A stretch of 64,000 bases of DNA from Flammeovirga sp. SJP92. Its GTDB lineage: Bacteria; Bacteroidota; Bacteroidia; Cytophagales; Flammeovirgaceae. Positions 1 through 64,000 of the stretch are shown piece after piece (position 1 is the stretch's first letter; each line of letters opens with the position of its first letter). Location: positions 124,001 to 188,000 of the forward strand of contig NZ_LQAQ01000063.1 of assembly GCF_001583495.1 (NCBI RefSeq), written 5' to 3'. A program made the translations under genes and the position numbers. Under the pieces are notes generated by a model. It was not told the DNA's origin, made no database searches, and saw only the letters and a program-made list of their open reading frames with translations.

Positions 1-1
1 T

Positions 2-409
2 TATATGGTATCACAACTTCATAAGAAAGGTGAGATTGACGGTGACATGAAAGATTACTATACTACTTTCTTGGCTGGTATTTTCAGATCTGTTCGTTTT
101 GGTGCCGCTTCAGCACATGGCGTAGCCAACATGATCCGTTTTAATTTCTTCAAAAAATATGGTGCATTTGAGCAAGATGCTTCTGGTCTTTATAAGGTGA
201 ATTATGAAAAAATGGAAGAAGCAATGAATGCTTTATCGGCCAAAATCTTAGAATTACAAGGAAATGGAGATTACAAAGGTGTTACTGAATTAGTAAAATC
301 TCATGGAAAGATCTCTTTTGAACTTCAAAAGGACTTGGATAAGATTGATGATGCAAATATTCCTACTGATGTTGTATTTAATCAAGGTGTAGAAGTTTTA
401 GGGCTTTAA
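2..409 (+). CDS. M49-family dipeptidyl-peptidase III-like zinc peptidase, C-terminal end (partial)
   Basis: The reading frame is open from the window edge, so this is the last ~136 residues of a longer protein. The ATG at position 5 is probably internal. The fragment contains FGAASAHGVANMIRFNFF, which matches the conserved C-terminal region of Bacteroidota M49 peptidases (dipeptidyl-peptidase III). These are zinc enzymes that release dipeptides from peptide N-termini. The HExxGH and EExxAD zinc motifs would lie upstream, outside the window, so activity cannot be judged here. A strong hairpin terminator follows 22 bases after the stop. The family call rests on motif recall, not alignment. Confidence 0.75.
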   Translation, partial: YMVSQLHKKGEIDGDMKDYYTTFLAGIFRSVRFGAASAHGVANMIRFNFFKKYGAFEQDASGLYKVNYEKMEEAMNALSAKILELQGNGDYKGVTELVKSHGKISFELQKDLDKIDDANIPTDVVFNQGVEVLGL

Positions 410-431
410 GCCAAAATCCATAAATTATTCT

Positions 432-470
432 AAAAACAGGTGTTAATTGGCTTTAACACCTGTTTTTTTC
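432..470 (+). terminator. Rho-independent terminator after the M49 peptidase gene
   Basis: Inverted repeat AACAGGTGTTA / TAACACCTGTT with a loop of about 8 bases, followed by a run of seven T. It ends the peptidase transcript before the tRNA gene. Confidence 0.85.
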
Positions 471-518
471 TCCCTCAAAATGAATTATTTAAAATTTTAT
501 CTCAAAAAATGTTTTGAG

Positions 519-526
519 TAGATTTG
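519..526 (+). promoter_or_regulatory. Putative Bacteroidota -7 box for tRNA-Trp
   Basis: TAGATTTG fits the TAnnTTTG consensus and lies about 50 bases upstream of the tRNA gene. The expected TTG -33 element is not clearly present (TTT at the right distance), so the call is moderate. Confidence 0.45.
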
Positions 527-577
527 TATAGAAATAATTTAACCGTTAATATTGCAACGTCTTAAAGAGAAAGACAC

Positions 578-650
578 ACGGGCATAGCTCAGCTGGTAGA
601 GTTACGGTCTCCAAAACCGCAGGTCGTGGGTTCGAATCCTACTGCCCGTG
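578..650 (+). tRNA. tRNA-Trp (anticodon CCA)
   Basis: This is a 73-nt cloverleaf. The acceptor stem ACGGGCA pairs with TGCCCGT. The D arm contains AGCTCAGCTGGTAGAG, and the anticodon CCA sits at 611-613 in loop CTCCAAA. The T loop is GGTTCGAATCC, and G650 is the discriminator, as usual for tRNA-Trp. CCA is not encoded. The outermost anticodon-stem pair (A604-C620) is mismatched. A terminator follows immediately, so the gene appears to be transcribed alone. Confidence 0.95.
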
Positions 651-652
651 CT

Positions 653-689
653 AAACCGCAAGTTCTGAATAGAATTTGCGGTTTTTTTT
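653..689 (+). terminator. Rho-independent terminator of tRNA-Trp
   Basis: Stem AAACCGCAA...TTGCGGTTT with an inner TTCT/AGAA pairing and then eight T, starting 3 bases after the tRNA. Confidence 0.9.
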
Positions 690-732
690 GTTTATAATGT
701 ACCTCTGATCAAATCGAGAAAAATCCACAGAT

Positions 733-1494
733 ATGAGATACTTTGCTGAAATCGCTTATTTAGGCACAAATTATCACGGCTGGCAAGTACAGCCTAATGC
801 TGAAACAGCTCAAGGGCATCTTGACTATGTTTTAAGCAAACTATTAGGCAAAGAAATCAATACAATTGGCAGTGGAAGAACCGACACTGGCGTACACTGC
901 TCCCAACAGTATGCACAGTTTGATTATGATGGTGATTTAAGCGGAAAAAATTTCCTGCACAGAGTCAACTCATTTCTTTCTCATGATATTGCTGTCAATA
1001 GCTTGTGGCAAGTGGACGAGGAAGCTCACGCCCGTTTTGATGCTACCAAAAGAAGTTACCGCTATGATATTGTTTTAGGAAAATCTCCTTTCAAACAAGG
1101 ATTAGTTTGGCAATATTTCAGACACCCTGATTTTGATAAACTCCAAGAGGCCGCTAAAGTATTATTAGAGTTTGAGGATTTCACTGCATTTTCTAAAAAA
1201 CATGCTGATGTACACACACACATATGTGACATTATGCAATCCTATTGGACAAAAGAAGGTGATACATTATCCTTCCACATCCAAGCCAACCGCTTTCTTA
1301 GAGGTATGATCAGAATTATCGTAGGGAATATGATGGAAGTAGGCATGGGAAGAATGACTACTGATTACATGAGGGAAACGCTTGCTACTAAAAGCAGAGA
1401 AAGAGCGGCTAAGTTTCTTGCTCCTGCTCAAGGACTATTCCTTTCGGAAGTACTTTATCCTGAAGAGATCTTTTTGAAGCAAATTGTGGATTGA
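733..1494 (+). CDS. truA: tRNA pseudouridine synthase A
   Basis: This 253-residue protein has the usual TruA length. TruA isomerises uridines 38-40 of the tRNA anticodon arm to pseudouridine. The signature GSGRTDTGVHCSQQ (around residues 46-60) holds the catalytic aspartate of RTDTGVH. FLHRVNSFL, RRSYRYDIVLG-like and NRFLRGMIRIIVGNMM segments follow in family order. The start is supported by the N-terminal beta strand MRYFAEIAYLGTNYHGWQ, which is the normal TruA beginning. It lies just downstream of tRNA-Trp but is separated from it by a terminator. No other function is likely. Confidence 0.96.
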   Translation: MRYFAEIAYLGTNYHGWQVQPNAETAQGHLDYVLSKLLGKEINTIGSGRTDTGVHCSQQYAQFDYDGDLSGKNFLHRVNSFLSHDIAVNSLWQVDEEAHARFDATKRSYRYDIVLGKSPFKQGLVWQYFRHPDFDKLQEAAKVLLEFEDFTAFSKKHADVHTHICDIMQSYWTKEGDTLSFHIQANRFLRGMIRIIVGNMMEVGMGRMTTDYMRETLATKSRERAAKFLAPAQGLFLSEVLYPEEIFLKQIVD

Positions 1495-1703
1495 GGTAAG
1501 AGGTAATTTATTTTACGTGGAGAGCTCACTTAATTTTTTAGCACAATACTTTCTTAACAAAATTTAAATAAGGCATCAACTAAAACCTATACTTTTAAAA
1601 AATCCTATAGAACTCTATTATACATTGTTCTTTAATCGAAGGTTTTCTACATTAATTCTACAAGCTTTTTTTTTGATTAAAGTAAACTTCAACACCTCAA
1701 TGT

Positions 1704-2537
1704 ATGAAAAATGTAATTTTTAATCTGATCATCTCTTTATTCATCATTTCGTGTAATTCAGACAATCAAACACTTATGGATCTTGGAAATGTTGATTTTG
1801 ACCTTGATCTTGAAGTTGACATCCCATCTACTTCTACCAACGAATTCACTCCTAATCACACTCTAGAAAAAAAGACTCCACAGAAAATAATTAAAGATGG
1901 AGAAATAACAATTAACGTTTCAGATTTAGAAAAATCAAAAATCAAGATAGACTCTATCATCAGTCAGTACAATGGATATTATGAAAGAGAGGAACTCAAA
2001 AATGACACATGGCAACAAGCTTATGAATTAAAAATAAGAGTACCAAGCAATGCTTTTGAGAAAGTTATTATACAAATAGAACCTGGCTACGGATCGATTA
2101 CACATAAAAAAATTAAAAGCAGAGATGTCACAGATCAATTCATTGATATTGAAACACGTCTGAAAAATAAAAGGAACTATCTCCAGAAATATAACGATCT
2201 CTTAAAAAGAGCGAAAACAGTAAAAGAGATTCTCGAAATAGAAGAAAAGATCAGAAAATTAGAAGAAGAGATTGAAAGTCAAACAGGACGTTTAAACTAT
2301 TTGAGTGATTTGGTAGCTTACAGTACGTTAGAACTTACTTTAAACAAACCAATTGACGAAAAATACCAAGCTCAAGAAAGAGATGACTTCTCAAAAAGAA
2401 TAGTCTATGCTTTTTCAAGTGGCTGGATTGGATTTGGAGATTTTATCGTATTTATGTTCAAACTATGGCCTTTTATTATCCTACTAGGAATAATCATTTA
2501 TGGCTGGAGAAGATATAGAGCAAAGAAGAAAAAATAG
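1704..2537 (+). CDS. DUF4349-domain lipoprotein
   Basis: A 277-residue protein beginning with a lipoprotein signal (hydrophobic LIISLFIISC, lipid-modified Cys at residue 17). Residues ~62-215 match the DUF4349 pattern: a beta-rich domain (DGEITINVSDLEKS, then YELKIRVPSNAFEKVI) followed by a long charged coiled coil (EEKIRKLEEEIESQTGRLNYL). A single transmembrane segment (about 245-266, PFIILLGIIIYGW) and a basic tail close the protein. That topology would tether it to the inner membrane at the C terminus while the N terminus is acylated. Function is unknown. It ends in a hairpin shared with the convergent downstream gene. Confidence 0.8.
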   Translation: MKNVIFNLIISLFIISCNSDNQTLMDLGNVDFDLDLEVDIPSTSTNEFTPNHTLEKKTPQKIIKDGEITINVSDLEKSKIKIDSIISQYNGYYEREELKNDTWQQAYELKIRVPSNAFEKVIIQIEPGYGSITHKKIKSRDVTDQFIDIETRLKNKRNYLQKYNDLLKRAKTVKEILEIEEKIRKLEEEIESQTGRLNYLSDLVAYSTLELTLNKPIDEKYQAQERDDFSKRIVYAFSSGWIGFGDFIVFMFKLWPFIILLGIIIYGWRRYRAKKKK

Positions 2538-2585
2538 TTTTAATTATCCGTTCATAAGAGAAAATTAGTGAGAAGCAGTCAATAA

Positions 2586-2617
2586 AAAAGGGACCTGAGT
2601 TTAGGCCCCTTTCTTTT
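2586..2617. terminator. Bidirectional terminator between convergent genes
   Basis: AAAGGGACCT / AGGCCCCTTT hairpin with one mismatch, flanked by A-rich DNA on one side and TTCTTTT on the other. It lies between the DUF4349 gene (+) and the lipoprotein gene at 2631 (-). Confidence 0.75.
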
Positions 2618-2630
2618 ATTAATGAAATGT

Positions 2631-3551
2631 TTATTCACAAACTTGAGTACAATAACTACTGTACCATCCCCATCGGCGAGTTCCTTCAAATTCATCTCCA
2701 AAACTCCATGCTGTTTCATCACTTGTCATGGCAGCATGAGCAGCAATAATATAACAGTCAGGAAGATCTGCTAAAGGTATAGTATAAGTATAAGACGAAA
2801 CTGCAGGGTCATGATCTGTTTTATAAGGGAATTGACCAGGCACTGGCGTTCCTCTTCGGTTAGTTGGCAATCCTTCTAAAGTCCCAACATATAAATGTGT
2901 CTCCGCAAACTGATCATCAGATGTAGAACTATAAGTGATATATAAGTTTTCCTCGTCATTTGTCACTAATAATTCTCCCACAAGAATAGTCTGGCCAGCA
3001 AATATTTCAAAGCTTTCAGTGACATAAACACATTCTTCATCGTCACCACAATCACCTTCAAAATCAAATGGGTAACAACCTTGACCTGATTTTATTAATA
3101 CAGTTCCAGAAGCAGCCTGAACATCTAAAGTGAACTCTACAGTAACCACTCCTCCTTGAAATCCGAAATCATCAAATTTCACAAAATCACCAGTATCAAA
3201 GGTACAATCTGTACCGCTTCCTGTTGTTGAAGTCAAATCCCAATCCATTCCATTTACTGTTGCGGAAACGAAATTATCAATGGTGACATATTCTCCTTCA
3301 CACGTCATTAATTGAAAAACCAAGTGGCTGATGTCTTGTGCGTTATCTTGGTCAATTTCTAAAGTGAAAGTAAACCCATCTGTAGTGGTGAGAATGTCAT
3401 AATCCCCGGCACCAGCCAGGCCATTTCTTTGATTTGAAGGAGTTTGAGAGGGCGATTCTTCTATATTAGAATTATTACACGAGTAAAATAACATAGAAAC
3501 AAAAAAGGTTAGCAAAAGATACCAACCGCTTTTTTTGGATAGCGTTGTCAT
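2631..3551 (-). CDS. Hypothetical lipoprotein, beta-rich
   Basis: I chose the ATG at 3551 rather than the longer ORF from 3617, because it places a clean lipoprotein signal (WYLLLTFFVSMLFYSC) at the N terminus of a 306-residue product. The rest is beta-rich and acidic with several cysteine pairs (CEGEY, GSGTDCTF, GQGCYPFDFEGDCGDDEECVY, SSYCTQVCE), which suggests disulfides outside the inner membrane. I do not recognise a family. The C-terminal half (VGTLEGLPTNRRGTPVPGQFPYKTDHD...) resembles secreted Bacteroidota proteins of unknown role. It stands alone between a shared terminator and a long intergenic stretch. Confidence 0.6.
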   Translation of the reverse strand: MTTLSKKSGWYLLLTFFVSMLFYSCNNSNIEESPSQTPSNQRNGLAGAGDYDILTTTDGFTFTLEIDQDNAQDISHLVFQLMTCEGEYVTIDNFVSATVNGMDWDLTSTTGSGTDCTFDTGDFVKFDDFGFQGGVVTVEFTLDVQAASGTVLIKSGQGCYPFDFEGDCGDDEECVYVTESFEIFAGQTILVGELLVTNDEENLYITYSSTSDDQFAETHLYVGTLEGLPTNRRGTPVPGQFPYKTDHDPAVSSYTYTIPLADLPDCYIIAAHAAMTSDETAWSFGDEFEGTRRWGWYSSYCTQVCE

Positions 3552-3940
3552 AATAAGCAAGAGTTTAGAGAAATGAGCAAGTAGATAAAACGAATTAGCA
3601 CTAGTACTGAAGTGCAAATGAAATGAGTGATTATTGAAAGAATTTAGAATAGATCAGTACTTATTAAGTGTAAATTACACATTTAACAACACGTAAACAA
3701 AAGGAAGTAACTTAATAGCTTTTTTAAAAAGAAATAGGGAAGCACACATAAATCAAGTAATATTATTTCAATTAAAAATACTATTACAGCCCTATTTTAG
3801 GCATCTATAAAGCTATCCGACATTGATATAAATCGCTCTTTTCCAACCCTTTTAAGCTTATATTTTTTAACTTCTAGCCATTCATTACATCAAAGATGAT
3901 TTAAAAGTCACCCAAACACTACAAATGTAAACTGCTACTA
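3552..3940. other. Intergenic stretch without recognisable gene
   Basis: About 390 AT-rich bases. The only structure I see is the short palindrome GTGTAAATTACAC at 3668-3680. I find no ORF with coding character and no RNA-like hairpin set. Confidence 0.5.
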
Positions 3941-4435
3941 CTATTTATTGACAGAACGATAGGACTCGTCCCCTCTTTTTTCTAAAATGACAGATTTAGG
4001 AGCAAAACCCAGTTTATTATAAAATGCAATAACCTGTTCATTTTCTACTCCAACAGCTATTTTTTGGATAGCCACACCTTTATAGTTCAGCCAATTCATG
4101 GCCTCTTTCATCATCTCTGAACCGATATCATCTTCTCGGTATTCTTCCAAGACATAAAGAGATTCAATCTCTCCTACTGTCGTATCACATTTATGCACAG
4201 AGACAATTAGATACCCCACAAGCATATTATTAGCTTTTGCGGTAATCACCAACATGTCTTTCGCTTTTTCAAGTAATTTATTACGTCTTCTGACCCAATC
4301 CCTATCCGTAGGTTGAATCATAACGTCGTATCTTAAATGATGATGCATTGCAAATAGCTTTTTCCATAGTTCTGCGACTTCATCAATCGATGATGCATCA
4401 TTAATATCGATAGTGTATTGGCTAGTCAATTTCAT
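3941..4435 (-). CDS. GNAT-family N-acetyltransferase
   Basis: A 164-residue single-domain protein of normal GNAT length. Motif A appears as IESLYVLEEYREDDIGSEMMKEAMNWL (residues ~91-117), which has the acetyl-CoA pyrophosphate-binding V-x-x-x-x-R-x-x-x-I/L-G arrangement in slightly altered form (EYREDDIGSEM). Motif B follows with KIAVGVENEQVIAFYNKLGFAPKSVILEKR. The substrate cannot be told from sequence. It is monocistronic, with a terminator belonging to the next gene just upstream. Confidence 0.85.
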   Translation of the reverse strand: MKLTSQYTIDINDASSIDEVAELWKKLFAMHHHLRYDVMIQPTDRDWVRRRNKLLEKAKDMLVITAKANNMLVGYLIVSVHKCDTTVGEIESLYVLEEYREDDIGSEMMKEAMNWLNYKGVAIQKIAVGVENEQVIAFYNKLGFAPKSVILEKRGDESYRSVNK

Positions 4436-4504
4436 TTCTATTGGATTTTGGTGTGTTGTCTTAGCTTTGATTCTTAAAATTGATCAAATTACAGTCAAAA
4501 ACAA

Positions 4505-4540
4505 AGCCTTCTATATCAAAAATAATTGATACAGAAGGCT
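4505..4540 (-). terminator. Terminator of the metallophosphoesterase gene
   Basis: AGCCTTCT-A-TATCA / TGATA-C-AGAAGGCT hairpin. On the minus strand it is followed by TTTGTTTTTG. Confidence 0.7.
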
Positions 4541-4612
4541 AATTTCATGCTCTAAGTAACCTAAAGTAAGTAACTTTGAGCATATTTATTGAATACCTTA
4601 TTGATGATATTT

Positions 4613-5569
4613 TTAGAATTTTAAAAATCGATCTGAAACAGAAGGAGAAATCTCATAATCAAAATTTACTCCTAAATCTTTCGGCCCTGGAGCTATAAAA
4701 TCTCCCTCTACTCCCATAATATCAATAAAACCTTGCTCATTGATCTCAATTATAGCATAAACAGGTATTTTATAAGGCACTGTATTTTTCAAAGCGGGAC
4801 GGTAATCATTTACTTCATCAGAAAACCTTTCTTTAAACTGAAACTCTTTTCCTACCCATTCATAAGACATACTGTTGATCCTTACATAATGAATACCGTT
4901 TATTTCATGATAATCATCGTGATGATCATGCCCACTGAAACAAGCAATAACCTTTTTCTTCTCCTGATTAACCTCTTCAAAAATACACCTTACTTCATCT
5001 CCATTTTTCACACCCGATTCACCATCTAAGTTCTGATGAGAGAATACAATCACTTTTTTATTTGTCTGAGCAAGATCCTCCTTCAACCATTCCAACTGAC
5101 TATGTGGTAAAGTTGCTCTTGTTGGTTTATGTGCAAAATAATTTCCTTTTTCATAGTCAACATATGATGAATCCTCTACAAAGAAATTAGGGTCCAATAC
5201 TATAAAATGAAATGCTCCTTGATCAAAAGAATAGAAGTTTTTCTTCATATCAATATAATCCATCACTTCTTCTTTTGAAGACACATCCATATCATGATTA
5301 CCCAATACATGGTATTTTTGACCTGCAAAAGAATTCCACACTTTCAAAAAATATTTATTCTGCTCTCTGGGATAACAAAAGTCTCCCAACTGAATGATGA
5401 AGTCTACTTTTTCTTTCTGAGCTTGCTGTACAAAGGTTTGGAGGCGTTGGGGAGCATCGTGAATAATATCTTGATGTACATCTGTACAAACAGCAAATTT
5501 TACGCTTTTCTTTTCCGAACAAGAAACACAAAATACCCCCAACAGGAGTAAAAGATGTAGTTTTTTCAT
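4613..5569 (-). CDS. Calcineurin-like metallophosphoesterase, lipoprotein
   Basis: A 318-residue protein with a lipoprotein signal (LLLLLGVFCVSC, Cys 17). The metallophosphoesterase metal ligands appear in order: TDVHQD (D-x-H, about residue 29), IIQLGDFCYP (G-D), VLGNHDMD (G-N-H-D), VFSHQNLDG (H) and CFSGHDHHDDY (G-H-x-H). The fold hydrolyses phosphoesters or phosphoanhydrides with two metal ions. The lipid anchor implies a periplasmic or outer-membrane site. The substrate is unknown. Similar secreted members act on nucleotides or phospholipids, but nothing here decides between them. The gene is single, with its own terminator. Confidence 0.85.
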   Translation of the reverse strand: MKKLHLLLLLGVFCVSCSEKKSVKFAVCTDVHQDIIHDAPQRLQTFVQQAQKEKVDFIIQLGDFCYPREQNKYFLKVWNSFAGQKYHVLGNHDMDVSSKEEVMDYIDMKKNFYSFDQGAFHFIVLDPNFFVEDSSYVDYEKGNYFAHKPTRATLPHSQLEWLKEDLAQTNKKVIVFSHQNLDGESGVKNGDEVRCIFEEVNQEKKKVIACFSGHDHHDDYHEINGIHYVRINSMSYEWVGKEFQFKERFSDEVNDYRPALKNTVPYKIPVYAIIEINEQGFIDIMGVEGDFIAPGPKDLGVNFDYEISPSVSDRFLKF

Positions 5570-5690
5570 GATTGATTCTTTTAGGTGAAATGACTATTGA
5601 ATTTAACCCAACTTCAATCGATTTTATATCTATTTCTTATCTTATAATAAAGCTTGATTATCTATTAATTCACAAGTGGAATTTATACAT

Positions 5691-5729
5691 GATTCGAACG
5701 GGCGTTGTGATACCACACCACCACTACAG
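5691..5729. repeat. Degenerate REP-like element
   Basis: This sequence runs GATTCGAACGGGCGTTGTG, then ATACCACACC, then ACCACTACAG. It has the same layout as the element at 41233-41272 (GGTTCGCATGGACGTTGTA...CACTACA): a TTCG head, a GGxCGTTGT core and a CACTACA tail. The hairpin here is decayed, with only TGTG/CACA left. Confidence 0.5.
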
Positions 5730-5801
5730 TAACTGTGATGTGAGATGAGATGATTTAATAGGTTAAGAAAAATATTCTACTTTTCAAAAAATACATAAAA
5801 C

Positions 5802-5839
5802 AAAACCTCTAATATTAGCTGAACTAACATTAGAGGTTT
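5802..5839 (-). terminator. Terminator of pdhB
   Basis: AAACCTCTAAT-A-TTAG / CTAA-C-ATTAGAGGTTT hairpin, followed on the minus strand by TTGTTTTA. Confidence 0.75.
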
Positions 5840-5864
5840 ATTTATGCTTTAGGCAATCCGAAGA

Positions 5865-6845
5865 TTACTTTCTGTACATTACTTTTTTCACTGCTTCAAC
5901 AGTACGCTCAACGTTTGGCAAGATCTCTTCGATCAATGTTGGCGCGTATGGAAGAGGAACATCTTTAGAAGCTACTCTTACTACTGGAGAATCTAAGTGA
6001 TCAAATGCGTGAAGTTGTACGTGGTGAGAAATCTCAGATGAGATTGACGCTAATGGCCAAGCTTCCTCAACTACAACTAAACGGTTTGTTTTCTTCACTG
6101 ATTTTAAGATAGCATCAAAATCGATTGGTCTTACAGTACGTAAATCAATTACATCACAAGAAATACCTGCTTTCTCTAATTCTTCTGCCGCTTTAGTGAT
6201 TACGTGAACCATTTTACCGAATGAAACTAAAGTTACATCAGTACCTTCCTGGATAACGTTTGCAACACCCAAAGGAATGATATATTCACTCTCTGGCACT
6301 TCACCTTTATCAGCATACATTAATTCTGATTCCATAAAGATAACTGGATCATTATCTCTGATCGATGCTTTCAATAAACCTTTTGCATCGTATGGATTAG
6401 AAGGAACAACCACTTTAAGACCTGGAGTATTAGCATACCAGTTTTCAAAGTTTTGTGAGTGCTGAGCACCTAACTGTCCAGCGTTACCTGTTGGTCCACG
6501 GAATACCATTGGCGCAGAGTATTGTCCACCTGACATCGAAAGGATTTTCGCCGCACTGTTGATTACTTGGTCTATAGCTACCAACGAGAAGTTGAATGTC
6601 ATAAACTCTACAATCGGACGAGTACCGTTCATTGCTGCACCTACACCGATACCAGCAAATCCAAGTTCTGCAATTGGCGTATCGATCACTCTATCCGGAC
6701 CGAATTCGTCTAACATTCCTTGTGTTACTTTGTATGCTCCGTTGTATTCTGCAACTTCCTCACCCATGATGAAGACATCCTTATCACGACGCATTTCCTC
6801 TTGCATCGCCTCTCTAAGAGCTTCTCTGAATTGAATTTCTCTCAT
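5865..6845 (-). CDS. pdhB: Pyruvate dehydrogenase E1 component, beta subunit
   Basis: A 326-residue protein, the normal length for the beta chain of the alpha2beta2 E1 enzyme. The E1 decarboxylates pyruvate with thiamine diphosphate and passes acetyl groups to E2. Family segments include REALREAMQEEMRRD, VFIMGEEVAEYNGAYKVTQGM (the conserved Glu that activates ThDP), DTPIAELGFAGIGVGAAM, RGPTGNAGQLGAQHSQ and a C-terminal transketolase domain (VVVEEAWPLASISSEI, PVVRVASKDVPLPYAP). The alpha subunit and E2 are not adjacent, so complex genes are dispersed. A branched-chain 2-oxoacid E1 beta is the main alternative. The overall match to Bacteroidota PdhB is stronger. Confidence 0.9.
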   Translation of the reverse strand: MREIQFREALREAMQEEMRRDKDVFIMGEEVAEYNGAYKVTQGMLDEFGPDRVIDTPIAELGFAGIGVGAAMNGTRPIVEFMTFNFSLVAIDQVINSAAKILSMSGGQYSAPMVFRGPTGNAGQLGAQHSQNFENWYANTPGLKVVVPSNPYDAKGLLKASIRDNDPVIFMESELMYADKGEVPESEYIIPLGVANVIQEGTDVTLVSFGKMVHVITKAAEELEKAGISCDVIDLRTVRPIDFDAILKSVKKTNRLVVVEEAWPLASISSEISHHVQLHAFDHLDSPVVRVASKDVPLPYAPTLIEEILPNVERTVEAVKKVMYRK

Positions 6846-7080
6846 TACTTATTAAAAGTTCTGCTAATAATATATATCAGTATTTTCGTTTTCGGATGCC
6901 AAGATAAGAAGATTTATGCTATTTTTTAAGCTTATCAATAAAAGGTTTTCATAAAAAAAGAACATTCATCATTAAGCTATAGCAAGTAAGGTAAATTTTT
7001 ATCACCTCTTCACATTTCAGCAGGTCATACAAAAATGACTTAAGCAATTGATAACATCTTTTTTAGGAAGTCATGAAACA

Positions 7081-7114
7081 CAAAAAAGCCTATCCTTAAT
7101 GAAAAGGATAGGCT
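7081..7114 (-). terminator. Terminator of the OmpA-like lipoprotein gene
   Basis: AGCCTATCCTT / AAGGATAGGCT perfect 11-bp stem. On the minus strand it is followed by six T. The ~300-base gap 6846-7147 holds nothing else recognisable. Confidence 0.9.
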
Positions 7115-7147
7115 CTTGCTATATTATAGAACTACTTCTAAATCTAA

Positions 7148-8938
7148 TTATTTAGTAGCAGCTTGGAAATCTGCATTTTCCCATAAAGCGAAGAACTCAA
7201 GATCTTGAGCCGCTTTAGTTTTCAACTCACCTGCAGCTTTGATTTCGCTGATAGCTGTAGCAGCATCAGATTTTCTAGCAGCAACGATTGCTAAACCGTA
7301 GTGAGCCCACTCAGTACCTGACTCGTTGAAAGCTGTTGAAGCTTGTGAGAAGTCATTAGCACCTGATTTTTCAGCTTTTAATAAGTAAGCTAAACCTTTG
7401 TTGTAAACAACTGTAGCATCATCTCCTGCTGAAGATAAGTACTGGATAGCACCGTCATAATCGCCATCAGTGATTGCAACATAACCTTTAACAGCATTTG
7501 CAGTAGCAGCTACTGAAGGGTTGCTAGAGTTAGCTTTCTCTAAGTCAGCTTGAGCACCAGCAATATCACCTTTCATTAACTTAGCACCAGCAAGGTTAGC
7601 ATAAGCTTCAGGAACATTGTTAGACTTAGCAGCTGTCTCGAAGTGAGGGATTGCTTTCTCTACTAACGCCATAACATCACCACCTTGTTTCGCTTGAGCA
7701 AATAAAGTAGCACCTAAGTTATTGTGAGCGATAGCTGAATCATCTTTACGTACAGCAGCTTCGTAAATTTTTACTTTAGCAGCTAAATCCGAAGATAAGT
7801 GAGCAGCATATAATAACTCCTCAGAAGATAATGAATCTAAAGCCATTTGACCTTCTGCGATGCTAGCCGCACGAGCTGAGATCTCAGCATCAGTAAGCTT
7901 TTCTTTAATCTGTAAGATCTCAGATTTAGCATTACGTAATGGAGGGTAAACATAACGGAATAATTTCTTGTAAGAAGCAAGTGACTGTAATTTCAATTGC
8001 TTAGATACGAAATCACCTGATCCGTTTACTACTGACATGATTTCATCTTTCTCAGCATCAGTAAATTTATCTGAATCTTTTAAGATTGCTTTGAACGCTG
8101 TCCAGTTTTCAACTACTGGCTTTGTTACAAATTGAGGAGCAGCTTCCTCTTCAACCTTATTTTTCTTTAACAAGTACTCGTAATACTTTTGTACAGCCTC
8201 AGGACGCTTGTTTGCTAATTTAGTATTTACTTCTGTAGAACCTTCTGGTGAGTGAGAACCAGTAATTGTTACTGTTCTTGTAGGGTTCTTAGCAGCTACA
8301 TAATTAGATAACTCTTTACCTTCAGCACCTCTCTTCTCAGAAGAACGTAATACTGATGATCCTTGTAAGAAGAAGAAATCCACGTTAGATGGGATGTACT
8401 CTTCAGCGTTGTTGTAACCGTGATCCGCAAAGTTTGCGATAAAAGTAGGCTGAACGTTTTTGATCGTAGTGATAACACCTTGACCCATGTTGTTAGGCAT
8501 TGCTGCGAAAGCACCTTCGTTAGACTCTTTTACTTTTTGGTTTTTAACTTTAGTCGCACGACCTAAGTATTCTAATTGACCTCTCTCATACTTATCCTCA
8601 TAAGCAAAAGCCATACGCTCGTGTAAAGCCGGGGTCGCTTCAGGAGCATCAGCGTAGTCATCACCGTTGAAGCTTACTACACCTACTTCTACAGGCTCAG
8701 CATCGTTCGGGTTGTATTGAACTACAACATCATAAGTATAACCTTTCTTTAATAATTTTGGAGGAAGTTTTGTGTCAAGTTCAAAAACAACCGAATCACC
8801 ATGTAATTCTAATGGTGAAGGATTAATTGTCATTCCTTGCTCTTGTGCTAGCTTATTCACATCAACTGGGTTACAGTTAGTAAATAACATTGTTCCAGCA
8901 GCAAGTACTGTAGACAAAGCATTAGTGTATTTGTTCAT
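7148..8938 (-). CDS. OmpA-like / TPR-repeat lipoprotein
   Basis: I chose the ATG at 8938 (MNKYTNALS...). It gives a lipoprotein signal with Cys in TMLFTNC and a product of 596 residues. An N-terminal beta-rich region is followed by an OmpA-C-like peptidoglycan-binding motif (VTITGSHSPEGSTEVNTKLA, NKRPEAVQKYY, around 225-255). The C-terminal third has TPR-like repeats (AIAHNNLGATLFAQAKQGGD, PEAYANLAGAKLMKGDIAGA, AVKGYVAITDGDYDGAIQYL). The codons are strongly biased to GCT/GCA/GAA, suggesting high expression. A role linking outer membrane and cell wall is inferred; no specific name is justified. It is monocistronic with a strong terminator. Confidence 0.75.
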   Translation of the reverse strand: MNKYTNALSTVLAAGTMLFTNCNPVDVNKLAQEQGMTINPSPLELHGDSVVFELDTKLPPKLLKKGYTYDVVVQYNPNDAEPVEVGVVSFNGDDYADAPEATPALHERMAFAYEDKYERGQLEYLGRATKVKNQKVKESNEGAFAAMPNNMGQGVITTIKNVQPTFIANFADHGYNNAEEYIPSNVDFFFLQGSSVLRSSEKRGAEGKELSNYVAAKNPTRTVTITGSHSPEGSTEVNTKLANKRPEAVQKYYEYLLKKNKVEEEAAPQFVTKPVVENWTAFKAILKDSDKFTDAEKDEIMSVVNGSGDFVSKQLKLQSLASYKKLFRYVYPPLRNAKSEILQIKEKLTDAEISARAASIAEGQMALDSLSSEELLYAAHLSSDLAAKVKIYEAAVRKDDSAIAHNNLGATLFAQAKQGGDVMALVEKAIPHFETAAKSNNVPEAYANLAGAKLMKGDIAGAQADLEKANSSNPSVAATANAVKGYVAITDGDYDGAIQYLSSAGDDATVVYNKGLAYLLKAEKSGANDFSQASTAFNESGTEWAHYGLAIVAARKSDAATAISEIKAAGELKTKAAQDLEFFALWENADFQAATK

Positions 8939-9216
8939 AATCGTCATCCAATTTTTCTATTTCTAGGTTCCGCAATTTAATTGCCTTAACTCAATTGTTC
9001 ACCTACGCAGTACAAATATTAACTTTTTTTAGAAGTTTGAATTTATAAATAGTATGATATCAAATGAATATAGCATTTTAGTTGCGTAATTTTTCAGTTT
9101 TCAAAGATAAGTGAATACAATTTACTAACTCTTAATGCTTATTATTATTATAAAAGATTAACAAAAAATAAGATTCAAGAGTTACTTTAATTCATTTTTT
9201 CTAATTAGAGGTTATT

Positions 9217-10263
9217 TTAATTATGAATAAACCCCTTTAAGTCTGTGAATCTCGTTCTTTTTTTCAAAAAAAACTCCTTTACAATCAACTTTTTATAAAC
9301 TTCAGGAAAGTTTATTTTATGATTTTTAATTTTTCTCCTCGCTTTGATCAAATAACCAAGTGAAAAATAGAAGTCTCTATGTGCTTTTAACACAGCCCAA
9401 AGGTTATTTACTTCTCCTTTTAAAAGAAATCTCACTCCTGCTATTCCATCTAATACCATCCTAAAAAATAATACCAGAAACAATTGAGAAGAAGGTAAAT
9501 TCTTAAAAAGCAAGAAGAGCCCATTTCTAAAATTCAAATAGGTTTTTTTAGGATTTTCTCTACTGAGTGTACCTCCTCCTACGTGATATACTTCAGCATC
9601 TCCAACGGCTTTGATTTTATATCCTTCACTCTTCAATCTCCAGCACAAATCTATTTCTTCCATATGAGCAAAAAAACTTTCATCTAAACCTCCCATTTGA
9701 TGATAAAGTTCCGCTCTTATAAATAAACACGCTCCTGTCGCCCAAAACACATCAACGGTATCATTATATTGACCATCATCGTATTCTAAAGCATGCATAA
9801 TTCTTCCTCTGCAGAAAGGATAGCCCATAAAATCCATATATCCTCCTGCGGCTCCAGCATGTTCAAAGGATTCTTGATCAGAGAAAAGTTTAATTTTTGG
9901 TTGACAAGCAGCAACTTGCTCATCACTTTCCATAAGAGAAAGTAAAGGTGTCAACCAGTTTTCGGGACACTGTATATCTGAATTCAGCAATACATAGTAT
10001 TTTGCATCTATCTGTTCTAATGCTTTATTATATCCACCAGTAAATCCGAAATTTTCAGATAGTTCTATTAATTGTACGTGAGGGTAATTTTCTTTCAAAA
10101 AAGGGACAGAGTCATCAGTAGATGCGTTATCCGCGACAATTACTTTAGCCCCATAACTACTTTGAATTACACTATCTAAAAATTCGTCTAAAAATTTCCT
10201 ACCGTTATAATTCAAAATAACGATAGCAACCTCATCATAAGGAAGTTCGCTTGTTGGCTTCAT
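9217..10263 (-). CDS. Family 2 glycosyltransferase
   Basis: A 348-residue inverting glycosyltransferase with a GT-A fold. It starts with the nucleotide-sugar-binding strand VAIVILNYNGRKFLDEFLDSV, then VIVADNASTDDSVPFL. The DxD-type metal site is seen as VLLNSDIQ (about residue 94). FWATGACLFIRAELYHQMGG and FFAHMEEIDLCWRLKSEGYK carry the catalytic ED region, typical of rhamnosyltransferase-like GT2 proteins. The C-terminal basic, hydrophobic segment (LFLLFKNLPSSQLFLVLFFRMVLDGI) probably associates with the membrane. The donor and acceptor are unknown. It is probably involved in surface polysaccharide or glycoprotein sugar assembly. Confidence 0.88.
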   Translation of the reverse strand: MKPTSELPYDEVAIVILNYNGRKFLDEFLDSVIQSSYGAKVIVADNASTDDSVPFLKENYPHVQLIELSENFGFTGGYNKALEQIDAKYYVLLNSDIQCPENWLTPLLSLMESDEQVAACQPKIKLFSDQESFEHAGAAGGYMDFMGYPFCRGRIMHALEYDDGQYNDTVDVFWATGACLFIRAELYHQMGGLDESFFAHMEEIDLCWRLKSEGYKIKAVGDAEVYHVGGGTLSRENPKKTYLNFRNGLFLLFKNLPSSQLFLVLFFRMVLDGIAGVRFLLKGEVNNLWAVLKAHRDFYFSLGYLIKARRKIKNHKINFPEVYKKLIVKEFFLKKRTRFTDLKGFIHN

Positions 10264-10334
10264 GTCAACAAAAAAGTCTCAGTTTATATATAAAGTACCA
10301 GAGCAAAATAAAATAGCATTTCATTCTAGTACTT

Positions 10335-10366
10335 AGGGGTTGCTGGTGTTTTGACCAACAACCCCT
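10335..10366. terminator. Hairpin downstream of ybaB
   Basis: AGGGGTTG...TGGT / ACCA...CAACCCCT hairpin lying between ybaB and the glycosyltransferase gene. There is no clear T run on either side, so it may be a weak terminator. Confidence 0.45.
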
Positions 10367-10411
10367 ATTATGCTTACTTAGCTATATTGTAAAACTAAGT
10401 AAAAAATTTGC

Positions 10412-10741
10412 TTATCCTAAATTTCCGAAGTCCATACCAGGAATGTTAGGCATCATTCCTTTCGTAGTCTTCATTAATCTTTCTTGTCCTTTCTGATCTG
10501 CTTCTTGGATTGCTTGGTTAACAGCGGCTACCACAAGATCTTGCAGCATTTCTCTGTCTTCCTCTTTACAAAGCAATGGATCAATTTCTAATTTAATCAC
10601 CTGCTTTTTACCATTTGCCACGGCTCTTACCATTCCTCCACCTGCATCTCCTTCAGCAGTGACATTTACTAAGTCTTCTTGTGCTTGTTTTAATTTTTCT
10701 TGGACCTCTTTCAATTGTCCAAACATATTACTAAAATCCAT
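10412..10741 (-). CDS. ybaB: YbaB/EbfC-family nucleoid-associated protein
   Basis: I chose the ATG at 10741 (MDFSNMFGQLKEVQ), giving 109 residues, the usual size for this family. The longer ORF from 10786 adds an atypical cysteine-rich extension. Features are the amphipathic N-terminal helix FGQLKEVQEKLKQAQEDL, then VTAEGDAGGGMVRAVANGKKQVIKLEIDP and the Met/Pro-rich end GMMPNIPGMDFG. Members form dimers that bind DNA or associate with the nucleoid. In many bacteria ybaB lies beside dnaX-recR. Here it follows clpX by 94 bases on the same strand and may be cotranscribed with it. Confidence 0.9.
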   Translation of the reverse strand: MDFSNMFGQLKEVQEKLKQAQEDLVNVTAEGDAGGGMVRAVANGKKQVIKLEIDPLLCKEEDREMLQDLVVAAVNQAIQEADQKGQERLMKTTKGMMPNIPGMDFGNLG

Positions 10742-10835
10742 ATCGATAGGTTCTTCATTAAATTTGAAACACAAACAGCAAAGCACTTAAGAGTAGTACC
10801 TTGCTGTTTGTTAGATTTATTATGTCAATTTGTGT

Positions 10836-12071
10836 TTATGCAACTCTTAAGTTTTTCGCATGAGAAGAGCTTTCGAATTTAATCTTAGCGTATTCTCTAT
10901 CAATCACAAATTCTTTTACTTTCTCTTCAGATGATGGCAACTCATACATAGCATCAAGCATAATCGCCTCTAAGATACTACGCAATCCTCTTGCTCCTAA
11001 GTCATATTCTAATGCTTTTTCTACAATATAATCCAAAGCATCATCTTCGAACTCTAATTCAATATCCTCCATTGCAAACAATTTCTTGTATTGCTTTGTC
11101 AATGCATTCTTAGGTTCCGTCAGAATATTTCTTAAAGCATCTTTATCCAATGGCTTCAAGTAAGTCACCAATGGTAAACGACCGATAAGTTCTGGAATGA
11201 TACCAAAACGTTTTAAGTCTTGTGCCGTCACAAACTCTAATAATTCTTCTTTGTTTAATTCTGGCTGATCATTGTCTTTACCAGCAAAACCAATTGGTCT
11301 TGTATTCAAACGAGAAGCGATCATATCTGCGATACCTGCAAAGGCACCACCACAGATAAATAAGATATTTTCAGTGTTTACTGAGATTAGTTTTTGCTCA
11401 GGGTGCTTTCTCCCTCCTTGCGGTGGAACGTTTACAATTGACCCTTCTAATAATTTAAGCAATGCCTGTTGTACACCTTCACCACTTACATCTCTTGTAA
11501 TAGATGGGTTGTCAGACTTACGAGCAATTTTATCAATCTCGTCAATATATACAATACCTCTTTCTGCTTGCTCTACATTGTAATCTGCAGCTTGAAGTAA
11601 ACGAGTAAGGATGGTTTCAACGTCCTCACCTACATAACCCGCTTCTGTAATTACAGTAGCATCAGCAATACAGAAAGGTACTTGCAATGCTTTCGCTAAA
11701 GTTTTTGCTAATAATGTTTTGCCCGTACCAGTATTTCCGGTCATGATGATATTTGACTTTTCAATCACAATATCATCAGAGGTCTGCTTCTGGTTCAAAC
11801 GCTTATAATGATTATATACAGCAACCGAGAGTACTCGTTTTGCTTTATCCTGCCCGATGATATATTCATCAAGATGTTTTTTCATCTCAGCAGGTGTTTT
11901 TAAATCAAACGAAGAAGCCTCCATATCCTTTTTACGAGGTTTTCTTTCCTCCATAAGGATTTGGTGTACTTGTTCAATACAGTTGTTACAGATCTGAGCA
12001 TTCTGACCTGAAACCATTAATTCCACCGTATCTTTAGGTGCGCCACAAAACGAACAGAAATTTCCTTTCAT
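10836..12071 (-). CDS. clpX: ATP-dependent Clp protease ATP-binding subunit ClpX
   Basis: A 411-residue AAA+ unfoldase of normal length. The N-terminal zinc-binding domain shows CSFCGAP and CNNCI (four cysteines). Walker A is [15 protein letters not shown], Walker B is [11 protein letters not shown], and the ClpP-binding loop region is near [17 protein letters not shown] with an IGF-type tripeptide seen as [21 protein letters not shown] is the conserved RIIPELxGRLP segment, and [11 protein letters not shown] is sensor 2. It unfolds tagged substrates and feeds them to ClpP. clpP lies 270 bases upstream on the same strand. Confidence 0.97.
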
Positions 12072-12222
12072 TTATTCTCTCCTTGCCTTTACTCTTCATT
12101 CAAAAACGTATAAAGAAAACTTTCTTTATACCACAACAAACTCCTTATAATATTCTAGAGTTTATATACTTTATGTTGAAAATGCAAGTTACTACAATTT
12201 TTACACTTTCTTACAATAGGTA

Positions 12223-12250
12223 AGAGGGAAATGTAAGATCATTTCCCTCT
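12223..12250. terminator. Hairpin between clpP and clpX
   Basis: AGAGGGAAAT / ATTTCCCTCT stem with an 8-base loop, without a strong T run. It lies in the clpP-clpX gap and may partly uncouple the two genes. Confidence 0.4.
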
Positions 12251-12341
12251 CAATACCAATGTTTTATACTTATGACAGGTTTTTTATTGAATTTTCACAG
12301 TTTAATGTAAAATCTTACTCAAAATACTGTCTAAGTTTGGT

Positions 12342-13025
12342 TTACTCGTTGTTGGTAGGGTTTCTCATCAACACCTCATCAACTAAACCATATTCTTTAG
12401 CTTGTTGAGCTCTCATCCAGTAGTCACGATCTGAATCTTGCCATACTTTGTCATAAGGCTGACCAGTATGCTTTGCTAAGATTTCATAAAGTTCCTTCTT
12501 TAATTTCTGGATTTCTCTTGCTGTAATTTCAATGTCAGATGCTTGACCTTGCGCACCACCTAATGGCTGATGAATCATGATTCTTGAGTGAGGCAAAGCA
12601 GCTCTTTTACCTTCCGCACCACCTGCTAGCAATACTGCACCCATTGATGCTGCTAAACCTGTACAGATTGTTGCAACATCAGGACGAACATATTGCATTG
12701 TATCATACATACCCAAACCTGCATATACAGAACCTCCTGGGCTATTGATGTACATCAAGATGTCTTTCTTTGCATCTAATGACTCTAAAAACAATAACTG
12801 AGCAACAACAATATTGGCTACTTGATCATCTACCTGCGTACCCATAAAGATGATACGGTCGGCAATTAATCTTGAAAACACATCAATTTGTCTGAAGTTA
12901 CGGTCTCTTTCTTCAATGACATAAGGAGTGGTATTTTCAATATTTCCAATATAGCTATCCATGTGAAGGCTCGAGATCCCCTGATCCTTCATGGCAAATT
13001 TTTTAAATTCGTTCTTAAAATCCAT
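12342..13025 (-). CDS. clpP: ATP-dependent Clp protease proteolytic subunit ClpP
   Basis: A 227-residue serine protease subunit. The catalytic Ser lies in [15 protein letters not shown] and the His in [13 protein letters not shown]. The Asp region follows as [26 protein letters not shown]. The N-terminal ~40 residues extend beyond mature ClpP and look like the usual propeptide region. It forms the tetradecameric chamber loaded by ClpX, whose gene follows downstream. The ATG at 13025 is the first in frame and gives a normal Bacteroidota length. Confidence 0.97.
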
Positions 13026-13104
13026 AGTTTAATCAATTTTATGAGTTAACGCTTATTAGTGCTAGACTATATATAAGCATGTTTTAAACATGCACTTACA
13101 AAAG

Positions 13105-13139
13105 AGAGCAGTGTATTTTTTATCAATCACACTGCTCTC
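13105..13139 (-). terminator. Terminator of holB
   Basis: GAGAGCAGTGT / ACACTGCTCTC hairpin. On the minus strand it is followed by TTTTG. It lies between holB and clpP. Confidence 0.65.
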
Positions 13140-13217
13140 CTATACAAATATATAATAATACTGTTACGAGAGAAGAAAAATCTCTCTTGTTTTTCGTTTT
13201 TTTCTTAAAAAATGAGG

Positions 13218-14360
13218 TTAATATATAATACGCTCAAACGCTTTCCCGACCTTGATGGATAATGTTACAAAAGTAATTTTTGGGTTCGCATTTCTTTCAA
13301 TGTAATAAAAAGAGTCATTGAAGCTTTTCACCAATTCAGGCAGGTTCTTCTCTGTGAGCACTTTAGAAAAATTATTAACAAAGGCTCTTGTCTCTTCATC
13401 TAATCTGATTACTGCTTCTGCATTGTTTTTGATCAACATGGCTTCTCTAAAAAGGGTCAATCCAAACTTGAAAAAGTTTTTCTGTCCTTCTTTCCCCAGT
13501 TTATTGAACTCTTCAGACCACTTTCCTACAATCTCTGTAAAATCACGTTTGAAACATGACCTCATCCAATTTTTGAAAAGTTCTTCACTTTGATCAGGCA
13601 CATCTGAAGCAATTCTCAATGCTTCACGAATATTTCCATCAGCAAGGAATGCTACTTTTTGTGACTTACTAGCCTCTACACCTTGTTGCATCAACAAATT
13701 TCCAACCTCATCATCAGAGGGAGCTGGAACATATATTTTTTGTGCTCTGGAAAGAATCGTCACTAAAAGTTTTTCAGGATCATTACTAACCATAAAGAAT
13801 AATGTCTTCTCTGGCGGTTCTTCCAATATCTTCAAAACAGCATTAGCGGCAGGTGCCTGCATTAATTCTGGCATCCACATCAATACAATCTTATAGCCTC
13901 CCTGATGTGCTTTGATAGACATGGATTTGATCACTTCACGACTTTCCTGTCTTGAAATAATGGCTTGCTTGTTTTCTCCTCCAATAAAATCAACCCAATC
14001 ACTGACGTTTTTGTACGTTCCATTTTCTTCCAATACAAAAGACCTCCAGTCTGGAAGAAAACGCTCGGTTACAGCATCCTCCCTCTTGCTTACTTTTTTT
14101 GTAGTGACAGTTGGCACTACAAAGTGCAGATCAGGGTGAAGCATTTTCTGTGCATTTCTACATGATTTACACTGTCCACAAGCATCTTCATCTCCAGGGT
14201 TTTCACAGTTGAGGTAATTTGCATAAGCCAAAGCCAATGGAAGCTGTACACCTCCTTCTTTCCCAATAAATAATTGAGCATGGGCAATTTTATTTTGCTG
14301 TGCAGCATGGATTAATATTTTCTTAACGTCTGACGCTCCTGGTACTTGTGCGAAAAGCAT
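13218..14360 (-). CDS. holB: DNA polymerase III, delta' subunit
   Basis: A 380-residue clamp-loader ATPase-like protein. A zinc module is visible as CENPGDEDACGQCKSC (about 51-66). The segments AHAQLFIGKEGGVQLPLALAYANYL (degenerate Walker A), YKIVLMWMPELMQAPAANAVLKILEEPPEKTLFFMVSNDPEKLLVTILSRAQ (Walker B/SRC region, here SRA) follow the delta' pattern. The phosphate loop lacks the classical GxxGxGKT, as expected for delta', which does not hydrolyse ATP. Its role is opening and loading the sliding clamp. The gene is apparently monocistronic. Confidence 0.9.
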   Translation of the reverse strand: MLFAQVPGASDVKKILIHAAQQNKIAHAQLFIGKEGGVQLPLALAYANYLNCENPGDEDACGQCKSCRNAQKMLHPDLHFVVPTVTTKKVSKREDAVTERFLPDWRSFVLEENGTYKNVSDWVDFIGGENKQAIISRQESREVIKSMSIKAHQGGYKIVLMWMPELMQAPAANAVLKILEEPPEKTLFFMVSNDPEKLLVTILSRAQKIYVPAPSDDEVGNLLMQQGVEASKSQKVAFLADGNIREALRIASDVPDQSEELFKNWMRSCFKRDFTEIVGKWSEEFNKLGKEGQKNFFKFGLTLFREAMLIKNNAEAVIRLDEETRAFVNNFSKVLTEKNLPELVKSFNDSFYYIERNANPKITFVTLSIKVGKAFERIIY

Positions 14361-14532
14361 GTAAATCTGTTTAATTGACTTTATAGTATAAGTGCTAAGT
14401 CAAAATTAATTGTCCTCTATTTTTGGCTTGGTACTTATCAAATACTTTATCACGGCAAATTTCAATATTTCACCCTTTTATGCAAATTCTTTCTGTACTA
14501 CTTCCTCAATTTTTGTTATTTGGCAACAAAGC

Positions 14533-14563
14533 AAAAAAAGAGACCTCATAATTATGAGGCCTC
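14533..14563 (-). terminator. Terminator of the first small lipoprotein gene
   Basis: GAGACCTCAT / ATGAGGCCTC stem with a 4-base loop. On the minus strand seven T follow. Its presence supports real transcription of the short gene just upstream. Confidence 0.85.
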
Positions 14564-14616
14564 TAAAGGGTAAATACATTTCATATCATACTTCGATAAT
14601 TTTAATATTTTTCGAT

Positions 14617-14751
14617 TTATTCGTGAACCATATGGTAAATATTATTGGAATCATTCGGATTATAACCTGAAGCTACTGAGCTTTTGTAGGATACACAACT
14701 GCTCAATGAAAGCAGAAATGCTCCAATCAGGAGTAATTTTAAATATTTCAT
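14617..14751 (-). CDS. Small lipoprotein, 44 residues (paralogue 1)
   Basis: A short ORF encoding MKYLKLLLIGAFLLSLSSCV followed by SYKSSVASGYNPNDSNNIYH and MVHE. It has a complete lipoprotein signal with the lipobox LSSC, so the mature peptide is only about 26 residues after Cys 19. A near-identical gene lies 214 bases upstream at 14966-15100 in the same direction. The shared pattern CVSYK-S-SGYNPND-NIYH-HE shows that protein sequence, not only DNA, is conserved. Its own terminator follows. Function is unknown, and I recognise no family. Confidence 0.85.
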   Translation of the reverse strand: MKYLKLLLIGAFLLSLSSCVSYKSSVASGYNPNDSNNIYHMVHE

Positions 14752-14923
14752 AGTAGCGTGAGTTTGAGATAATAATTTTTCCGATAGTGTTATTTCGGTT
14801 CCTTTAAGTTAACATTTATTTACTAGAATCACAAAGGATTGATAAAAGTTAAAGCTAAATGACAATTTATTTTCTCAACACCAACAAAATAAGACCATTA
14901 AACACTAACTATCAATAATTTAC

Positions 14924-14957
14924 AAACAAAAATAACCTTCTAATTTGCTTAGAAGGT
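14924..14957 (-). terminator. Terminator of the second small lipoprotein gene
   Basis: ACCTTCTA / TAGAAGGT stem. On the minus strand it is followed by TTATTTTTG. It separates the two tandem paralogues into individual transcripts. Confidence 0.8.
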
Positions 14958-14965
14958 CTCCCTTA

Positions 14966-15100
14966 TTATTCATGATTTATATGATAGATATTCTCAATGT
15001 CATTTGGATTGTATCCTGATACAATTGAGTCTTTATAGGATACACAACTACTTAAGGTTACTATAAAAATACCAGCTAATAAAATTTTAAAGTTTTTCAT
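14966..15100 (-). CDS. Small lipoprotein, 44 residues (paralogue 2)
   Basis: Encodes MKNFKILLAGIFIVTLSSCV then SYKDSIVSGYNPNDIENIYH and INHE. It has the same length and lipobox position (Cys 19) as the paralogue at 14617-14751. The mature parts agree at most positions while the signal peptides differ more, the pattern expected for a functional secreted peptide under selection. It is probably acylated and sorted to the outer membrane or periplasm. It lies divergent from trmD. Confidence 0.85.
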   Translation of the reverse strand: MKNFKILLAGIFIVTLSSCVSYKDSIVSGYNPNDIENIYHINHE

Positions 15101-15244
15101 GTTTCTATAGTTTTAGTGTTTTTTGCTTAATAATTATACGTAAATAATACACTTAAAGATTTCTTTTTTAGGTGTATTTAACAAGAAAAACAAATAGTTG
15201 TGAATCAGTATACAAAGACAAAAAGGATTTCAATTCATTGTTTG

Positions 15245-15252
15245 TATCTTTG
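15245..15252 (+). promoter_or_regulatory. Putative -7 box for trmD
   Basis: TATCTTTG matches TAnnTTTG exactly and lies 47 bases before the trmD start. The TTG -33 element is not obvious. Confidence 0.45.
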
Positions 15253-15298
15253 CAATTCAAAATTTATATAGATTTTCAACTCAATCGTTGTCATTATA

Positions 15299-16036
15299 AT
15301 GCGTATTGATATTATATCGTGTGTGCCAAAATTATTGGACAGTCCATTTTCTCACTCTATTCTACAAAGAGCCAATGATAAAGCTCTTTCTGAAGTTCAC
15401 GTTCATGATTTAAGAGAATATAAGGTGAATAAACATGGTCATATTGATGACTATGCTTACGGACATGGAGCTGGAATGGTATTGATGGCAGATCCGATTT
15501 TTAATTGTATTGAAGATCTTAAAAAAGAAAGAGACTATCAGGAAGTCATTTATATGACACCTGACGGTGAAGTTTTCGATCAGCAGATTGCCAATCACCT
15601 CTCTATCAGTTGTGAAAATATTATCATCCTTTGCGGTCATTACAAAGGTATTGATCAAAGAGTCAGAGACGAGGTAATTACAAGAGAAATCTCTATTGGT
15701 GATTTTGTACTTTCGGGGGGTGAATTAGCGGCAGCTGTTGTAGCCGATGCTATTATCAGATTAATCCCGGGAGTGCTTGGTGATGAGACATCCGCTTTAA
15801 CAGACTCTTTTCAGGATGGTCTTTTAGCTCCTCCTGTTTATACCAGACCAAGAGAATGGAAAGGACAAGAAGTACCTGACATCCTTCTTTCTGGGCACGA
15901 ATCTAAAATAGATGAATGGCGGTTAGAGCAGTCAATGGAACGTACAAAGGAAAGACGTCCTGATTTGTGGGAAAAGTATTTGGATGCTCACCCTGAAATT
16001 AAACCAAGAAAAACGAAGAAAAAGAAAAGGAAATAA
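15299..16036 (+). CDS. trmD: tRNA (guanine-N1-)-methyltransferase
   Basis: A 245-residue SPOUT-fold methyltransferase that makes m1G37 in tRNAs, preventing frameshifts. Motifs seen are DLREY near the N terminus, [29 protein letters not shown] (knot region with SAM contacts), [21 protein letters not shown] and the linker/C-terminal segment [32 protein letters not shown]-type ending in [11 protein letters not shown]. The tail is lysine-rich ([11 protein letters not shown]). It stands alone here, not in the rpsP-rimM-trmD-rplS operon seen in many bacteria. Confidence 0.96.
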   Translation: [245 protein letters not shown]

Positions 16037-16050
16037 TCAAGCTTTTTTAT

Positions 16051-16096
16051 ATACCCCCTTCCTTTTTTGTATGGATACAATAAAAAGAAGGGGGGT
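16051..16096. terminator. Bidirectional terminator between trmD and the outer-membrane protein gene
   Basis: A long stem pairs ACCCCCTTCCTTTTTTGTAT (left) with ACAATAAAAAGAAGGGGGGT (right) around a short loop, placed between convergent genes. Confidence 0.8.
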
Positions 16097-16126
16097 TCTG
16101 TTCTTCATCGATAGGAAAAGTAGATC

Positions 16127-16789
16127 CTATAAATGTAAATCCATTGCCGCACCAATTTCAATAAAGCTGGCATTAACAGCCTCTCCAACATTGCTTAATG
16201 GACTTGAAACCACCGTAGTTGAATTACTATTGTACCTCAAATAAGGGATAAGCTTAAATTTTTTAGTGAAGTGGATGGGCACACCACAGTCAATGTAAAA
16301 GCCTACTTTGGAATCAAATTCCACTGAAGCAAAATCTCTGTTATTTTCCGTTACGCTATACCCTCCTGGAATCTCATACAGAAGACCACCACCTAATCGG
16401 ATACCTTTCACTTTAGCATCTTGGTTAGTGATAATTTCATACTGAGCTCCTCCTCTGAAAATTGCTCTGCCAAAAAATGAAGAGCTGGTATTACTACCAT
16501 AAGATGATGAAGTTGCATTGTATTGAAGCTGCATTGCATAACCTACATTAGCTAATAAAGAAAGATTGTTATTTAAGTAATAACCGAAACCAACCTCAAA
16601 ACCAAAGCCACTTCCATATTGGACTGAAGACAGGCCTCCATCTGCGGGAACATCTACACTCCCTAAGCCAATACCTAGGTTCATTTTTCCATTGAGAAAA
16701 AATGGGGAATCAAAATTAGATTGAGCATTGATATTAAAAGAAATTAGACTCAATAATAGGATTGAAAAAGTAAGTTTGCTAATTCTCAT
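16127..16789 (-). CDS. Outer-membrane beta-barrel protein
   Basis: I chose the ATG at 16789 (MRISKLTFSILLLSLISFNINAQ), which gives a standard signal peptide cut after NAQ. The product has 220 residues. The mature part alternates hydrophobic strands (GFGFEVGFGYYLNNNLSLLANVGYAMQLQY, AIFRGGAQYEIIT, KLIPYLRYNS) and ends in an aromatic-poor final strand, FIEIGAAMDLHL. This resembles porin-like outer-membrane barrels of the OmpW/PorT size class common in Bacteroidota. A perfect TATCTTTG -7 box sits 37 bases upstream. No function can be given. Confidence 0.75.
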   Translation of the reverse strand: MRISKLTFSILLLSLISFNINAQSNFDSPFFLNGKMNLGIGLGSVDVPADGGLSSVQYGSGFGFEVGFGYYLNNNLSLLANVGYAMQLQYNATSSSYGSNTSSSFFGRAIFRGGAQYEIITNQDAKVKGIRLGGGLLYEIPGGYSVTENNRDFASVEFDSKVGFYIDCGVPIHFTKKFKLIPYLRYNSNSTTVVSSPLSNVGEAVNASFIEIGAAMDLHL

Positions 16790-16825
16790 TATTTCATTGT
16801 TATATAAAAGATAAATAGTCGAAAT

Positions 16826-16833
16826 CAAAGATA
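16826..16833 (-). promoter_or_regulatory. Putative -7 box of the beta-barrel gene
   Basis: TATCTTTG on the minus strand, 37 bases upstream of the chosen start. This supports the start at 16789 over the longer ORF, which would begin at 16828, almost at the promoter. The -33 element is not clear. Confidence 0.45.
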
Positions 16834-16847
16834 GAAAATTTCAATAT

Positions 16848-16888
16848 AAAAAAGCACTTATAATTTATTACTAAACTATAAGTGCTTC
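16848..16888 (-). terminator. Terminator of ilvE
   Basis: AAGCACTTATA / TATAGTGCTT-type hairpin (AAGCACTTATA...TATAAGTGCTT). On the minus strand it is followed by TTTTTT. Confidence 0.85.
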
Positions 16889-16927
16889 ATATTTTTTGAG
16901 CTGGAGTTTATCCTTCTGCCTTAATGA

Positions 16928-18004
16928 CTAGATCTTATATGTCCACCCTCTTGTATCTTCGATTTCTCCTTTCTGAATACCTTGGAATTTTTCTTTCAGC
17001 TCTTGAGCGAAAGTGTAATCTGCTGGCAATTCATAATCAATACCCTCATCGGCAATTGAAGCAAAAGGAGCAATCGTAACAGCTGTACCAATACCGAAAG
17101 CACCGTTTAATCTGCCTTCCTTGATCGCTGTGATCACTTCCTCTACAGAAATATGACGCTCTTCTACTTTCTTACCCATTTCCTCTAATAATTCAATTAC
17201 AGTCAAACGAGTGATAGAACGTAGGATTGTGTCCTCTACAGGAATAGTAGGTGAAGTCACGAATGTACCGTCGATATCGAACATTACATTCATAGTACCT
17301 GATTCCTCAATATATTTACGCTCTTTAGCGTCTGTATACAATAACTGGTCGTATCCTTGCTCTGCCGCTAATTTTGCTGGAAGTAAAGACGCAGCATAGT
17401 TACCTGCCACTTTAGCGAAACCTGTTCCGCCTGGAGCCGTTCTCGCAAACTCTTTCTCCACTTTAAGTTTTAGCGCTTTAGAATAATATTTCCCTGCTGG
17501 AGCTGTGATGATTGCAAACGTATATGTCTCTGATGGACGCATTCCTAAAAATGAATCTGTTGCAAACATAAACGGACGGATATAAAGTGAACTGTCTGGC
17601 GTATTTGGCACCCACTCTCTGTCAATCTCTAAAAGTGTATGTAAACCTTCCATAAAAATTTCTTCTGGAATCGTTGGCATACAGATTCTTTCTGCAGAGA
17701 CGTTTAATCTTTTAGCGTTTTCCTCTGGACGGAAGACTAGTACTTCCTCAGCGTTTTGTGCGTTTCTAAATGCTTTTAATCCTTCAAATATAGACTGCCC
17801 ATAATGCAATGACGACGTTGCAGGACTTAATTGAAATGAATCGTAAGGGACGACTCTTAAGTCTTGCCATTTACCATCGCGATAGTCAGCTACAAACATG
17901 TGGTCAGACATAGTCTTTCCAAATGGTATATTATTGAAATCTACTGTACTTAAACGTGAGTTCTCAGTCTTCTCAATTCTGATGTCTAATGTCAAATCCT
18001 TCAT
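16928..18004 (-). CDS. ilvE: Branched-chain amino acid aminotransferase
   Basis: A 358-residue fold-type IV PLP aminotransferase of the long (class II BCAT) kind. It interconverts Leu/Ile/Val with their 2-oxo acids using glutamate/2-oxoglutarate. The N-terminal part contains FGKTMSDHMFVADYRDGKW and LHYGQSIFEGLKAF. The PLP lysine lies in GFAKVAGNYAASL (around 205). The phosphate and substrate contacts EESGTMNVMF and SITRLTVIELLEEMGKKVEERH follow, then NGAFGIGTAVTIAPF. It is monocistronic here, with a strong terminator and no ilv/leu neighbours. Confidence 0.93.
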   Translation of the reverse strand: MKDLTLDIRIEKTENSRLSTVDFNNIPFGKTMSDHMFVADYRDGKWQDLRVVPYDSFQLSPATSSLHYGQSIFEGLKAFRNAQNAEEVLVFRPEENAKRLNVSAERICMPTIPEEIFMEGLHTLLEIDREWVPNTPDSSLYIRPFMFATDSFLGMRPSETYTFAIITAPAGKYYSKALKLKVEKEFARTAPGGTGFAKVAGNYAASLLPAKLAAEQGYDQLLYTDAKERKYIEESGTMNVMFDIDGTFVTSPTIPVEDTILRSITRLTVIELLEEMGKKVEERHISVEEVITAIKEGRLNGAFGIGTAVTIAPFASIADEGIDYELPADYTFAQELKEKFQGIQKGEIEDTRGWTYKI

Positions 18005-18056
18005 AATACTGAACTAACAATTTTTTGCGATGTGAAAAATGTGCCATAAATATAGA

Positions 18057-18064
18057 TACATTTG
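18057..18064 (+). promoter_or_regulatory. Putative -7 box for the CorC/CNNM gene
   Basis: TACATTTG matches TAnnTTTG, 80 bases upstream of the gene start. No TTG lies at the expected spacing. Confidence 0.35.
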
Positions 18065-18144
18065 TACTATTGTGAGTTATTATTTCGAAAATTGTGCAAC
18101 TCTTAATGAGTTTTTTTGATATTTGTTAAAAATTTCGGAGAAAA

Positions 18145-19464
18145 ATGAATGAAAACATAATTTACATCGGTTTATGTCTTTTATTTTCTGCCTTCTTCTC
18201 TGCCACTGAAATCGCCTTTGTTTCGGCGAATAGATTGCATATAGAAGTACAAAGACAGAAAGACTCTTTTACGGGTAGACTGATTGATAAATTCTTTATA
18301 AATAAATCTACTTTTATTACCACTATTCTAATCGGAAATACGTCCGCATTAGTAATGTATGGTGTGTTTGTTTCTAATGTTTTAGACCCTGTTTTACAGG
18401 TTTTATTCAAGAACAATTTCCCTGCTTTAGACGCTGGTTCCATTGAAGTTGGTGTTTTGATCTCTCAAACCATCCTCTCTACAGTGGTTGTATTGGTGAC
18501 AGCTGAATTTCTACCGAAGAGTTTAACCATGCTCAACCCTGACCTGTTTTTGAGTATTGCGGCTCCGCCAATGAACATCATTTATACAGTGCTTTATCCT
18601 GTAACATGGGCAGTAGAGAAACTTTCACAGTTTTCTATCAAACATTTGATGGGTATCAATATGGAAGAAAAAATTGCTCCTTTCAATTTGACTGATTTGA
18701 GCCAATATATCAATGACATTGAAGTGGCTTCATTGAGTGATGATGACACTGACAGTGAAAGTATTGATAAAAAGTATTTCGAAAATGCTTTACAGTTCAA
18801 AGAAGCAAAAGCTAGGGACGTGATGATTCCCCGCAAGGAAATTGTCGCATTGGACATTGAAGAGGATATTGAGGCGTTAAAAAATTTATTTATAGAAAGT
18901 GGGCACTCTAAAATTCCTATTTATAGAGATGATCTTGATGATATTGTAGGGTATTGCCACGCTAGACAGTTGTATAAAAAACCACAAACTATTCAGGAAA
19001 TTATTCGTGAGATGCCTTCCAAACCTGAAACAGCGGCCGCTGATGAAATGATGGCGTACATGATGTCTGAACAGAAAAGTATGGTGTGGATAATTGATGA
19101 ATACGGCGGTACTGCTGGTATAGCCACGCTTGAGGATATTACGGAAGAAATTGTGGGAGAAATTGAAGATGAGCATGACGAGGACGATCTTCCATTCTTC
19201 AAAGAAGATGAATTTACCTACTTGCTTACAGCCCGACATGAGGTAGACACTCTCAACGAAAAACACAATTGGAATATTGAAGAAGGAGAATATGATACTT
19301 TAGGCGGTTATATTCTTTATCATTATAGAAATATCCCGCAGGTGAATGAAGAAATAGAAATTGACAATCTAAAATTCAATATCGTTACCATGGACGGAGC
19401 AAGAATTGACATGGTACGATTACATTTTAAACAAGAAGAGGAAGATCAAAATGAGGAAGATTAA
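18145..19464 (+). CDS. CNNM/CorC-family transporter-like protein (hemolysin family)
   Basis: A 439-residue membrane protein. The N-terminal CNNM domain (DUF21) has four hydrophobic segments, beginning IIYIGLCLLFSAFFSATEIAFVSANR, with the conserved SATEIAF motif, then TTILIGNTSALVMYG and VVLVTAEFLPKSL. A CBS pair follows (ARDVMIPRKEIVALDIEEDI to MVWIIDEYGGTAGIATLEDITEEIVGEIEDEHD), then a CorC_HlyC domain to the acidic C terminus. Family members handle Mg2+/Co2+ efflux; the hemolysin label is historical. It is the generic family member, not clearly GldE, whose N terminus differs. It is convergent with tpx across a shared terminator. Confidence 0.9.
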   Translation: MNENIIYIGLCLLFSAFFSATEIAFVSANRLHIEVQRQKDSFTGRLIDKFFINKSTFITTILIGNTSALVMYGVFVSNVLDPVLQVLFKNNFPALDAGSIEVGVLISQTILSTVVVLVTAEFLPKSLTMLNPDLFLSIAAPPMNIIYTVLYPVTWAVEKLSQFSIKHLMGINMEEKIAPFNLTDLSQYINDIEVASLSDDDTDSESIDKKYFENALQFKEAKARDVMIPRKEIVALDIEEDIEALKNLFIESGHSKIPIYRDDLDDIVGYCHARQLYKKPQTIQEIIREMPSKPETAAADEMMAYMMSEQKSMVWIIDEYGGTAGIATLEDITEEIVGEIEDEHDEDDLPFFKEDEFTYLLTARHEVDTLNEKHNWNIEEGEYDTLGGYILYHYRNIPQVNEEIEIDNLKFNIVTMDGARIDMVRLHFKQEEEDQNEED

Positions 19465-19551
19465 AATTTACTAACTAATTTTCACATATTTTTCACTTCA
19501 GTTAATGATCTTAAACAGAAAAAACATATACTTGTAATACCAAGAAAAAAG

Positions 19552-19603
19552 AAAACCTTTCCACACAAGCTCTCTCAAACTTTGTGGAAAGGTTTCTTTT
19601 TTT
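19552..19603. terminator. Bidirectional terminator between the CorC/CNNM gene and tpx
   Basis: GAAAACCTTTCCACA / TGTGGAAAGGTTTC stem with A-rich and T-rich flanks, suited to both convergent genes. Confidence 0.85.
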
Positions 19604-19623
19604 AAATTCAGCTTATCTATGAC

Positions 19624-20121
19624 TTATAATGCCGCGATAGCTGCTTCGTAATTTGGCTCGTCTACAGTTTCTGCTACTTGCTCAGTGTATTTCACTTTTC
19701 CTTCTTCGTCAATCACAACGATACATCTTGAGCATAAGCCTGCCAATGGACCATCGATGATTTTTAAACCGTAAGCATCTTCGAAAGAAGTATCTCTGAA
19801 TGATGAACCTGTGATTACATCTTCGATTCCCTCAGCACCGCAAAAACGGCCAAATGCAAATGGTAAATCTTTAGAAACACAAACTACAACTGTGTTATCT
19901 AATGAAGATGCTTTTTCATTGAAAGTTCTAGTAGATGTTGCACATGTACCTGTATCAACACTTGGATAGATGTTTAGAATTACTTTTTTCCCTTTCAACT
20001 CTTCCAGAGTTACTTCTGAAAGGTCTGATTTAACTAATGTAAAAGCTGGAGCAACTGAACCTACTGCTGGTAATTCTCCTGAAGTATGAAAAGGATTCCC
20101 TTTTAAAGTAATTTCTGCCAT
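19624..20121 (-). CDS. tpx: Thiol peroxidase (2-Cys peroxiredoxin, Tpx)
   Basis: I chose the ATG at 20121 (MAEITLKGNPFHTSGELP), the classic Tpx start, giving 165 residues. The ORF extends 43 codons upstream without Tpx similarity. The peroxidatic Cys is in NIYPSVDTGTCATSTRTFN and the resolving Cys in VSKDLPFAFGRFCGAEG. PLAGLCSRCIVVIDEEGKV follows. The enzyme reduces H2O2 and alkyl peroxides using thioredoxin. The extra CSRC cysteine pair is unusual compared with E. coli Tpx (LARAVVVLD in that region) and may be worth noting. Confidence 0.95.
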   Translation of the reverse strand: MAEITLKGNPFHTSGELPAVGSVAPAFTLVKSDLSEVTLEELKGKKVILNIYPSVDTGTCATSTRTFNEKASSLDNTVVVCVSKDLPFAFGRFCGAEGIEDVITGSSFRDTSFEDAYGLKIIDGPLAGLCSRCIVVIDEEGKVKYTEQVAETVDEPNYEAAIAAL

Positions 20122-20211
20122 TTTTTTAGCGTTTAAAAGTTTGTAATAAATTCGTTTTTGAGAACATATCTGAAATACATTCCAAATAGGAAAATGTTTT
20201 GAAATATGCTT

Positions 20212-20219
20212 TAAATTTG
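20212..20219 (+). promoter_or_regulatory. Putative -7 box for the HD hydrolase gene
   Basis: TAAATTTG fits TAnnTTTG, 52 bases upstream of the ATG at 20272. No TTG lies at the expected spacing. Confidence 0.4.
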
Positions 20220-20271
20220 TTGTTACGTCTACAAAAACGTAAACATCCACAATTTAACAGTTCCATTGAAA

Positions 20272-20931
20272 ATGAATTCATATCAGATAGAAATAGTTGA
20301 AAAAACTGCCCAATTTATTCAAAAAAAGTTTGAAGGAGAAGGTACAGGGCATGACTGGCATCATATCTACAGAGTTTGGAAATCCGCAGAAAACATTGCA
20401 AAAACAGAAGATTGCGATCCTTATATTGTTTCACTCAGTGCTCTGCTTCACGACATTGCTGATCATAAATTCTATGATGGAGATTTGATGGAGGGAAGCC
20501 GACAAACCAAAGCTTGGCTGAAAGAAATTGGAGCTGATGAAGATACCATTGAAAAGGTAGCTGACATAGTGAGTAGAGTTTCTTATAAAGGCGCCAATGT
20601 TAAAGATGATATGCCTAGCATTGAAGGGCAAATTGTACAGGATGCTGATCGTTTGGATGCCATTGGAGCCATCGGTATTGCTAGAGCTTTTGCTTATGGA
20701 GGTAATAAAAATAGATCGCTTTATGACCCTTCTGAAAAATATGAAATGCACGAGAGTTTTGATGCCTACCATAAAAGTGAATCTTCTACAGTTGCTCATT
20801 TTTATGAGAAACTTCTTCTATTAAAAGATCGTATTCATACTGAAACGGCTAAAAAAATTGCAGAACAAAGACATCAATACATGGAAACTTTCCTAGAACA
20901 GTTCTACGGAGAGTGGGAAGGAAAAAGGTAA
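20272..20931 (+). CDS. HD-domain hydrolase
   Basis: The ATG at 20272 is used; the longer ORF begins at a TTG two codons upstream. The 219-residue protein carries the HD metal motif: GHDWHHIYRVWKSA (first His), LSALLHDIADHKF (HD pair) and IVQDADRLDAIGAIGIARAF (last Asp). This layout matches the YedJ/YpgQ-type small phosphohydrolases, which include nucleotide pyrophosphatases. The substrate is not determinable. It is convergent with the LuxR-type regulator across a hairpin. Confidence 0.88.
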   Translation: MNSYQIEIVEKTAQFIQKKFEGEGTGHDWHHIYRVWKSAENIAKTEDCDPYIVSLSALLHDIADHKFYDGDLMEGSRQTKAWLKEIGADEDTIEKVADIVSRVSYKGANVKDDMPSIEGQIVQDADRLDAIGAIGIARAFAYGGNKNRSLYDPSEKYEMHESFDAYHKSESSTVAHFYEKLLLLKDRIHTETAKKIAEQRHQYMETFLEQFYGEWEGKR

Positions 20932-20956
20932 TATGTTTATTGAAGTAATTACGAGG

Positions 20957-21000
20957 AAGGAGAAAGTGTGATAAAATGATGAATTCACTCTCTCCTTTTT
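20957..21000. terminator. Terminator between the HD hydrolase gene and the response-regulator gene
   Basis: AAGGAGAAAGTG / CACTCTCTCCTT hairpin followed by TTTTT on the plus strand. Confidence 0.75.
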
Positions 21001-21007
21001 CGTCTTT

Positions 21008-21652
21008 TTATAGTTCTACAATCTTGTTTCGCAAAGCATATTTCACAAGGTCAGCTGTAGTGTATAAGTTCAGCTTTTTCTGAAGATTGGCTTTGTGCGT
21101 TTCTACGGTTTTTACACTCACACACATAAGATCCGCCATTTCTTTATGCTTTAAACCTTCAGAAAGGTAAGTAAGCACTTCCAATTCTCTATCGCTTAGA
21201 AGTGTTTCCTGTTTTTCTTGTACACTTTGGGCATAACCATCAAAAACTATTCTTGATATTTTCTTCGAAAAAAATCTTCTTCCTGCATAAGCTTCACAAA
21301 TGGCCTGTAGTAATTCCTCTTTTTCTGTTTCTTTAGTGATATAACCTAAAGCCCCTGCTTGTATCGCACCTTCAATCGTGGCTTGATCTTCCAAAGCTGT
21401 CAACATAATAATTTTGACGTGATTATAATGAATTCCAAGATGTTTGGCTAGCGTAATACCCGACTTTGCTCCTAGGTTTACATCCAATAATAACACATCT
21501 ATTTGAAGGGGGATTTCATTCTTTAAAAACTCATCAGGGCATTGATAGACTCCTATAATTTCTATTTGTTCTTCTGCAATTAGTAATGATCTCAAACCTT
21601 GCAAAACGATCTTATGATCATCAATGATAGCAACCTTAATTGGATTATTCAT
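21008..21652 (-). CDS. LuxR/NarL-family response regulator
   Basis: A 214-residue regulator. The receiver domain (1-120) has the acidic pair in VAIIDDHKIVL, the phospho-acceptor Asp in VLLLDVNLGAKSG and Lys in GYITKETEKEEL. The C-terminal LuxR-type HTH contains LSDRELEVLTYLSEGLKHKEMADLMCVSVKTVETHKANLQKKL. It starts 6 bases after the stop of the TPR histidine kinase gene, so the two are an operon and very probably a cognate pair. The kinase gene is transcribed first. Confidence 0.94.
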   Translation of the reverse strand: MNNPIKVAIIDDHKIVLQGLRSLLIAEEQIEIIGVYQCPDEFLKNEIPLQIDVLLLDVNLGAKSGITLAKHLGIHYNHVKIIMLTALEDQATIEGAIQAGALGYITKETEKEELLQAICEAYAGRRFFSKKISRIVFDGYAQSVQEKQETLLSDRELEVLTYLSEGLKHKEMADLMCVSVKTVETHKANLQKKLNLYTTADLVKYALRNKIVEL

Positions 21653-21658
21653 AGCTGT

Positions 21659-23785
21659 TTATTTGGGTAAATAAATATCAAATGTTGTTCCTTCTGAGAG
21701 ACGGCTTTTCACCTCTATCCTCCCATTATTTTTTCTGACAAACTCATCCACGAGAATCAAACCAAGACCTGTGCCCTTGTTGGGGGAGTTTCCTATGTGA
21801 TTGACATTATAATTAATCTGAAATAGCTTATCCACATCTTTTTCAGACATTCCTATTCCATAATCTTTAATGGTGATCACGATAAATTCTATTTCATCTT
21901 GAGTCTCTAATTCAATACTACTGTTGTGATCCGAAAACTTTAAAGCATTGACTAACAAATTTCGAATTACAAATTCCATCGTATTCCAATCAAATTCAGC
22001 ATTCATGCTCAAAACTTTTTCCTTGTCAATTACGATTCCTTTTTGCACGGCTAAGCTGTTGACTTGAAATAAAACATCATCCAATAATACTTTGATATCA
22101 TGTTGCTTTAAATCTATAGTAATCCTATCTGTTTGAGAGAGCGACCACTGCAATAAGTTTTGCAATAAATCACTGAGGTTATTGGCCGAAATTCTTAAAT
22201 CATTCAGTTGCTCTTCTATTTCTTCTTTGGAATAATGGTCCAAATTGGACCTCAGACCATTGGTAAGCATCTTAAAAGCAGAAAGTGGATTTCTTAATTC
22301 ATGTGCTATAATAGAAAAGAAAAGGTCTTTGGTTTGATTAGCTTCATCCAGTGCTTGATTTTTCATGTTCAAAATACCCTCAATCTTCCTTTTGGTATTG
22401 TACTTATTATATAACACAAAAACCATCACGAAAAACATCAACACCAAAAACACCAAACCATTTCTAATCAATCTTTGCTGTGCTAATTTGAGAGAGTTCA
22501 GTTCATTTTCCTTATCCAGAAGAGCAATTTTATAGTCTCTGTCTTTTATTTCATAATCCTTCTCTAAATTGGCAATTTTCTCTATTTGAGTTTCACTTAA
22601 AACACTATCTGAAAACTGCCTAAACAATTCACTATGCTTTAAAGCTTCTTTATAATTGCCCCTGTCTTTATAGATGTAATAATAACTTTCATGAAGGAAC
22701 TTTCTCAGAACATGAGAATTTAAATCTTGGATTATCTTTTCAGATTTTTCTAGACAAAGTTCAGCCTTATCCAGCTTTCCTAAACTTCTATAACAAGCAG
22801 ACAAACTATTCAGGGTGGTGGCGGTGTATGTTTTCAATTTCCCTTCTTCAAAAATTGGATAGGCCTTCTCATAATATTTCACTCCATTTTTATAATCTTC
22901 TTGAGAATAATAAACCGAGGCAATATTATAGAAAGCAAAAGCAAAACCTATGGTATCCTTTATGGATTGACTCAATCGCAATGCTTCTTGATTGAAATAA
23001 AGTGAACTGTCAATCTTATTAAGCTTCCGATAAGTGTTGCCTAAATTGAGGTTGCTTATACTAAGCCCAAAAATATTATTATTCTTGGTTTGCTCTTTCA
23101 TGGCCTTTTTATCAAAGACGATAGCCTTTTCGTAATTACCAATAGTACGGTACATCTGAGCAAGATTATTATAGGTTCTAGTGAGATTTTTATCATGCTT
23201 TTTTTCTCGAATAATTAAACTTTTATGATAATAACTGATCGCTTCATCAACTCTCCTTAACCTATTCGCTACATTTCCCAGATTATTATAAATTACCGAT
23301 AAAGTACTGCTATCGTTCAATGATTCTGCGTATTTCATGGCTTTGGAGTAAGTCGTCCTTGCTTTGTCCATTTCATCCAAATCCACCTCTTCATTTCCTT
23401 TTACTATATAAGCCTTCAACAACAAATCCTCTTCCTCTTCCCTGATAAGTTCTTCAATAATTACATTGATAGAATCAAGGTTTTGTGTATTGTTTTCTAG
23501 GACAGCTTTCGCACCAATTTTTTCAATTTTAAGCCTGTAAATTGCTTTTTGATCAGACAGTTGCTCCGCGAAAAGTAGGGCTTCATCAACAAAATAAAGT
23601 ACTTGTTTAGCTTCTTCTGCGGAGGTGGAATAATCACTGCAGATATCAATATAGAAGTTCAAACGCTCTCTGCCAGAAAGGGCGTCAATCTCACGTTTGA
23701 GGCTATCATAATTATTATTGGCAATGACAGGTAATGATACTATTAAAGAAGCATAGAATAGCAATAAAGATTTGAAAGTCAGCAT
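21659..23785 (-). CDS. TPR-containing membrane histidine kinase
   Basis: A 708-residue protein. A signal peptide (LLLFYASLIVSLPVIANN) precedes about seven TPR units (~80-400; e.g. SVIYNNLGNVANRLRRVDEA, RTYNNLAQMYRTIGNYEKA). A coiled coil and one transmembrane helix (~440-462, GLVFLVLMFFVMVFVLY) follow. HisKA holds the phospho-acceptor in FFSIIAHELRNPLSAFKML. HATPase_c shows the N box FVIRNLLVNALKFSDHNS, G1 IKDYGIGMSEKDV and G2 NKGTGLGLILV. The TPRs would lie in the periplasm and sense an unknown partner. It is divergent from the beta-helix lipoprotein gene at 23951. Confidence 0.93.
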   Translation of the reverse strand: MLTFKSLLLFYASLIVSLPVIANNNYDSLKREIDALSGRERLNFYIDICSDYSTSAEEAKQVLYFVDEALLFAEQLSDQKAIYRLKIEKIGAKAVLENNTQNLDSINVIIEELIREEEEDLLLKAYIVKGNEEVDLDEMDKARTTYSKAMKYAESLNDSSTLSVIYNNLGNVANRLRRVDEAISYYHKSLIIREKKHDKNLTRTYNNLAQMYRTIGNYEKAIVFDKKAMKEQTKNNNIFGLSISNLNLGNTYRKLNKIDSSLYFNQEALRLSQSIKDTIGFAFAFYNIASVYYSQEDYKNGVKYYEKAYPIFEEGKLKTYTATTLNSLSACYRSLGKLDKAELCLEKSEKIIQDLNSHVLRKFLHESYYYIYKDRGNYKEALKHSELFRQFSDSVLSETQIEKIANLEKDYEIKDRDYKIALLDKENELNSLKLAQQRLIRNGLVFLVLMFFVMVFVLYNKYNTKRKIEGILNMKNQALDEANQTKDLFFSIIAHELRNPLSAFKMLTNGLRSNLDHYSKEEIEEQLNDLRISANNLSDLLQNLLQWSLSQTDRITIDLKQHDIKVLLDDVLFQVNSLAVQKGIVIDKEKVLSMNAEFDWNTMEFVIRNLLVNALKFSDHNSSIELETQDEIEFIVITIKDYGIGMSEKDVDKLFQINYNVNHIGNSPNKGTGLGLILVDEFVRKNNGRIEVKSRLSEGTTFDIYLPK

Positions 23786-23950
23786 TATTTAAATAATAGT
23801 TCCAGTTAGTTCTAGGGGATTTCCCTAACGCAATTTCAGTATTTTCCCCAATTGATGCAAGCCTTAATACATGGTAATTTTGTAGGAATAAAAATTGAAT
23901 TTAAATCTGCCTTTATTTTACAGCGAATAAAGGCACAACTAATTATTGCC

Positions 23951-25981
23951 ATGCTTTTTTCACACAAACTACTTTTTGACTTCAAATTATGCTTATTGTT
24001 CTTTGGGTTATGCATTATCAGTTGCTCATCCGATGACCCTGCTGATGAAATTGTCGGAAACGTTACAGTAGACGCTGGACCTGATCAAACAGTGAGTTTA
24101 GGAGATGTTGTTACCTTGACAGGAACGGGAACTGACAGCCAGAATGATGTTGTTACATTTTTATGGGAGACCCTCTCCATTCCCAGTGGATCTTCAGGAA
24201 TCAGTTTAGAAGACCCAACCTCTGCTATCACAAAATTTACACCTGTAGCGTCTGGTGTTTATCAATTCAAATTGACAGGGACTAACAGCAATGGAAAAAC
24301 AGGTGATGACACCATAGAAATTACTGTTGGCTCCAATGCTATTTTACCAGAAGAAATTGGAGGAGTGATCAGTTCAGACAGAACATTAGTCAATAGAATT
24401 GAAGACCCTACTCTGCCAGATTACATTGCTTCTAGTGATGTAATTTTAGAGGCTAATCTTATCATTGAAGCTGGAGTTATGATTGTTTTTAAAAGTGAAA
24501 CAGGTATTGATGTTACTGCCTCAGGATCATTAAAAGCAGAAGGAACAGCCGAGGAAGCCATTACTCTGACAGGTACCAACAAGATAAAAGGTGCATGGAA
24601 AGGGTTAAATATTTTGTCTAACAGTGCTAATAATAAGTTAGCTTATGTCACAGTTGATTATGCTGGGCAAAAAGGTTTTGATGGTGCCAACCATAAGGCC
24701 GGGATTATGATCAACAACGCATCGAGTATCAGTATCACACATTCGACTATTATTAATGCTGATGGGACGGGGATTTATTTGAGAGACAAAACTTCTTCAC
24801 TTACGGCTTTCAGTGAAAATACTATTTCTAATAACAGCACGCCCATCACAGCACAGCTCCACCATTTTCATTTCTTTGATATCAATTCTGATTATACTGG
24901 TAATACAGATGATTATATTTTAGGAATATGGAGTGCGACAGCTACTGATGAAGATGTAACTTGGATGGCCATTAATGTTCCCTTAAGATTAGCAGATAAT
25001 ATTGAGAATATTGAATCTAATATTGCGATTGAAGCAGGTACTGAAATCATTGGAATCAATAACAGCGGGCTTGCTATTTTAGAAGAAGGTTCATTGAATG
25101 CAGTTGGTACTACAGATCAAAAAATCATATTCAGAGGAGATGAAAACCTTCCTGGAAAATGGAGAGGATTGTCTTTCCATTCCAACAACACTTCCAATGA
25201 ACTCACTTATGTAGAAATTTCCAACGGCGGACAAAAAGGATTTGACGGCGGTGATGAAAGAGCCAACATTATGGTGGATGGCAATGGAAGACTTAAGATG
25301 ACTCATACCAAATCATACAACAGTGGTGGGTACGGCTTATTCACAAGAACTAATGAAGCTGTATTGGTTGATTTTGCAAATAATACATTCACTCAAAATA
25401 CAGCACCTGTCATGTCGCAAATCAATCATTACCATTATTTTGACAGCAATTCCGATTATACAGGCAACACCAATGATTATATCGATTCTTATTGGAGTGC
25501 TACAGATGTTACCGGAGATGCTACCTGGCAGGCGTTGAATGTACCATACAGATTGAGTGCTAATATTGAACGTATTGACGCTTCAATAACCATCAATGCA
25601 GGTGCTCAGTTTGTAGGGCAGGAAGACAGCGGACTGGAAATTCAAAATGATGCAGCGTTAACTAGCAATGGCACATCTGTCAACCCTGTTGTATTTAGTG
25701 GAAGTCAAGACATAAAAGGCTATTGGAGAGGCTTGCGTTTCCTGTCTAACACATTGAACAATAAATTAAGCCACACTCAGGTGATGAACGGCGGACAAAA
25801 AGGGTTTGATGGAGGTAATAGAAAAGCCAATATTGAAGTAGGTGAAGGTGCTTCGTTGACCATAGATCACTGTATGCTCTCAAAAAGTGGTGATGTTGGT
25901 ATACGTGTTCAAGAAGGTGGTAACCTTACAGAAAGCAACACTACTTTCTCAGACTTAGAAGGTATAGACATAGACCAATAG
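23951..25981 (+). CDS. PKD-like and right-handed beta-helix lipoprotein with three internal repeats
   Basis: I chose the ATG at 23951 (MLFSHKLLFDFKLCLLFFGLC), which gives a lipoprotein signal with CIISCSS. The ORF continues 33 codons upstream without such a signal. The product has 676 residues. A PKD/REJ-like Ig domain follows (VTVDAGPDQTVSLGDVVTLTG). Three ~190-residue repeats then each contain NNKLAYVTVDYAGQKGFDG-type segments; repeats 1 and 2 also have a histidine-rich HHFHFFDINSDYTGNTDDY-type motif. This pattern suits a parallel beta-helix on the cell surface. I recognise no catalytic residues. It is divergent from the kinase-regulator operon. Confidence 0.75.
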   Translation: MLFSHKLLFDFKLCLLFFGLCIISCSSDDPADEIVGNVTVDAGPDQTVSLGDVVTLTGTGTDSQNDVVTFLWETLSIPSGSSGISLEDPTSAITKFTPVASGVYQFKLTGTNSNGKTGDDTIEITVGSNAILPEEIGGVISSDRTLVNRIEDPTLPDYIASSDVILEANLIIEAGVMIVFKSETGIDVTASGSLKAEGTAEEAITLTGTNKIKGAWKGLNILSNSANNKLAYVTVDYAGQKGFDGANHKAGIMINNASSISITHSTIINADGTGIYLRDKTSSLTAFSENTISNNSTPITAQLHHFHFFDINSDYTGNTDDYILGIWSATATDEDVTWMAINVPLRLADNIENIESNIAIEAGTEIIGINNSGLAILEEGSLNAVGTTDQKIIFRGDENLPGKWRGLSFHSNNTSNELTYVEISNGGQKGFDGGDERANIMVDGNGRLKMTHTKSYNSGGYGLFTRTNEAVLVDFANNTFTQNTAPVMSQINHYHYFDSNSDYTGNTNDYIDSYWSATDVTGDATWQALNVPYRLSANIERIDASITINAGAQFVGQEDSGLEIQNDAALTSNGTSVNPVVFSGSQDIKGYWRGLRFLSNTLNNKLSHTQVMNGGQKGFDGGNRKANIEVGEGASLTIDHCMLSKSGDVGIRVQEGGNLTESNTTFSDLEGIDIDQ

Positions 25982-26076
25982 ATTAATTTAGAATAGAGAA
26001 CAGTTTCCACTTATTATTTACAGTACACTTATTGGTTTAAGTGTACTGTTTTTGTTTCATTTCAAGTTATAAAAAT

Positions 26077-26102
26077 AAAAACATACCACTTGGAATGTTT
26101 TT
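26077..26102. promoter_or_regulatory. Probable TetR operator (26-bp imperfect palindrome)
   Basis: The left half AAAAACATACCAC and the reverse complement of the right half, AAAAACATTCCAA, agree at 11 of 13 positions. The palindrome covers the -33 element of the TetR gene promoter, a natural position for autorepression. Confidence 0.7.
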
Positions 26103-26120
26103 ATTTTATCTCTATGTTTG
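26090..26120 (+). promoter_or_regulatory. Promoter of the TetR gene
   Basis: TTG at 26090-26092, a 20-base spacer and TATGTTTG at 26113-26120 match the Bacteroidota TTG/TAnnTTTG consensus. The expected transcription start falls at or within a few bases of the ATG at 26125. The mRNA may therefore be leaderless or nearly so, unless translation begins further in. Confidence 0.65.
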
Positions 26121-26124
26121 TAGC

Positions 26125-26733
26125 ATGGAACAGAAATTAAAATCGGAACAAACACAACAACTCATTATCGATACTTCTTTCCAGCTTTTTTATAAAGATG
26201 GGTTTCAATCGACGAGTGTCAATCAGATTATGAAAGCCACTTCTCTAACTAAAGGAGCTTTTTATCATCACTTTAAGGATAAAAGAGAAATTGGTGTAGC
26301 TGTTATTAATCAGATTGTATTTGACCGAATTCATAAAAATATGATCCTCCCTTTACAGCAGGAAGGTGATGCTATTGAAATCCTTAAGGATATTTTCACG
26401 AAAAAGATCAGGACTTTCACGGATTATGAAAAGGAAAAGGGATGCCCAGCCAACAACCTCATCAATGAGATAGGAAGTGCTGAGGAAAGCTATCAAAATG
26501 CATTAAGAGACATTATTGATCAGTGGACTTCTGCAATTGAAGCTGTGATTGAGCGAGAGAGAAAGAAAGGTACTATCAAGGAAAATACCGATAGTAAAGC
26601 GGTAGGAACTTTTCTAGTCAGTGCTTTTGAAGGTGTAAGAGGATTAAGAAAGCTTTATCATGACGATGCTATTCTTGAGCTGTATTTAGTAGGCGTTTCT
26701 ACTTACCTTGATCAATTAAGATATTCCAGTTAA
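26125..26733 (+). CDS. TetR/AcrR-family transcriptional regulator
   Basis: The ATG at 26125 (MEQKLKSEQTQQLIIDTSFQLF) gives 202 residues, normal for TetR. The longer ORF would run through the promoter and operator. The HTH is FYKDGFQSTSVNQIMKATSL followed by TKGAFYHHFKDKREIGVAVI. The C-terminal part (GCPANNLINEIGSAEESYQNALRDII) resembles TetR C-terminal ligand/dimer domains with a GCP..N motif, common in AcrR-type repressors. The candidate operator lies across its own promoter. Target genes other than itself are unknown; the HAD gene downstream is nearest and codirectional. Confidence 0.92.
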   Translation: MEQKLKSEQTQQLIIDTSFQLFYKDGFQSTSVNQIMKATSLTKGAFYHHFKDKREIGVAVINQIVFDRIHKNMILPLQQEGDAIEILKDIFTKKIRTFTDYEKEKGCPANNLINEIGSAEESYQNALRDIIDQWTSAIEAVIERERKKGTIKENTDSKAVGTFLVSAFEGVRGLRKLYHDDAILELYLVGVSTYLDQLRYSS

Positions 26734-26841
26734 ACCATTTATCTACCCATTCTTTTAACCAATTCAATAGGGAAGTGCATCGTAAAGGTGTACTTCCTAC
26801 TTTCACTTTAAACACTAATTAATTAAACTATATTCAATCCA

Positions 26842-27609
26842 ATGAAAAATTTATTTTTATTCATCCCATTCACTCTTTTTCTTTTGGCCTTTAACACACC
26901 CGAAAAAGAAAAGGAGAAATCACACGTCAAAGTCATCTTTCTTGATGTCAATGAAACCATTTTAGATCTTAATAACATGAAAACTTCTGTTGCAGAAGCA
27001 TTAGGAGGAAGGACTGATTTATTGAATTTATGGTTTTCAAAAATGTTACATTATTCTTTGGTCGCTACCGACATCAACAGGTATGAGCATTTTGGGAAAA
27101 TTGGTACGGCTACTTTATTGATGGTCGCTGAAAACAATGCTATTCCATTGACGATGGAAGAAGCTAAAAAAGCCATTGTTACGCCATTAAGGTCACTTCC
27201 TCCCCACCCTGATGTGAAAGAAGGTTTAGAGATTCTGAGGAACAAAGGATACAAGGTCATCACATTTACCAATTCCTCTTATGAGGGTGTAAAAACACAA
27301 ATGGCCAATGCTGAATTGACACCTTACATTGATCAGATGTTGAGTGTGGAAACGATCAAAACGTATAAACCTCATTTGGATAGCTACAAGTGGGCATTAA
27401 AAGAAACGGGCTACAAAGCTGAGGAAGTAATGATGGTCGCCGCTCATGGGTGGGATGTGGCAGGTGCTAAAGAGGCAGGACTTAATACAGCTTTTATCAA
27501 ACGAAAAGGGAAAGCACTTTATCCTCTTGTTGAAAGACCAGATTATGTAGTCAAAGACCTTATTGAATTGGCGAATCAATTGGAAGACCTTACTGAAAAA
27601 TTGAAGTAA
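26842..27609 (+). CDS. Exported type II haloacid dehalogenase-like hydrolase
   Basis: A 255-residue protein. HAD motif I is VIFLDVNETILDL (nucleophile Asp 37). Motif II is VITFTNSSYEGV, motif III is KTYKPHLDSYKWAL (Lys), and motif IV is MMVAAHGWDVAGAKEAGLNTAFIKR, which is characteristic of haloacid dehalogenase type II. Unlike typical cytoplasmic members it starts with a signal-like helix (LFLFIPFTLFLLAFN) and a charged linker, so it is probably exported. Whether it removes halogen or phosphate is open. It lies 108 bases after the TetR gene. Confidence 0.8.
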   Translation: MKNLFLFIPFTLFLLAFNTPEKEKEKSHVKVIFLDVNETILDLNNMKTSVAEALGGRTDLLNLWFSKMLHYSLVATDINRYEHFGKIGTATLLMVAENNAIPLTMEEAKKAIVTPLRSLPPHPDVKEGLEILRNKGYKVITFTNSSYEGVKTQMANAELTPYIDQMLSVETIKTYKPHLDSYKWALKETGYKAEEVMMVAAHGWDVAGAKEAGLNTAFIKRKGKALYPLVERPDYVVKDLIELANQLEDLTEKLK

Positions 27610-27611
27610 AT

Positions 27612-27641
27612 AAAAAAGCTCTAGAGGTTTCCCTCTAGAGC
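27612..27641. terminator. Bidirectional terminator
   Basis: Perfect stem GCTCTAGAGG / CCTCTAGAGC with loop TTTC, between the convergent HAD and DUF1254 genes. Six A precede it, which read as T on the minus strand. Confidence 0.85.
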
Positions 27642-27658
27642 GTAACAAACACAAATTA

Positions 27659-29065
27659 CTATTTTACCTTATATAACTCAGGTAAATGAAATTTTCCATC
27701 AACTACTCTTTGATTAGGTTCGTATAGTCTACATTGTAACATGAAATCCGCGTTAGGAGCAGGAAGCCAGTTTTTAAGTTGTTTTTTATTTTTTGGCTTT
27801 TCGTGAGAGATATAAATCGTTAATGATCCATCTTTATTGTAAACCATTCCCTCAGTCATTGACCCTACTTTGTATCTGTCAATTTCGTTATCCACCATAA
27901 AACGATCTTCAGCGTCATACATAGTGATTGACCAGAATCCGCCAACTTCTTTATTCACCGCCATATCTGCTGGCAATGTGATTTCGTAAGCATTTTTACC
28001 GTTTAATACCTCACCTTTATCATCAAAATATCTTTTTGGATACATGGCTCTTTCTGGAGAGTTCAAACCAATTGAGTTCATATTGATTGCTGCTCTTTGA
28101 AGATAATCAGCACCATATTTACCAGCATTGTACTCATAGTTCCATCCATTGACAGGAGTATTAGTATTCTTCGCTGTGTGTAAAATCATCTGGAAAGCAT
28201 CTCCAAAACCTTTGACCATTGCTTCTTTTTGAACCTCAGTCAACTCGTCCATTTTACCGTTGCCAATTCCGATGTATTTGAACTGATCTGTTAAACTTCT
28301 ATCTTCTTCTAGATAGTTTTCAGCTAATACTCTATCAAATCTTTTGAACCAGTCCATTCCTTTAGGGAAATTCACTTTTGGTGCTCCAACAGCCACTAAT
28401 GGCTCTGGGTTTTGACCGCCATTTGGATAATCAGACAAAGGCATTAATCTGAATTCCTTCTGTAATTCTTGTGCAATTTTGTGATCTGCTTCAGAAGCAT
28501 CTACTCCTAGACGACCTGCTAACCAAATATATCTTGTGTTAGAATAGTATACTGGTAAATTGTCTGGATTTTCAAACGTCTCTCCTCTTTTGGCTAGGAT
28601 AAAATACCCACCTTTATCACCAATAGTAGCATTACATAAGTCCACTACTGACTCAGTGTACATGTCTAGAATTTGTTCGATAAAGTACCTGTTTTTCACT
28701 TCAGGAATAAACAATACCATCGGGTTATTCTCTAAATCTGCCCAACCTTGGATATAATAAGTATCATTGTTTGGGGTAGTATAAGAGCGGTCTCTATAAT
28801 CCCAAAGTCTTGTGATTGGCCCTAATTGATTTAACGGTGCTTGACCGTTGTTCATTGGAGCATCTACCGAAGTTTGAAGTTCCAATGCCACGTCCATCAT
28901 TACAGGTGCCCAACCGTAAATTGTAGCTTGTACTGCTGTAGTATAGGCTAATTTATATTCGAATGATTCTTCTGCATTTTGAGCAAATGATGCTGCATTG
29001 AATAAAAACAGTCCTGAAAGTATGAGTAGAAAGTGCTTATTGAATTGTAGTATATTACGTATCAT
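27659..29065 (-). CDS. DUF1254/DUF1214-domain exported protein
   Basis: The ATG at 29065 (MIRNILQFNKHFLLILSGLF) gives a normal signal peptide cut after SFAQ, 468 residues in all. An ATG ten codons upstream at 29095 is the alternative. The DUF1254 part shows TTAVQATIYGWAPVMMDVAL, TRLWDYRDRSYTTPNNDTYY and the C-terminal DUF1214 part PADMAVNKEVGGFWSITMYDAE, RYKVGSMTEGMVYNKDGSLT. Proteins of this family occur in many bacteria as secreted proteins without a settled enzymatic role. It faces the HAD gene across a shared terminator. Confidence 0.9.
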   Translation of the reverse strand: MIRNILQFNKHFLLILSGLFLFNAASFAQNAEESFEYKLAYTTAVQATIYGWAPVMMDVALELQTSVDAPMNNGQAPLNQLGPITRLWDYRDRSYTTPNNDTYYIQGWADLENNPMVLFIPEVKNRYFIEQILDMYTESVVDLCNATIGDKGGYFILAKRGETFENPDNLPVYYSNTRYIWLAGRLGVDASEADHKIAQELQKEFRLMPLSDYPNGGQNPEPLVAVGAPKVNFPKGMDWFKRFDRVLAENYLEEDRSLTDQFKYIGIGNGKMDELTEVQKEAMVKGFGDAFQMILHTAKNTNTPVNGWNYEYNAGKYGADYLQRAAINMNSIGLNSPERAMYPKRYFDDKGEVLNGKNAYEITLPADMAVNKEVGGFWSITMYDAEDRFMVDNEIDRYKVGSMTEGMVYNKDGSLTIYISHEKPKNKKQLKNWLPAPNADFMLQCRLYEPNQRVVDGKFHLPELYKVK

Positions 29066-29191
29066 TTTTCCATCTATTTGCCTTCTAGTATTCATTACTA
29101 AAAGTTGATTTGAAATTCATTTTATAACTATACTAACGTTGATTTTGGGGTAAATCTTTTTGGTTTTAGCTCATAGTTTGTACCAAAAAGT

Positions 29192-30175
29192 TTATTCTTT
29201 CACATACTTCAAGGAAGCTTCTTTAGGAGTGATACCATAAGCCTTCTTAAAACTCAATGAAAACTTTGAAACACTATTATACCCTACTAACCTTGCTATT
29301 TCAGTAATGCTTCTTTTTTCATTCTGCAATAGCTGTTTCGATTTCTCCAGCCTCAGATCTGTGTGAAACCTTTTGATACTGCTCCCAAATACACTTCCAA
29401 AATCTCTCTTCAATTTAGAAAGTGAATATCCGTATTCATCAGCAATTTCAGAAAGAGCAGGTAATGGTTCAAAGGGATTGATCAATTTATCTTTCAATTC
29501 CATTAAACGCTGTAAATCGTCAGGGTGAACATTACTTTGCACTTTAAAATCTTTATGCAACATACGATCATAAAATACCCCAGTACATTCAATCATTCTA
29601 GCCAAAACTATACTATGGGTCATTGGGTTGCGTTGCTCAAGGTCTAAATCAAAAATATCTTTTAACAACATATGAATTTCCAAGGGAGCAATATCATACT
29701 TCACCCAATTTTGTTCATTAGAAAACAAACCTTCCAGGTATTCTCCAAAATGAGGGAAAACGTCCTTCATTTGACTGATGGATATTCTCAGAGAAACCCA
29801 TTGATTCAGCTGTCCACCTTTATTATGTGTTTTAAAAGAATATGAAGTATCATAAACAGCCATACCTACTGCCTGAAGATCCATTCCTTCTTCATGGTCT
29901 TCAGTATTTTTCATAATGTCCGATGTGTATTCAAACCTAAAGTTTAAATAGCGGTCATCTGCCTTATCACCGATAACATTGTAATAAATATCTTTATCAG
30001 AGTTGACAGAATGAATCATAATAGTACTTCCTTTTATCAAGGAAAATACTTGAGATGTAATGCTTAATCCTTGCTTTTTCACTTCATACTTAGTAGGTGT
30101 TAATTCACCTCCTAGATGCTCCTGAAGGTGTTTTAAGATATGAAATGCACTTCCTTCTTTAATATTGATCTCCAT
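29192..30175 (-). CDS. AraC-family transcriptional regulator
   Basis: A 327-residue protein with a C-terminal AraC HTH pair. The first HTH is LSEIADEYGYSLSKLKRDFGSVFGSSIKRF, then a linker RLEKSKQLLQNEKRSI. The second HTH is TEIARLVGYNSVSKFSLSFKKAYGITPKEASL, with the expected family spacing. The N-terminal ~230 residues are an unclassified ligand or dimer region. The regulon is unknown; the DUF1254 gene lies ~127 bases downstream in the same direction. Confidence 0.92.
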   Translation of the reverse strand: MEINIKEGSAFHILKHLQEHLGGELTPTKYEVKKQGLSITSQVFSLIKGSTIMIHSVNSDKDIYYNVIGDKADDRYLNFRFEYTSDIMKNTEDHEEGMDLQAVGMAVYDTSYSFKTHNKGGQLNQWVSLRISISQMKDVFPHFGEYLEGLFSNEQNWVKYDIAPLEIHMLLKDIFDLDLEQRNPMTHSIVLARMIECTGVFYDRMLHKDFKVQSNVHPDDLQRLMELKDKLINPFEPLPALSEIADEYGYSLSKLKRDFGSVFGSSIKRFHTDLRLEKSKQLLQNEKRSITEIARLVGYNSVSKFSLSFKKAYGITPKEASLKYVKE

Positions 30176-30220
30176 TTCCTTTTTGATTTAGATCATACGA
30201 ATATGAGAAGTATTAAAATA

Positions 30221-30260
30221 ATAAAAAACTTCTTTACCGTTTTTACCGCAAAGAAGTTTT
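30221..30260 (-). terminator. Terminator of the methyltransferase gene
   Basis: Perfect stem AAAACTTCTTT / AAAGAAGTTTT with a 14-base loop. On the minus strand a T-rich tract follows. Confidence 0.8.
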
Positions 30261-30377
30261 CTATTAAATGTGAATACACTTTAAAATAAGTTCCAATATA
30301 TTCTTATGATGAAATCTAAAGGTGAGAAGAAAAAGTAGAACTTTGAAAGTTTAGTTCAAAGTAACGGAATGATATAT

Positions 30378-31160
30378 TTAAACCCTTCCCCTGACTTCAT
30401 TTAACATCATTGTCATGGAAACTGCCTTCTCATCTACCCATTTATTATAGTCTTCAATGGCTCTTAAACGGTCGCGTTCAGACATATATCCTTCAGTTGA
30501 AATCTGCTCTAAACCTGCTACCTGAGACCATATTTTGACTCGCTCATAAAAATCTTCTCTTGTGTGATCATACAATTCATTGGAAGGAATCACTTCGATC
30601 TCTTTAAACCCTGCTTCTTTCAATAAATGTGGCAAATCAGAACCAATAGCGTTATTTATGCCTGCATCCTTTCTCCAGTTTAAGAAAGCTTGATAAAAAC
30701 GCGTCATAGTTAGAGGAGGTTGTGGCACCCATTCTAAACGGTTATGATTGTAATCTAAAAAGGAAACTTGTCCACCTTCTTTCAGCATAGACTTTACTTT
30801 CTGTAAAGCTTCTTTTACTGTGGTCATCCATTGCAACACCCTTGCTCCTACAATTAAGTCGAATTTTCCCTCTGGTTCAAAGTTAAAAAGGTCAACTGTT
30901 TTTAGTTCTAAATTCGTTACGTCTTGATACACCACACTGCCATGTTCTATGACAGCAAAAGTATTATCAATTCCAACGACCTTTCCAGATGGGCCAACAA
31001 TTTTAGCAATGTCTTTAGTGATTGCACCCGTTCCACAACCAATATCCAAGACGGTCATTCCCTCTTTTAAAATGGATTTCAAATGTCTAAAATCAACCTC
31101 TAAAGACCTTCTATCAAAAACGGTTTTGGCCTCCTCATTCCTTTTAATTGTCTTGTTCAT
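30378..31160 (-). CDS. Class I SAM-dependent methyltransferase
   Basis: A 260-residue methyltransferase. Motif I is TVLDIGCGTGAITKDIAKIVG, preceded by SLEVDFRHLKSILKEGM. Motif II contains GKVVGIDNTFAVIE (acidic residue for the SAM ribose). FDLIVGARVLQWMTTVKEALQKVKSMLKEGGQVSFLDYN is the post-motif and strand 5 region. It resembles the UbiE/Methyltransf_11 group in layout. The acceptor is unknown. It is monocistronic. Confidence 0.88.
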   Translation of the reverse strand: MNKTIKRNEEAKTVFDRRSLEVDFRHLKSILKEGMTVLDIGCGTGAITKDIAKIVGPSGKVVGIDNTFAVIEHGSVVYQDVTNLELKTVDLFNFEPEGKFDLIVGARVLQWMTTVKEALQKVKSMLKEGGQVSFLDYNHNRLEWVPQPPLTMTRFYQAFLNWRKDAGINNAIGSDLPHLLKEAGFKEIEVIPSNELYDHTREDFYERVKIWSQVAGLEQISTEGYMSERDRLRAIEDYNKWVDEKAVSMTMMLNEVRGRV

Positions 31161-31393
31161 TTTAATAGCAGTTTAAGTTAAGATTTTTGCAATTCAATTT
31201 TTATTGCTTTGATTTTACACTCACAAACTTACTATTGAAAAAATGGAATATCAGAAGTATTATTTAAAATAAAGATGATTTGAAAGAGCTCATAACCAAC
31301 GAATTAAACATTAATTTAATACCTTAAAATATTATTCAAAATTTTAATCTTTTATAAATACGATTCCTAAGGCATTGAAAATAAAGGGAGTTA

Positions 31394-31807
31394 TTAAGAA
31401 TTAATCTCTTCAAACTTTTTTTCCCTCTTAAAAAGCATAATCTCTTGAAGCTTTTTGAACTTGATATTATGATCAAAGAGCTTGAAAAGATTTTCTAAGG
31501 AAATTTCTATATAATGAGTGTCTTCTAAAAAGACGATATCAAAAACCTGTGATTTGGTTTGCATAATATGATAAGTGCTGAAAATATCACCTTTCTGAAA
31601 GAAAAATTCTTCCTTCCTATTGGACGATTTTGAGACCAGTTTTACACTCCCTTTTTCAATAAAATAAAAGCACTTATTATGCTTTTCATTTCGAAGTAAA
31701 TGAGTGTTTTTGGTTGTTTTTTGGGAAAGGAAAATTTTGTTGATCACCGCAACATCTTCAATAGTAATATTAATATACTTTGAGCAATGAGAGATAAATT
31801 GTAACAT
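31394..31807 (-). CDS. Crp/Fnr-type cyclic-nucleotide-binding protein lacking the HTH domain
   Basis: A 137-residue protein matching only the N-terminal sensor domain of Bacteroidota Crp/Fnr proteins: HLLRNEKHNKCFYFIEKGSVKLVS, EEFFFQKGDIFSTYHIM and the dimerisation helix LFKLFDHNIKFKKLQEIMLFKREKKF. Typical members have ~190 residues and continue into SAEERY and a winged HTH. Here a stop codon falls at the end of the dimerisation helix, and I see no HTH in the ~230 bases downstream. It is a truncated regulator, a pseudogene remnant or a stand-alone sensor. Confidence 0.7.
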   Translation of the reverse strand: MLQFISHCSKYINITIEDVAVINKIFLSQKTTKNTHLLRNEKHNKCFYFIEKGSVKLVSKSSNRKEEFFFQKGDIFSTYHIMQTKSQVFDIVFLEDTHYIEISLENLFKLFDHNIKFKKLQEIMLFKREKKFEEINS

Positions 31808-31818
31808 GAAATTGGGGT

Positions 31819-31861
31819 AAAAAAAATCCCTTCTTTAGGACATAAGCTCTAAAAAAGGGAT
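31819..31861 (-). terminator. Terminator of the small TPR protein gene
   Basis: ATCCCTT-C-TTTAG / CTAAA-A-AAGGGAT hairpin. On the minus strand eight T follow. Confidence 0.85.
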
Positions 31862-31879
31862 ACATATATAATGAAATAC

Positions 31880-32281
31880 TTATTTTAATTGTTTTGAAAA
31901 CACAAGTAATTTACGTTGAAGTCTTGCTTTGCTATTATAATCTATTGAAGTGATGTCTTTCAAAAGTGCTTTTTCATAAGTTGCATAAGCATTTTGTACA
32001 TCTCCAGTTCTTAAATAATAATCACCCAACACTTCCAATGTGTCATGATTTTCATCAACGGTAATTGCATGTTCTATCCATTCTTTTGCAAGCTCCAAAT
32101 CAGCATTCCAGTTGATCGATAATTGTGCTGCTTTTGTATATGTTGCCCAATCATTTGCTTCCGCATTTTGCACCATTTTTACTAACTCTGAATTTTCATT
32201 TGATTCAGGATATTCTGGAACTGCGGCAAATAAATTGGCAGAAAATAATAAACCGATAAGAGAGATAATTAAGGTTTTCAT
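31880..32281 (-). CDS. Small exported TPR-like protein
   Basis: I chose the ATG at 32281 (MKTLIISLIGLLFSANLFAA), which gives a signal peptide cut after FAA and a 133-residue protein. The mature part has two to three TPR-like helical hairpins (NAEANDWATYTKAAQLSINW, LELAKEWIEHAITVDENHDT, LEVLGDYYLRTGDVQNAYAT, YEKALLKDI). No enzymatic motif is seen. It is probably a periplasmic protein-protein interaction module. It has its own terminator. Confidence 0.75.
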   Translation of the reverse strand: MKTLIISLIGLLFSANLFAAVPEYPESNENSELVKMVQNAEANDWATYTKAAQLSINWNADLELAKEWIEHAITVDENHDTLEVLGDYYLRTGDVQNAYATYEKALLKDITSIDYNSKARLQRKLLVFSKQLK

Positions 32282-32625
32282 GGTATTAAAAATAATTAAT
32301 TTGAACACTAGTTAATATGCCAATAGTATTTCCATAGTTATGCCAATATTTTTTAAAACACTTATTATCAGTAATTTACAATCAAAATACCTAATATCAC
32401 CTCATTCACGTTTGTTCACTTTTGGACATAAATTACACGTTTTGAACAGATTAACGTCCGTTTTAGTAAAAATAGCCTGTCACAAAATGTAGCAGGCTAT
32501 TCTAAACACTATTTGATGTAGAATTAGTGTACTTATATAAATGAATGAATGTAGAAAAAAGTATTATGAGAAAGTTGGAACATGTTTAGCACTACTACAG
32601 AGTAATCTAAACATGTCCTTGTTCA
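32282..32625. other. Intergenic stretch with two hairpins
   Basis: This 344-base gap holds no ORF. It contains hairpin AATAGCCTG / CAGGCTATT at 32471-32502 and hairpin ACATGTTTAG / CTAAACATGT at 32581-32616. Both lie downstream of the amylase gene and may terminate it, though neither has a strong T run on the minus strand. Confidence 0.5.
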
Positions 32626-35600
32626 TTATTTTTTAATCAATTTTCTGACAGTTCTTTGGTTATCAATTGAAATGTTGACCAAATACATTCCTGCTTGCAG
32701 GTCTAATTGATCAAATGTCAATTGTTGCTTTCCTGACTGCACTGTTTTCAATTGGAGAGGATAAACTTCTTGTCCACTCAAATTGAAAATCTGAACACCA
32801 ATTGTCTTACTTTCTGCAAGTGTCAGCTGAAGGAAGAATTGATTATCAATAATTGTTGGATACAGTTTTAAATCTTCTTCCAAATTCAGTCCTATAGTAG
32901 TATTGCGAGCACTGCTTGATTCAGGATTTGAATTATACCACTGTCCGTCTTTATACCAGCCTTCAGTAGTTCTTGATAAATCAGAAGTCTGATTACCACT
33001 TCCATCATGGAACAGTAAACTAGCAGAGGAGGTATTCGTGACTGTATAACTGTACCAACCGTTTCCATCATTGGTCATACTTACACCTGGCCAATTGGAT
33101 GAGCTTCCATTATCTGTGTTCCAATAGTGGATGAGTGGGTTGTTCCAAGTCGATTTAAAATGAACTGTCAATCCTGTTGGTGTTACTGTATTGCCATCAG
33201 GGTTTTGATCGTACCATTGCCCATTTACATACCAACCGTCTTTGTTTCTTGTCAAGTCAGAAGTTTGTCCTCCTCCATTATTACTGAAAATAATACTTGA
33301 AGAAGTCACGGCTTCTGGGAAAGTGAAAGCGTACCATCCATTCGACTGTGTCATACTTACACCTGGCCAAGTCGCATTAGCCAATGCTCCCGTCGGAGAG
33401 GCGTTCCAATGGTAAATATGTGTATAATCTTTAGCATAAACGGTGAAACCTCCGCTTGGTGCAGTCACTGTGAATGATGCGGTACTTACCGTTGAAGTAT
33501 TGCCGGCATCATCAACAGCGATAGCTGAGACAGTAGTAGTTTGGGAAATCGATAAGGTGACTTGCCCTTCAGCTGAAGTTGAAGATAAGGTTGGTGTAGA
33601 TCCGTCTAAAGTATAATAGATCGTTGGTGATGCATCACGATTGTCTGAAGCGGAAATTGTAATGTTTCCAGCGCCTACAAAAGTACTGCCTGAAGGTGAA
33701 ATAGAAACTGTTGGAGCTTCTGTATCAGGCGTTGTGATTGGTTCATCAATCCATCCGTTATCATACCAAACGTTACCACAAATATTCATTTCGTCGCCAG
33801 TGATTTTTGTATCACCGCAAAGTAAGATCAAATTAGTGCAAGTGCCGTCAATCGTGTATTCATAGAACCCAGGATAATCTGTTGAAGCCAACATATTTTC
33901 TCCCGGCCATGCAGTTGTCATGGTTCCTCCTGTTACACTCCAGAAATAAATTCTTGGTGTTGAACAGTCCGTTTTGAAATACACGGTCATTCCTCCTTCA
34001 ATTGGTGTTGGTACAGTGTAGGTCACCGTTTTAACAGCTGAACTACCAACGCTATTGATCGCAATGGCTTTGAAAGTAATCACATCACCTGCGTTTCCAG
34101 ATAACACTACTTCCCCATTATATTGAGAAGATGAAGCAGTGGGAGTACTTCCATCCAATGTATAATAAATTACTCCGTTTTCAGTGGCTGATGCACTTAC
34201 TCTATTGCTATTTTGAGTGAGCATTAAAGTTGGTACTTGAGGTGTTATTACCGAGCAATCAGGACATTCGTTGTGCCATGTATTTCCATCATACCAACCA
34301 TTTGAGTTTCTTGAAAGGTCAATGGTTTTGTTACTTCCATTGTCACTGAAAAGTAGATTGACACTTTCTGTGTTTTCAAATACATATTTATACCAATCAC
34401 CATCATGCTGTGTCATATTTGGTCCAGGCCAAGTACTTGCAGGTAATGCCCCGGCAGGTACTTCTTGCCAATAATGTACATTGACGCCATTCCAATTAGA
34501 TGGCTTCTTGAAATACACTTCTAGTCCTTCAATCTCACCGATTCTATAAGAGAAAGTAGTCACTGAAGACGAATTCCCATCTTTATCTACTGCAAATGAT
34601 TTGATGTCCATATCATCATTGACAGCGATTTTTGTATTGTTGTATTGACTGCTTGAGAACGATGGCTGAGAACCGTCTGTTGTATAATAAATAGTATAAG
34701 GACCTCCTGCTCCTAAGGAAGCGGAAAGACTTACTTCTACAGGATTGTCATATCTCTGAGGTGCTGGTGATGCACTTACAAATGGTAAGCTTGGTCCACC
34801 TTCTCCTGGCTGGAAGAAACCAACGCCATTGCCACCGATCATACCAGGACCATTTAAAACATAAACTGCCGCCGAACCTGATTCAACTGTGCAGTTCAAT
34901 GTTCCATTAGAAACCTGTACTTCTGCTCCTGTCACTGCATCTCTATAAATGCCATTAGTCAAACCTGTAAAGTTGAATGATGCTGATCCATCTTTTGCTA
35001 GACCTACAGCCACTTCACTGTTTCCATGTACACGAACATAACCAACGCCGTTTCCGCCATTGTCACCATTCCAGCGCCACTCTCCTTTTTGAAGTGCTGG
35101 CACTGCTGATCGCATAGCATTCAGTTTTTTGATGTGCTGATAAATCTTGTGGCTTGGTGCCTGATCCATTACATCACCATAGTATGCTCTACCTGTTTCA
35201 TTGATTGATTTTTTAATTCCTTCTGCATCATGAATATCCGCAAAGGCCCCTGCCATAAATCGCATTTCCGTACCATAATACACAATCGGAATACCTCTCC
35301 AAGTAAACATAAAATTCAGACAGGCCGCTAAGTTTTCATCCGTTCCACCATAACGCTTGTTCCAGTCATTATTCGGACCAAAATCATGGTTATCTAACCA
35401 TAATAAGTTAGTTGACGGATCTGCATATAAGTGATCATAACGTGAGGCCGCTTTTACTCCACCAAAACCTTCACCATATTCAAAAGGACCATGGAAACTT
35501 GCTTCAGCGTAAAAATCAATTACAGCCATTCCTGATGGTTCAGAAGCATTCGTTGCTCCTCTCCAAGTGTACCAGTGTGGATTAATTTCTTCGATACTGT

Positions 35601-36618
35601 GTAATTCGTGACGCTTCTGTGCTACTTCACCAAAAACAAAAAGGTCTGGATTGATCGCCTTAAAAGCATCTAAGAAATACAGTACATCTTCTTTAGACAT
35701 GTGCTTGATGGTATCCCAACGGAATGCATCTACACCCATTTCAATAAATGTCTTATAAGCATTGACCAAATACTCTCTTACTACAGGGCTGGATGTATTC
35801 AAATCAGGTGTATCTCCTGCCAATGCTCTGTTGTAAAGGTTTTCAGTATCGTCCCAGCCTTGAGCAAAACCATTACCGCTTTGATGGTACCAATCTGCAT
35901 CTGTTGTATTGACATAAGATACTGTAGAAGGCCAGTTGTAGTTAGAAAGATCTTCGTTGTAAGGTGCTGGTAATTCAGGTAGATTCGCTCTACTCCAAAT
36001 CAAGCCATCATCAGGGTTAGGTGTCATTCCATCGTACTCCCAGTTTGGATTAGGTTGCAATGGATTACCATTTAAATCCTGTCCCCAGACTTCTGAAGTA
36101 TCTGTATTATATTTAATTTCAGCCAAACCTTTAATACCAAAACGGCCAGCGTGATTAGTCACCACATCCAACACAATTTTCATATCTCTGGCATGTACTT
36201 CATTGATCAGATCTTGAAAAGTAGCGCCCGGAGATTCCAATCGAGGATCTACTTTTGTAAAATCATAAGCGTGGTAGCCATGGTAATCCAAAGGACTCCA
36301 GTTCTGAACAATCGGAGTGATCCAAATAGCGGTAAAACCAAGGTCTTTGATATAATCCAGTTTTTGAATTAAACCTTTAAAATCACCTTTCCAAGTGACA
36401 TCATTGGGATCTGTAATAGAAGGATTAATTTCTGGATCTGGATTGTAGGAACTCCATTCATTGGGAACGTTATTACTCGGATCTCCATCAAAGAAGCGAG
36501 TGGTCATTAAGAAGTAAATAGTTTCTTCGCGAAAATCAGTTTGTGCGAAAAGCGTATTGATCCCTACACTCATACATAAAGAGAGCGTCAATAGCCATTT
36601 TGTAAATTTCATTTTCAT
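32626..36618 (-). CDS. Multimodular T9SS-secreted GH13 alpha-amylase with starch-binding modules
   Basis: A 1330-residue enzyme. Signal peptide cut is near LFAQ (25). The GH13 barrel (~30-480) shows DVVTNHAGRFG, GVDAFRWDTIKHM (nucleophile Asp), LFVFGEVAQ (acid Glu) and LLWLDNHDFG (third Asp). A beta domain is followed by three chitobiase-C-like modules (YYTTDGSQPSFSSSQY; YYTLDGSTPTASSSQY; YYTLDGSTPTLSSTSA). These alternate with four CBM26-like modules (VYFKKPSNWNGVNVHYWQ; VYFKTDCSTPRIYFW; VYAKDYTHIYHWNASP; VHFKSTWNNPLIHYW), each with a TWPG/NWPG-type turn. A T9SS type A sorting domain ends the protein (LYPTIIDNQFFLQL...RTVRKLIKK). It acts on starch or glycogen outside the cell. It does not belong to the xylan genes. 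Confidence 0.92.
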   Translation of the reverse strand: MKMKFTKWLLTLSLCMSVGINTLFAQTDFREETIYFLMTTRFFDGDPSNNVPNEWSSYNPDPEINPSITDPNDVTWKGDFKGLIQKLDYIKDLGFTAIWITPIVQNWSPLDYHGYHAYDFTKVDPRLESPGATFQDLINEVHARDMKIVLDVVTNHAGRFGIKGLAEIKYNTDTSEVWGQDLNGNPLQPNPNWEYDGMTPNPDDGLIWSRANLPELPAPYNEDLSNYNWPSTVSYVNTTDADWYHQSGNGFAQGWDDTENLYNRALAGDTPDLNTSSPVVREYLVNAYKTFIEMGVDAFRWDTIKHMSKEDVLYFLDAFKAINPDLFVFGEVAQKRHELHSIEEINPHWYTWRGATNASEPSGMAVIDFYAEASFHGPFEYGEGFGGVKAASRYDHLYADPSTNLLWLDNHDFGPNNDWNKRYGGTDENLAACLNFMFTWRGIPIVYYGTEMRFMAGAFADIHDAEGIKKSINETGRAYYGDVMDQAPSHKIYQHIKKLNAMRSAVPALQKGEWRWNGDNGGNGVGYVRVHGNSEVAVGLAKDGSASFNFTGLTNGIYRDAVTGAEVQVSNGTLNCTVESGSAAVYVLNGPGMIGGNGVGFFQPGEGGPSLPFVSASPAPQRYDNPVEVSLSASLGAGGPYTIYYTTDGSQPSFSSSQYNNTKIAVNDDMDIKSFAVDKDGNSSSVTTFSYRIGEIEGLEVYFKKPSNWNGVNVHYWQEVPAGALPASTWPGPNMTQHDGDWYKYVFENTESVNLLFSDNGSNKTIDLSRNSNGWYDGNTWHNECPDCSVITPQVPTLMLTQNSNRVSASATENGVIYYTLDGSTPTASSSQYNGEVVLSGNAGDVITFKAIAINSVGSSAVKTVTYTVPTPIEGGMTVYFKTDCSTPRIYFWSVTGGTMTTAWPGENMLASTDYPGFYEYTIDGTCTNLILLCGDTKITGDEMNICGNVWYDNGWIDEPITTPDTEAPTVSISPSGSTFVGAGNITISASDNRDASPTIYYTLDGSTPTLSSTSAEGQVTLSISQTTTVSAIAVDDAGNTSTVSTASFTVTAPSGGFTVYAKDYTHIYHWNASPTGALANATWPGVSMTQSNGWYAFTFPEAVTSSSIIFSNNGGGQTSDLTRNKDGWYVNGQWYDQNPDGNTVTPTGLTVHFKSTWNNPLIHYWNTDNGSSSNWPGVSMTNDGNGWYSYTVTNTSSASLLFHDGSGNQTSDLSRTTEGWYKDGQWYNSNPESSSARNTTIGLNLEEDLKLYPTIIDNQFFLQLTLAESKTIGVQIFNLSGQEVYPLQLKTVQSGKQQLTFDQLDLQAGMYLVNISIDNQRTVRKLIKK

Positions 36619-36996
36619 ACTTTTAGTTGTTTACCAAGTAGAGCCCTTTTTATCATCAGGGTGCTTAATTCCCTTATTGATATTCAGTTTGCTACTTTAA
36701 GTAATAATCAAGTCAGTTAATTTTTTTGTACTCAAAGTACTTGTTGTTATTCTTTCCGGAAAGTCACTTCAAGCTGTTTTTACAATGTTAGCACATTCGG
36801 TTTTGTGAAGCGTTCCGATGGATAATAAATGGGTGTTTTTAGAAAGTGGCACGTATCGGTGGAGGGAAGGGAACTTTACAAGAAGTATCAATAACTCACA
36901 ACAGCTTGGTTTAAGAGTATATTCAACAAAAAAAGACACAACAAAAATGCTGTGTCTTTCCATTTCTAATTATCAAATCTACCTGAATTATCTAAT
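36619..36996. other. Intergenic region upstream of the amylase gene with palindromes
   Basis: This 378-base gap holds GTACT-CAA-AGTAC (36728-36740) and the perfect palindrome CTTTCCGGAAAG (36752-36763). Short open frames at 36770-36960 on both strands have no family likeness I can name. The segment near 36800-36880 is more GC-rich than the surrounding DNA and could be a relic. Confidence 0.4.
36927..36960 (-). terminator. Terminator of the pentose-oxidation operon
   Basis: Perfect AAAGACACA / TGTGTCTTT stem. On the minus strand seven T follow. It lies 37 bases after the last gene of the operon. Confidence 0.85.
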
Positions 36997-38580
36997 CTAA
37001 ATTACATTATCTGAATACTTACCGTTAAGCTTTCTATAGAGTTGTAAAGGATTATCGTTTTTCAGTGTGTCTGGCAATAGTGCGTCTGGAATATTCTGAT
37101 AGGCAACAAACCTTGCAAAACGAACGATCGCTTCTCCTCCTACACTTGTTGCCCACCCAATAGATGAAGCTGGATATGGTCCTCCATGTTGCATAGATGG
37201 ATTCACATCAACACCTGTTGGGTAACCATTGAAAATGATTCTGCCTACTTTTAATTCCAAAAGGCTGATCAGTTTAGAAGACAAATCATCATCACCGTCG
37301 GAATGTATAGTGGCTGTCAGTTGCCCTTCAAGATGTTTTGCCAAACGAAGCATATCTTTCTCACATTCTACTTCAACCACTAGAGTCACTGGTCCAAAAA
37401 TTTCTTCATGGAGTGATTTGTCATTGATAAAATGATCTATTGTCGTTTTGAATAAGGCATTAGGAGGTGTTTTTTCATTTTCGTTCCATTCCACCTCATT
37501 GACCCATTCCACATTAGGGTTACTTTTCAATCTCACTAATCCATGATAGTAAGCAGAAAGAATTCCCTTGTTCAGCATTACCCCTCTGCTATTATCATTC
37601 AATTGAGAGGAAAGTCCTTTGATCAGTTCATCATCCGCCAATGTCACAATCAAACCTGGGTTGGTACAGAACTGCCCAACACCTAAGCAAACAGAAGTTG
37701 AAAGCCCTGCAATCAATTCTTGCTTCTTATTTTCTAATGCTTTCTTACCAATAAAAACGGGGTTGATACTTCCCATTTCAGCATAAACTGGAATAGGATC
37801 AGGACGAGAAGCTGCAATGTCCATTAAAGCTTTTCCACCTTTAAATGAACCTGTAAAACCGACCGCTTGAGTTGCTGGATGTTGTACAAGCTTTGCCCCA
37901 AGATCATTGCCTACACCTTGCAACAATGAGAATACACCATTGGGCATATTGGTTTTCAAAGCGGCAACTGCAACGGCTTGTGCAAATAATTCAGAAGTTT
38001 CCGGGTGAGATGGATGTCCTTTTACCACTACAGGGTTTCCTGCCGCTAATGCAGACGCTGTATCTCCACCTAAAGAACCAAATGCAAATGGGAAGTTGGA
38101 GGCTCCAAAAACAACCACTGGCCCGATGGGACGCATCATACGTCTGATATCTGGCTTAGGTACTGGCTGACGGTCAGGAATTGCTGTATCAATACTCGGC
38201 TGTGTCCATTGCCCTGCTTCAGCGATACTGGCAAACGCTCTGATCTGTCCACACGTTCTTCCTCTTTCGCCCGTTAATCTTGGAATTCCCAATCCACTTT
38301 CTCTGTGTCCTACTTCTAAAAGTGTATCTCCTAAAGCTTCAATTTCATCAGCAATTGCATTTAAAAACAATGCGATTTCTTTTCCGCTTAGATTTCTATA
38401 TTCTTCAAAGGCATCTTGTGCCTTAAGCATTGCTAATTCAATTTCTTTCTCTTCTGAAGTATAAAAGTTACCCGTTGATTCAGAGGTCACTGGGTTAATA
38501 GAAGAGAACTTTTCTCCAGAAGGTTTCAACCAAACACCTCCTATGTAAGAGCTTCCCGAAATAGTTTTTTCTTTAATCAT
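36997..38580 (-). CDS. Alpha-ketoglutarate semialdehyde dehydrogenase (2,5-dioxovalerate dehydrogenase)
   Basis: A 527-residue NADP-type aldehyde dehydrogenase of the KGSADH length class. Key sites are the cofactor segment VVVFGASNFPFAFGSLGGDTASALAAGNPVVVKGHPSHPET, the FTGSFKGGKAL loop, the general-base region YAEMGSINPVFIG (Glu) and the catalytic Cys in CLGVGQFCTNPGL. These match enzymes that oxidise 2-oxoglutarate semialdehyde to 2-oxoglutarate, the last step of non-phosphorylative pentose or glucarate breakdown. Its ATG overlaps the upstream GH43 stop by 8 bases. With the FAH dehydratase, lactonase and SDR upstream, it completes the end of a Weimberg-type route. Confidence 0.9.
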   Translation of the reverse strand: MIKEKTISGSSYIGGVWLKPSGEKFSSINPVTSESTGNFYTSEEKEIELAMLKAQDAFEEYRNLSGKEIALFLNAIADEIEALGDTLLEVGHRESGLGIPRLTGERGRTCGQIRAFASIAEAGQWTQPSIDTAIPDRQPVPKPDIRRMMRPIGPVVVFGASNFPFAFGSLGGDTASALAAGNPVVVKGHPSHPETSELFAQAVAVAALKTNMPNGVFSLLQGVGNDLGAKLVQHPATQAVGFTGSFKGGKALMDIAASRPDPIPVYAEMGSINPVFIGKKALENKKQELIAGLSTSVCLGVGQFCTNPGLIVTLADDELIKGLSSQLNDNSRGVMLNKGILSAYYHGLVRLKSNPNVEWVNEVEWNENEKTPPNALFKTTIDHFINDKSLHEEIFGPVTLVVEVECEKDMLRLAKHLEGQLTATIHSDGDDDLSSKLISLLELKVGRIIFNGYPTGVDVNPSMQHGGPYPASSIGWATSVGGEAIVRFARFVAYQNIPDALLPDTLKNDNPLQLYRKLNGKYSDNVI

Positions 38581-40189
38581 GAGTCAATTCTTTATAGCTG
38601 AAATATTCAAAATCGGCGTGCTGTCTTCTGCCTGATAAATCTTGACAGCAAACACCTACAAACGCTCCTGTAAATGCTGCTCTGTAGCGTACATTCTCAT
38701 CTCTTACGTACTCATCTGATAGAATACTTCCATCCAAAACAGGCCCTACTTTTATCCACTCGCCTTCTTTTACGGCATAGTAGAATTGTAATTGAGCACC
38801 ATTGTAATCCATTTTCATCCACACTTTTTCTGCGTCTGAAACATCAATGGGTTCAATTGGTTCTTGCTGATCATACTTATCACAAGTGATGATGTACAAT
38901 TCTTTTTTGGTGCCATCATCATTTCCCATTATATGTAAGTAGTGATAATGGAATGTATTATAATAGGCTACCAATCCTGCCATTTGCTGGAATGAAACAG
39001 GATCAAATTCTACACACGTTTCCGCTACAACATGATGTTCCTGTACTCTATGAGCTACTAATGATTGTCTGAAAACTGAACTTAATGATTCTCTGCCGTA
39101 CAATCTCAAATAGCCTTCTCTATCATTTTGAGTAATCCAATCTTCCGTCATAGGTACTCTTAAGGCATGAAGATGGATGTCCAATGGCTGATCTGGCGCA
39201 AAAGTAATTTTCTCTACCTTAGACTTTGGTTTGTGTTCTGGAAGTTGAGGAGCTTCTACTTCTTTTCTTGGTACATTATTATCCCCCACTTTATATAACC
39301 AATCATCTTCTCTCCATTCGAATTTTTCAATGGCTGATTCTCTACCTGTAATGCATCTTCCTCTTTCTGTCAAAGGTCTTCCTACTAAGAACACACCGTA
39401 CCACTCTCCATTTTGTGTTTCTACAAACTGACCATGACCTGATCTTTGTAAGTAGTTTTGAGGAGTATCTTTACAGGTAATGATTGGGTTTTGAGGATGA
39501 ACTTCGTAAGGCCCAAATAAGCTTTTTGATCTAGCTAAAGTCATGGCATGGTTAAATTCCGTTCCCCCTTCAGCAGTCAACAAATAATAGTAGCCATTTT
39601 TCTTAAAAATGTGTGGTCCTTCTGTTCCTCCTAGTTCTGTTCCTGGGAAGATATAATGGATATCACCTATTAATTTCTGCTCTTCTTCTGAATATTCTTG
39701 TAATACAATTCCACCAAAAAACTTACGTTTACGGTGATCCATAATCATATTGACTAACCATATTTTTCCGTCATCATCATGGAAGAATGATGAGTCAAAT
39801 CCACTTGAATTCAAATACACTGGCTCTGACCATGGTCCCATGATATCTTTTGCTGTCACTACATAGTTAGGGGTATCTTTCCATGTTGCACCATCAAAAC
39901 TCAAGACATTGGTATACAACAAATAGTAAGTTTCATTGTGCTCATTGTAGCTTAAACAAGGCGCCCAAACTCCACCTGAATCAGGCACACCTCTCATGTC
40001 TAACTGTGATGTTCTATCTAATGGTCTTGTGATCAATTCCCAATTCACCAAATCTTTGGAATGGTGAATTTGATATCCTGGAAACCACTCAAACGTTGAT
40101 GTTGCTATATAATAATCATCCCCTCTTCTTAGAATACTTGGATCTGGATTGAACCCTCTAAGAATGGGATTTTGAATCATTTTTGTCAT
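38573..40189 (-). CDS. GH43 glycosidase (beta-xylosidase/arabinofuranosidase type)
   Basis: I chose the ATG at 40189 (MTKMIQNPILRGFNPDPSI), which follows AAAGAAGAA. The longer ORF reads into a REP-like element. The 538-residue protein has a five-blade propeller GH43 domain: base Asp in GFNPDPSILRRG, pKa-setting Asp in GFDSSFFHDDDGKIWL and acid Glu in GTELGGTEGPHIFKKNGYYYLL. A C-terminal beta-sandwich (~340-538) is typical of GH43 xylosidases. No signal peptide is seen, so it probably acts in the cytoplasm or periplasm on short xylo-oligosaccharides and supplies pentose to the pathway encoded around it. Confidence 0.92.
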   Translation of the reverse strand: MTKMIQNPILRGFNPDPSILRRGDDYYIATSTFEWFPGYQIHHSKDLVNWELITRPLDRTSQLDMRGVPDSGGVWAPCLSYNEHNETYYLLYTNVLSFDGATWKDTPNYVVTAKDIMGPWSEPVYLNSSGFDSSFFHDDDGKIWLVNMIMDHRKRKFFGGIVLQEYSEEEQKLIGDIHYIFPGTELGGTEGPHIFKKNGYYYLLTAEGGTEFNHAMTLARSKSLFGPYEVHPQNPIITCKDTPQNYLQRSGHGQFVETQNGEWYGVFLVGRPLTERGRCITGRESAIEKFEWREDDWLYKVGDNNVPRKEVEAPQLPEHKPKSKVEKITFAPDQPLDIHLHALRVPMTEDWITQNDREGYLRLYGRESLSSVFRQSLVAHRVQEHHVVAETCVEFDPVSFQQMAGLVAYYNTFHYHYLHIMGNDDGTKKELYIITCDKYDQQEPIEPIDVSDAEKVWMKMDYNGAQLQFYYAVKEGEWIKVGPVLDGSILSDEYVRDENVRYRAAFTGAFVGVCCQDLSGRRQHADFEYFSYKELTHD

Positions 40190-40239
40190 TTCTTCTTTTA
40201 TTAAAATATGAATATTTTTTGTAGGTTGACACATAAGGC

Positions 40240-40261
40240 GGGTCGACACGTAGGTCGACCC
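40240..40261. repeat. REP-like hairpin overlapping the end of the hydroxyacid dehydrogenase gene
   Basis: GGGTCGAC / GTCGACCC arms around ACGTAG, followed by CTACA. The stop codon of the dehydrogenase gene lies in that CTACA tail. It has the same stem-then-CTACA layout as the other elements, but a different stem sequence. Confidence 0.6.
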
Positions 40262-41212
40262 CTACACCACCTGGCATCGCAGTGCTTCCCCATTTAATGT
40301 ACGCTCCACTTCTTCTGCAGCATAGCGTTGTAATCTTCTTACACTTGCTTCGCTATAATATGAAATATGAGGCGTCATCAGAATATTTTTTGCAGTTCTC
40401 AATGGATGATCTCCTTCCATCGGTTCTGCTTCAAAAACATCGATTCCTGCATTGGCAATTTCTCCTTGATTCAATGCATCCGCTAGCTCTTTTGTATGAA
40501 TCAATGCTCCTCTTGAAGTATTAATCAAAGTTGCTGTAGGCTTCATTTTTGACAACCTTTCCTGATTGATCAAATGATGTGTCTCAGGTGTGTGAGGTAA
40601 ATGCAGCGAAAGAATATCAGCCATTTTAATTGCTTCTTCTAATTCCACTTTCTGAACATTCATACCTGATAAAACAGCCTGTGATACATAAGGATCATAT
40701 GCATAACATTTGAAGCCAAAAGCCTGCATTCGTTTTATCGTTTCTCTTCCGATACGTCCTGCACCCAATACTACAAAGTTCATATCTGAAAAAGATTTCA
40801 GTGTGGTAGGCGTAGAGGCAGGCCATTGATTTCCTATAATAGAGTTATGCCAAAAAGGAAGTTGTCTACCTAGTGAAACGGCTAATGATGCTGCATGGTC
40901 TGCAACTTCTGCAATACCATAATCTGGAACATTACACACTGCTATTCCATATTTTTTTGCCGCTTCTAAATCAATATTATCCACCCCTATTCCATACCTC
41001 ACTATCACTTTAGCGTTGTTTAACTGAGAAAGGATTCTATCTGAATAAATACCGTATTGTACCAAAAGGGCATCTGCGTCTTTTGCTACTTCTATTATTT
41101 TATCTTCTTCTTTATGTTGATAGATCTCAAGGTTGAATCCTGCTCTATCACATACTTTTTTTTCTTCTTCAAAGGCTCCTGCAAAATTGCAGTCTGAGAT
41201 TACTACTTTCAT
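40262..41212 (-). CDS. D-2-hydroxyacid dehydrogenase (C-terminal-binding-protein-like)
   Basis: The ATG at 41212 (MKVVISDCNFAGAFEEEKKV) gives a 316-residue protein of normal family length; the longer ORF reads into a hairpin element. The Rossmann motif is VVLGAGRIGRETIKRMQAFG. The catalytic residues appear as LINTSRGALIHT (Arg), DVFEAEPMEGDHPL (Glu) and MTPHISYYSEAS (His). Such enzymes reduce 2-oxo acids, for example glyoxylate or hydroxypyruvate. It has no defined step in the Weimberg route, and both ends abut REP-like hairpins. Its place in the operon hints at a side reaction on a pathway keto-acid. Confidence 0.85.
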   Translation of the reverse strand: MKVVISDCNFAGAFEEEKKVCDRAGFNLEIYQHKEEDKIIEVAKDADALLVQYGIYSDRILSQLNNAKVIVRYGIGVDNIDLEAAKKYGIAVCNVPDYGIAEVADHAASLAVSLGRQLPFWHNSIIGNQWPASTPTTLKSFSDMNFVVLGAGRIGRETIKRMQAFGFKCYAYDPYVSQAVLSGMNVQKVELEEAIKMADILSLHLPHTPETHHLINQERLSKMKPTATLINTSRGALIHTKELADALNQGEIANAGIDVFEAEPMEGDHPLRTAKNILMTPHISYYSEASVRRLQRYAAEEVERTLNGEALRCQVV

Positions 41213-41232
41213 CTTGTTTGATTTATTAGTAA

Positions 41233-41272
41233 ATGTGGTTCGCATGGACGTTGTAATACAACGACACTACAT
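41233..41272. repeat. REP-like hairpin element
   Basis: Head TGTGGTTCGCATGGA, palindrome CGTTGTA-A-TACAACG at 41249-41263, tail CACTACA. It lies 20 bases upstream of the hydroxyacid dehydrogenase start and probably falls in its leader. It is a clear relative of 41328-41348. Confidence 0.7.
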
Positions 41273-41303
41273 ATTTTAGAGTGATGAAGGAAAGTGGCCC
41301 GTC

Positions 41304-41436
41304 AAGTGGTTTTTATGGTGGTTCGGCGGACGTTGCAATGCAACGTCCCTACAACGGTATCCATCATAAAGGATATTCTACCATAAATTGAAAGGAGACT
41401 GTAGGGATGTCCACTGAAACACAACAAGAACCATTT
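41304..41436. repeat. Inverted pair of REP-like elements
   Basis: The left copy has a 21-base head (41304-41324), identical to the one at 62818-62838, then a perfect 10-bp stem hairpin GGACGTTGCA-A-TGCAACGTCC (41328-41348) and CCTACA. The right copy is inverted: CTGTAGGGATGTCC at about 41399 and CAAGAACCA near 41425-41433, with a decayed hairpin. The pair sits in the 256-base gap between the FAH and hydroxyacid dehydrogenase genes. Confidence 0.7.
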
Positions 41437-41468
41437 TTTCTACATTCTTAATTCTTCATTAAAAACCC

Positions 41469-42641
41469 TTACGCCGTCAATACTCCTCTTTTGGTCAGGT
41501 TTTTCATCAATTCTGAAATACCAAAAGTCCATCTTGGTGCCTTGTTGGTATGATTTACCGTATTGGTAAGCATCCCCAGCTTTGCGGAAGAAATAGAAAC
41601 TACATCACCTACTTTGTGAGTGAAACCATTGCCTTTGTCTCCTCTGTCTTTAGTAGGAGCAAATAATGTCCCTGTGAAAAGTGCGAAGCCATCAGGGTAT
41701 TGGTGGTTGTCACTGAAAGTCTGCCCTACTAGATCCAACACATCTCTACTGATCTGCGTCATATCACTTTTATCATCCAGAATAAACCCGTCTTCTTTTC
41801 CTTGTACTAGCACTCTCACTTCTGCCTTACGTACATCTTCTATCGAAAATGAATCATCGAAAATGCGTATAAAAGGACCGATAGCACATGATGCATTATT
41901 GTCTTTGGCTTTCCCCAAAAGTAAAGCACTTCTTCCTTCTATATCTCTTAGGTTTACATCATTACCTAATGTGGCTCCGATCACATCTCCGTTGCCATTT
42001 ACAGCCAATACAATTTCCGGTTCAGGATTATTCCATTCTGAAATCGGCAAGATTCCAATTTCTGCACCTACACCCACTGAAGACATTGGCTGTGCTTTAG
42101 TGAATACTTCTGCATAAGGCCCAATCCCTACTTCCATATATTGTGACCACATTCCTTCTGCCTGCAATACTTCTTTCAGATCTTCTGAAGCTTTAGAACC
42201 CGGTACAATTTCACGTACATCTCCGCCAATTTTATCATTGATCATTCCTCTTAGCTCATCCGCTTTTGAAGCATCTCCTCCTGCTCTTTCTTCAATCACT
42301 CTTTCCAGCATTGAAACCATGAAAGTTACACCACATGCTTTGATCGCTTGAATATCAAAAGGGGAAATAAAATGAGTTTTGTCCACACTCCCTTCAAGAG
42401 CATTCTCCATCAATTCCTCATAACTTCCCAGTTTCTCCAATAAAGAAACATCTATTGTACTTAAATCAATATTGAGATTGAATAGATCAGAGGTAGTAGG
42501 TGCCAATGTTGTCAAATTGTATACTCCTTCTTCTTTGATGATAACAGGAGCAGGTCCCGTTTCAACGCCAACCATCCAAACTCTTCCTATTAATGTACCT
42601 TCAAACTGATCTGCAGGTAAGTATTGTTTCAAATCACTCAT
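41469..42641 (-). CDS. FAH-family 2-keto-3-deoxy-pentonate dehydratase (XylX-like)
   Basis: A 390-residue protein with a C-terminal fumarylacetoacetate hydrolase fold. The N-terminal cap (GRVWMVGVETGPAPVIIKEE, LAPTTSDLFNL) and total length match Caulobacter-type XylX, which dehydrates 2-keto-3-deoxy-D-xylonate to 2-oxoglutarate semialdehyde. FAH-type residues include GAEIGILPISEWNNPEPEIVLAV (Glu metal ligands), ATLGNDVNLRDIEGRSALLLGKAKD (Asp) and LFTGTLFAPTKDRGDKGNGFTH. The KGSADH gene in the same operon supports the dehydratase role. A diketo-acid hydrolase, as in the rhamnose pathway, is the alternative. It starts 16 bases after the lactonase stop. Confidence 0.85.
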   Translation of the reverse strand: MSDLKQYLPADQFEGTLIGRVWMVGVETGPAPVIIKEEGVYNLTTLAPTTSDLFNLNIDLSTIDVSLLEKLGSYEELMENALEGSVDKTHFISPFDIQAIKACGVTFMVSMLERVIEERAGGDASKADELRGMINDKIGGDVREIVPGSKASEDLKEVLQAEGMWSQYMEVGIGPYAEVFTKAQPMSSVGVGAEIGILPISEWNNPEPEIVLAVNGNGDVIGATLGNDVNLRDIEGRSALLLGKAKDNNASCAIGPFIRIFDDSFSIEDVRKAEVRVLVQGKEDGFILDDKSDMTQISRDVLDLVGQTFSDNHQYPDGFALFTGTLFAPTKDRGDKGNGFTHKVGDVVSISSAKLGMLTNTVNHTNKAPRWTFGISELMKNLTKRGVLTA

Positions 42642-42657
42642 TGTATTGTTTGTTTTT

Positions 42658-43548
42658 TTAATATTGAACTAATGATGTTGGAAGCCCTTTTACGCCAGGC
42701 TTAAAAGCGAATAGACTTCCTGCTAGAGGAAATTCTTGTTTGTCTTCATCTGTCATCAGGTACCTTGCGGTTGTGATGTATAAAGTGTCAAGATGCTCTC
42801 CTCCAAACGTACAGCTTGTAATATTTGGCACTGGCATTTCATACACTTCCAGCACCTCTCCTTGTGGTGATAATTTTGTGATTCTTGCTCCCGCAAAAGA
42901 ACATTGCCATAGATTGCCATCAGCATCTACAGTGAGTCCATCAGGATAACCTTCGGGATCATTGAGCTGGTATAAAACTCTTTTATTTTTAATGCTTTCA
43001 CCGTCAATATCATAAGCATAAATAACCCTTTTAATAGTATCATTATGATAGAGCGTCTTTCCATCAGGACTAAATGCAGGACCGTTAGTAATGATGTAAT
43101 CACTGTCTAAATGTGCTACTTTCCCATCTGCTCCTAACCTGTATAAACTTCCTGACGCTTTCTTCTCCTTTTCATCCATTGACCCTGCCCAAAAGTTGCC
43201 GTAAGTATCTACCTTTCCGTCATTAAATCTGTTTTCCGGTAGATGTTCCTCCAACGACTGAATCATTTTATAATCATCGTTTTCAAAGTCAATGAAAGCA
43301 AAACCATCTCGAACGGTACCGATAAAACCTCCCTTATCTCTAAATGCCAGACTTGTCAACTCAAAACTCAGTTGCCATGACTTTTTAGATTGATTGAAAG
43401 TTGAGTAACGGTGTACTTTTTTTTCTACAATGTCCAGCCAATAAATTGCCTGTTCATGCTCTACCCAAAGCGGTCCTTCTCCAAGTGTAGCAGGAATCTC
43501 CCAAAGGCATTCCAACGACTCTATTTTTCTATTAATTACTACCTGCAT
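42658..43548 (-). CDS. SMP-30/gluconolactonase-family sugar lactonase
   Basis: A 296-residue six-bladed propeller hydrolase. Divalent-metal ligands are visible: Glu in TLGEGPLWVEHEQAIYWLDI, Asn in DYIITNGPAFSPDGKTLYHND and Asp in GYPDGLTVDADGNLWQC, with RFNDGKVDTYGNFWAGSMD between. The enzyme hydrolyses a sugar 1,4-lactone; here the likely substrate is xylono- or arabinono-lactone from the adjacent dehydrogenase. Its ATG lies inside the end of the SDR gene (17-base overlap), preceded by GGAGAAG, which argues for translational coupling. Confidence 0.92.
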   Translation of the reverse strand: MQVVINRKIESLECLWEIPATLGEGPLWVEHEQAIYWLDIVEKKVHRYSTFNQSKKSWQLSFELTSLAFRDKGGFIGTVRDGFAFIDFENDDYKMIQSLEEHLPENRFNDGKVDTYGNFWAGSMDEKEKKASGSLYRLGADGKVAHLDSDYIITNGPAFSPDGKTLYHNDTIKRVIYAYDIDGESIKNKRVLYQLNDPEGYPDGLTVDADGNLWQCSFAGARITKLSPQGEVLEVYEMPVPNITSCTFGGEHLDTLYITTARYLMTDEDKQEFPLAGSLFAFKPGVKGLPTSLVQY

Positions 43549-44332
43549 ACTCTGCGTCTTCTCCTATTCCTTCACCACCTAACCCTAAATAACCGCCATC
43601 AACTGGCAGATCTGTCCCAGTGATAAAGCTTGCCTCATCACTGCATAAAAACATGCATGCACTTGCCACTTCTTCAGGTTGACCACATCTTCTCATCATG
43701 TGATATTTACCCCAAATCGGTTCATATTTCTCTTGATCATATCCGGCAGCTTTTAAAACTTCTCGAGTCCAAATCCAACCCGGACTCACTGAGTTGACAC
43801 GAATACCCATCGGAGCAAGATCCAATGCAGTACATTTTGTCAATTGATTCACCGCACCTTTAGCGGCATTATAAGTCCATCTTCCAGGCTGAGCGATATG
43901 TGCTGAAATACTTGAAATGTTGACAATGGCACCTTTACCTTGCTGTTCCATTAGTTTACTGACTTCCTGCGTCATCTTCGCAAAACCTATTGGTCCCACT
44001 TCCAGAGAGCGTTGCCATTCGTTTCTCGTTGCCTCTAAACCTGCAGCAATAAACGAGAAGGCATTGTTGATCAGAAAGTCTATACCACCCATTTTTTCAA
44101 TGGCAAACGCAACTTGTTCTTCACAAAACTTCTCATCCAACATATCTCCATGGATAAAATAAATGTCACCACCTTTAGCCTTCAGCTCTTCTACTGTGGC
44201 CAAACCTGTTTCATTATCTATATCTGAAATCACCACCGAACACCCATAAGAAAGAAATGCTTCCACACATGCCCTTCCTATTCCTTGTGCTCCTCCAGTG
44301 ACTAATGCTCTTTTACCTTGTAATCCTCTCAT
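43532..44332 (-). CDS. Short-chain dehydrogenase, probable pentose 1-dehydrogenase
   Basis: A 266-residue classical SDR. Coenzyme motif ALVTGGAQGIGRACVEAFLS (TGxxxGxG), Asp in VVISDIDNETG suggesting NAD+, structural NNAFS, catalytic Ser in IVNISSISAH, Tyr and Lys in RWTYNAAKGAVNQL. RVNSVSPGWIWT follows. It overlaps the lactonase gene and precedes the keto-deoxy acid dehydratase gene, so oxidation of D-xylose or L-arabinose to the lactone is the best inference. SDR substrate range cannot be read from motifs alone. Confidence 0.9.
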   Translation of the reverse strand: MRGLQGKRALVTGGAQGIGRACVEAFLSYGCSVVISDIDNETGLATVEELKAKGGDIYFIHGDMLDEKFCEEQVAFAIEKMGGIDFLINNAFSFIAAGLEATRNEWQRSLEVGPIGFAKMTQEVSKLMEQQGKGAIVNISSISAHIAQPGRWTYNAAKGAVNQLTKCTALDLAPMGIRVNSVSPGWIWTREVLKAAGYDQEKYEPIWGKYHMMRRCGQPEEVASACMFLCSDEASFITGTDLPVDGGYLGLGGEGIGEDAEYAGSN

Positions 44333-44351
44333 AATAGTAGCTCTAAAAAAT

Positions 44352-46040
44352 TTATAATACGCCCACTTTCTTCGTCAGCTTATTTTGATTATTATCTTGA
44401 ATATTGACGATATAAATACCTTTGGTCAATGCTGTTATTTTCACTTCAGTTTGATTGGTGTTTTGTTGAAAAACAACTCTTCCTTCCAAATCATATAACT
44501 GTATCAATCGCTGTGAGTGATCAGAGAAAACAATATCAATTTGTCCTGTATTCTGATTTTTAAATTGTACCACAAGCTCCTTTTCCAAACTGCTGATGAC
44601 ATCCTCTTCTGATGGGTCTCTTTCATCACCAACCGTTACATTAAATGTCTCAGAGTGCAACACCTTATCTTCTTTTATTACAGAAAGACTCGCTTTATAC
44701 TTATCGACTGGAATATTCAATTCAGAAAAAATAATCTCTTCCTTAAATGACTGTACTGTGGACGACTGAATAGTGTAAATCTTTTGGTACACTTCCTTCT
44801 CCTCATCCATTACCAGCAATTGCACTTGATATTCTTTTTCAAGAGGCTGGAAAGTGGAGAAATTAATTCTGTTCAAAGAAGGTTGTTCCAAATCCAATGC
44901 AAAATGTTTATCGATGTAATCAACATGACTTAACCCCACTGACGGCATATAAGTCTCTGTCCATTCCAATCGCTCATAAGCAGCCATTTTATAATCCTTA
45001 AAAAACTGATGTGATAATCCTGACCATAATTCAACATTAGGCCTTTCATAAGCATAAAAATCACTGACATCAACGTTCTCTCCTGGCTCTCCCCATGCCC
45101 AGAACTTCAATCCGGGAGTGAGTGATTGATCGTTTGAAATTCTAAAAAGTCCTTCTTCGTTATCATGGTTGATCACACCATAAAAATCTTTCTTGAAGCT
45201 AGGGTAAGCATAAGCGATGCCTTGCTCTTCCCAATTTTTGAGTAATGGTAAATTTGTATATTCTTGTACTCTCGGTCCATTCGAAACAAGTTTATCTATA
45301 CTCGTTAACCAATTTCCGGGACTCCATCCTACTTCATATTGATCAATGGGGACAATCATTTCTGAATTAAATGAAGTCCTAGGATTTTCAACTGTAGAAC
45401 CTGGAGCAAAAGTGACGCATGTCCAATATTCCAAATTATTATCTACTGCAAGATTTTCCAGTCGTACATTGACCTCAAAATTTGACGCTCCTTCTCTAAG
45501 AATTACATCAAAGTAACAGGTCACATTCGTTACTCCATTGTTGTACTGTGGAGGATGCTGAGGATTATCTAAATTATCTTGTATCCACATTGACAATCTC
45601 ACTCCATCACTCAGTACTTCAGGTGCTTTTTGGTTCCATGGAACACACCAATATTTCCCATGTTCGGGCTCTGGGAAAGTTGGAAAAACACCTGCGTACT
45701 GCATGAGCCAGTCATGATAAAAAATATTGTCCCCTATCAAATAAGGAACTCCTAATTCATTGGTATAAAGTTGCTCATGACCAGTAGGTTTGTAGATAAA
45801 AGAGACTACTCTAGCCCCAAATTCAGGCACGACTGTAATTTTCACCAATTCATTTTCCAGTACAATTCCTTTAAATTCCCTTTCAACAATTTCAGTTGTA
45901 GAAAAAGAAGCTATACTGTAATGCTCATCTAAAGTATAATCATAATGCTGCCACACAAGGGTGGTATCTCGCACCTGCACCTGAGCGAAAGCATAGGTAT
46001 GAAGTATAAAAAATAAGAGTATTAGTAGATGTCTTTTCAT
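44352..46040 (-). CDS. DUF5107-type exported protein with T9SS sorting domain
   Basis: The ATG at 46040 (MKRHLLILLFFILHTYAFAQ) gives a signal peptide; the ORF begins 8 codons earlier. The 562-residue protein has an N-terminal beta-rich domain resembling the galactose-mutarotase-like DUF5107 group (VKITVVPEFGARVVSFIYKP, GDNIFYHDWLMQYAGVFPTFP, RLSMWIQDN, WAWGEPGENVDVSDFY). A beta-sandwich and a T9SS type A sorting domain (~490-562, VVFQQNTNQTEVKITALTKG) close it. It is the first gene of the pentose-oxidation operon, 19 bases before the SDR gene. A surface carbohydrate-processing role is inferred; catalytic residues are not known to me. Confidence 0.8.
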   Translation of the reverse strand: MKRHLLILLFFILHTYAFAQVQVRDTTLVWQHYDYTLDEHYSIASFSTTEIVEREFKGIVLENELVKITVVPEFGARVVSFIYKPTGHEQLYTNELGVPYLIGDNIFYHDWLMQYAGVFPTFPEPEHGKYWCVPWNQKAPEVLSDGVRLSMWIQDNLDNPQHPPQYNNGVTNVTCYFDVILREGASNFEVNVRLENLAVDNNLEYWTCVTFAPGSTVENPRTSFNSEMIVPIDQYEVGWSPGNWLTSIDKLVSNGPRVQEYTNLPLLKNWEEQGIAYAYPSFKKDFYGVINHDNEEGLFRISNDQSLTPGLKFWAWGEPGENVDVSDFYAYERPNVELWSGLSHQFFKDYKMAAYERLEWTETYMPSVGLSHVDYIDKHFALDLEQPSLNRINFSTFQPLEKEYQVQLLVMDEEKEVYQKIYTIQSSTVQSFKEEIIFSELNIPVDKYKASLSVIKEDKVLHSETFNVTVGDERDPSEEDVISSLEKELVVQFKNQNTGQIDIVFSDHSQRLIQLYDLEGRVVFQQNTNQTEVKITALTKGIYIVNIQDNNQNKLTKKVGVL

Positions 46041-46314
46041 TTCATTCCTTTTGTTTGTTATCATAATTTAGGTGACTCCAAACATGAAAGGCAATAGGTG
46101 AGTAGTGATGACGTAGTGATTAAAGTAGTAAAAAGTTAGTTCATGGCGTTAAACCGTTCATTTGACGTATATTAATCCTCTTTTTTGAAAATATTTCTTT
46201 ACTTCAAACACTTCACTAATGAGTATGCATAAAAAATGTACTACAATTGATAATTATTATATTATTAAGCCTTGAGATTACCACTCATTAACGAATGGTC
46301 GCCTGATATATCAC

Positions 46315-46322
46315 TACATTTG
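46315..46322 (+). promoter_or_regulatory. Putative -7 box for satP
   Basis: TACATTTG fits TAnnTTTG, 64 bases before the satP ATG. No TTG lies at the expected -33 position. The 345-base divergent gap (46041-46385) also must hold the start of the pentose-oxidation operon, for which I see no consensus promoter. Confidence 0.45.
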
Positions 46323-46385
46323 CGACTGCAAAAAATGGGGAGATTTTATCTCTATCAATTATCTAACAATCTTAATTACAAGAAA

Positions 46386-46940
46386 ATGAAAAACGGGAAT
46401 CCTGCTGTTGTAGGTTTAGCTGGCTTTGGTTTAACGACATTATTATTACAATTCCATAACTTAGGCTGGGTAGGCTTAGGTCCTGTGATGGCTATGGGTA
46501 TCATCTTTGGTGGATTGGCACAGTTTATTGCTGGTTTCCAAGAGCAAAAAATGGGAAACAGCTTCGGTTTTTCAGCATTCGTTTCATACGGTGCATTCTG
46601 GATGGGTCTTTGTATCATCTGGCTTTGTAACCACTACGGTATTTATGAATCTTCGCATTCTGATGTAGGGTTCTTCTTATTAGCTTGGATGCTTTATACA
46701 TTAATCATGTTTATCGCTTCTTTAAGAATTCATACGGCTATGGCGTTTACTTTCGGTACGCTCCTTTTAGGATTCTTATTCTTAGTTTTAGAGCACTTTG
46801 TTTCTGAAGCTTTCAAACCAATTGCAGCAATTGATTTAATCATTTGTGCTGGTGCGGCTTGGTACATGATGGCAGCGGCTATCATCAATGAGTTGGCTGG
46901 TAAAGTAGTATTACCTTTAGGAAATAAGATTATCAAGTAG
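46386..46940 (+). CDS. satP: Acetate uptake transporter (GPR1/FUN34/YaaH family)
   Basis: The ATG at 46386 gives 184 residues; the longer ORF adds 38 non-hydrophobic residues across the likely promoter. The N terminus carries the family signature NPAVVGLAGFGLTTLLLQF. Six transmembrane helices follow (GPVMAMGIIFGGLAQFIAGF; NSFGFSAFVSYGAFWMGLCI; GFFLLAWMLYTLIMFIASL; MAFTFGTLLLGFLFLVL; IDLIICAGAAWYMMAAAII). Members carry acetate or succinate with protons. It is the only plus-strand gene in the xylan region. It could recover acetate released from acetylated xylan, though no acetyl esterase is seen here. Confidence 0.92.
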   Translation: MKNGNPAVVGLAGFGLTTLLLQFHNLGWVGLGPVMAMGIIFGGLAQFIAGFQEQKMGNSFGFSAFVSYGAFWMGLCIIWLCNHYGIYESSHSDVGFFLLAWMLYTLIMFIASLRIHTAMAFTFGTLLLGFLFLVLEHFVSEAFKPIAAIDLIICAGAAWYMMAAAIINELAGKVVLPLGNKIIK

Positions 46941-46961
46941 TCTATTTCTGTAGATATAAAT

Positions 46962-47009
46962 GATCCGCTATTGCTATGGGGTTTCTCATAGTAATAGCGG
47001 ATTTTTTTA
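46962..47009 (+). terminator. Terminator of satP
   Basis: Stem ATCCGCTATTGCTATG / CATAGTAATAGCGGAT with one mismatch, then seven T. Confidence 0.9.
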
Positions 47010-47035
47010 TTTCGAATTTATTGATTGCTCTCTCA

Positions 47036-47143
47036 GTAGAAGCGTAGCCTGCTACGCAATTGCATGAAATAATGGAGAACATGAAAGTTTATAGATCTCA
47101 TCAAAAATGATACAATCTATACGTAGCAGGCTACGTGTCTACA
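47036..47143. repeat. Inverted pair of REP-like hairpins
   Basis: Left hairpin GCGTAGC-CT-GCTACGC (47042-47057) preceded by AGTAGA. Right hairpin ACGTAGC-AG-GCTACGT (47121-47136) followed by GTCTACA. Read in opposite directions they share TAGA-xx-CGTAGCCTGCTACG. The outer stem pair changes from G-C to A-T in both arms, so pairing is kept. They lie between satP and the 3' end of the GH11 gene. Confidence 0.7.
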
Positions 47144-47150
47144 AAGATTG

Positions 47151-48458
47151 TTAATGAATCGCTACTCTCTGAGTTAAAGTATTTGCAGTACCGACTACAT
47201 GAAAAACATAGATTCCTTGGTGCAGTGAAGGTGGTAATTGGAAAGTCGTTGTTCCTCCTGATGTAGTAATTGTTTCTACTAATTGACCTTGGGAAGTATA
47301 GATTAAAATCTCATTTATATTACCCAAATCAACATTTTTTACTGTGAAATAATTCTCTTTAATGGGATTGGGAAAAATAATACTTTCAGACTGTTCTGAT
47401 AAACTCGAAAGATTTCTTTGTCTTGCTCCTGATGTGTTTCCAAAACCGATAACGCCATTGCAATGCATCCATTCACTGTATTGGCCTCCACAAGTATTAT
47501 TCTGCCAAACTGCAGTATTGTAAGATTGTTGTTCTGCTTGCTTACGGCTTCCATTGATTTCTACCCAATCTACTTGCACATCTCTGCCGTTAGTATCATT
47601 GAAGTATTCTACATTAACACCACCTGAAGAGTTAGTATTGACAGTATAAATCTTGAAGTTATTGGTCAGTGACAAGGTTTGTATTGTTTGATTGTCAATT
47701 CTAACATTCAACTTCTCTTGACCACTGATTCCTTTCGCTCTTACTTTGATGGTATTAGAGTTTCCACTTCCGCCACTGTTTCCATTACTTGTGCCCATGG
47801 TCATGCTGTACACATCACAAGTACCACTGCTTTGATAGCCTTCTACAGTAAAAGATACTTCATATAAATTCCCCATATTCATTCCTAATGAAGCCCATGC
47901 ATTGAAGTGATTAGCACATGTCACTGTACCGCTTGTCTTTTTCGACCTTCGAACACTCCAGTATTGCTGAAATGTCTTGGTACCTTGAATCGAAGGTTGT
48001 TGAACTCGGGTCGTTTCATAAATATCATAAGTGCCACCATCAGTTGTTACAGTACCTTTTGGTGTTCCTCCTGGTGGGCGCCAGCTTCCCCAGCTTTCTA
48101 CAATATAATATTCCACTAATGGACTTGTTGTCCAGCCATAAACACACAAATACGAATTACCAGAAGGTTGGTAATTGGCCCCATAAGTCACTGTTTGATT
48201 TTTCACTCCAGGACGCTTCCCTTTTCTTGCTAAAAGGTTGCCGATGTTATTCCAAGAGACATAGAAGTTACCTCCATTATTGAGAGTCATACACCCATTC
48301 CCTGAGTCTTTCCAATATTCGTAAGTGTAGCCTCCTTGATTGCCGATTTGATTGTTGCAAATGGTTTGGGCATTTGTGTGAGATGAGAAAGTAACAACAC
48401 ACAAAAGTGGAAGGAGAAATACACTCATCATAGAGCATAAGTTTAGTAATTTTTTCAT
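47151..48458 (-). CDS. GH11 endo-1,4-beta-xylanase with C-terminal CBM and T9SS sorting domain
   Basis: A 435-residue secreted enzyme. Signal peptide is cut near TNAQ. The GH11 jelly-roll (~33-225) has [20 protein letters not shown] (nucleophile Glu in PLVEYY) and [16 protein letters not shown] (acid/base Glu). A glycine/serine linker follows, then a CBM36/CBM60-like calcium-type xylan-binding module ([36 protein letters not shown], ~235-300). A T9SS type A domain ends the protein ([14 protein letters not shown]...LTQRVAIH). It cuts internal xylan bonds outside the cell. It is separated from the upstream GH8 gene by a large stem-loop. Confidence 0.93.
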
Positions 48459-48485
48459 TGTAATTAAGTTTTCATTTCATAATTG

Positions 48486-48549
48486 ATCAAGAGCCCAATA
48501 GATATGGGGAGTATTAAGACAATGAGATAGCGTGAATTGGGCTCTTGAT
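48486..48549. repeat. Perfect 14-bp inverted repeat between GH8 and GH11 genes
   Basis: ATCAAGAGCCCAAT (48486-48499) and ATTGGGCTCTTGAT (48536-48549) can pair around a 36-base loop. Neither side has a T run, so it may be a processing or attenuation structure rather than a terminator. Confidence 0.65.
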
Positions 48550-48583
48550 TTGTAAAAGATTGTTGTCTTAATACCTTTTAGTA

Positions 48584-51500
48584 TTACTGAATTATTAGTT
48601 TTCTTATTTGATTCAATCCATCAGACTGCACCTGCACAACATAGGTTCCTCTTTTAAAACCTTGAGTACTTATTTTCTGCAAACCAGAGGTAAGTTCTGA
48701 TGTAAAGACCTTTACGCCACTGATGGTGTAGATGCTGATTTGTACAGATTGATCCCCCATTCCTTTTACCGTAAAATAGCTTTGGGCAGGGTTAGGATAT
48801 AAAGTCATTTCTGAATGTAAACTTTCTTTTGAGGCTACATTTTTAGAGGCTGTCCTTGCATTAGAGCAAGAAGGAGCTGTTGATGAATTGCTGAAATAAA
48901 TGGTATGTGTTCCGGTTTTAGAAAGTAAGACTACGTTAGTACCCTCTTTCCCTATCCAATATTCTCCATCTAATCCATTAAAGCCACTGTTTGTAAAAGT
49001 GATAGAAGGTGATGCACTTCCTAAAGTATGCGTAATCGATCCTTTTAGGTCCACGTACCAATTGGGTACTCCATTATTCGTTCTCATAGAGAAATCCCAT
49101 ATTTGATTGCCTTCTTTTGACCAATTCACTGAAATATTATTGACTTGAGATAAATCAGGGCCATTTCCTAATACATGTGCATGTGTAAAACTCGTGTTAG
49201 TTGTAGGAAAAGCGGATGTACTTGGTAAACCAAATGAGCAACTAGGGGTATTGCCTCCACCGTTATCACCGCCATTATTTCCTTCTGCTGTGATGACTAA
49301 ATTTCCAAGGTTGAATCCTCCTGCATCAAAGGCAACTCTCATAATTTGTTGCCCTGCCGTTAGATTCACTTCTGAAACCGTGACATTCGTAAATGTACCC
49401 CAATCTCCTGTAGATGGCACTGCTAATAATCCTGTCTGATCCACTCCTTTGAATTCAATATGGAATTTCCCATTGGCATTAACAGAAGCGACTTCAGCTG
49501 AGATGGAATACGAGCCTGCATTGGCTACATTTACGGTAAATTCAAGCCATTCTCCATTAGCAATCCAACCCACATTTCCACCGTTTGTTCTACTCTCCGT
49601 ATCCACATCTGTATCCTGACGGTCACCATTTCCATTATTCCCAACTCCTGTGTCGTGGTAAGCTACTCCTTCTCCTCCATTATCAAAAGTTGTCGCGTTA
49701 ATTATTCCCGGGATAGCTTGTGGACTTCCTAAATAAGGAGTTTGTTCTGTTACAGGTATAGACGTTACAGTCACTGAAGTTTGATCCGTAAAACCACCGT
49801 CTGCTGTAGTTACTGTAATGGTTGAAGTGCCTTCTGCTATAGCTTGTACTCTTCCTGATGTAGAAACTGTTGCTACATTGGGATTTGAAGAAGTATAAGA
49901 AACGGCTTTATTATCTGCATTGGTAGGTAATACTGCAACACTAAGGTTCGATGCCTCTCCTTCTTGAATGGAAAGTGTTGAAGGCGTTAAAGTCACTCCT
50001 GTTACCGGAATTGGGTCTACAGGAGGTGGAGTTGATCCATCCACATAAGCTTTGAAATTTCCTGATAGATGCAATAAGCACATCATTTGTAATAGCCCAT
50101 CGTAATAACGGTATCTTCCTGTGGTAGGAGCTCTATCCCATAAGGCATTGATGAATTCCCATGCTTTGGCATCAGTAGAGGCTAAGGCAGTCATGGCATT
50201 ACAAGCGACCAATCCTACTGCTTGATAATTTGTGCCCGGTAATGGATTTCCATTTAAAGTATATCCACTAGAGTAACTGTAAATTCCTTCACTGTAGAAA
50301 AAGTCTTGGATATTATCAGTGATTACTTTTTCACGTTCATCTTTTTTGAACCATGCATAATCCATCGCTACATTCATTGCACAGCGCCAAGCATCCACCA
50401 CAAAATCTTCTTTATGACCTCCGGTTGGTGATCCATCATAATTGGAATAGTCAGGCATCAAACCAGTAGTGGGGTGAGCGGCCGATTGAAAGAAATCACG
50501 TGCAACATCAGCGGCATCTTTCCAATATTGCTGATTGGTGTTGGCCATAATTCCCCATACTTCATAAAAGGATGGTAAGAAATAAGAAGGGTCTGTATAC
50601 GTGGAGGCATTAGCATAAGGAACAAAACACACTTTTTTCTCCTCATTAAACATATTCGGAACGGAGCCTATGATTTGATTATGAGGCCACCCTTTATTCA
50701 TGATTTGCTCTAAAATATAATCTGCTTCAGCACGGTAATTATAAATTCCTCCTCTATCCCCAAAACGAACGGAAGCAAAATACAACGCGGTTACGAAGTA
50801 GATTTCACCGTCAGATGCAGTATTGGGATCTAGCTCATTGCCACTTGCATCCACAATCCAACGAAAATAACCTTCACGATTACCTGGGCCATGTTGCATG
50901 TGTGTTTTAGCAAATTTCCACATGCGGTCAAACTCCTCTTGTTTATTCATCTGTACTGCGATCATCATACCATATGACATTCCTTCTGATCGCACATCAT
51001 TATTGTCTATATCAAGAATATAAGCTTCATCTGTTCCTTTAGGGTAATACACTCTTTCAGTGGCATCATCACCGTAGAATAATTGCTGGTAGATATCGTT
51101 TATTTTAGTATCAATCTGCTGTTGTGTATACCCTGCCTCCTTGAACATATTTCTGTAGTTTCCTGTATAAAATGCTCCTTGAGATGGTAAGACAGGAGGA
51201 GCAGGTGGTGGTGGAATATCTCCCGTTCTCAAAAAAGAAATCCAATCTAAAATAGTGTCATTGGAGCCATCATCCGTTATTAAAACCAATGTAATTGTTC
51301 TGTTTCCTGGATTGCCTTCGATCTTAACAGACTTGGTTTGTGTGGTTGCTGAAGTACCCGAGAAAGAAAAAGAAGTGACTTCAACACCATCAATTTCTAG
51401 GCTTACTCCTGCTGCACTGCTATTTGTGGAAGCCCCTCTGACTGCAATGTCAAATAATCCGGGAGCATCAGAAAAATTAATGGTCGTTGATCCTTTATCA

Positions 51501-51733
51501 TCATTGGCATAAAGAATAATTCCATTAAAAGGGGTTGTGGTTGTACCTGCATAGGCCCCACCCAAGGTTAATGTTTCCGCTTGGATTTTGATTTCTGCAT
51601 TGTTGATAACGGCACTACCTTCTACCCTCAGTTGGAATAGCATAACCGTTATCAAAGAAATTAATTTAATAAAGTTGAGTGATACAAAGGATAAAGCTTT
51701 AAAGCTCGTCCTTTTGTTGTAATAGTTTTTCAT
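48584..51733 (-). CDS. T9SS-secreted GH8 exo-oligoxylanase (reducing-end type) with CBM modules
   Basis: A 1049-residue protein. After a signal segment, a CBM6/35-like module (~45-168, IKIQAETLTLGGAYA) precedes the GH8 domain (~185-565): GAFYTGNYRNMFKEAGYTQ, the acid Glu in RSEGMSYGMMIAVQM, base Asp in ASDGEIYFVTALYFAS. This closely follows the reducing-end xylose-releasing exo-oligoxylanases (Rex), not cellulases. A Big_2 domain (~575-660), a second CBM6-like module (~665-815) and an unrecognised ~120-residue domain (~825-960) follow. A T9SS tail closes the protein. A cell-surface site is unusual for an oligoxylanase of this type. Confidence 0.9.
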   Translation of the reverse strand: MKNYYNKRTSFKALSFVSLNFIKLISLITVMLFQLRVEGSAVINNAEIKIQAETLTLGGAYAGTTTTPFNGIILYANDDKGSTTINFSDAPGLFDIAVRGASTNSSAAGVSLEIDGVEVTSFSFSGTSATTQTKSVKIEGNPGNRTITLVLITDDGSNDTILDWISFLRTGDIPPPPAPPVLPSQGAFYTGNYRNMFKEAGYTQQQIDTKINDIYQQLFYGDDATERVYYPKGTDEAYILDIDNNDVRSEGMSYGMMIAVQMNKQEEFDRMWKFAKTHMQHGPGNREGYFRWIVDASGNELDPNTASDGEIYFVTALYFASVRFGDRGGIYNYRAEADYILEQIMNKGWPHNQIIGSVPNMFNEEKKVCFVPYANASTYTDPSYFLPSFYEVWGIMANTNQQYWKDAADVARDFFQSAAHPTTGLMPDYSNYDGSPTGGHKEDFVVDAWRCAMNVAMDYAWFKKDEREKVITDNIQDFFYSEGIYSYSSGYTLNGNPLPGTNYQAVGLVACNAMTALASTDAKAWEFINALWDRAPTTGRYRYYDGLLQMMCLLHLSGNFKAYVDGSTPPPVDPIPVTGVTLTPSTLSIQEGEASNLSVAVLPTNADNKAVSYTSSNPNVATVSTSGRVQAIAEGTSTITVTTADGGFTDQTSVTVTSIPVTEQTPYLGSPQAIPGIINATTFDNGGEGVAYHDTGVGNNGNGDRQDTDVDTESRTNGGNVGWIANGEWLEFTVNVANAGSYSISAEVASVNANGKFHIEFKGVDQTGLLAVPSTGDWGTFTNVTVSEVNLTAGQQIMRVAFDAGGFNLGNLVITAEGNNGGDNGGGNTPSCSFGLPSTSAFPTTNTSFTHAHVLGNGPDLSQVNNISVNWSKEGNQIWDFSMRTNNGVPNWYVDLKGSITHTLGSASPSITFTNSGFNGLDGEYWIGKEGTNVVLLSKTGTHTIYFSNSSTAPSCSNARTASKNVASKESLHSEMTLYPNPAQSYFTVKGMGDQSVQISIYTISGVKVFTSELTSGLQKISTQGFKRGTYVVQVQSDGLNQIRKLIIQ

Positions 51734-51824
51734 TTCAATAAGTGTGTTGATTTAGTTAGCACTCTTTCTCTTTGCTTATGAGGTAGCCGGAACAACATAG
51801 AAAGTAGAAGAGTTAATTCATTTC

Positions 51825-51995
51825 ATCGAAGCTATTGTTCAATTAAAATAGGAAGTTTTGGATTATCTTTTTGAGCCTATTCTACGTTAGAATATCATCT
51901 CGTAGCTATAGCTATGCTCTTCTATTCTGCCTTGAATAGACTCAAAAATATTAATCCAATCTATCCCAATTTTAAATGCTCAACAGCTTAAGAGA
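51825..51995. repeat. Long imperfect inverted repeat upstream of the GH8 gene
   Basis: Arms of about 80 bases are centred on TAGCTATAGCTA. Left arm segments TTTTTGAGCCTATTC and TTGGATTA recur as the reverse complement of the right arm (TTTTTGAGTCTATTC, TTGGATTA). Outer parts also match more loosely (GAAGCTATTG, TTAAAAT). It fills much of the 618-base gap 51734-52351, which has no ORF. A further small inverted repeat, ATGAAGCA / TGCTTCAT, lies at 52068-52103. Confidence 0.6.
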
Positions 51996-52301
51996 TATCT
52001 CGTTGAAAGTAAAACTATGCTAATGAAGAATTATAAAATATAAAATTAGGGTCAAAAAATATCAAAAATGAAGCAGTAGAGATGTTGCATTACAGTGCTT
52101 CATTTCTTGTATACGTCTAAAATTACTAAAGTAATAGTTATGGCATACAGATGTTAGAATGCTGTAATTGTAAAGTTGGTTGATGTGTTTTTAAAGGGGA
52201 AATTATTAAACTGTTTACCCATAAATGAAATTATGGGTCTAAGTTTATAAGCCTTCCCAATAACCTATATCAAAATTTAAGTATTAAATCTAGAAACAAA
52301 A

Positions 52302-52328
52302 AAAGCACATCAAATTGACATGCTTTTC
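52302..52328 (-). terminator. Terminator of the downstream GH43 gene
   Basis: AAAAGCA / TGCTTTT short stem, with T-rich DNA following on the minus strand, 24 bases after the GH43 stop. Confidence 0.5.
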
Positions 52329-52351
52329 GAAATGAAATATTAAACTATCCG

Positions 52352-53332
52352 TTACATTTGACCGTCGATTGTTGAAATTGTCCCGTCACTATTATAATCT
52401 ATTTCGATAAATTTGACGCTTCGCAACCATGTTTTTCCACCTGAAGGTTTGCTGTCGTGATAAAACAGATACCACTTATCATTAAATTCTACGATGGAAT
52501 GATGTGTAGTCCATCCTACTACAGGAGTTAAAATCACACCTTTGTACTGAAATGGTCCGTATGGAGAGTCACCTACTGCATAACAGATTTGATGTGTGTT
52601 TCCTGTAGAATAAGAGAAGTAATATTTGCCGTTGTATTTATGCATCCAAGGTCCTTCAAAATACCTTCTATCATGATCTCCTGCTTTTAAAGGCTCACCG
52701 TTTTCATCCAAAATCACTAGATCTTTTGGTTCCTCCGCGAAGCCTTTCATATCAGCTGTCAGTTTCACAACTTTTGGACATAAAGCATCTTCATGATCTG
52801 CAGGTTCTTGCCCTACTTCTATAGCTTTATTGTCTCTGTATCGTTGTAATTGTCCACCCCAAATACCACCAAAATACATATAATAATCTTCATCATTGTC
52901 TTGCAATACGGCAGGGTCAATGCTATAGCTTCCATCCATTGGAGTGGCTTCTGGAATAAAAGGGCCTTCAGGTTTGTCACTGATGGCAACGCCCATTCTG
53001 AAAATATCATTCTTATCCTTCATCGGAAAATATAAATAGTACTTTCCATTTTTCTCTGCAGCATCGGGTGCCCACATTTGTCGCCCAGCCCAAGGAATAT
53101 CTTCTAGTTTTAAAACACAACCATGATCCTTTACTTCACCATCTATTTCATCCATTGAAAAGACATGGTAATCTTGCATATTAAAGTGGTCTCCATTGTC
53201 ATTTTCGGGAACACCTGACTCTATATCATGCGAAGGATAGATGTATAATTTTCCATTAAAAACATGTGCAGAAGGGTCTGCGGAGTAAATATGATCTGCT
53301 ATATATTTTGGTTTATTTTGTACTAATTCCAT
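52352..53332 (-). CDS. GH43 glycosidase (xylosidase/arabinofuranosidase), cytoplasmic type
   Basis: A 326-residue single-domain propeller enzyme without signal peptide. The base Asp is in YSADPSAHVFNGKLYIYPSHD, the pKa-modulating Asp in GSYSIDPAVLQDNDEDYYMYF and the acid Glu in RRYFEGPWMHKYNGKYYF. The late strand VVGWTTHHSIVEFNDKWYLFYHDS carries the conserved histidine. It lacks the beta-sandwich of the GH43 at 38573, so the two are different subfamilies. It lies 16 bases after the symporter gene, suggesting cotranscription and cleavage of imported xylo-oligosaccharides. Confidence 0.92.
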   Translation of the reverse strand: MELVQNKPKYIADHIYSADPSAHVFNGKLYIYPSHDIESGVPENDNGDHFNMQDYHVFSMDEIDGEVKDHGCVLKLEDIPWAGRQMWAPDAAEKNGKYYLYFPMKDKNDIFRMGVAISDKPEGPFIPEATPMDGSYSIDPAVLQDNDEDYYMYFGGIWGGQLQRYRDNKAIEVGQEPADHEDALCPKVVKLTADMKGFAEEPKDLVILDENGEPLKAGDHDRRYFEGPWMHKYNGKYYFSYSTGNTHQICYAVGDSPYGPFQYKGVILTPVVGWTTHHSIVEFNDKWYLFYHDSKPSGGKTWLRSVKFIEIDYNSDGTISTIDGQM

Positions 53333-53348
53333 TGTATTTCTATTTGAA

Positions 53349-54872
53349 TTAATTTATTGAAACATCTTCTAATTCTAATGCACTTGCTGATTGTTGTAAT
53401 TGTCTTCGTTCTAAAAGGTCAGACTGAATTTTAATGTTAAAGTCTTTCGTAATCACATAAAAAATAAGAGAGATAACAGACACCATAAAAGTAGTCGCAG
53501 GTACTAATGAGGCCGTTAATCGGATTCCAAAAATTGCTTCTGTTGACTGCACTATATTGGGTTCGTAACCATAAACTGATACGATCCATCCACATAATGC
53601 TCCTCCTAATCCGAGTCCCGCTTTCAAGGCAAAAACAATCCCTGAGAACACAAACCCTGTCGCTCTTCTGTTGTATTTCCATTCTGAATAATCGGCTACG
53701 TCACCCATCATTGCCCATAAAAGTGGAATCGTTGGGGCATAGAAAAGAGATTTTAAAATATTTAAAGTGAATGCTAAACCTACGTTATCTTCTGGTACGA
53801 AAAAGAATAATCCGGTGAAAACGGCTGTCATAAATAGACATACAATAAATGTATTACGTTTTCCGAATCTCTTCGCTAATGGTGCTGATAATGTCAGTAC
53901 TCCTATGATGGTTACAAACTGACCGATCATATTGAAAAAGCTAAAACCTACGCTGAATGCATTACTCTTATCCGGCAATGCCAGCAATCCAAATGTTCCC
54001 ATTAGCTTTTGTAATAGAGAAGGATCACCGCTTGTATTTTGAATTAAATTGAATTGTTCGAGGAATGAAAAAATGGCTTCTGGTTTCATGTAATAGCTAA
54101 AGAAGTAATACATTCCTCCTCCCCACAATGATAAGGTAGTGAAAATGAAAAGCGTCACGATAAACATCGAGAACCAAGGTCCGTTTTTCTTCAAGTCATT
54201 AAAGTCTTGCTTGATGCTTGTCTTTTGTGATGGTGGTGGTGTGATTCTTTCTTTAGTAGATAGGAAAGTAATTACAAAAAACATAATTGCTACTAACGAA
54301 AATATACCTATTGTTATCGACCATCCTTTTTGATCATCACCTTGCCCAAACTTATCTACCAATGGTAAAGTAAAACCTTGCACCACCAATGAGGCGATCA
54401 TGGCCAATACAAATCTGACAGAACCAATATTTGTTCTTTCATTAATATCACTTGACATCACTCCATGCAATGCAGAATAAGGTGTATTGTTAAGGGAATA
54501 GATTGCCATCAGAAGCGTGTATGTGATACCTGCATAAATGACTTTATACCTTTCTGTAAGGTCAGGAGTGGTAAAAGCTAGAAAGAAAAATAAGCCAAAT
54601 GGAATGGCAGTCCAAAGCACCCAAGGTCTGTATTTTCCCCATTTAGTATTGGTCCTGTCAGACATAATTCCCACTACGGGATCTACAAAAGCATCAATCA
54701 CTCTTGCTAAAAGCAGTATGGTACCTGCGGCAGTGGCCTTTATGCCGAATACATCCGTATAAAAGCCCAATTGGAACACCAACATGATCTGGAATACAAA
54801 ATTCACGGAGCAATCACCAAGGCTGTAACCAATTTTCTCTTTTAAAGATACTTTTTGATCGTTCATTTTCAT
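53349..54872 (-). CDS. GPH-family (glycoside-pentoside-hexuronide) cation symporter
   Basis: I chose the ATG at 54872 (MKMNDQKVSLKEKIGYSLGD), because GPH proteins begin with such a KEKIGYSLGD segment; the ORF reads 35 codons further upstream. The ~507-residue protein has twelve predicted membrane helices. Family motifs include VIDAFVDPVVGIMSDRTNTKWGKYRPWVLW and IPLLWAMMGDVADYSEWKYNRRATGFVFSG. Xylosides (XynB-type transporters) and pentosides are typical substrates. The neighbouring GH43 and GH10 genes point to xylo-oligosaccharide import across the inner membrane. Confidence 0.92.
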   Translation of the reverse strand: MKMNDQKVSLKEKIGYSLGDCSVNFVFQIMLVFQLGFYTDVFGIKATAAGTILLLARVIDAFVDPVVGIMSDRTNTKWGKYRPWVLWTAIPFGLFFFLAFTTPDLTERYKVIYAGITYTLLMAIYSLNNTPYSALHGVMSSDINERTNIGSVRFVLAMIASLVVQGFTLPLVDKFGQGDDQKGWSITIGIFSLVAIMFFVITFLSTKERITPPPSQKTSIKQDFNDLKKNGPWFSMFIVTLFIFTTLSLWGGGMYYFFSYYMKPEAIFSFLEQFNLIQNTSGDPSLLQKLMGTFGLLALPDKSNAFSVGFSFFNMIGQFVTIIGVLTLSAPLAKRFGKRNTFIVCLFMTAVFTGLFFFVPEDNVGLAFTLNILKSLFYAPTIPLLWAMMGDVADYSEWKYNRRATGFVFSGIVFALKAGLGLGGALCGWIVSVYGYEPNIVQSTEAIFGIRLTASLVPATTFMVSVISLIFYVITKDFNIKIQSDLLERRQLQQSASALELEDVSIN

Positions 54873-55036
54873 TTTAAAAAATAGGGGTATGTTGTAGTAA
54901 GAAGAATAAGGGAAGAGTAGGATCATCTTTGTGATAGGAAGAGATAGATGATGATAATTGATAATGTTTTTGTTCATCGCACAATATCCCTCTTCATTCT
55001 TACCTCTTAACTCTTACCTCAATGTTTTTGTTAGGT

Positions 55037-55070
55037 GGAGAAAGTGGTACTACTATTCCCAGCTTTCTCC
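55037..55070 (-). terminator. Hairpin after the GH10 gene
   Basis: GGAGAAAG / CTTTCTCC stem with an 18-base loop, 13 bases after the GH10 stop. No T run follows, so it may only attenuate transcription into the symporter gene. Confidence 0.5.
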
Positions 55071-55082
55071 CCATTGCTAACT

Positions 55083-56432
55083 CTATTCTTGAAGGCCTTC
55101 TAAGAAGCCTGTATGTGCTTTTTTGATGACGAAATCTTTATCATATAATAAAGGCCAATCGTCGTGTCCTTGAACACTTGGTATCCAAGATTCATTATCT
55201 TTCAATCCCCAAATCGTCAAAGCGAACTTACTGCTTTCAGGTATTGCATTGTACACTTCCACCACTTCTCTCACTTTGTCTTTTTGAGCAAATTCTCTTT
55301 CTTCCGTTGAAGAAGTAAGATCATTATCAGGGTTGATTTTTACATCTAATTCAGAGAAGTGCATCAATAATCCTTTATCAGTGATCATCTTTGTATTCTC
55401 AGCAATTGCACTTTTTGATGGACCATTGTAACTGATGTGCATTTGGAAACCTACACCATCTAATGGAACATTATTCGTTTGGAAATTATCCACAATTTTA
55501 CTGATCACACCATTCAGTTTTGTCTTATCCCAGCACAAGTTGTAATCATTGTAGAAAAGGAGACAATCAGGGTCTGCCTCTCTTGCCCATTCAAAACACT
55601 TCTGAATGTAGTTTTCACCCATTCTTTCTAAAAATACAGTGTTTCTATAATTGCCTCCTGCATCATCAATAGCCTCGTTAACCACATCCCAAGACACTAC
55701 TTTTCCTTTGTATCTTGTTACCGTAGTTTTGATATAATCTTCTACCATATTTGAGAATTCCTCATCTGTTCCTTCAAAATTCTCTACCCAACTTGGAGTC
55801 GCAGCATGCCAAATTAAAGCATGACCGTGTACTTCCATTCCGTTGTTTTGAGCGTATTCCACCAACTGATCTGCCAATGTAAAATCATATCTTCCTTGCT
55901 CAGGATACATGATGTTCATTTTCATTTCCCATTCAGCAGAAATTTGATTGTACTCTCTTCTGTAAATTTCATCATGTGTACCATTCAAACGGTTCACAAT
56001 TGTAGCCATCCCGACTCTGAAGGTAGTAGCCACATCTTTTAGAGGAGTATCAGGCTCAACTCCATCCGCTTCCAAAGTAGTTACAGATTTGGAATTGGAG
56101 AACGTGGAAGTTTTTTCCTTCAGTTGAGCCTTCACTCTCAAATAAAAAGTCTGTCCGTTCGCTAATTCTTCAAAAGTATAAAAGTCATCCTTTGTCACTA
56201 CGCTTTCATAAGGAGCCACTAGGTTAGAGAAGTTTTCATCCGTAGCAAGGTTCAGCTCATAACTTTGAGCATTGACAACACTTGTCCAATCTGCCGTAAA
56301 ACTACTTGCTTTAAGATTTGAGATCTTATAAATATCAGGTGCTGAAAGTGTTACTTCCTGCTCTTTATTATCTACACAAGACTGTAATGAAAGTACTAAT
56401 GCAGCCAATAGATATACTAAAATTCTTTTCAT
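55083..56432 (-). CDS. GH10 endo-1,4-beta-xylanase, lipoprotein
   Basis: A 449-residue enzyme with a lipoprotein signal (LVLSLQSC, Cys 19) and a fibronectin-III-like domain (~35-125). The GH10 (beta/alpha)8 barrel (~135-445) has GMEVHGHALIWHAATPSW, acid/base Glu in VVSWDVVNEAIDD and nucleophile Glu in LMHFSELDVKI, with KFALTIWGLKDNESWI near the end. The lipid anchor implies a surface xylanase working beside SusCD, feeding oligosaccharides to the importer. It follows the glycan-binding protein gene by 66 bases with a small hairpin between. Confidence 0.95.
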   Translation of the reverse strand: MKRILVYLLAALVLSLQSCVDNKEQEVTLSAPDIYKISNLKASSFTADWTSVVNAQSYELNLATDENFSNLVAPYESVVTKDDFYTFEELANGQTFYLRVKAQLKEKTSTFSNSKSVTTLEADGVEPDTPLKDVATTFRVGMATIVNRLNGTHDEIYRREYNQISAEWEMKMNIMYPEQGRYDFTLADQLVEYAQNNGMEVHGHALIWHAATPSWVENFEGTDEEFSNMVEDYIKTTVTRYKGKVVSWDVVNEAIDDAGGNYRNTVFLERMGENYIQKCFEWAREADPDCLLFYNDYNLCWDKTKLNGVISKIVDNFQTNNVPLDGVGFQMHISYNGPSKSAIAENTKMITDKGLLMHFSELDVKINPDNDLTSSTEEREFAQKDKVREVVEVYNAIPESSKFALTIWGLKDNESWIPSVQGHDDWPLLYDKDFVIKKAHTGFLEGLQE

Positions 56433-56461
56433 GATTCTATTATTTTCTAAGTTTGAAACAG

Positions 56462-56482
56462 TCCAGGGAATAGCTCCCTGGA
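56462..56482 (-). terminator. Small hairpin between the glycan-binding protein and GH10 genes
   Basis: Perfect TCCAGGGA / TCCCTGGA stem with loop ATAGC. It lies inside the operon, so it is probably an attenuator or an mRNA-stability element. Confidence 0.45.
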
Positions 56483-56498
56483 TTGTTTGTCTACACTA

Positions 56499-57722
56499 TT
56501 ATTGTTCGAAATAGGTAATATTGTCTACATAATAATTACCTGCTGTATTTCCCTGAATGACCACCCAAGGGTATTCAGTATTACCATCTATCTGATCAAC
56601 GAGGTCATATTCTAATGTCACCCATTTACCTGGTTCGACATCAAGGAAATAGCCCGTCTCAAAATCGCTTTCCAGCTGTAATTTTAAGGAACCTGCTTGT
56701 TCGAAATACACATCTATCGTTATTTTATCTGCCGCCACACCTACAATCTGACCGTTTCTTACGGCATTGACTGAGAATGGATCTACTTGTGTCATCATTA
56801 ATACAAAATCAGAAGCGTTTACAGCATCAGTTGCTGGGTTGGCCACTACAGAAACATCTTGTCCCCAAGCGTTCCAATCCCCTACTTGCTCGTCTTCAAA
56901 ATCGCCATAAACTGTACCGTTGTTTCCTCCAATATCCAATGCATAGTATTTGATATTATCGATGTAATAACTACCTGCTGTATTGCCTTGGAAAAGGATC
57001 CATGGGTATTCTTTCGCCGCATCCACTTGACCTTCTAAATCATACTCCAATGTTACCCACTCACCTGCTGGCACCGCTTGGAAATAACCTGTAGCAAAAT
57101 CGCCTTCAATCTGAAGTTTTAAATCTCCTGCCACTTCCATATAAACATCTACTACGATCTTAGTAGCGAATGGCGTAACCTGTGGAATATTTCTCACTGC
57201 ATTGTTTTGCCAAGGCTCCGTCTGCGTCATTTTTAATACTCTATCCGAAGGGTTAACCGCAGAACCTGAAGGATTACTTACCACTGAAACATCTTGTCCC
57301 CAAGCATTCCAATCGCCAACTTCTCCGTCTTCAAAATCACCTAACAGCAAGAACGCATCCCCACCTACTGGTGGTAAATCAGGATCTCTTTGAGCAATTA
57401 CAATTTCCTTCGAAACCGTATCTACTCCCATATTATTTCCTGTATATAAAGTGATTTTGTAAGTCCCTTCATTAGGGTAATAAGTGGTATCAACATCTTG
57501 AGATCCTCTAACAAACGGTCCATCTTCTTTGAACTTCCATGAGCTCATGATTGAAGTTCCGGTAGACTGATTATCCAGTACAATATAGTTTGGATTTTCG
57601 CTTGAAGGAGTTGCCGTAAAAGCGGCTTTTGGCATTTCTTCCACTGGAGAAGAATCCTCATTAGAACATCCCCATATCGAAAGAAGTCCTATAAGATATA
57701 TGTATAATAAGTTCTTTTTCAT
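56499..57722 (-). CDS. PKD-domain lipoprotein with duplicated binding domain (putative surface xylan-binding protein)
   Basis: A 407-residue lipoprotein (signal LLSIWGCSNED, Cys 19). A PKD-like domain (~33-112) is followed by two copies of a ~140-residue jelly-roll-like module. Each has DFEDGEVGDWNAWGQDVSVV / DFEDEQVGDWNAWGQDVSVV, WVTLEYDL and YPWILFQGNTAGSYYIDNI / YPWVVIQGNTAGNYYVDNI. The copies are close enough to suggest recent duplication. The position directly after susD and before the xylanase gene is that of SusE/SusF-type surface glycan-binding proteins. Binding to xylan is inferred from context only. Confidence 0.8.
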   Translation of the reverse strand: MKKNLLYIYLIGLLSIWGCSNEDSSPVEEMPKAAFTATPSSENPNYIVLDNQSTGTSIMSSWKFKEDGPFVRGSQDVDTTYYPNEGTYKITLYTGNNMGVDTVSKEIVIAQRDPDLPPVGGDAFLLLGDFEDGEVGDWNAWGQDVSVVSNPSGSAVNPSDRVLKMTQTEPWQNNAVRNIPQVTPFATKIVVDVYMEVAGDLKLQIEGDFATGYFQAVPAGEWVTLEYDLEGQVDAAKEYPWILFQGNTAGSYYIDNIKYYALDIGGNNGTVYGDFEDEQVGDWNAWGQDVSVVANPATDAVNASDFVLMMTQVDPFSVNAVRNGQIVGVAADKITIDVYFEQAGSLKLQLESDFETGYFLDVEPGKWVTLEYDLVDQIDGNTEYPWVVIQGNTAGNYYVDNITYFEQ

Positions 57723-57755
57723 AGTTCATTCAATTTCAATTTGACAAGACACTAA

Positions 57756-59225
57756 TTAGTAGCCAGGGTTTTGATCTGCTGCTGAGATTTCTGGATTCAC
57801 ATCAATCTCTTTTTGAGGAATAGGAAGTAATTCTGACTTACCAGCGACAAAGCCTGTTCCTGCTAAAACTGTTGATGCTAAATCCCATCTTAATAGATCA
57901 TTGAATCTCACTTGCTCCCCTGCCAATTCCACTTTTCTTTCGTGAATAATTGCTTGGAAAATCTCTGACTTACTTCCTACAGGATAAGTAGCGTTCATTT
58001 CACTTGAACCATACAAAGGCATATTTACTCTTGCTCTCACTTGGTTCATCAGTTCAATGGCTTTTGAAGCATTCCCTAATTCGTTTTCTGCCTCAGCCCA
58101 CATCAGCAATACATCTGAATAGCGAATGACTCTGTGATTGATTCCTGATGCAATCTCTTCCTTAGGGCGTTGGTAATAGTTCTGGTATTTCTTCCATGCC
58201 GCTCTGTGGTCTGGCAGACTTACGACTTCAGTTCCATTATTGAATAACTCACCGTCCGTATAAAAATTGGCAGTATAACGAGGATCATTCGCTTCATATT
58301 CATCCAAAAGATCGTCTCCAGGATAAGAGTTGAACCAGTCGTTCCAACCGTATTCTTGGCCTCTCAAAGAAACAAACTGCATTCCTGAAGCATCTTCTAC
58401 CCACCAAGTATCTTGGTCTGACCAACCAAACTCACGAGTGAAACCTACCTCAAATACTGACTCCGAATTATATTCTGTTTCCTCCAAGAAGTTATCCATA
58501 TAATCCTCTACTAAAGTATAGCCCGTCACATTTTGGAAAGCATTTGCCGCTTCTTGCCATTCTTTTCTGAACAAGTGCATTTTTCCTTTTAATGCCCATG
58601 CCGCACCTGCCGTTGCTCTACCTCCATCAGTAGCTCCTTGAGTAGGTAAAAGTGAAGCGGCTAGTTCTAAATCTTCTAAAATAAATTGATATACTTCTTC
58701 TTTTGTAGCTCTTGGATTTGGCACTGAAGTCAACTCAGGGTAGATGGGTACACCACCGAAACGCGTCACTAATAAATGATAGTAAAAGGCTCTCATAAAG
58801 TGTGTTTCACCTAGTGCTTTATCAATATCACCTTGTGTTACATTCTCAAACTTATCTTTATTTGAGATCACAAAATTCGCTTTATTAATTCCTCTGAAAC
58901 AGTTGTCCCAATAGGTAAAAATACCTTCGTGATTGGAGTCAAAAGTAAAGTTATAATACTGACGTTTGTCTGCTTCATGCTGAGGGTTGAGTTCTACTTC
59001 ATGTCCCATATTATCATTCATAAAAAATAAATGACGGATGTAAAGTCCTTTGGACTGAAGGTTGACGTAAGAGGCATCTACAGAAGATTGCAACTGTGAT
59101 TTATTCTTGAAATAAGTGTCTTCTGTCAGTTCATTTGGATTGGAGATGTTGAGGAAATCTGTACTACAGCTACTTCCAAAAACGATCATCAATAATGATA
59201 AATATATAGAGTTTCTTGTGTTCAT
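57756..59225 (-). CDS. SusD/RagB-family nutrient-binding lipoprotein
   Basis: A 489-residue protein with lipoprotein signal (LMIVFGSSCSTDFL, Cys 20). The SusD N-terminal segment (NPNELTEDTYFKNKSQLQSSVDASYVNL) with TPR-like helices is followed by GETHFMRAFYYHLLVTRFGGVPIYPE, ALKGKMHLFRKEWQEAANAF and the C-terminal VIRYSDVLLMWAEAENELGN, ERKVELAGEQVRFNDLLRW. It forms the lid over the SusC channel and captures oligosaccharide. It begins 4 bases after the susC stop. Confidence 0.96.
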   Translation of the reverse strand: MNTRNSIYLSLLMIVFGSSCSTDFLNISNPNELTEDTYFKNKSQLQSSVDASYVNLQSKGLYIRHLFFMNDNMGHEVELNPQHEADKRQYYNFTFDSNHEGIFTYWDNCFRGINKANFVISNKDKFENVTQGDIDKALGETHFMRAFYYHLLVTRFGGVPIYPELTSVPNPRATKEEVYQFILEDLELAASLLPTQGATDGGRATAGAAWALKGKMHLFRKEWQEAANAFQNVTGYTLVEDYMDNFLEETEYNSESVFEVGFTREFGWSDQDTWWVEDASGMQFVSLRGQEYGWNDWFNSYPGDDLLDEYEANDPRYTANFYTDGELFNNGTEVVSLPDHRAAWKKYQNYYQRPKEEIASGINHRVIRYSDVLLMWAEAENELGNASKAIELMNQVRARVNMPLYGSSEMNATYPVGSKSEIFQAIIHERKVELAGEQVRFNDLLRWDLASTVLAGTGFVAGKSELLPIPQKEIDVNPEISAADQNPGY

Positions 59226-59229
59226 GATT

Positions 59230-62200
59230 CTAGAAGTTTAATTGTAAACCGCCAATGATTGTAACAGGAGTTGGGTAATTACCTCTGTCAATTCCAGTCT
59301 CTGCAGGGTTATTGCCACTTGCAGCCGCTGCACCCACTTCAGGATCTAAACCTGAGTAATTTGTAATTGTAAATAGGTTTTGACCACTCACATAGAACCT
59401 GCATCTAGAGATGTATTTTGATAATACATTCTTCGGTAAAGTATAGCCCAATGTCACGTTTTTCAATCGGATATAAGAACCGTCTTCTACAAAGCGATCT
59501 GAAGTTCTTAAGTTGTCACCCGACTCATTTAACCTTGGTACATCTGAATCTGGATTCTCAGGTGTCCATGCATTCAACATCATAGGATTGGCATTGAAGA
59601 AACGTTGACCGCCTTCCAAATACCATCTTGTAGTGTTGTAAATTTCATTGCCATAAGTACCGTTGAAGAAGATGTTCAAATCAAAGTTTTTGTAATTGAA
59701 ATCCATATTCAAACCAAAAACAACATCTGGTGTAGGGTTACCAATAATGGTTCTGTCATGATGATCAATCACCCCATCAGGCACACCATCAGGTCCTGAA
59801 ATATCTCTGAATTTAATGTCACCAGGAGCAGTGTTAGAGGTTTGAATTGGAGAAGTATAAATCTCTTCCCATGATCTGAAAATACCTACCGTTTGATAGC
59901 CATAGAAATGTCTTAATGGCTCTCCTTCAACACTTCTCAAAATAGATCCGTTGTTTTCGTAATAGCCTTCAAACAGTGTTTCACCACCTAAATCATTCAC
60001 TCTGTTTTGCATGGTACTGATGTTCATATTGACAGCCCATTGCAATGCTTTTTCCTGATTCTTTATTCCTAAATTGAATTCAAAACCGCTTACTTGTGCT
60101 GAACCTGCATTTTTAGCTTGAGTAGCATTCACCCCACCAATCGATGACACTTGTCTTACATTGATCAAAAGGTCATCACTCTCATTTTTATAATATTCAG
60201 CCGATAAAGTCAGACGGTCTTCAAAGAATCCTAAATCCACACCTACATTGGTCATGTAAGTAGTTTCCCATTTCAAGTCTGGATTCGGCAAGTTACCTGC
60301 AGTTGTACCAAAGGCTTGATAAACGCCATTTGCTCCGCCAAATACATAGCGGTGATTTCCTGAAACAATAGAAGCTGAGTATCTGTAATCACCAATATTG
60401 TCATTACCTACTGAACCATAACTACCTCTTAGTTTTAATTGAGACATCCAGTTGGTTTCAGGGATAAATGCTTCATCCAACACATTCCAACCTAACGATA
60501 AAGAGTAAAAGCCAGCCCATCTGTTATTAGCACCAAATCTTGATGAGGCATCACGTCTATATGACGCAGCGAATAAGTATTTTCCATCATAATCATAATT
60601 CACACGACCTAAATACCCTAATTTTCCATAGCCTACTTCAAATGAACCACCTGTAAGATCTGTATTGGTTGTGTTCTTGATTTCGTTTGTGATCTCATTA
60701 AAACTAGACGTACCCGCATTCATATTTTTCTTTTCAATACGCTCTGCTACTAACACCGCATTTACATTGTGCTTTCCGAATTGACGGCTGTAATTGGCTT
60801 GACCGATCAATGTCATCATTGCATGTGAACCATATCCTTTTTCAATCAATGATCGAGTAGGGCGAGCCAATGCTGATCCATCGTCATAAGCAGGAGAGAA
60901 TAATTCGTTGGTATAATTGAAGTAATCAATACCACCTTGTCCTTTGATGGAGAATCCTTGGAATAATTCTAATTCTGCTGAAAGCGTACCCATTAAATTC
61001 ACTCTTCGGTTAGAAATTTCTGTGTGCTCCAATACTCTCACTGGGTTTTCTGCATCCTGACCATCCAATTGAATATCTGTACCTTGATAACCACCTAGAT
61101 TGCTTGCATTGTAAACAGTAAGGTAAGGAGGCATTTTGATTGCATGTTCTAATGCTGAACGTCCTGCACTAGTTTGTTCTGGCTTTTTCTCTGTACTAGA
61201 AACCGAGAACGTCTGTGCTACTTTTAATTTTCCTTTGGTATAGTTTGAATTTGCTCTGAACATAAAACGTTCAATTCCTGTATTTTTCAACACCCCTTCT
61301 TGGTTCATATAATTACCACTGATACGGTAATTGGTGTTCTCACCACCTCCAGATAATCCAATATTATAATTCTCTATAATACCTTGCTGGAAGATTTCAT
61401 TTTGCCAATTGGTATTGTACTTACTGATATCAGCATATTTAGGATTATCCAATCGTCCTTCGGCTGCATTGCCCCACATTTTAGAGTAAGCGATATAATC
61501 GTCACGTGACATTACATCATTTTGCTTTTGGACAGATTGAACACCTCTATAGCCATCAACATCAATTTTGATATCACCTGATTTACCTTTTTTGGTCGTA
61601 ATCACTACTACACCATTGGCACCCTGCGCACCATAAATAGCCGTAGTAGAAGCATCTTTCAATACCGACATGGATTCAATATCCGATGGGTTCAAATCAC
61701 CCAAACCTTGTACAATAATTCCATCTACAACGATCAACGGATTATTTCCACTGGTACCCATCACACCACGAATTTGTACGATAGGGTCACTACCAGGAGA
61801 ACCATTATTAGTTACTGACACACCCGTGGCTCTACCTTGTAAAGCCTGATCTGCAGTATAAACAGGTGTAGAAGTAATCAGTTCTGAATCTACCGTTGCA
61901 ATAGCACCCGTCACTTTGGCTCTTTCTTGAGTACCGTAACCGACTACTACAATCTCTTCGAGTTGTTTTACATCTTCGTCCAGAGAAATATTGATTTCAG
62001 CTTGGCTTCCAATAGATATTGTTTTTTCAATGTACCCGATATACTTAAAACGTAATTCAGTTTTATCTACAGGCACTTCGATTGAATAAGCTCCATCGAA
62101 ATTTGTGATCGTTCCAATAGTAGTTCCTACAATAAATACATTGACGCCCGGAAGTGGCATATCGTTACTGCTATCAATAACAACACCTTTAATAATTCTA

Positions 62201-62304
62201 GCGTCTTGAGCATGGAGAAGTTTAGGAAATAGAAGAATGCAAAATAGAGTCATCAGGAGGCGTACCTTATTCGAAACACCTACCCTACATAAGTAATTGT
62301 TCAT
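59230..62304 (-). CDS. SusC/RagA-family TonB-dependent outer-membrane transporter
   Basis: A 1024-residue transporter. Signal peptide is cut near LHAQ. A carboxypeptidase-D-like regulatory domain (~36-115, GVVIDSSNDMPLPGVNVFIVG) precedes the TonB-box-like EEIVVVGYGTQERAKVTGAI. The plug domain has QALQGRATGVSVTNNGSPG, VQIRGVMGTSGNNPLIVVDG and DIESMSVLKDASTTAIYGAQ. The beta-barrel runs to the terminal GGLQLNF. It imports oligosaccharides with the SusD partner, driven by TonB. It is the first gene of the xylan operon, downstream of the hybrid sensor gene. Confidence 0.96.
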   Translation of the reverse strand: MNNYLCRVGVSNKVRLLMTLFCILLFPKLLHAQDARIIKGVVIDSSNDMPLPGVNVFIVGTTIGTITNFDGAYSIEVPVDKTELRFKYIGYIEKTISIGSQAEINISLDEDVKQLEEIVVVGYGTQERAKVTGAIATVDSELITSTPVYTADQALQGRATGVSVTNNGSPGSDPIVQIRGVMGTSGNNPLIVVDGIIVQGLGDLNPSDIESMSVLKDASTTAIYGAQGANGVVVITTKKGKSGDIKIDVDGYRGVQSVQKQNDVMSRDDYIAYSKMWGNAAEGRLDNPKYADISKYNTNWQNEIFQQGIIENYNIGLSGGGENTNYRISGNYMNQEGVLKNTGIERFMFRANSNYTKGKLKVAQTFSVSSTEKKPEQTSAGRSALEHAIKMPPYLTVYNASNLGGYQGTDIQLDGQDAENPVRVLEHTEISNRRVNLMGTLSAELELFQGFSIKGQGGIDYFNYTNELFSPAYDDGSALARPTRSLIEKGYGSHAMMTLIGQANYSRQFGKHNVNAVLVAERIEKKNMNAGTSSFNEITNEIKNTTNTDLTGGSFEVGYGKLGYLGRVNYDYDGKYLFAASYRRDASSRFGANNRWAGFYSLSLGWNVLDEAFIPETNWMSQLKLRGSYGSVGNDNIGDYRYSASIVSGNHRYVFGGANGVYQAFGTTAGNLPNPDLKWETTYMTNVGVDLGFFEDRLTLSAEYYKNESDDLLINVRQVSSIGGVNATQAKNAGSAQVSGFEFNLGIKNQEKALQWAVNMNISTMQNRVNDLGGETLFEGYYENNGSILRSVEGEPLRHFYGYQTVGIFRSWEEIYTSPIQTSNTAPGDIKFRDISGPDGVPDGVIDHHDRTIIGNPTPDVVFGLNMDFNYKNFDLNIFFNGTYGNEIYNTTRWYLEGGQRFFNANPMMLNAWTPENPDSDVPRLNESGDNLRTSDRFVEDGSYIRLKNVTLGYTLPKNVLSKYISRCRFYVSGQNLFTITNYSGLDPEVGAAAASGNNPAETGIDRGNYPTPVTIIGGLQLNF

Positions 62305-62514
62305 TTCATGTTCTATGTTAAATTCATCAGAAGCTGTATTTGTGGGTTTACAGAGAAACTTTCAAAATACAGTGAATAGTAAGAGTTAGCGCACATTAGA
62401 AGTCGAAATATTTTTAAGTAAAAGTCCTTTTCATTTTATTCATCAACTTTATAATAGTAAAAAAATATGCCTTCAATAGGCTTGTTAATTGTGTCGAAAC
62501 TGTTGGCTTATTTT

Positions 62515-62628
62515 CTATGTCAATGACACAAAAAGAATAATAAGACCAACCAAACTAGTTATAACCAAGACCTCTAGTACTACTAATTTCCTAGAGTGAA
62601 CATTTTGTTCGCTTGACTTTTTTTTCAT
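62515..62628 (-). CDS. Small single-span membrane protein (hypothetical)
   Basis: A 37-residue ORF beginning MKKKSSEQNVHSRKLVVLEV with a hydrophobic helix VLVITSLVGLIILFVSL to the C terminus. A longer reading from 62769 exists, but the upstream part looks unstructured and non-coding. The positive N terminus and single C-terminal helix suit a tail-anchored small membrane protein. No ribosome site or promoter stands out. It lies between susC and the sensor gene. Confidence 0.35.
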   Translation of the reverse strand: MKKKSSEQNVHSRKLVVLEVLVITSLVGLIILFVSLT

Positions 62629-62817
62629 ACTGCAAGTTGTATAATTGTACTTTATACAAATAATAAAAATGAAGCTAAATCTATCAATAATGACGCTGAG
62701 AGGCCGTTTTGCAACATTTTTCACAAGGTGTGCTTCATTTATTTTAGGGGTATCACTTAAAAAAATCATTTTAAAAACGTGTTGTGAGTTAGTTGATGAA
62801 TATTCGATAGATAAGTA

Positions 62818-62964
62818 AAGTGGTTTTTATGGTGGTTCTTGAGCCACAAGGCATTGTGGCTCTACAAGACTTCTACTTTCAAATCTACTACCAAACAAAG
62901 AAATGAAGCTATACTGTAGAGACGCAATGCCTTGCGTCTCAAGAACCATATTAAGAACCACCTT
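62818..62964. repeat. Inverted pair of REP-like elements with compensating stems
   Basis: The left copy has its head at 62818-62838, then TTGAG and hairpin GAGCCACAA-GGCA-TTGTGGCTC (62841-62862), tail TACA. The right copy, inverted, has TGTA, hairpin GAGACGCAA-TGCC-TTGCGTCTC (62919-62940), then CAAGAACCATATTAAGAACC. Heads, loops and tails agree on opposite strands, while stems differ by paired changes. It lies in the 406-base gap between the small ORF and the sensor gene. Confidence 0.75.
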
Positions 62965-62978
62965 AAAGGTCTTAACAC

Positions 62979-63008
62979 AAAAAAAAACTCGATGCACACC
63001 GAGTTCTT
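62979..63008 (-). terminator. Terminator of the hybrid sensor gene
   Basis: AACTCG / CGAGTT stem with an 8-base loop. On the minus strand nine T follow. Confidence 0.85.
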
Positions 63009-63034
63009 CTTTACAATAAATATGTTTCTTGTTG

Positions 63035-64000
63035 TTAATCTTCCATCTCTTTCATTTCCTGAGTAGGCAGGATATTGAAATGCTCCTTATAACATTTGGT
63101 GAAATAAGAAGGAGAAGAGAAACCAGTTTGATAGCCTACTTCACTCATATTATTATTCCCTGCCAATATCAATTTACGAGCTTGTTCTAATCGAATTCTT
63201 TTGATAAATACAGTAGCAGTGAGACCGGTCAATGCTTTTATTTTTCTATACAACTGACTTCTACTTAAATGAAATACTTCTGCCAATTGCTCTACGTTCA
63301 TATTCGTATCTGAGAGGTTTTCAAAAATATAATCAGTAATGGTTTTTAAGAACTCTTGATCGACGCTAGTAGTATTTGTTTGCTCAAAACCTTCCTCTTG
63401 GTATTTACCAATAAAGCGATCAAAAATCACTTGTCTTGACTTCAATAATTGATTGATGGTAACGTGCAACAACTCCAAATCAAAAGGCTTTTGGATATAC
63501 GCATCTGCACCAAGATGAATCCCTTTGATCTTATCTTCCTGATCATTTTTGGCCGTCAGAAGGATCATTGGAACATGACTGATTTTGAGGTTTGTTTTTA
63601 CTTTCTCACATAATGTAAAACCATCCATATTCGGCATCATTACATCTGAAATAATAATATCTATATTCCTGCTTTCTAAGATTTCCAAAGCATTTACACC
63701 GTCTGATGCTTCCACTATTTGATAGTGTTCTTGTAATGCTTCCCTCAAGTAAGAACGTAACTCATAGTTGTCTTCAACAAGTAATACAGATTGTTTTTTG
63801 GTAGAGGAAGAAGGAGTAGTAGCCGTAGATTTATGCTTTCCTACAACCAGCACATATTTCTTTCTATTTAATGCCTCTTTATCAAAAATCTGATCTGCTG
63901 AAAGGTGGTCTTTCCCTACTGGGAAATCAAGATGGAAGGTCGTCCCCACATTTACTTTACTCTCAACTGAGATCCTTCCTTTATGTAATTCCACAAACTG
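63035..64000 (-). CDS. Hybrid two-component sensor-regulator (HTCS), C-terminal part (partial)
   Basis: The frame is open to the window end, so only the last ~321 residues are seen. The GTG at 63994 is internal: the reading FVELHKGRISVESKVNVGTT is the G2-end of the histidine kinase ATPase domain. A receiver domain follows (VLLVEDNYELRSYL, phospho-acceptor IIISDVMMPNMDG, YIQKPFD). The AraC-type output ends the protein (MNVEQLAEVFHLSRSQLYRKIKAL; MSEVGYQTGFSSPSYFTKCYKEHF). HTCS proteins sense oligosaccharides in the periplasm and switch on neighbouring Sus operons. This one probably controls the xylan genes downstream. Confidence 0.95.
   Translation of the reverse strand, partial: QFVELHKGRISVESKVNVGTTFHLDFPVGKDHLSADQIFDKEALNRKKYVLVVGKHKSTATTPSSSTKKQSVLLVEDNYELRSYLREALQEHYQIVEASDGVNALEILESRNIDIIISDVMMPNMDGFTLCEKVKTNLKISHVPMILLTAKNDQEDKIKGIHLGADAYIQKPFDLELLHVTINQLLKSRQVIFDRFIGKYQEEGFEQTNTTSVDQEFLKTITDYIFENLSDTNMNVEQLAEVFHLSRSQLYRKIKALTGLTATVFIKRIRLEQARKLILAGNNNMSEVGYQTGFSSPSYFTKCYKEHFNILPTQEMKEMED

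Follow-up and report, generated by a model that had tools for sequence, protein, structure and literature searches.

Seven consecutive genes on the minus strand of Flammeovirga sp. SJP92, at 36997-46064 of the window (the whole stretch of 64,000 nucleotides that was analysed), contain four of the five enzyme classes of the Caulobacter xylXABCD operon. The fifth, a pentonate dehydratase of the IlvD/EDD or enolase type, was found neither in the operon, nor in the window, nor in the rest of the genome, except for an ilvD gene of the DHAD type. The same seven genes are present in identical order in four of nine Flammeovirga genomes, the carriers being marine species, with dN/dS values of 0.00-0.13 for all genes and all carrier pairs, so this gene set is not due to chance and the pathway must be in use. 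We read the operon as a functional, horizontally acquired module of the Weimberg type for which xylonate dehydration would be supplied in trans, an explanation that we hold with about even confidence.

For making chemicals from plant waste, the Weimberg pathway is favoured because it saves carbon, but it depends on a demanding iron-sulfur enzyme, the xylonate dehydratase. If an operon is kept under selection in four species without a xylonate dehydratase, either the housekeeping DHAD is enough or an alternative dehydratase exists; how the Flammeovirga cell dehydrates the sugar acid is thus a testable question. Each part of the operon is of a known kind. In the literature searched, we found no description of a conserved Weimberg-type combination without the dehydratase in Bacteroidota, and incidental mentions at most of the Weimberg or xylose oxidative pathway in this phylum (Bacteroidetes/Bacteroidota).

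Gene order and enzyme assignments

From 46064 to 36997, the operon reads DUF5107, SDR, SMP-30, FAH, 2HADH, GH43 and ALDH, all on the minus strand. An earlier note, made from the letters alone, had described a Weimberg-type row of seven genes including the SDR, SMP-30, FAH and ALDH proteins; the open reading frames are indeed found at this place and Pfam confirmed the families. The spacing is tight, with the exception of 223 bp between the FAH and 2HADH genes. The GC content of the SDR (43%), FAH (40%) and ALDH (41%) genes compared with ~38% in the surroundings is a weak signal of transfer.

The first gene (44352..46064) encodes a DUF5107 protein with a signal peptide and a T9SS sorting tail, and has an orthologue in all four carriers. 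Its reading frame extends to 46064, the probable start being that of the signal peptide (MKRHLLILL...) at 46040; the predicted structure is poor (pLDDT 41). The best solved-structure match of the SMP-30 family protein (42658..43548) is the Caulobacter xylonolactonase (7plb, E 3e-62), and the surroundings of the metal site are retained (GEGPLW at 23, TNGPAF at 154 and YPDGL at 201), as in a XylC-like pentonolactonase of the pathway. The FAH protein (41469..42641) shares 53-61% identity with XylX-type proteins and matches the 383-aa FAH structure 9kkt (E 3.5e-120). It resembles, more weakly, the structure of the Sulfolobus 2-keto-3-deoxy-arabinonate dehydratase, of which it retains the Mg ligands (E206, E208 and D227; PMC9795676) and the lysine (K245), and is the predicted 2-keto-3-deoxy-pentonate dehydratase of the pathway. 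For both of these predicted enzymes the assignment is shown by close relatives. We found no paper on the PDB structures 8eh2 and 9kkt.

The SDR oxidoreductase (43532..44332) is proposed to act as the xylose 1-dehydrogenase. With the XylB-type SDR of Niveispirillum it shares just 32% identity and, judged by sequence, it is not an XylB orthologue; its nearest plasmid relatives (47%) adjoin styrene/indole monooxygenases. For the ALDH (36997..38580), the family is certain from Pfam and the best structure matches are 3v4c and 1eyy. Its score is far under the curated KGSADH cut-off of NCBI, so we infer its role as the 2-oxoglutarate semialdehyde dehydrogenase (XylA in the Weimberg naming). The GH43 protein (38573..40249) carries a beta-xylosidase C-terminal domain, no signal peptide was seen in it, and it is most probably a cytoplasmic beta-xylosidase. 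This GH43, the best match of the lactonase and the adjoining xylan locus together suggest that the substrate is xylose.

The remaining gene encodes a PGDH/CtBP-like D-2-hydroxyacid dehydrogenase (2HADH; 40262..41245, start probably at 41212) of the Pfam family, with PGDH and CtBP as nearest structures and with the catalytic R-E-H residues readable in its sequence. Members of the CtBP-like clade were also seen in uncharacterised clusters with SDRs and an IclR regulator in two other genomes (L188 in G295 and L189 in G482), the cluster of L189 also holding an acetoacetate decarboxylase-like gene.

Synonymous divergence is uneven among neighbouring genes of the operon: dS in the same pair is 1.7 for the SDR, 0.4 for the FAH and 0.3 for the GH43 gene. 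Across 36997-46064 compared with the carrier loci L045 and L046, adjacent genes differ up to fivefold or more, which suggests gene-by-gene exchange by recombination between the species.

Neighbourhood, isomerase route and relatives of the operon

The tie to a xylan locus proposed in the earlier note was borne out. Upstream of the operon, an adjoining locus (47151..63994, minus strand) encodes GH11, GH8-CBM6, GH43, MFS_2 transporter, GH10, CBM4_9, SusD, SusC and response regulator-AraC proteins, the response regulator-AraC domain being cut by the end of the window. The operon is beside the xylan locus in three of the four carrier species. In the fourth, EKP202, the operon is not next to a xylan locus and no GH11 could be found; the association is therefore not strict. 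The xylan locus is also present (66-92% protein identity) in the non-carriers G118, G063 and G155, where the operon is absent. The operon is therefore an added module, and these sister species provide a natural control.

A YaaH family acetate transporter gene (46272-46940, plus strand) is kept beside the operon in all four carriers and could serve in the uptake of acetate from acetylated xylan; a strong hairpin terminator is found near it, at 46962-47003. Downstream of the operon lies a gene for a secreted alpha-amylase. One carrier alone, G104, has between its ALDH and amylase genes a PtuA-PtuB anti-phage pair of the Septu type (an AAA ATPase with an HNH protein, L045:6662-8690).

Xylose isomerase and xylulokinase had been noted as missing, which is correct for the window and wrong for the genome. 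In one operon, xylA stands in a row with genes for a sugar transporter, an FGGY kinase (xylB), and a transaldolase and a transketolase that were both identified by reading their sequence; xylA is present in seven of the nine genus genomes, including all four carriers. Any suggestion that the oxidative operon replaces the isomerase route is not supported; with a complete isomerase operon in the same genome, the oxidative module is additional. In these Bacteroidota, a module for pentose oxidation is found together with a xylan locus in genomes that have the isomerase route as well. The supposed rarity in this phylum stood: an XylX-type FAH (E below 1e-40) was detected in two of 396 evenly drawn Bacteroidota genomes, the one outside Flammeovirga having an FAH that stands alone.

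Like the Caulobacter crescentus xylXABCD operon, the Flammeovirga operon brings together the SDR, SMP-30 xylonolactonase, XylX-type FAH and semialdehyde dehydrogenase classes. In contrast to it, there is no XylD (IlvD/EDD), the SDR is not XylB-like, and GH43, 2HADH and secreted DUF5107 proteins are present. A phylogeny of 86 FAH proteins nests the Flammeovirga sequences in the Pseudomonadota, as sister to Paraglaciecola sp. 20A4 (98/90 support), and horizontal acquisition is the best reading of the origin of the operon. The Paraglaciecola operon (L095) has the order GH43-IlvD/EDD-FAH-ALDH-SMP30-MFS_2-2HADH. It has in common with the Flammeovirga locus the GH43, the FAH (61%), the ALDH (51%), the SMP30, the MFS_2 transporter and the 2HADH, but differs by its own IlvD/EDD protein, of the sugar-acid type with a C-terminal His, by the lack of an SDR in the operon, with a Gfo/Idh protein nearby, and by a 2HADH from another clade (29% to that of Flammeovirga). 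A Paracoccus plasmid cluster (L053, L054) similarly places an XylX-type FAH beside a 2HADH and an SDR, with an aldehyde dehydrogenase nearby and no dehydratase in the cluster. Unlike the Flammeovirga operon, it lacks the lactonase and GH43 and its FAH is from a different clade; it adjoins an FGGY kinase annotated xylB, rpiA and a sugar ABC transporter.

Outside Flammeovirga, 51 FAH loci have both flanks. An IlvD/EDD gene was found within 10 kb in 25 of them, and in all of the five that have FAH and SMP30 together with ALDH or SDR. Truncated Herbaspirillum loci and Dongia have the FAH, an SDR and a weak SMP30 with no dehydratase nearby, so a dehydratase encoded at another place would not be without parallel. 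The unusual point in Flammeovirga is that the entire genome lacks it.

Search for a pentonate dehydratase

Neither the operon nor the scanned proteins of the window yielded an IlvD/EDD or MR/MLE protein, and the search of the 8.5-Mb genome also placed none in the window. PF00920 detected a single protein in this genome and likewise a single one in each of the eight other genomes of the genus; as in SJP92, no IlvD/EDD beyond the single ilvD-type gene was found in the carriers G205, G104 and G131 (EKP202). The lack of a dehydratase that the earlier note had seen in the operon and window therefore extends to the genome and to three more species. The SJP92 ilvD adjoins a gene reading as a branched-chain aminotransferase, and its product scores 735 bits with the ilvD equivalog model, whose cut-off is 618 bits. 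It has an SGGT motif and ends in ...TDEF, not the SGTA motif and C-terminal His of the sugar-acid dehydratase branch (PMC9314677). By these features, this sole IlvD/EDD protein is most probably the branched-chain DHAD.

The MR_MLE_C search of the genome gave four full members, which have counterparts in carriers and non-carriers alike. Two match structure 5olc of Zobellia (E 2e-177), titled galactonate dehydratase in its record, which we take to be the 3,6-anhydro-D-galactonate cycloisomerase; one resembles the 3,6-anhydro-L-galactonate cycloisomerase and another is MenC-like. The enolase-superfamily proteins of this genome are thus predicted to be agar/carrageenan cycloisomerases and a MenC-like protein. 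Two of them (G000:C120 and G000:C35; L002, L003) are carrageenan-type cycloisomerases in paralogous clusters, each with a RhaT-like transporter and an aldehyde dehydrogenase. For all matches to known dehydratases elsewhere in the genome (IlvD/EDD, MR/MLE, UxaA and UxuA), another role is likely.

The 223-bp gap between FAH and 2HADH (41246..41468) was considered as a relic of a lost dehydratase. It holds only small repeats that differ between species: G205 and G104 have a different insert, and in EKP202 the two genes are hardly separated. This reading was therefore rejected. Two different kinds of short palindromic repeat occupy the same spot across the species (41300-41430 of the window; L043, L045).

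Proposed pathway and alternatives

In the pathway that we propose, the enzymes of the xylan locus would release xylo-oligosaccharides, which the cytoplasmic GH43 would cut to xylose. The SDR would oxidise xylose to xylonolactone and the SMP-30 protein would open this to xylonate. Xylonate would be converted in trans to 2-keto-3-deoxy-xylonate, from which the FAH protein would form 2-oxoglutarate semialdehyde and the ALDH 2-oxoglutarate. The likeliest known protein for the step in trans is the single DHAD of the cell (IlvD), the next candidate being a dehydratase from a family so far without a known connection to pentonates. In an assay at 50 °C, a DHAD of the IlvD class that comes from a different organism acts on D-xylonate at 0.36 U/mg compared with 12.9 U/mg for its own substrate, and requires the C2 (R) configuration, which xylonate has (PMC9314677). 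By analogy, a moonlighting DHAD would be chemically reasonable, but a rate of ~3% may be too slow for the carbon flux. Also counting against a Weimberg module are the SDR that is no XylB orthologue, the complete isomerase route in the same cell, the EKP202 operon that is not beside a xylan locus, and the 2HADH, which has no evident place in the scheme.

A complete oxidation of xylose through a pentonate dehydratase of a family that has never been connected with this reaction, or through a redox bypass using the 2HADH of the operon, is in our view rather unlikely. Rather doubtful, too, is the proposal that a new kind of dehydratase, possibly involving the 2HADH, acts on xylonate, so that the pathway would be complete and chemically or phylogenetically new. 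All of the usual families were searched and are missing or otherwise assigned, the 2HADH is under purifying selection, and the arrangement on the Paracoccus plasmids is similar. However, oxidation of xylonate at C2 would give 2-keto-xylonate, which keeps the C3 hydroxyl and from which, on chemical reasoning, elimination by the FAH protein would not yield the semialdehyde for the ALDH; direct substitution by the 2HADH is thus unlikely. Moreover, in Paraglaciecola a 2HADH occurs together with an IlvD/EDD protein, a 2HADH is near the FAH gene in only two of the 51 non-Flammeovirga loci with both flanks, and the Flammeovirga and Paracoccus 2HADH are merely 40% identical.

The operon might instead act on another compound, with the FAH protein using a different 2-keto-3-deoxy acid and the SDR a different alcohol, and no pentonate dehydratase would then be needed. 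The aromatic monooxygenases beside the SDR relatives and the diverse sugar or uncharacterised clusters in which relatives of the 2HADH occur would fit this. We find it unlikely, given the GH43 xylosidase within the operon, the lactonase closest to xylonolactonase, the IlvD/EDD dehydratase in the operon of the close relative Paraglaciecola, and the xylan locus adjoining in three of the four species.

Recruitment of an existing dehydratase for another sugar acid is highly improbable. The UxaA-type gene (G000:C37) is present in all four carriers, and two cycloisomerase-type copies come with a transporter and ALDH in SJP92 (G000). The UxaA-type gene adjoins an aldolase gene, though, and the C2/C3 configuration of altronate is opposite to that of xylonate; the enolase proteins (G000:C120, C35 and C119) match cycloisomerases and are shared with non-carriers; and UxuA, which adjoins an SDR gene, was discarded as it was not found in carrier G205. 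Finally, a broken pathway, stopping at xylonate or decaying, would explain the missing central enzyme beside an isomerase route, yet it is the least probable of all, since conservation of the FAH and ALDH genes, whose products act downstream of the missing step, is no weaker than that of the other operon genes (dN/dS 0.03-0.08), and since the one gap of the operon holds nothing but small repeats and has all but disappeared in EKP202.
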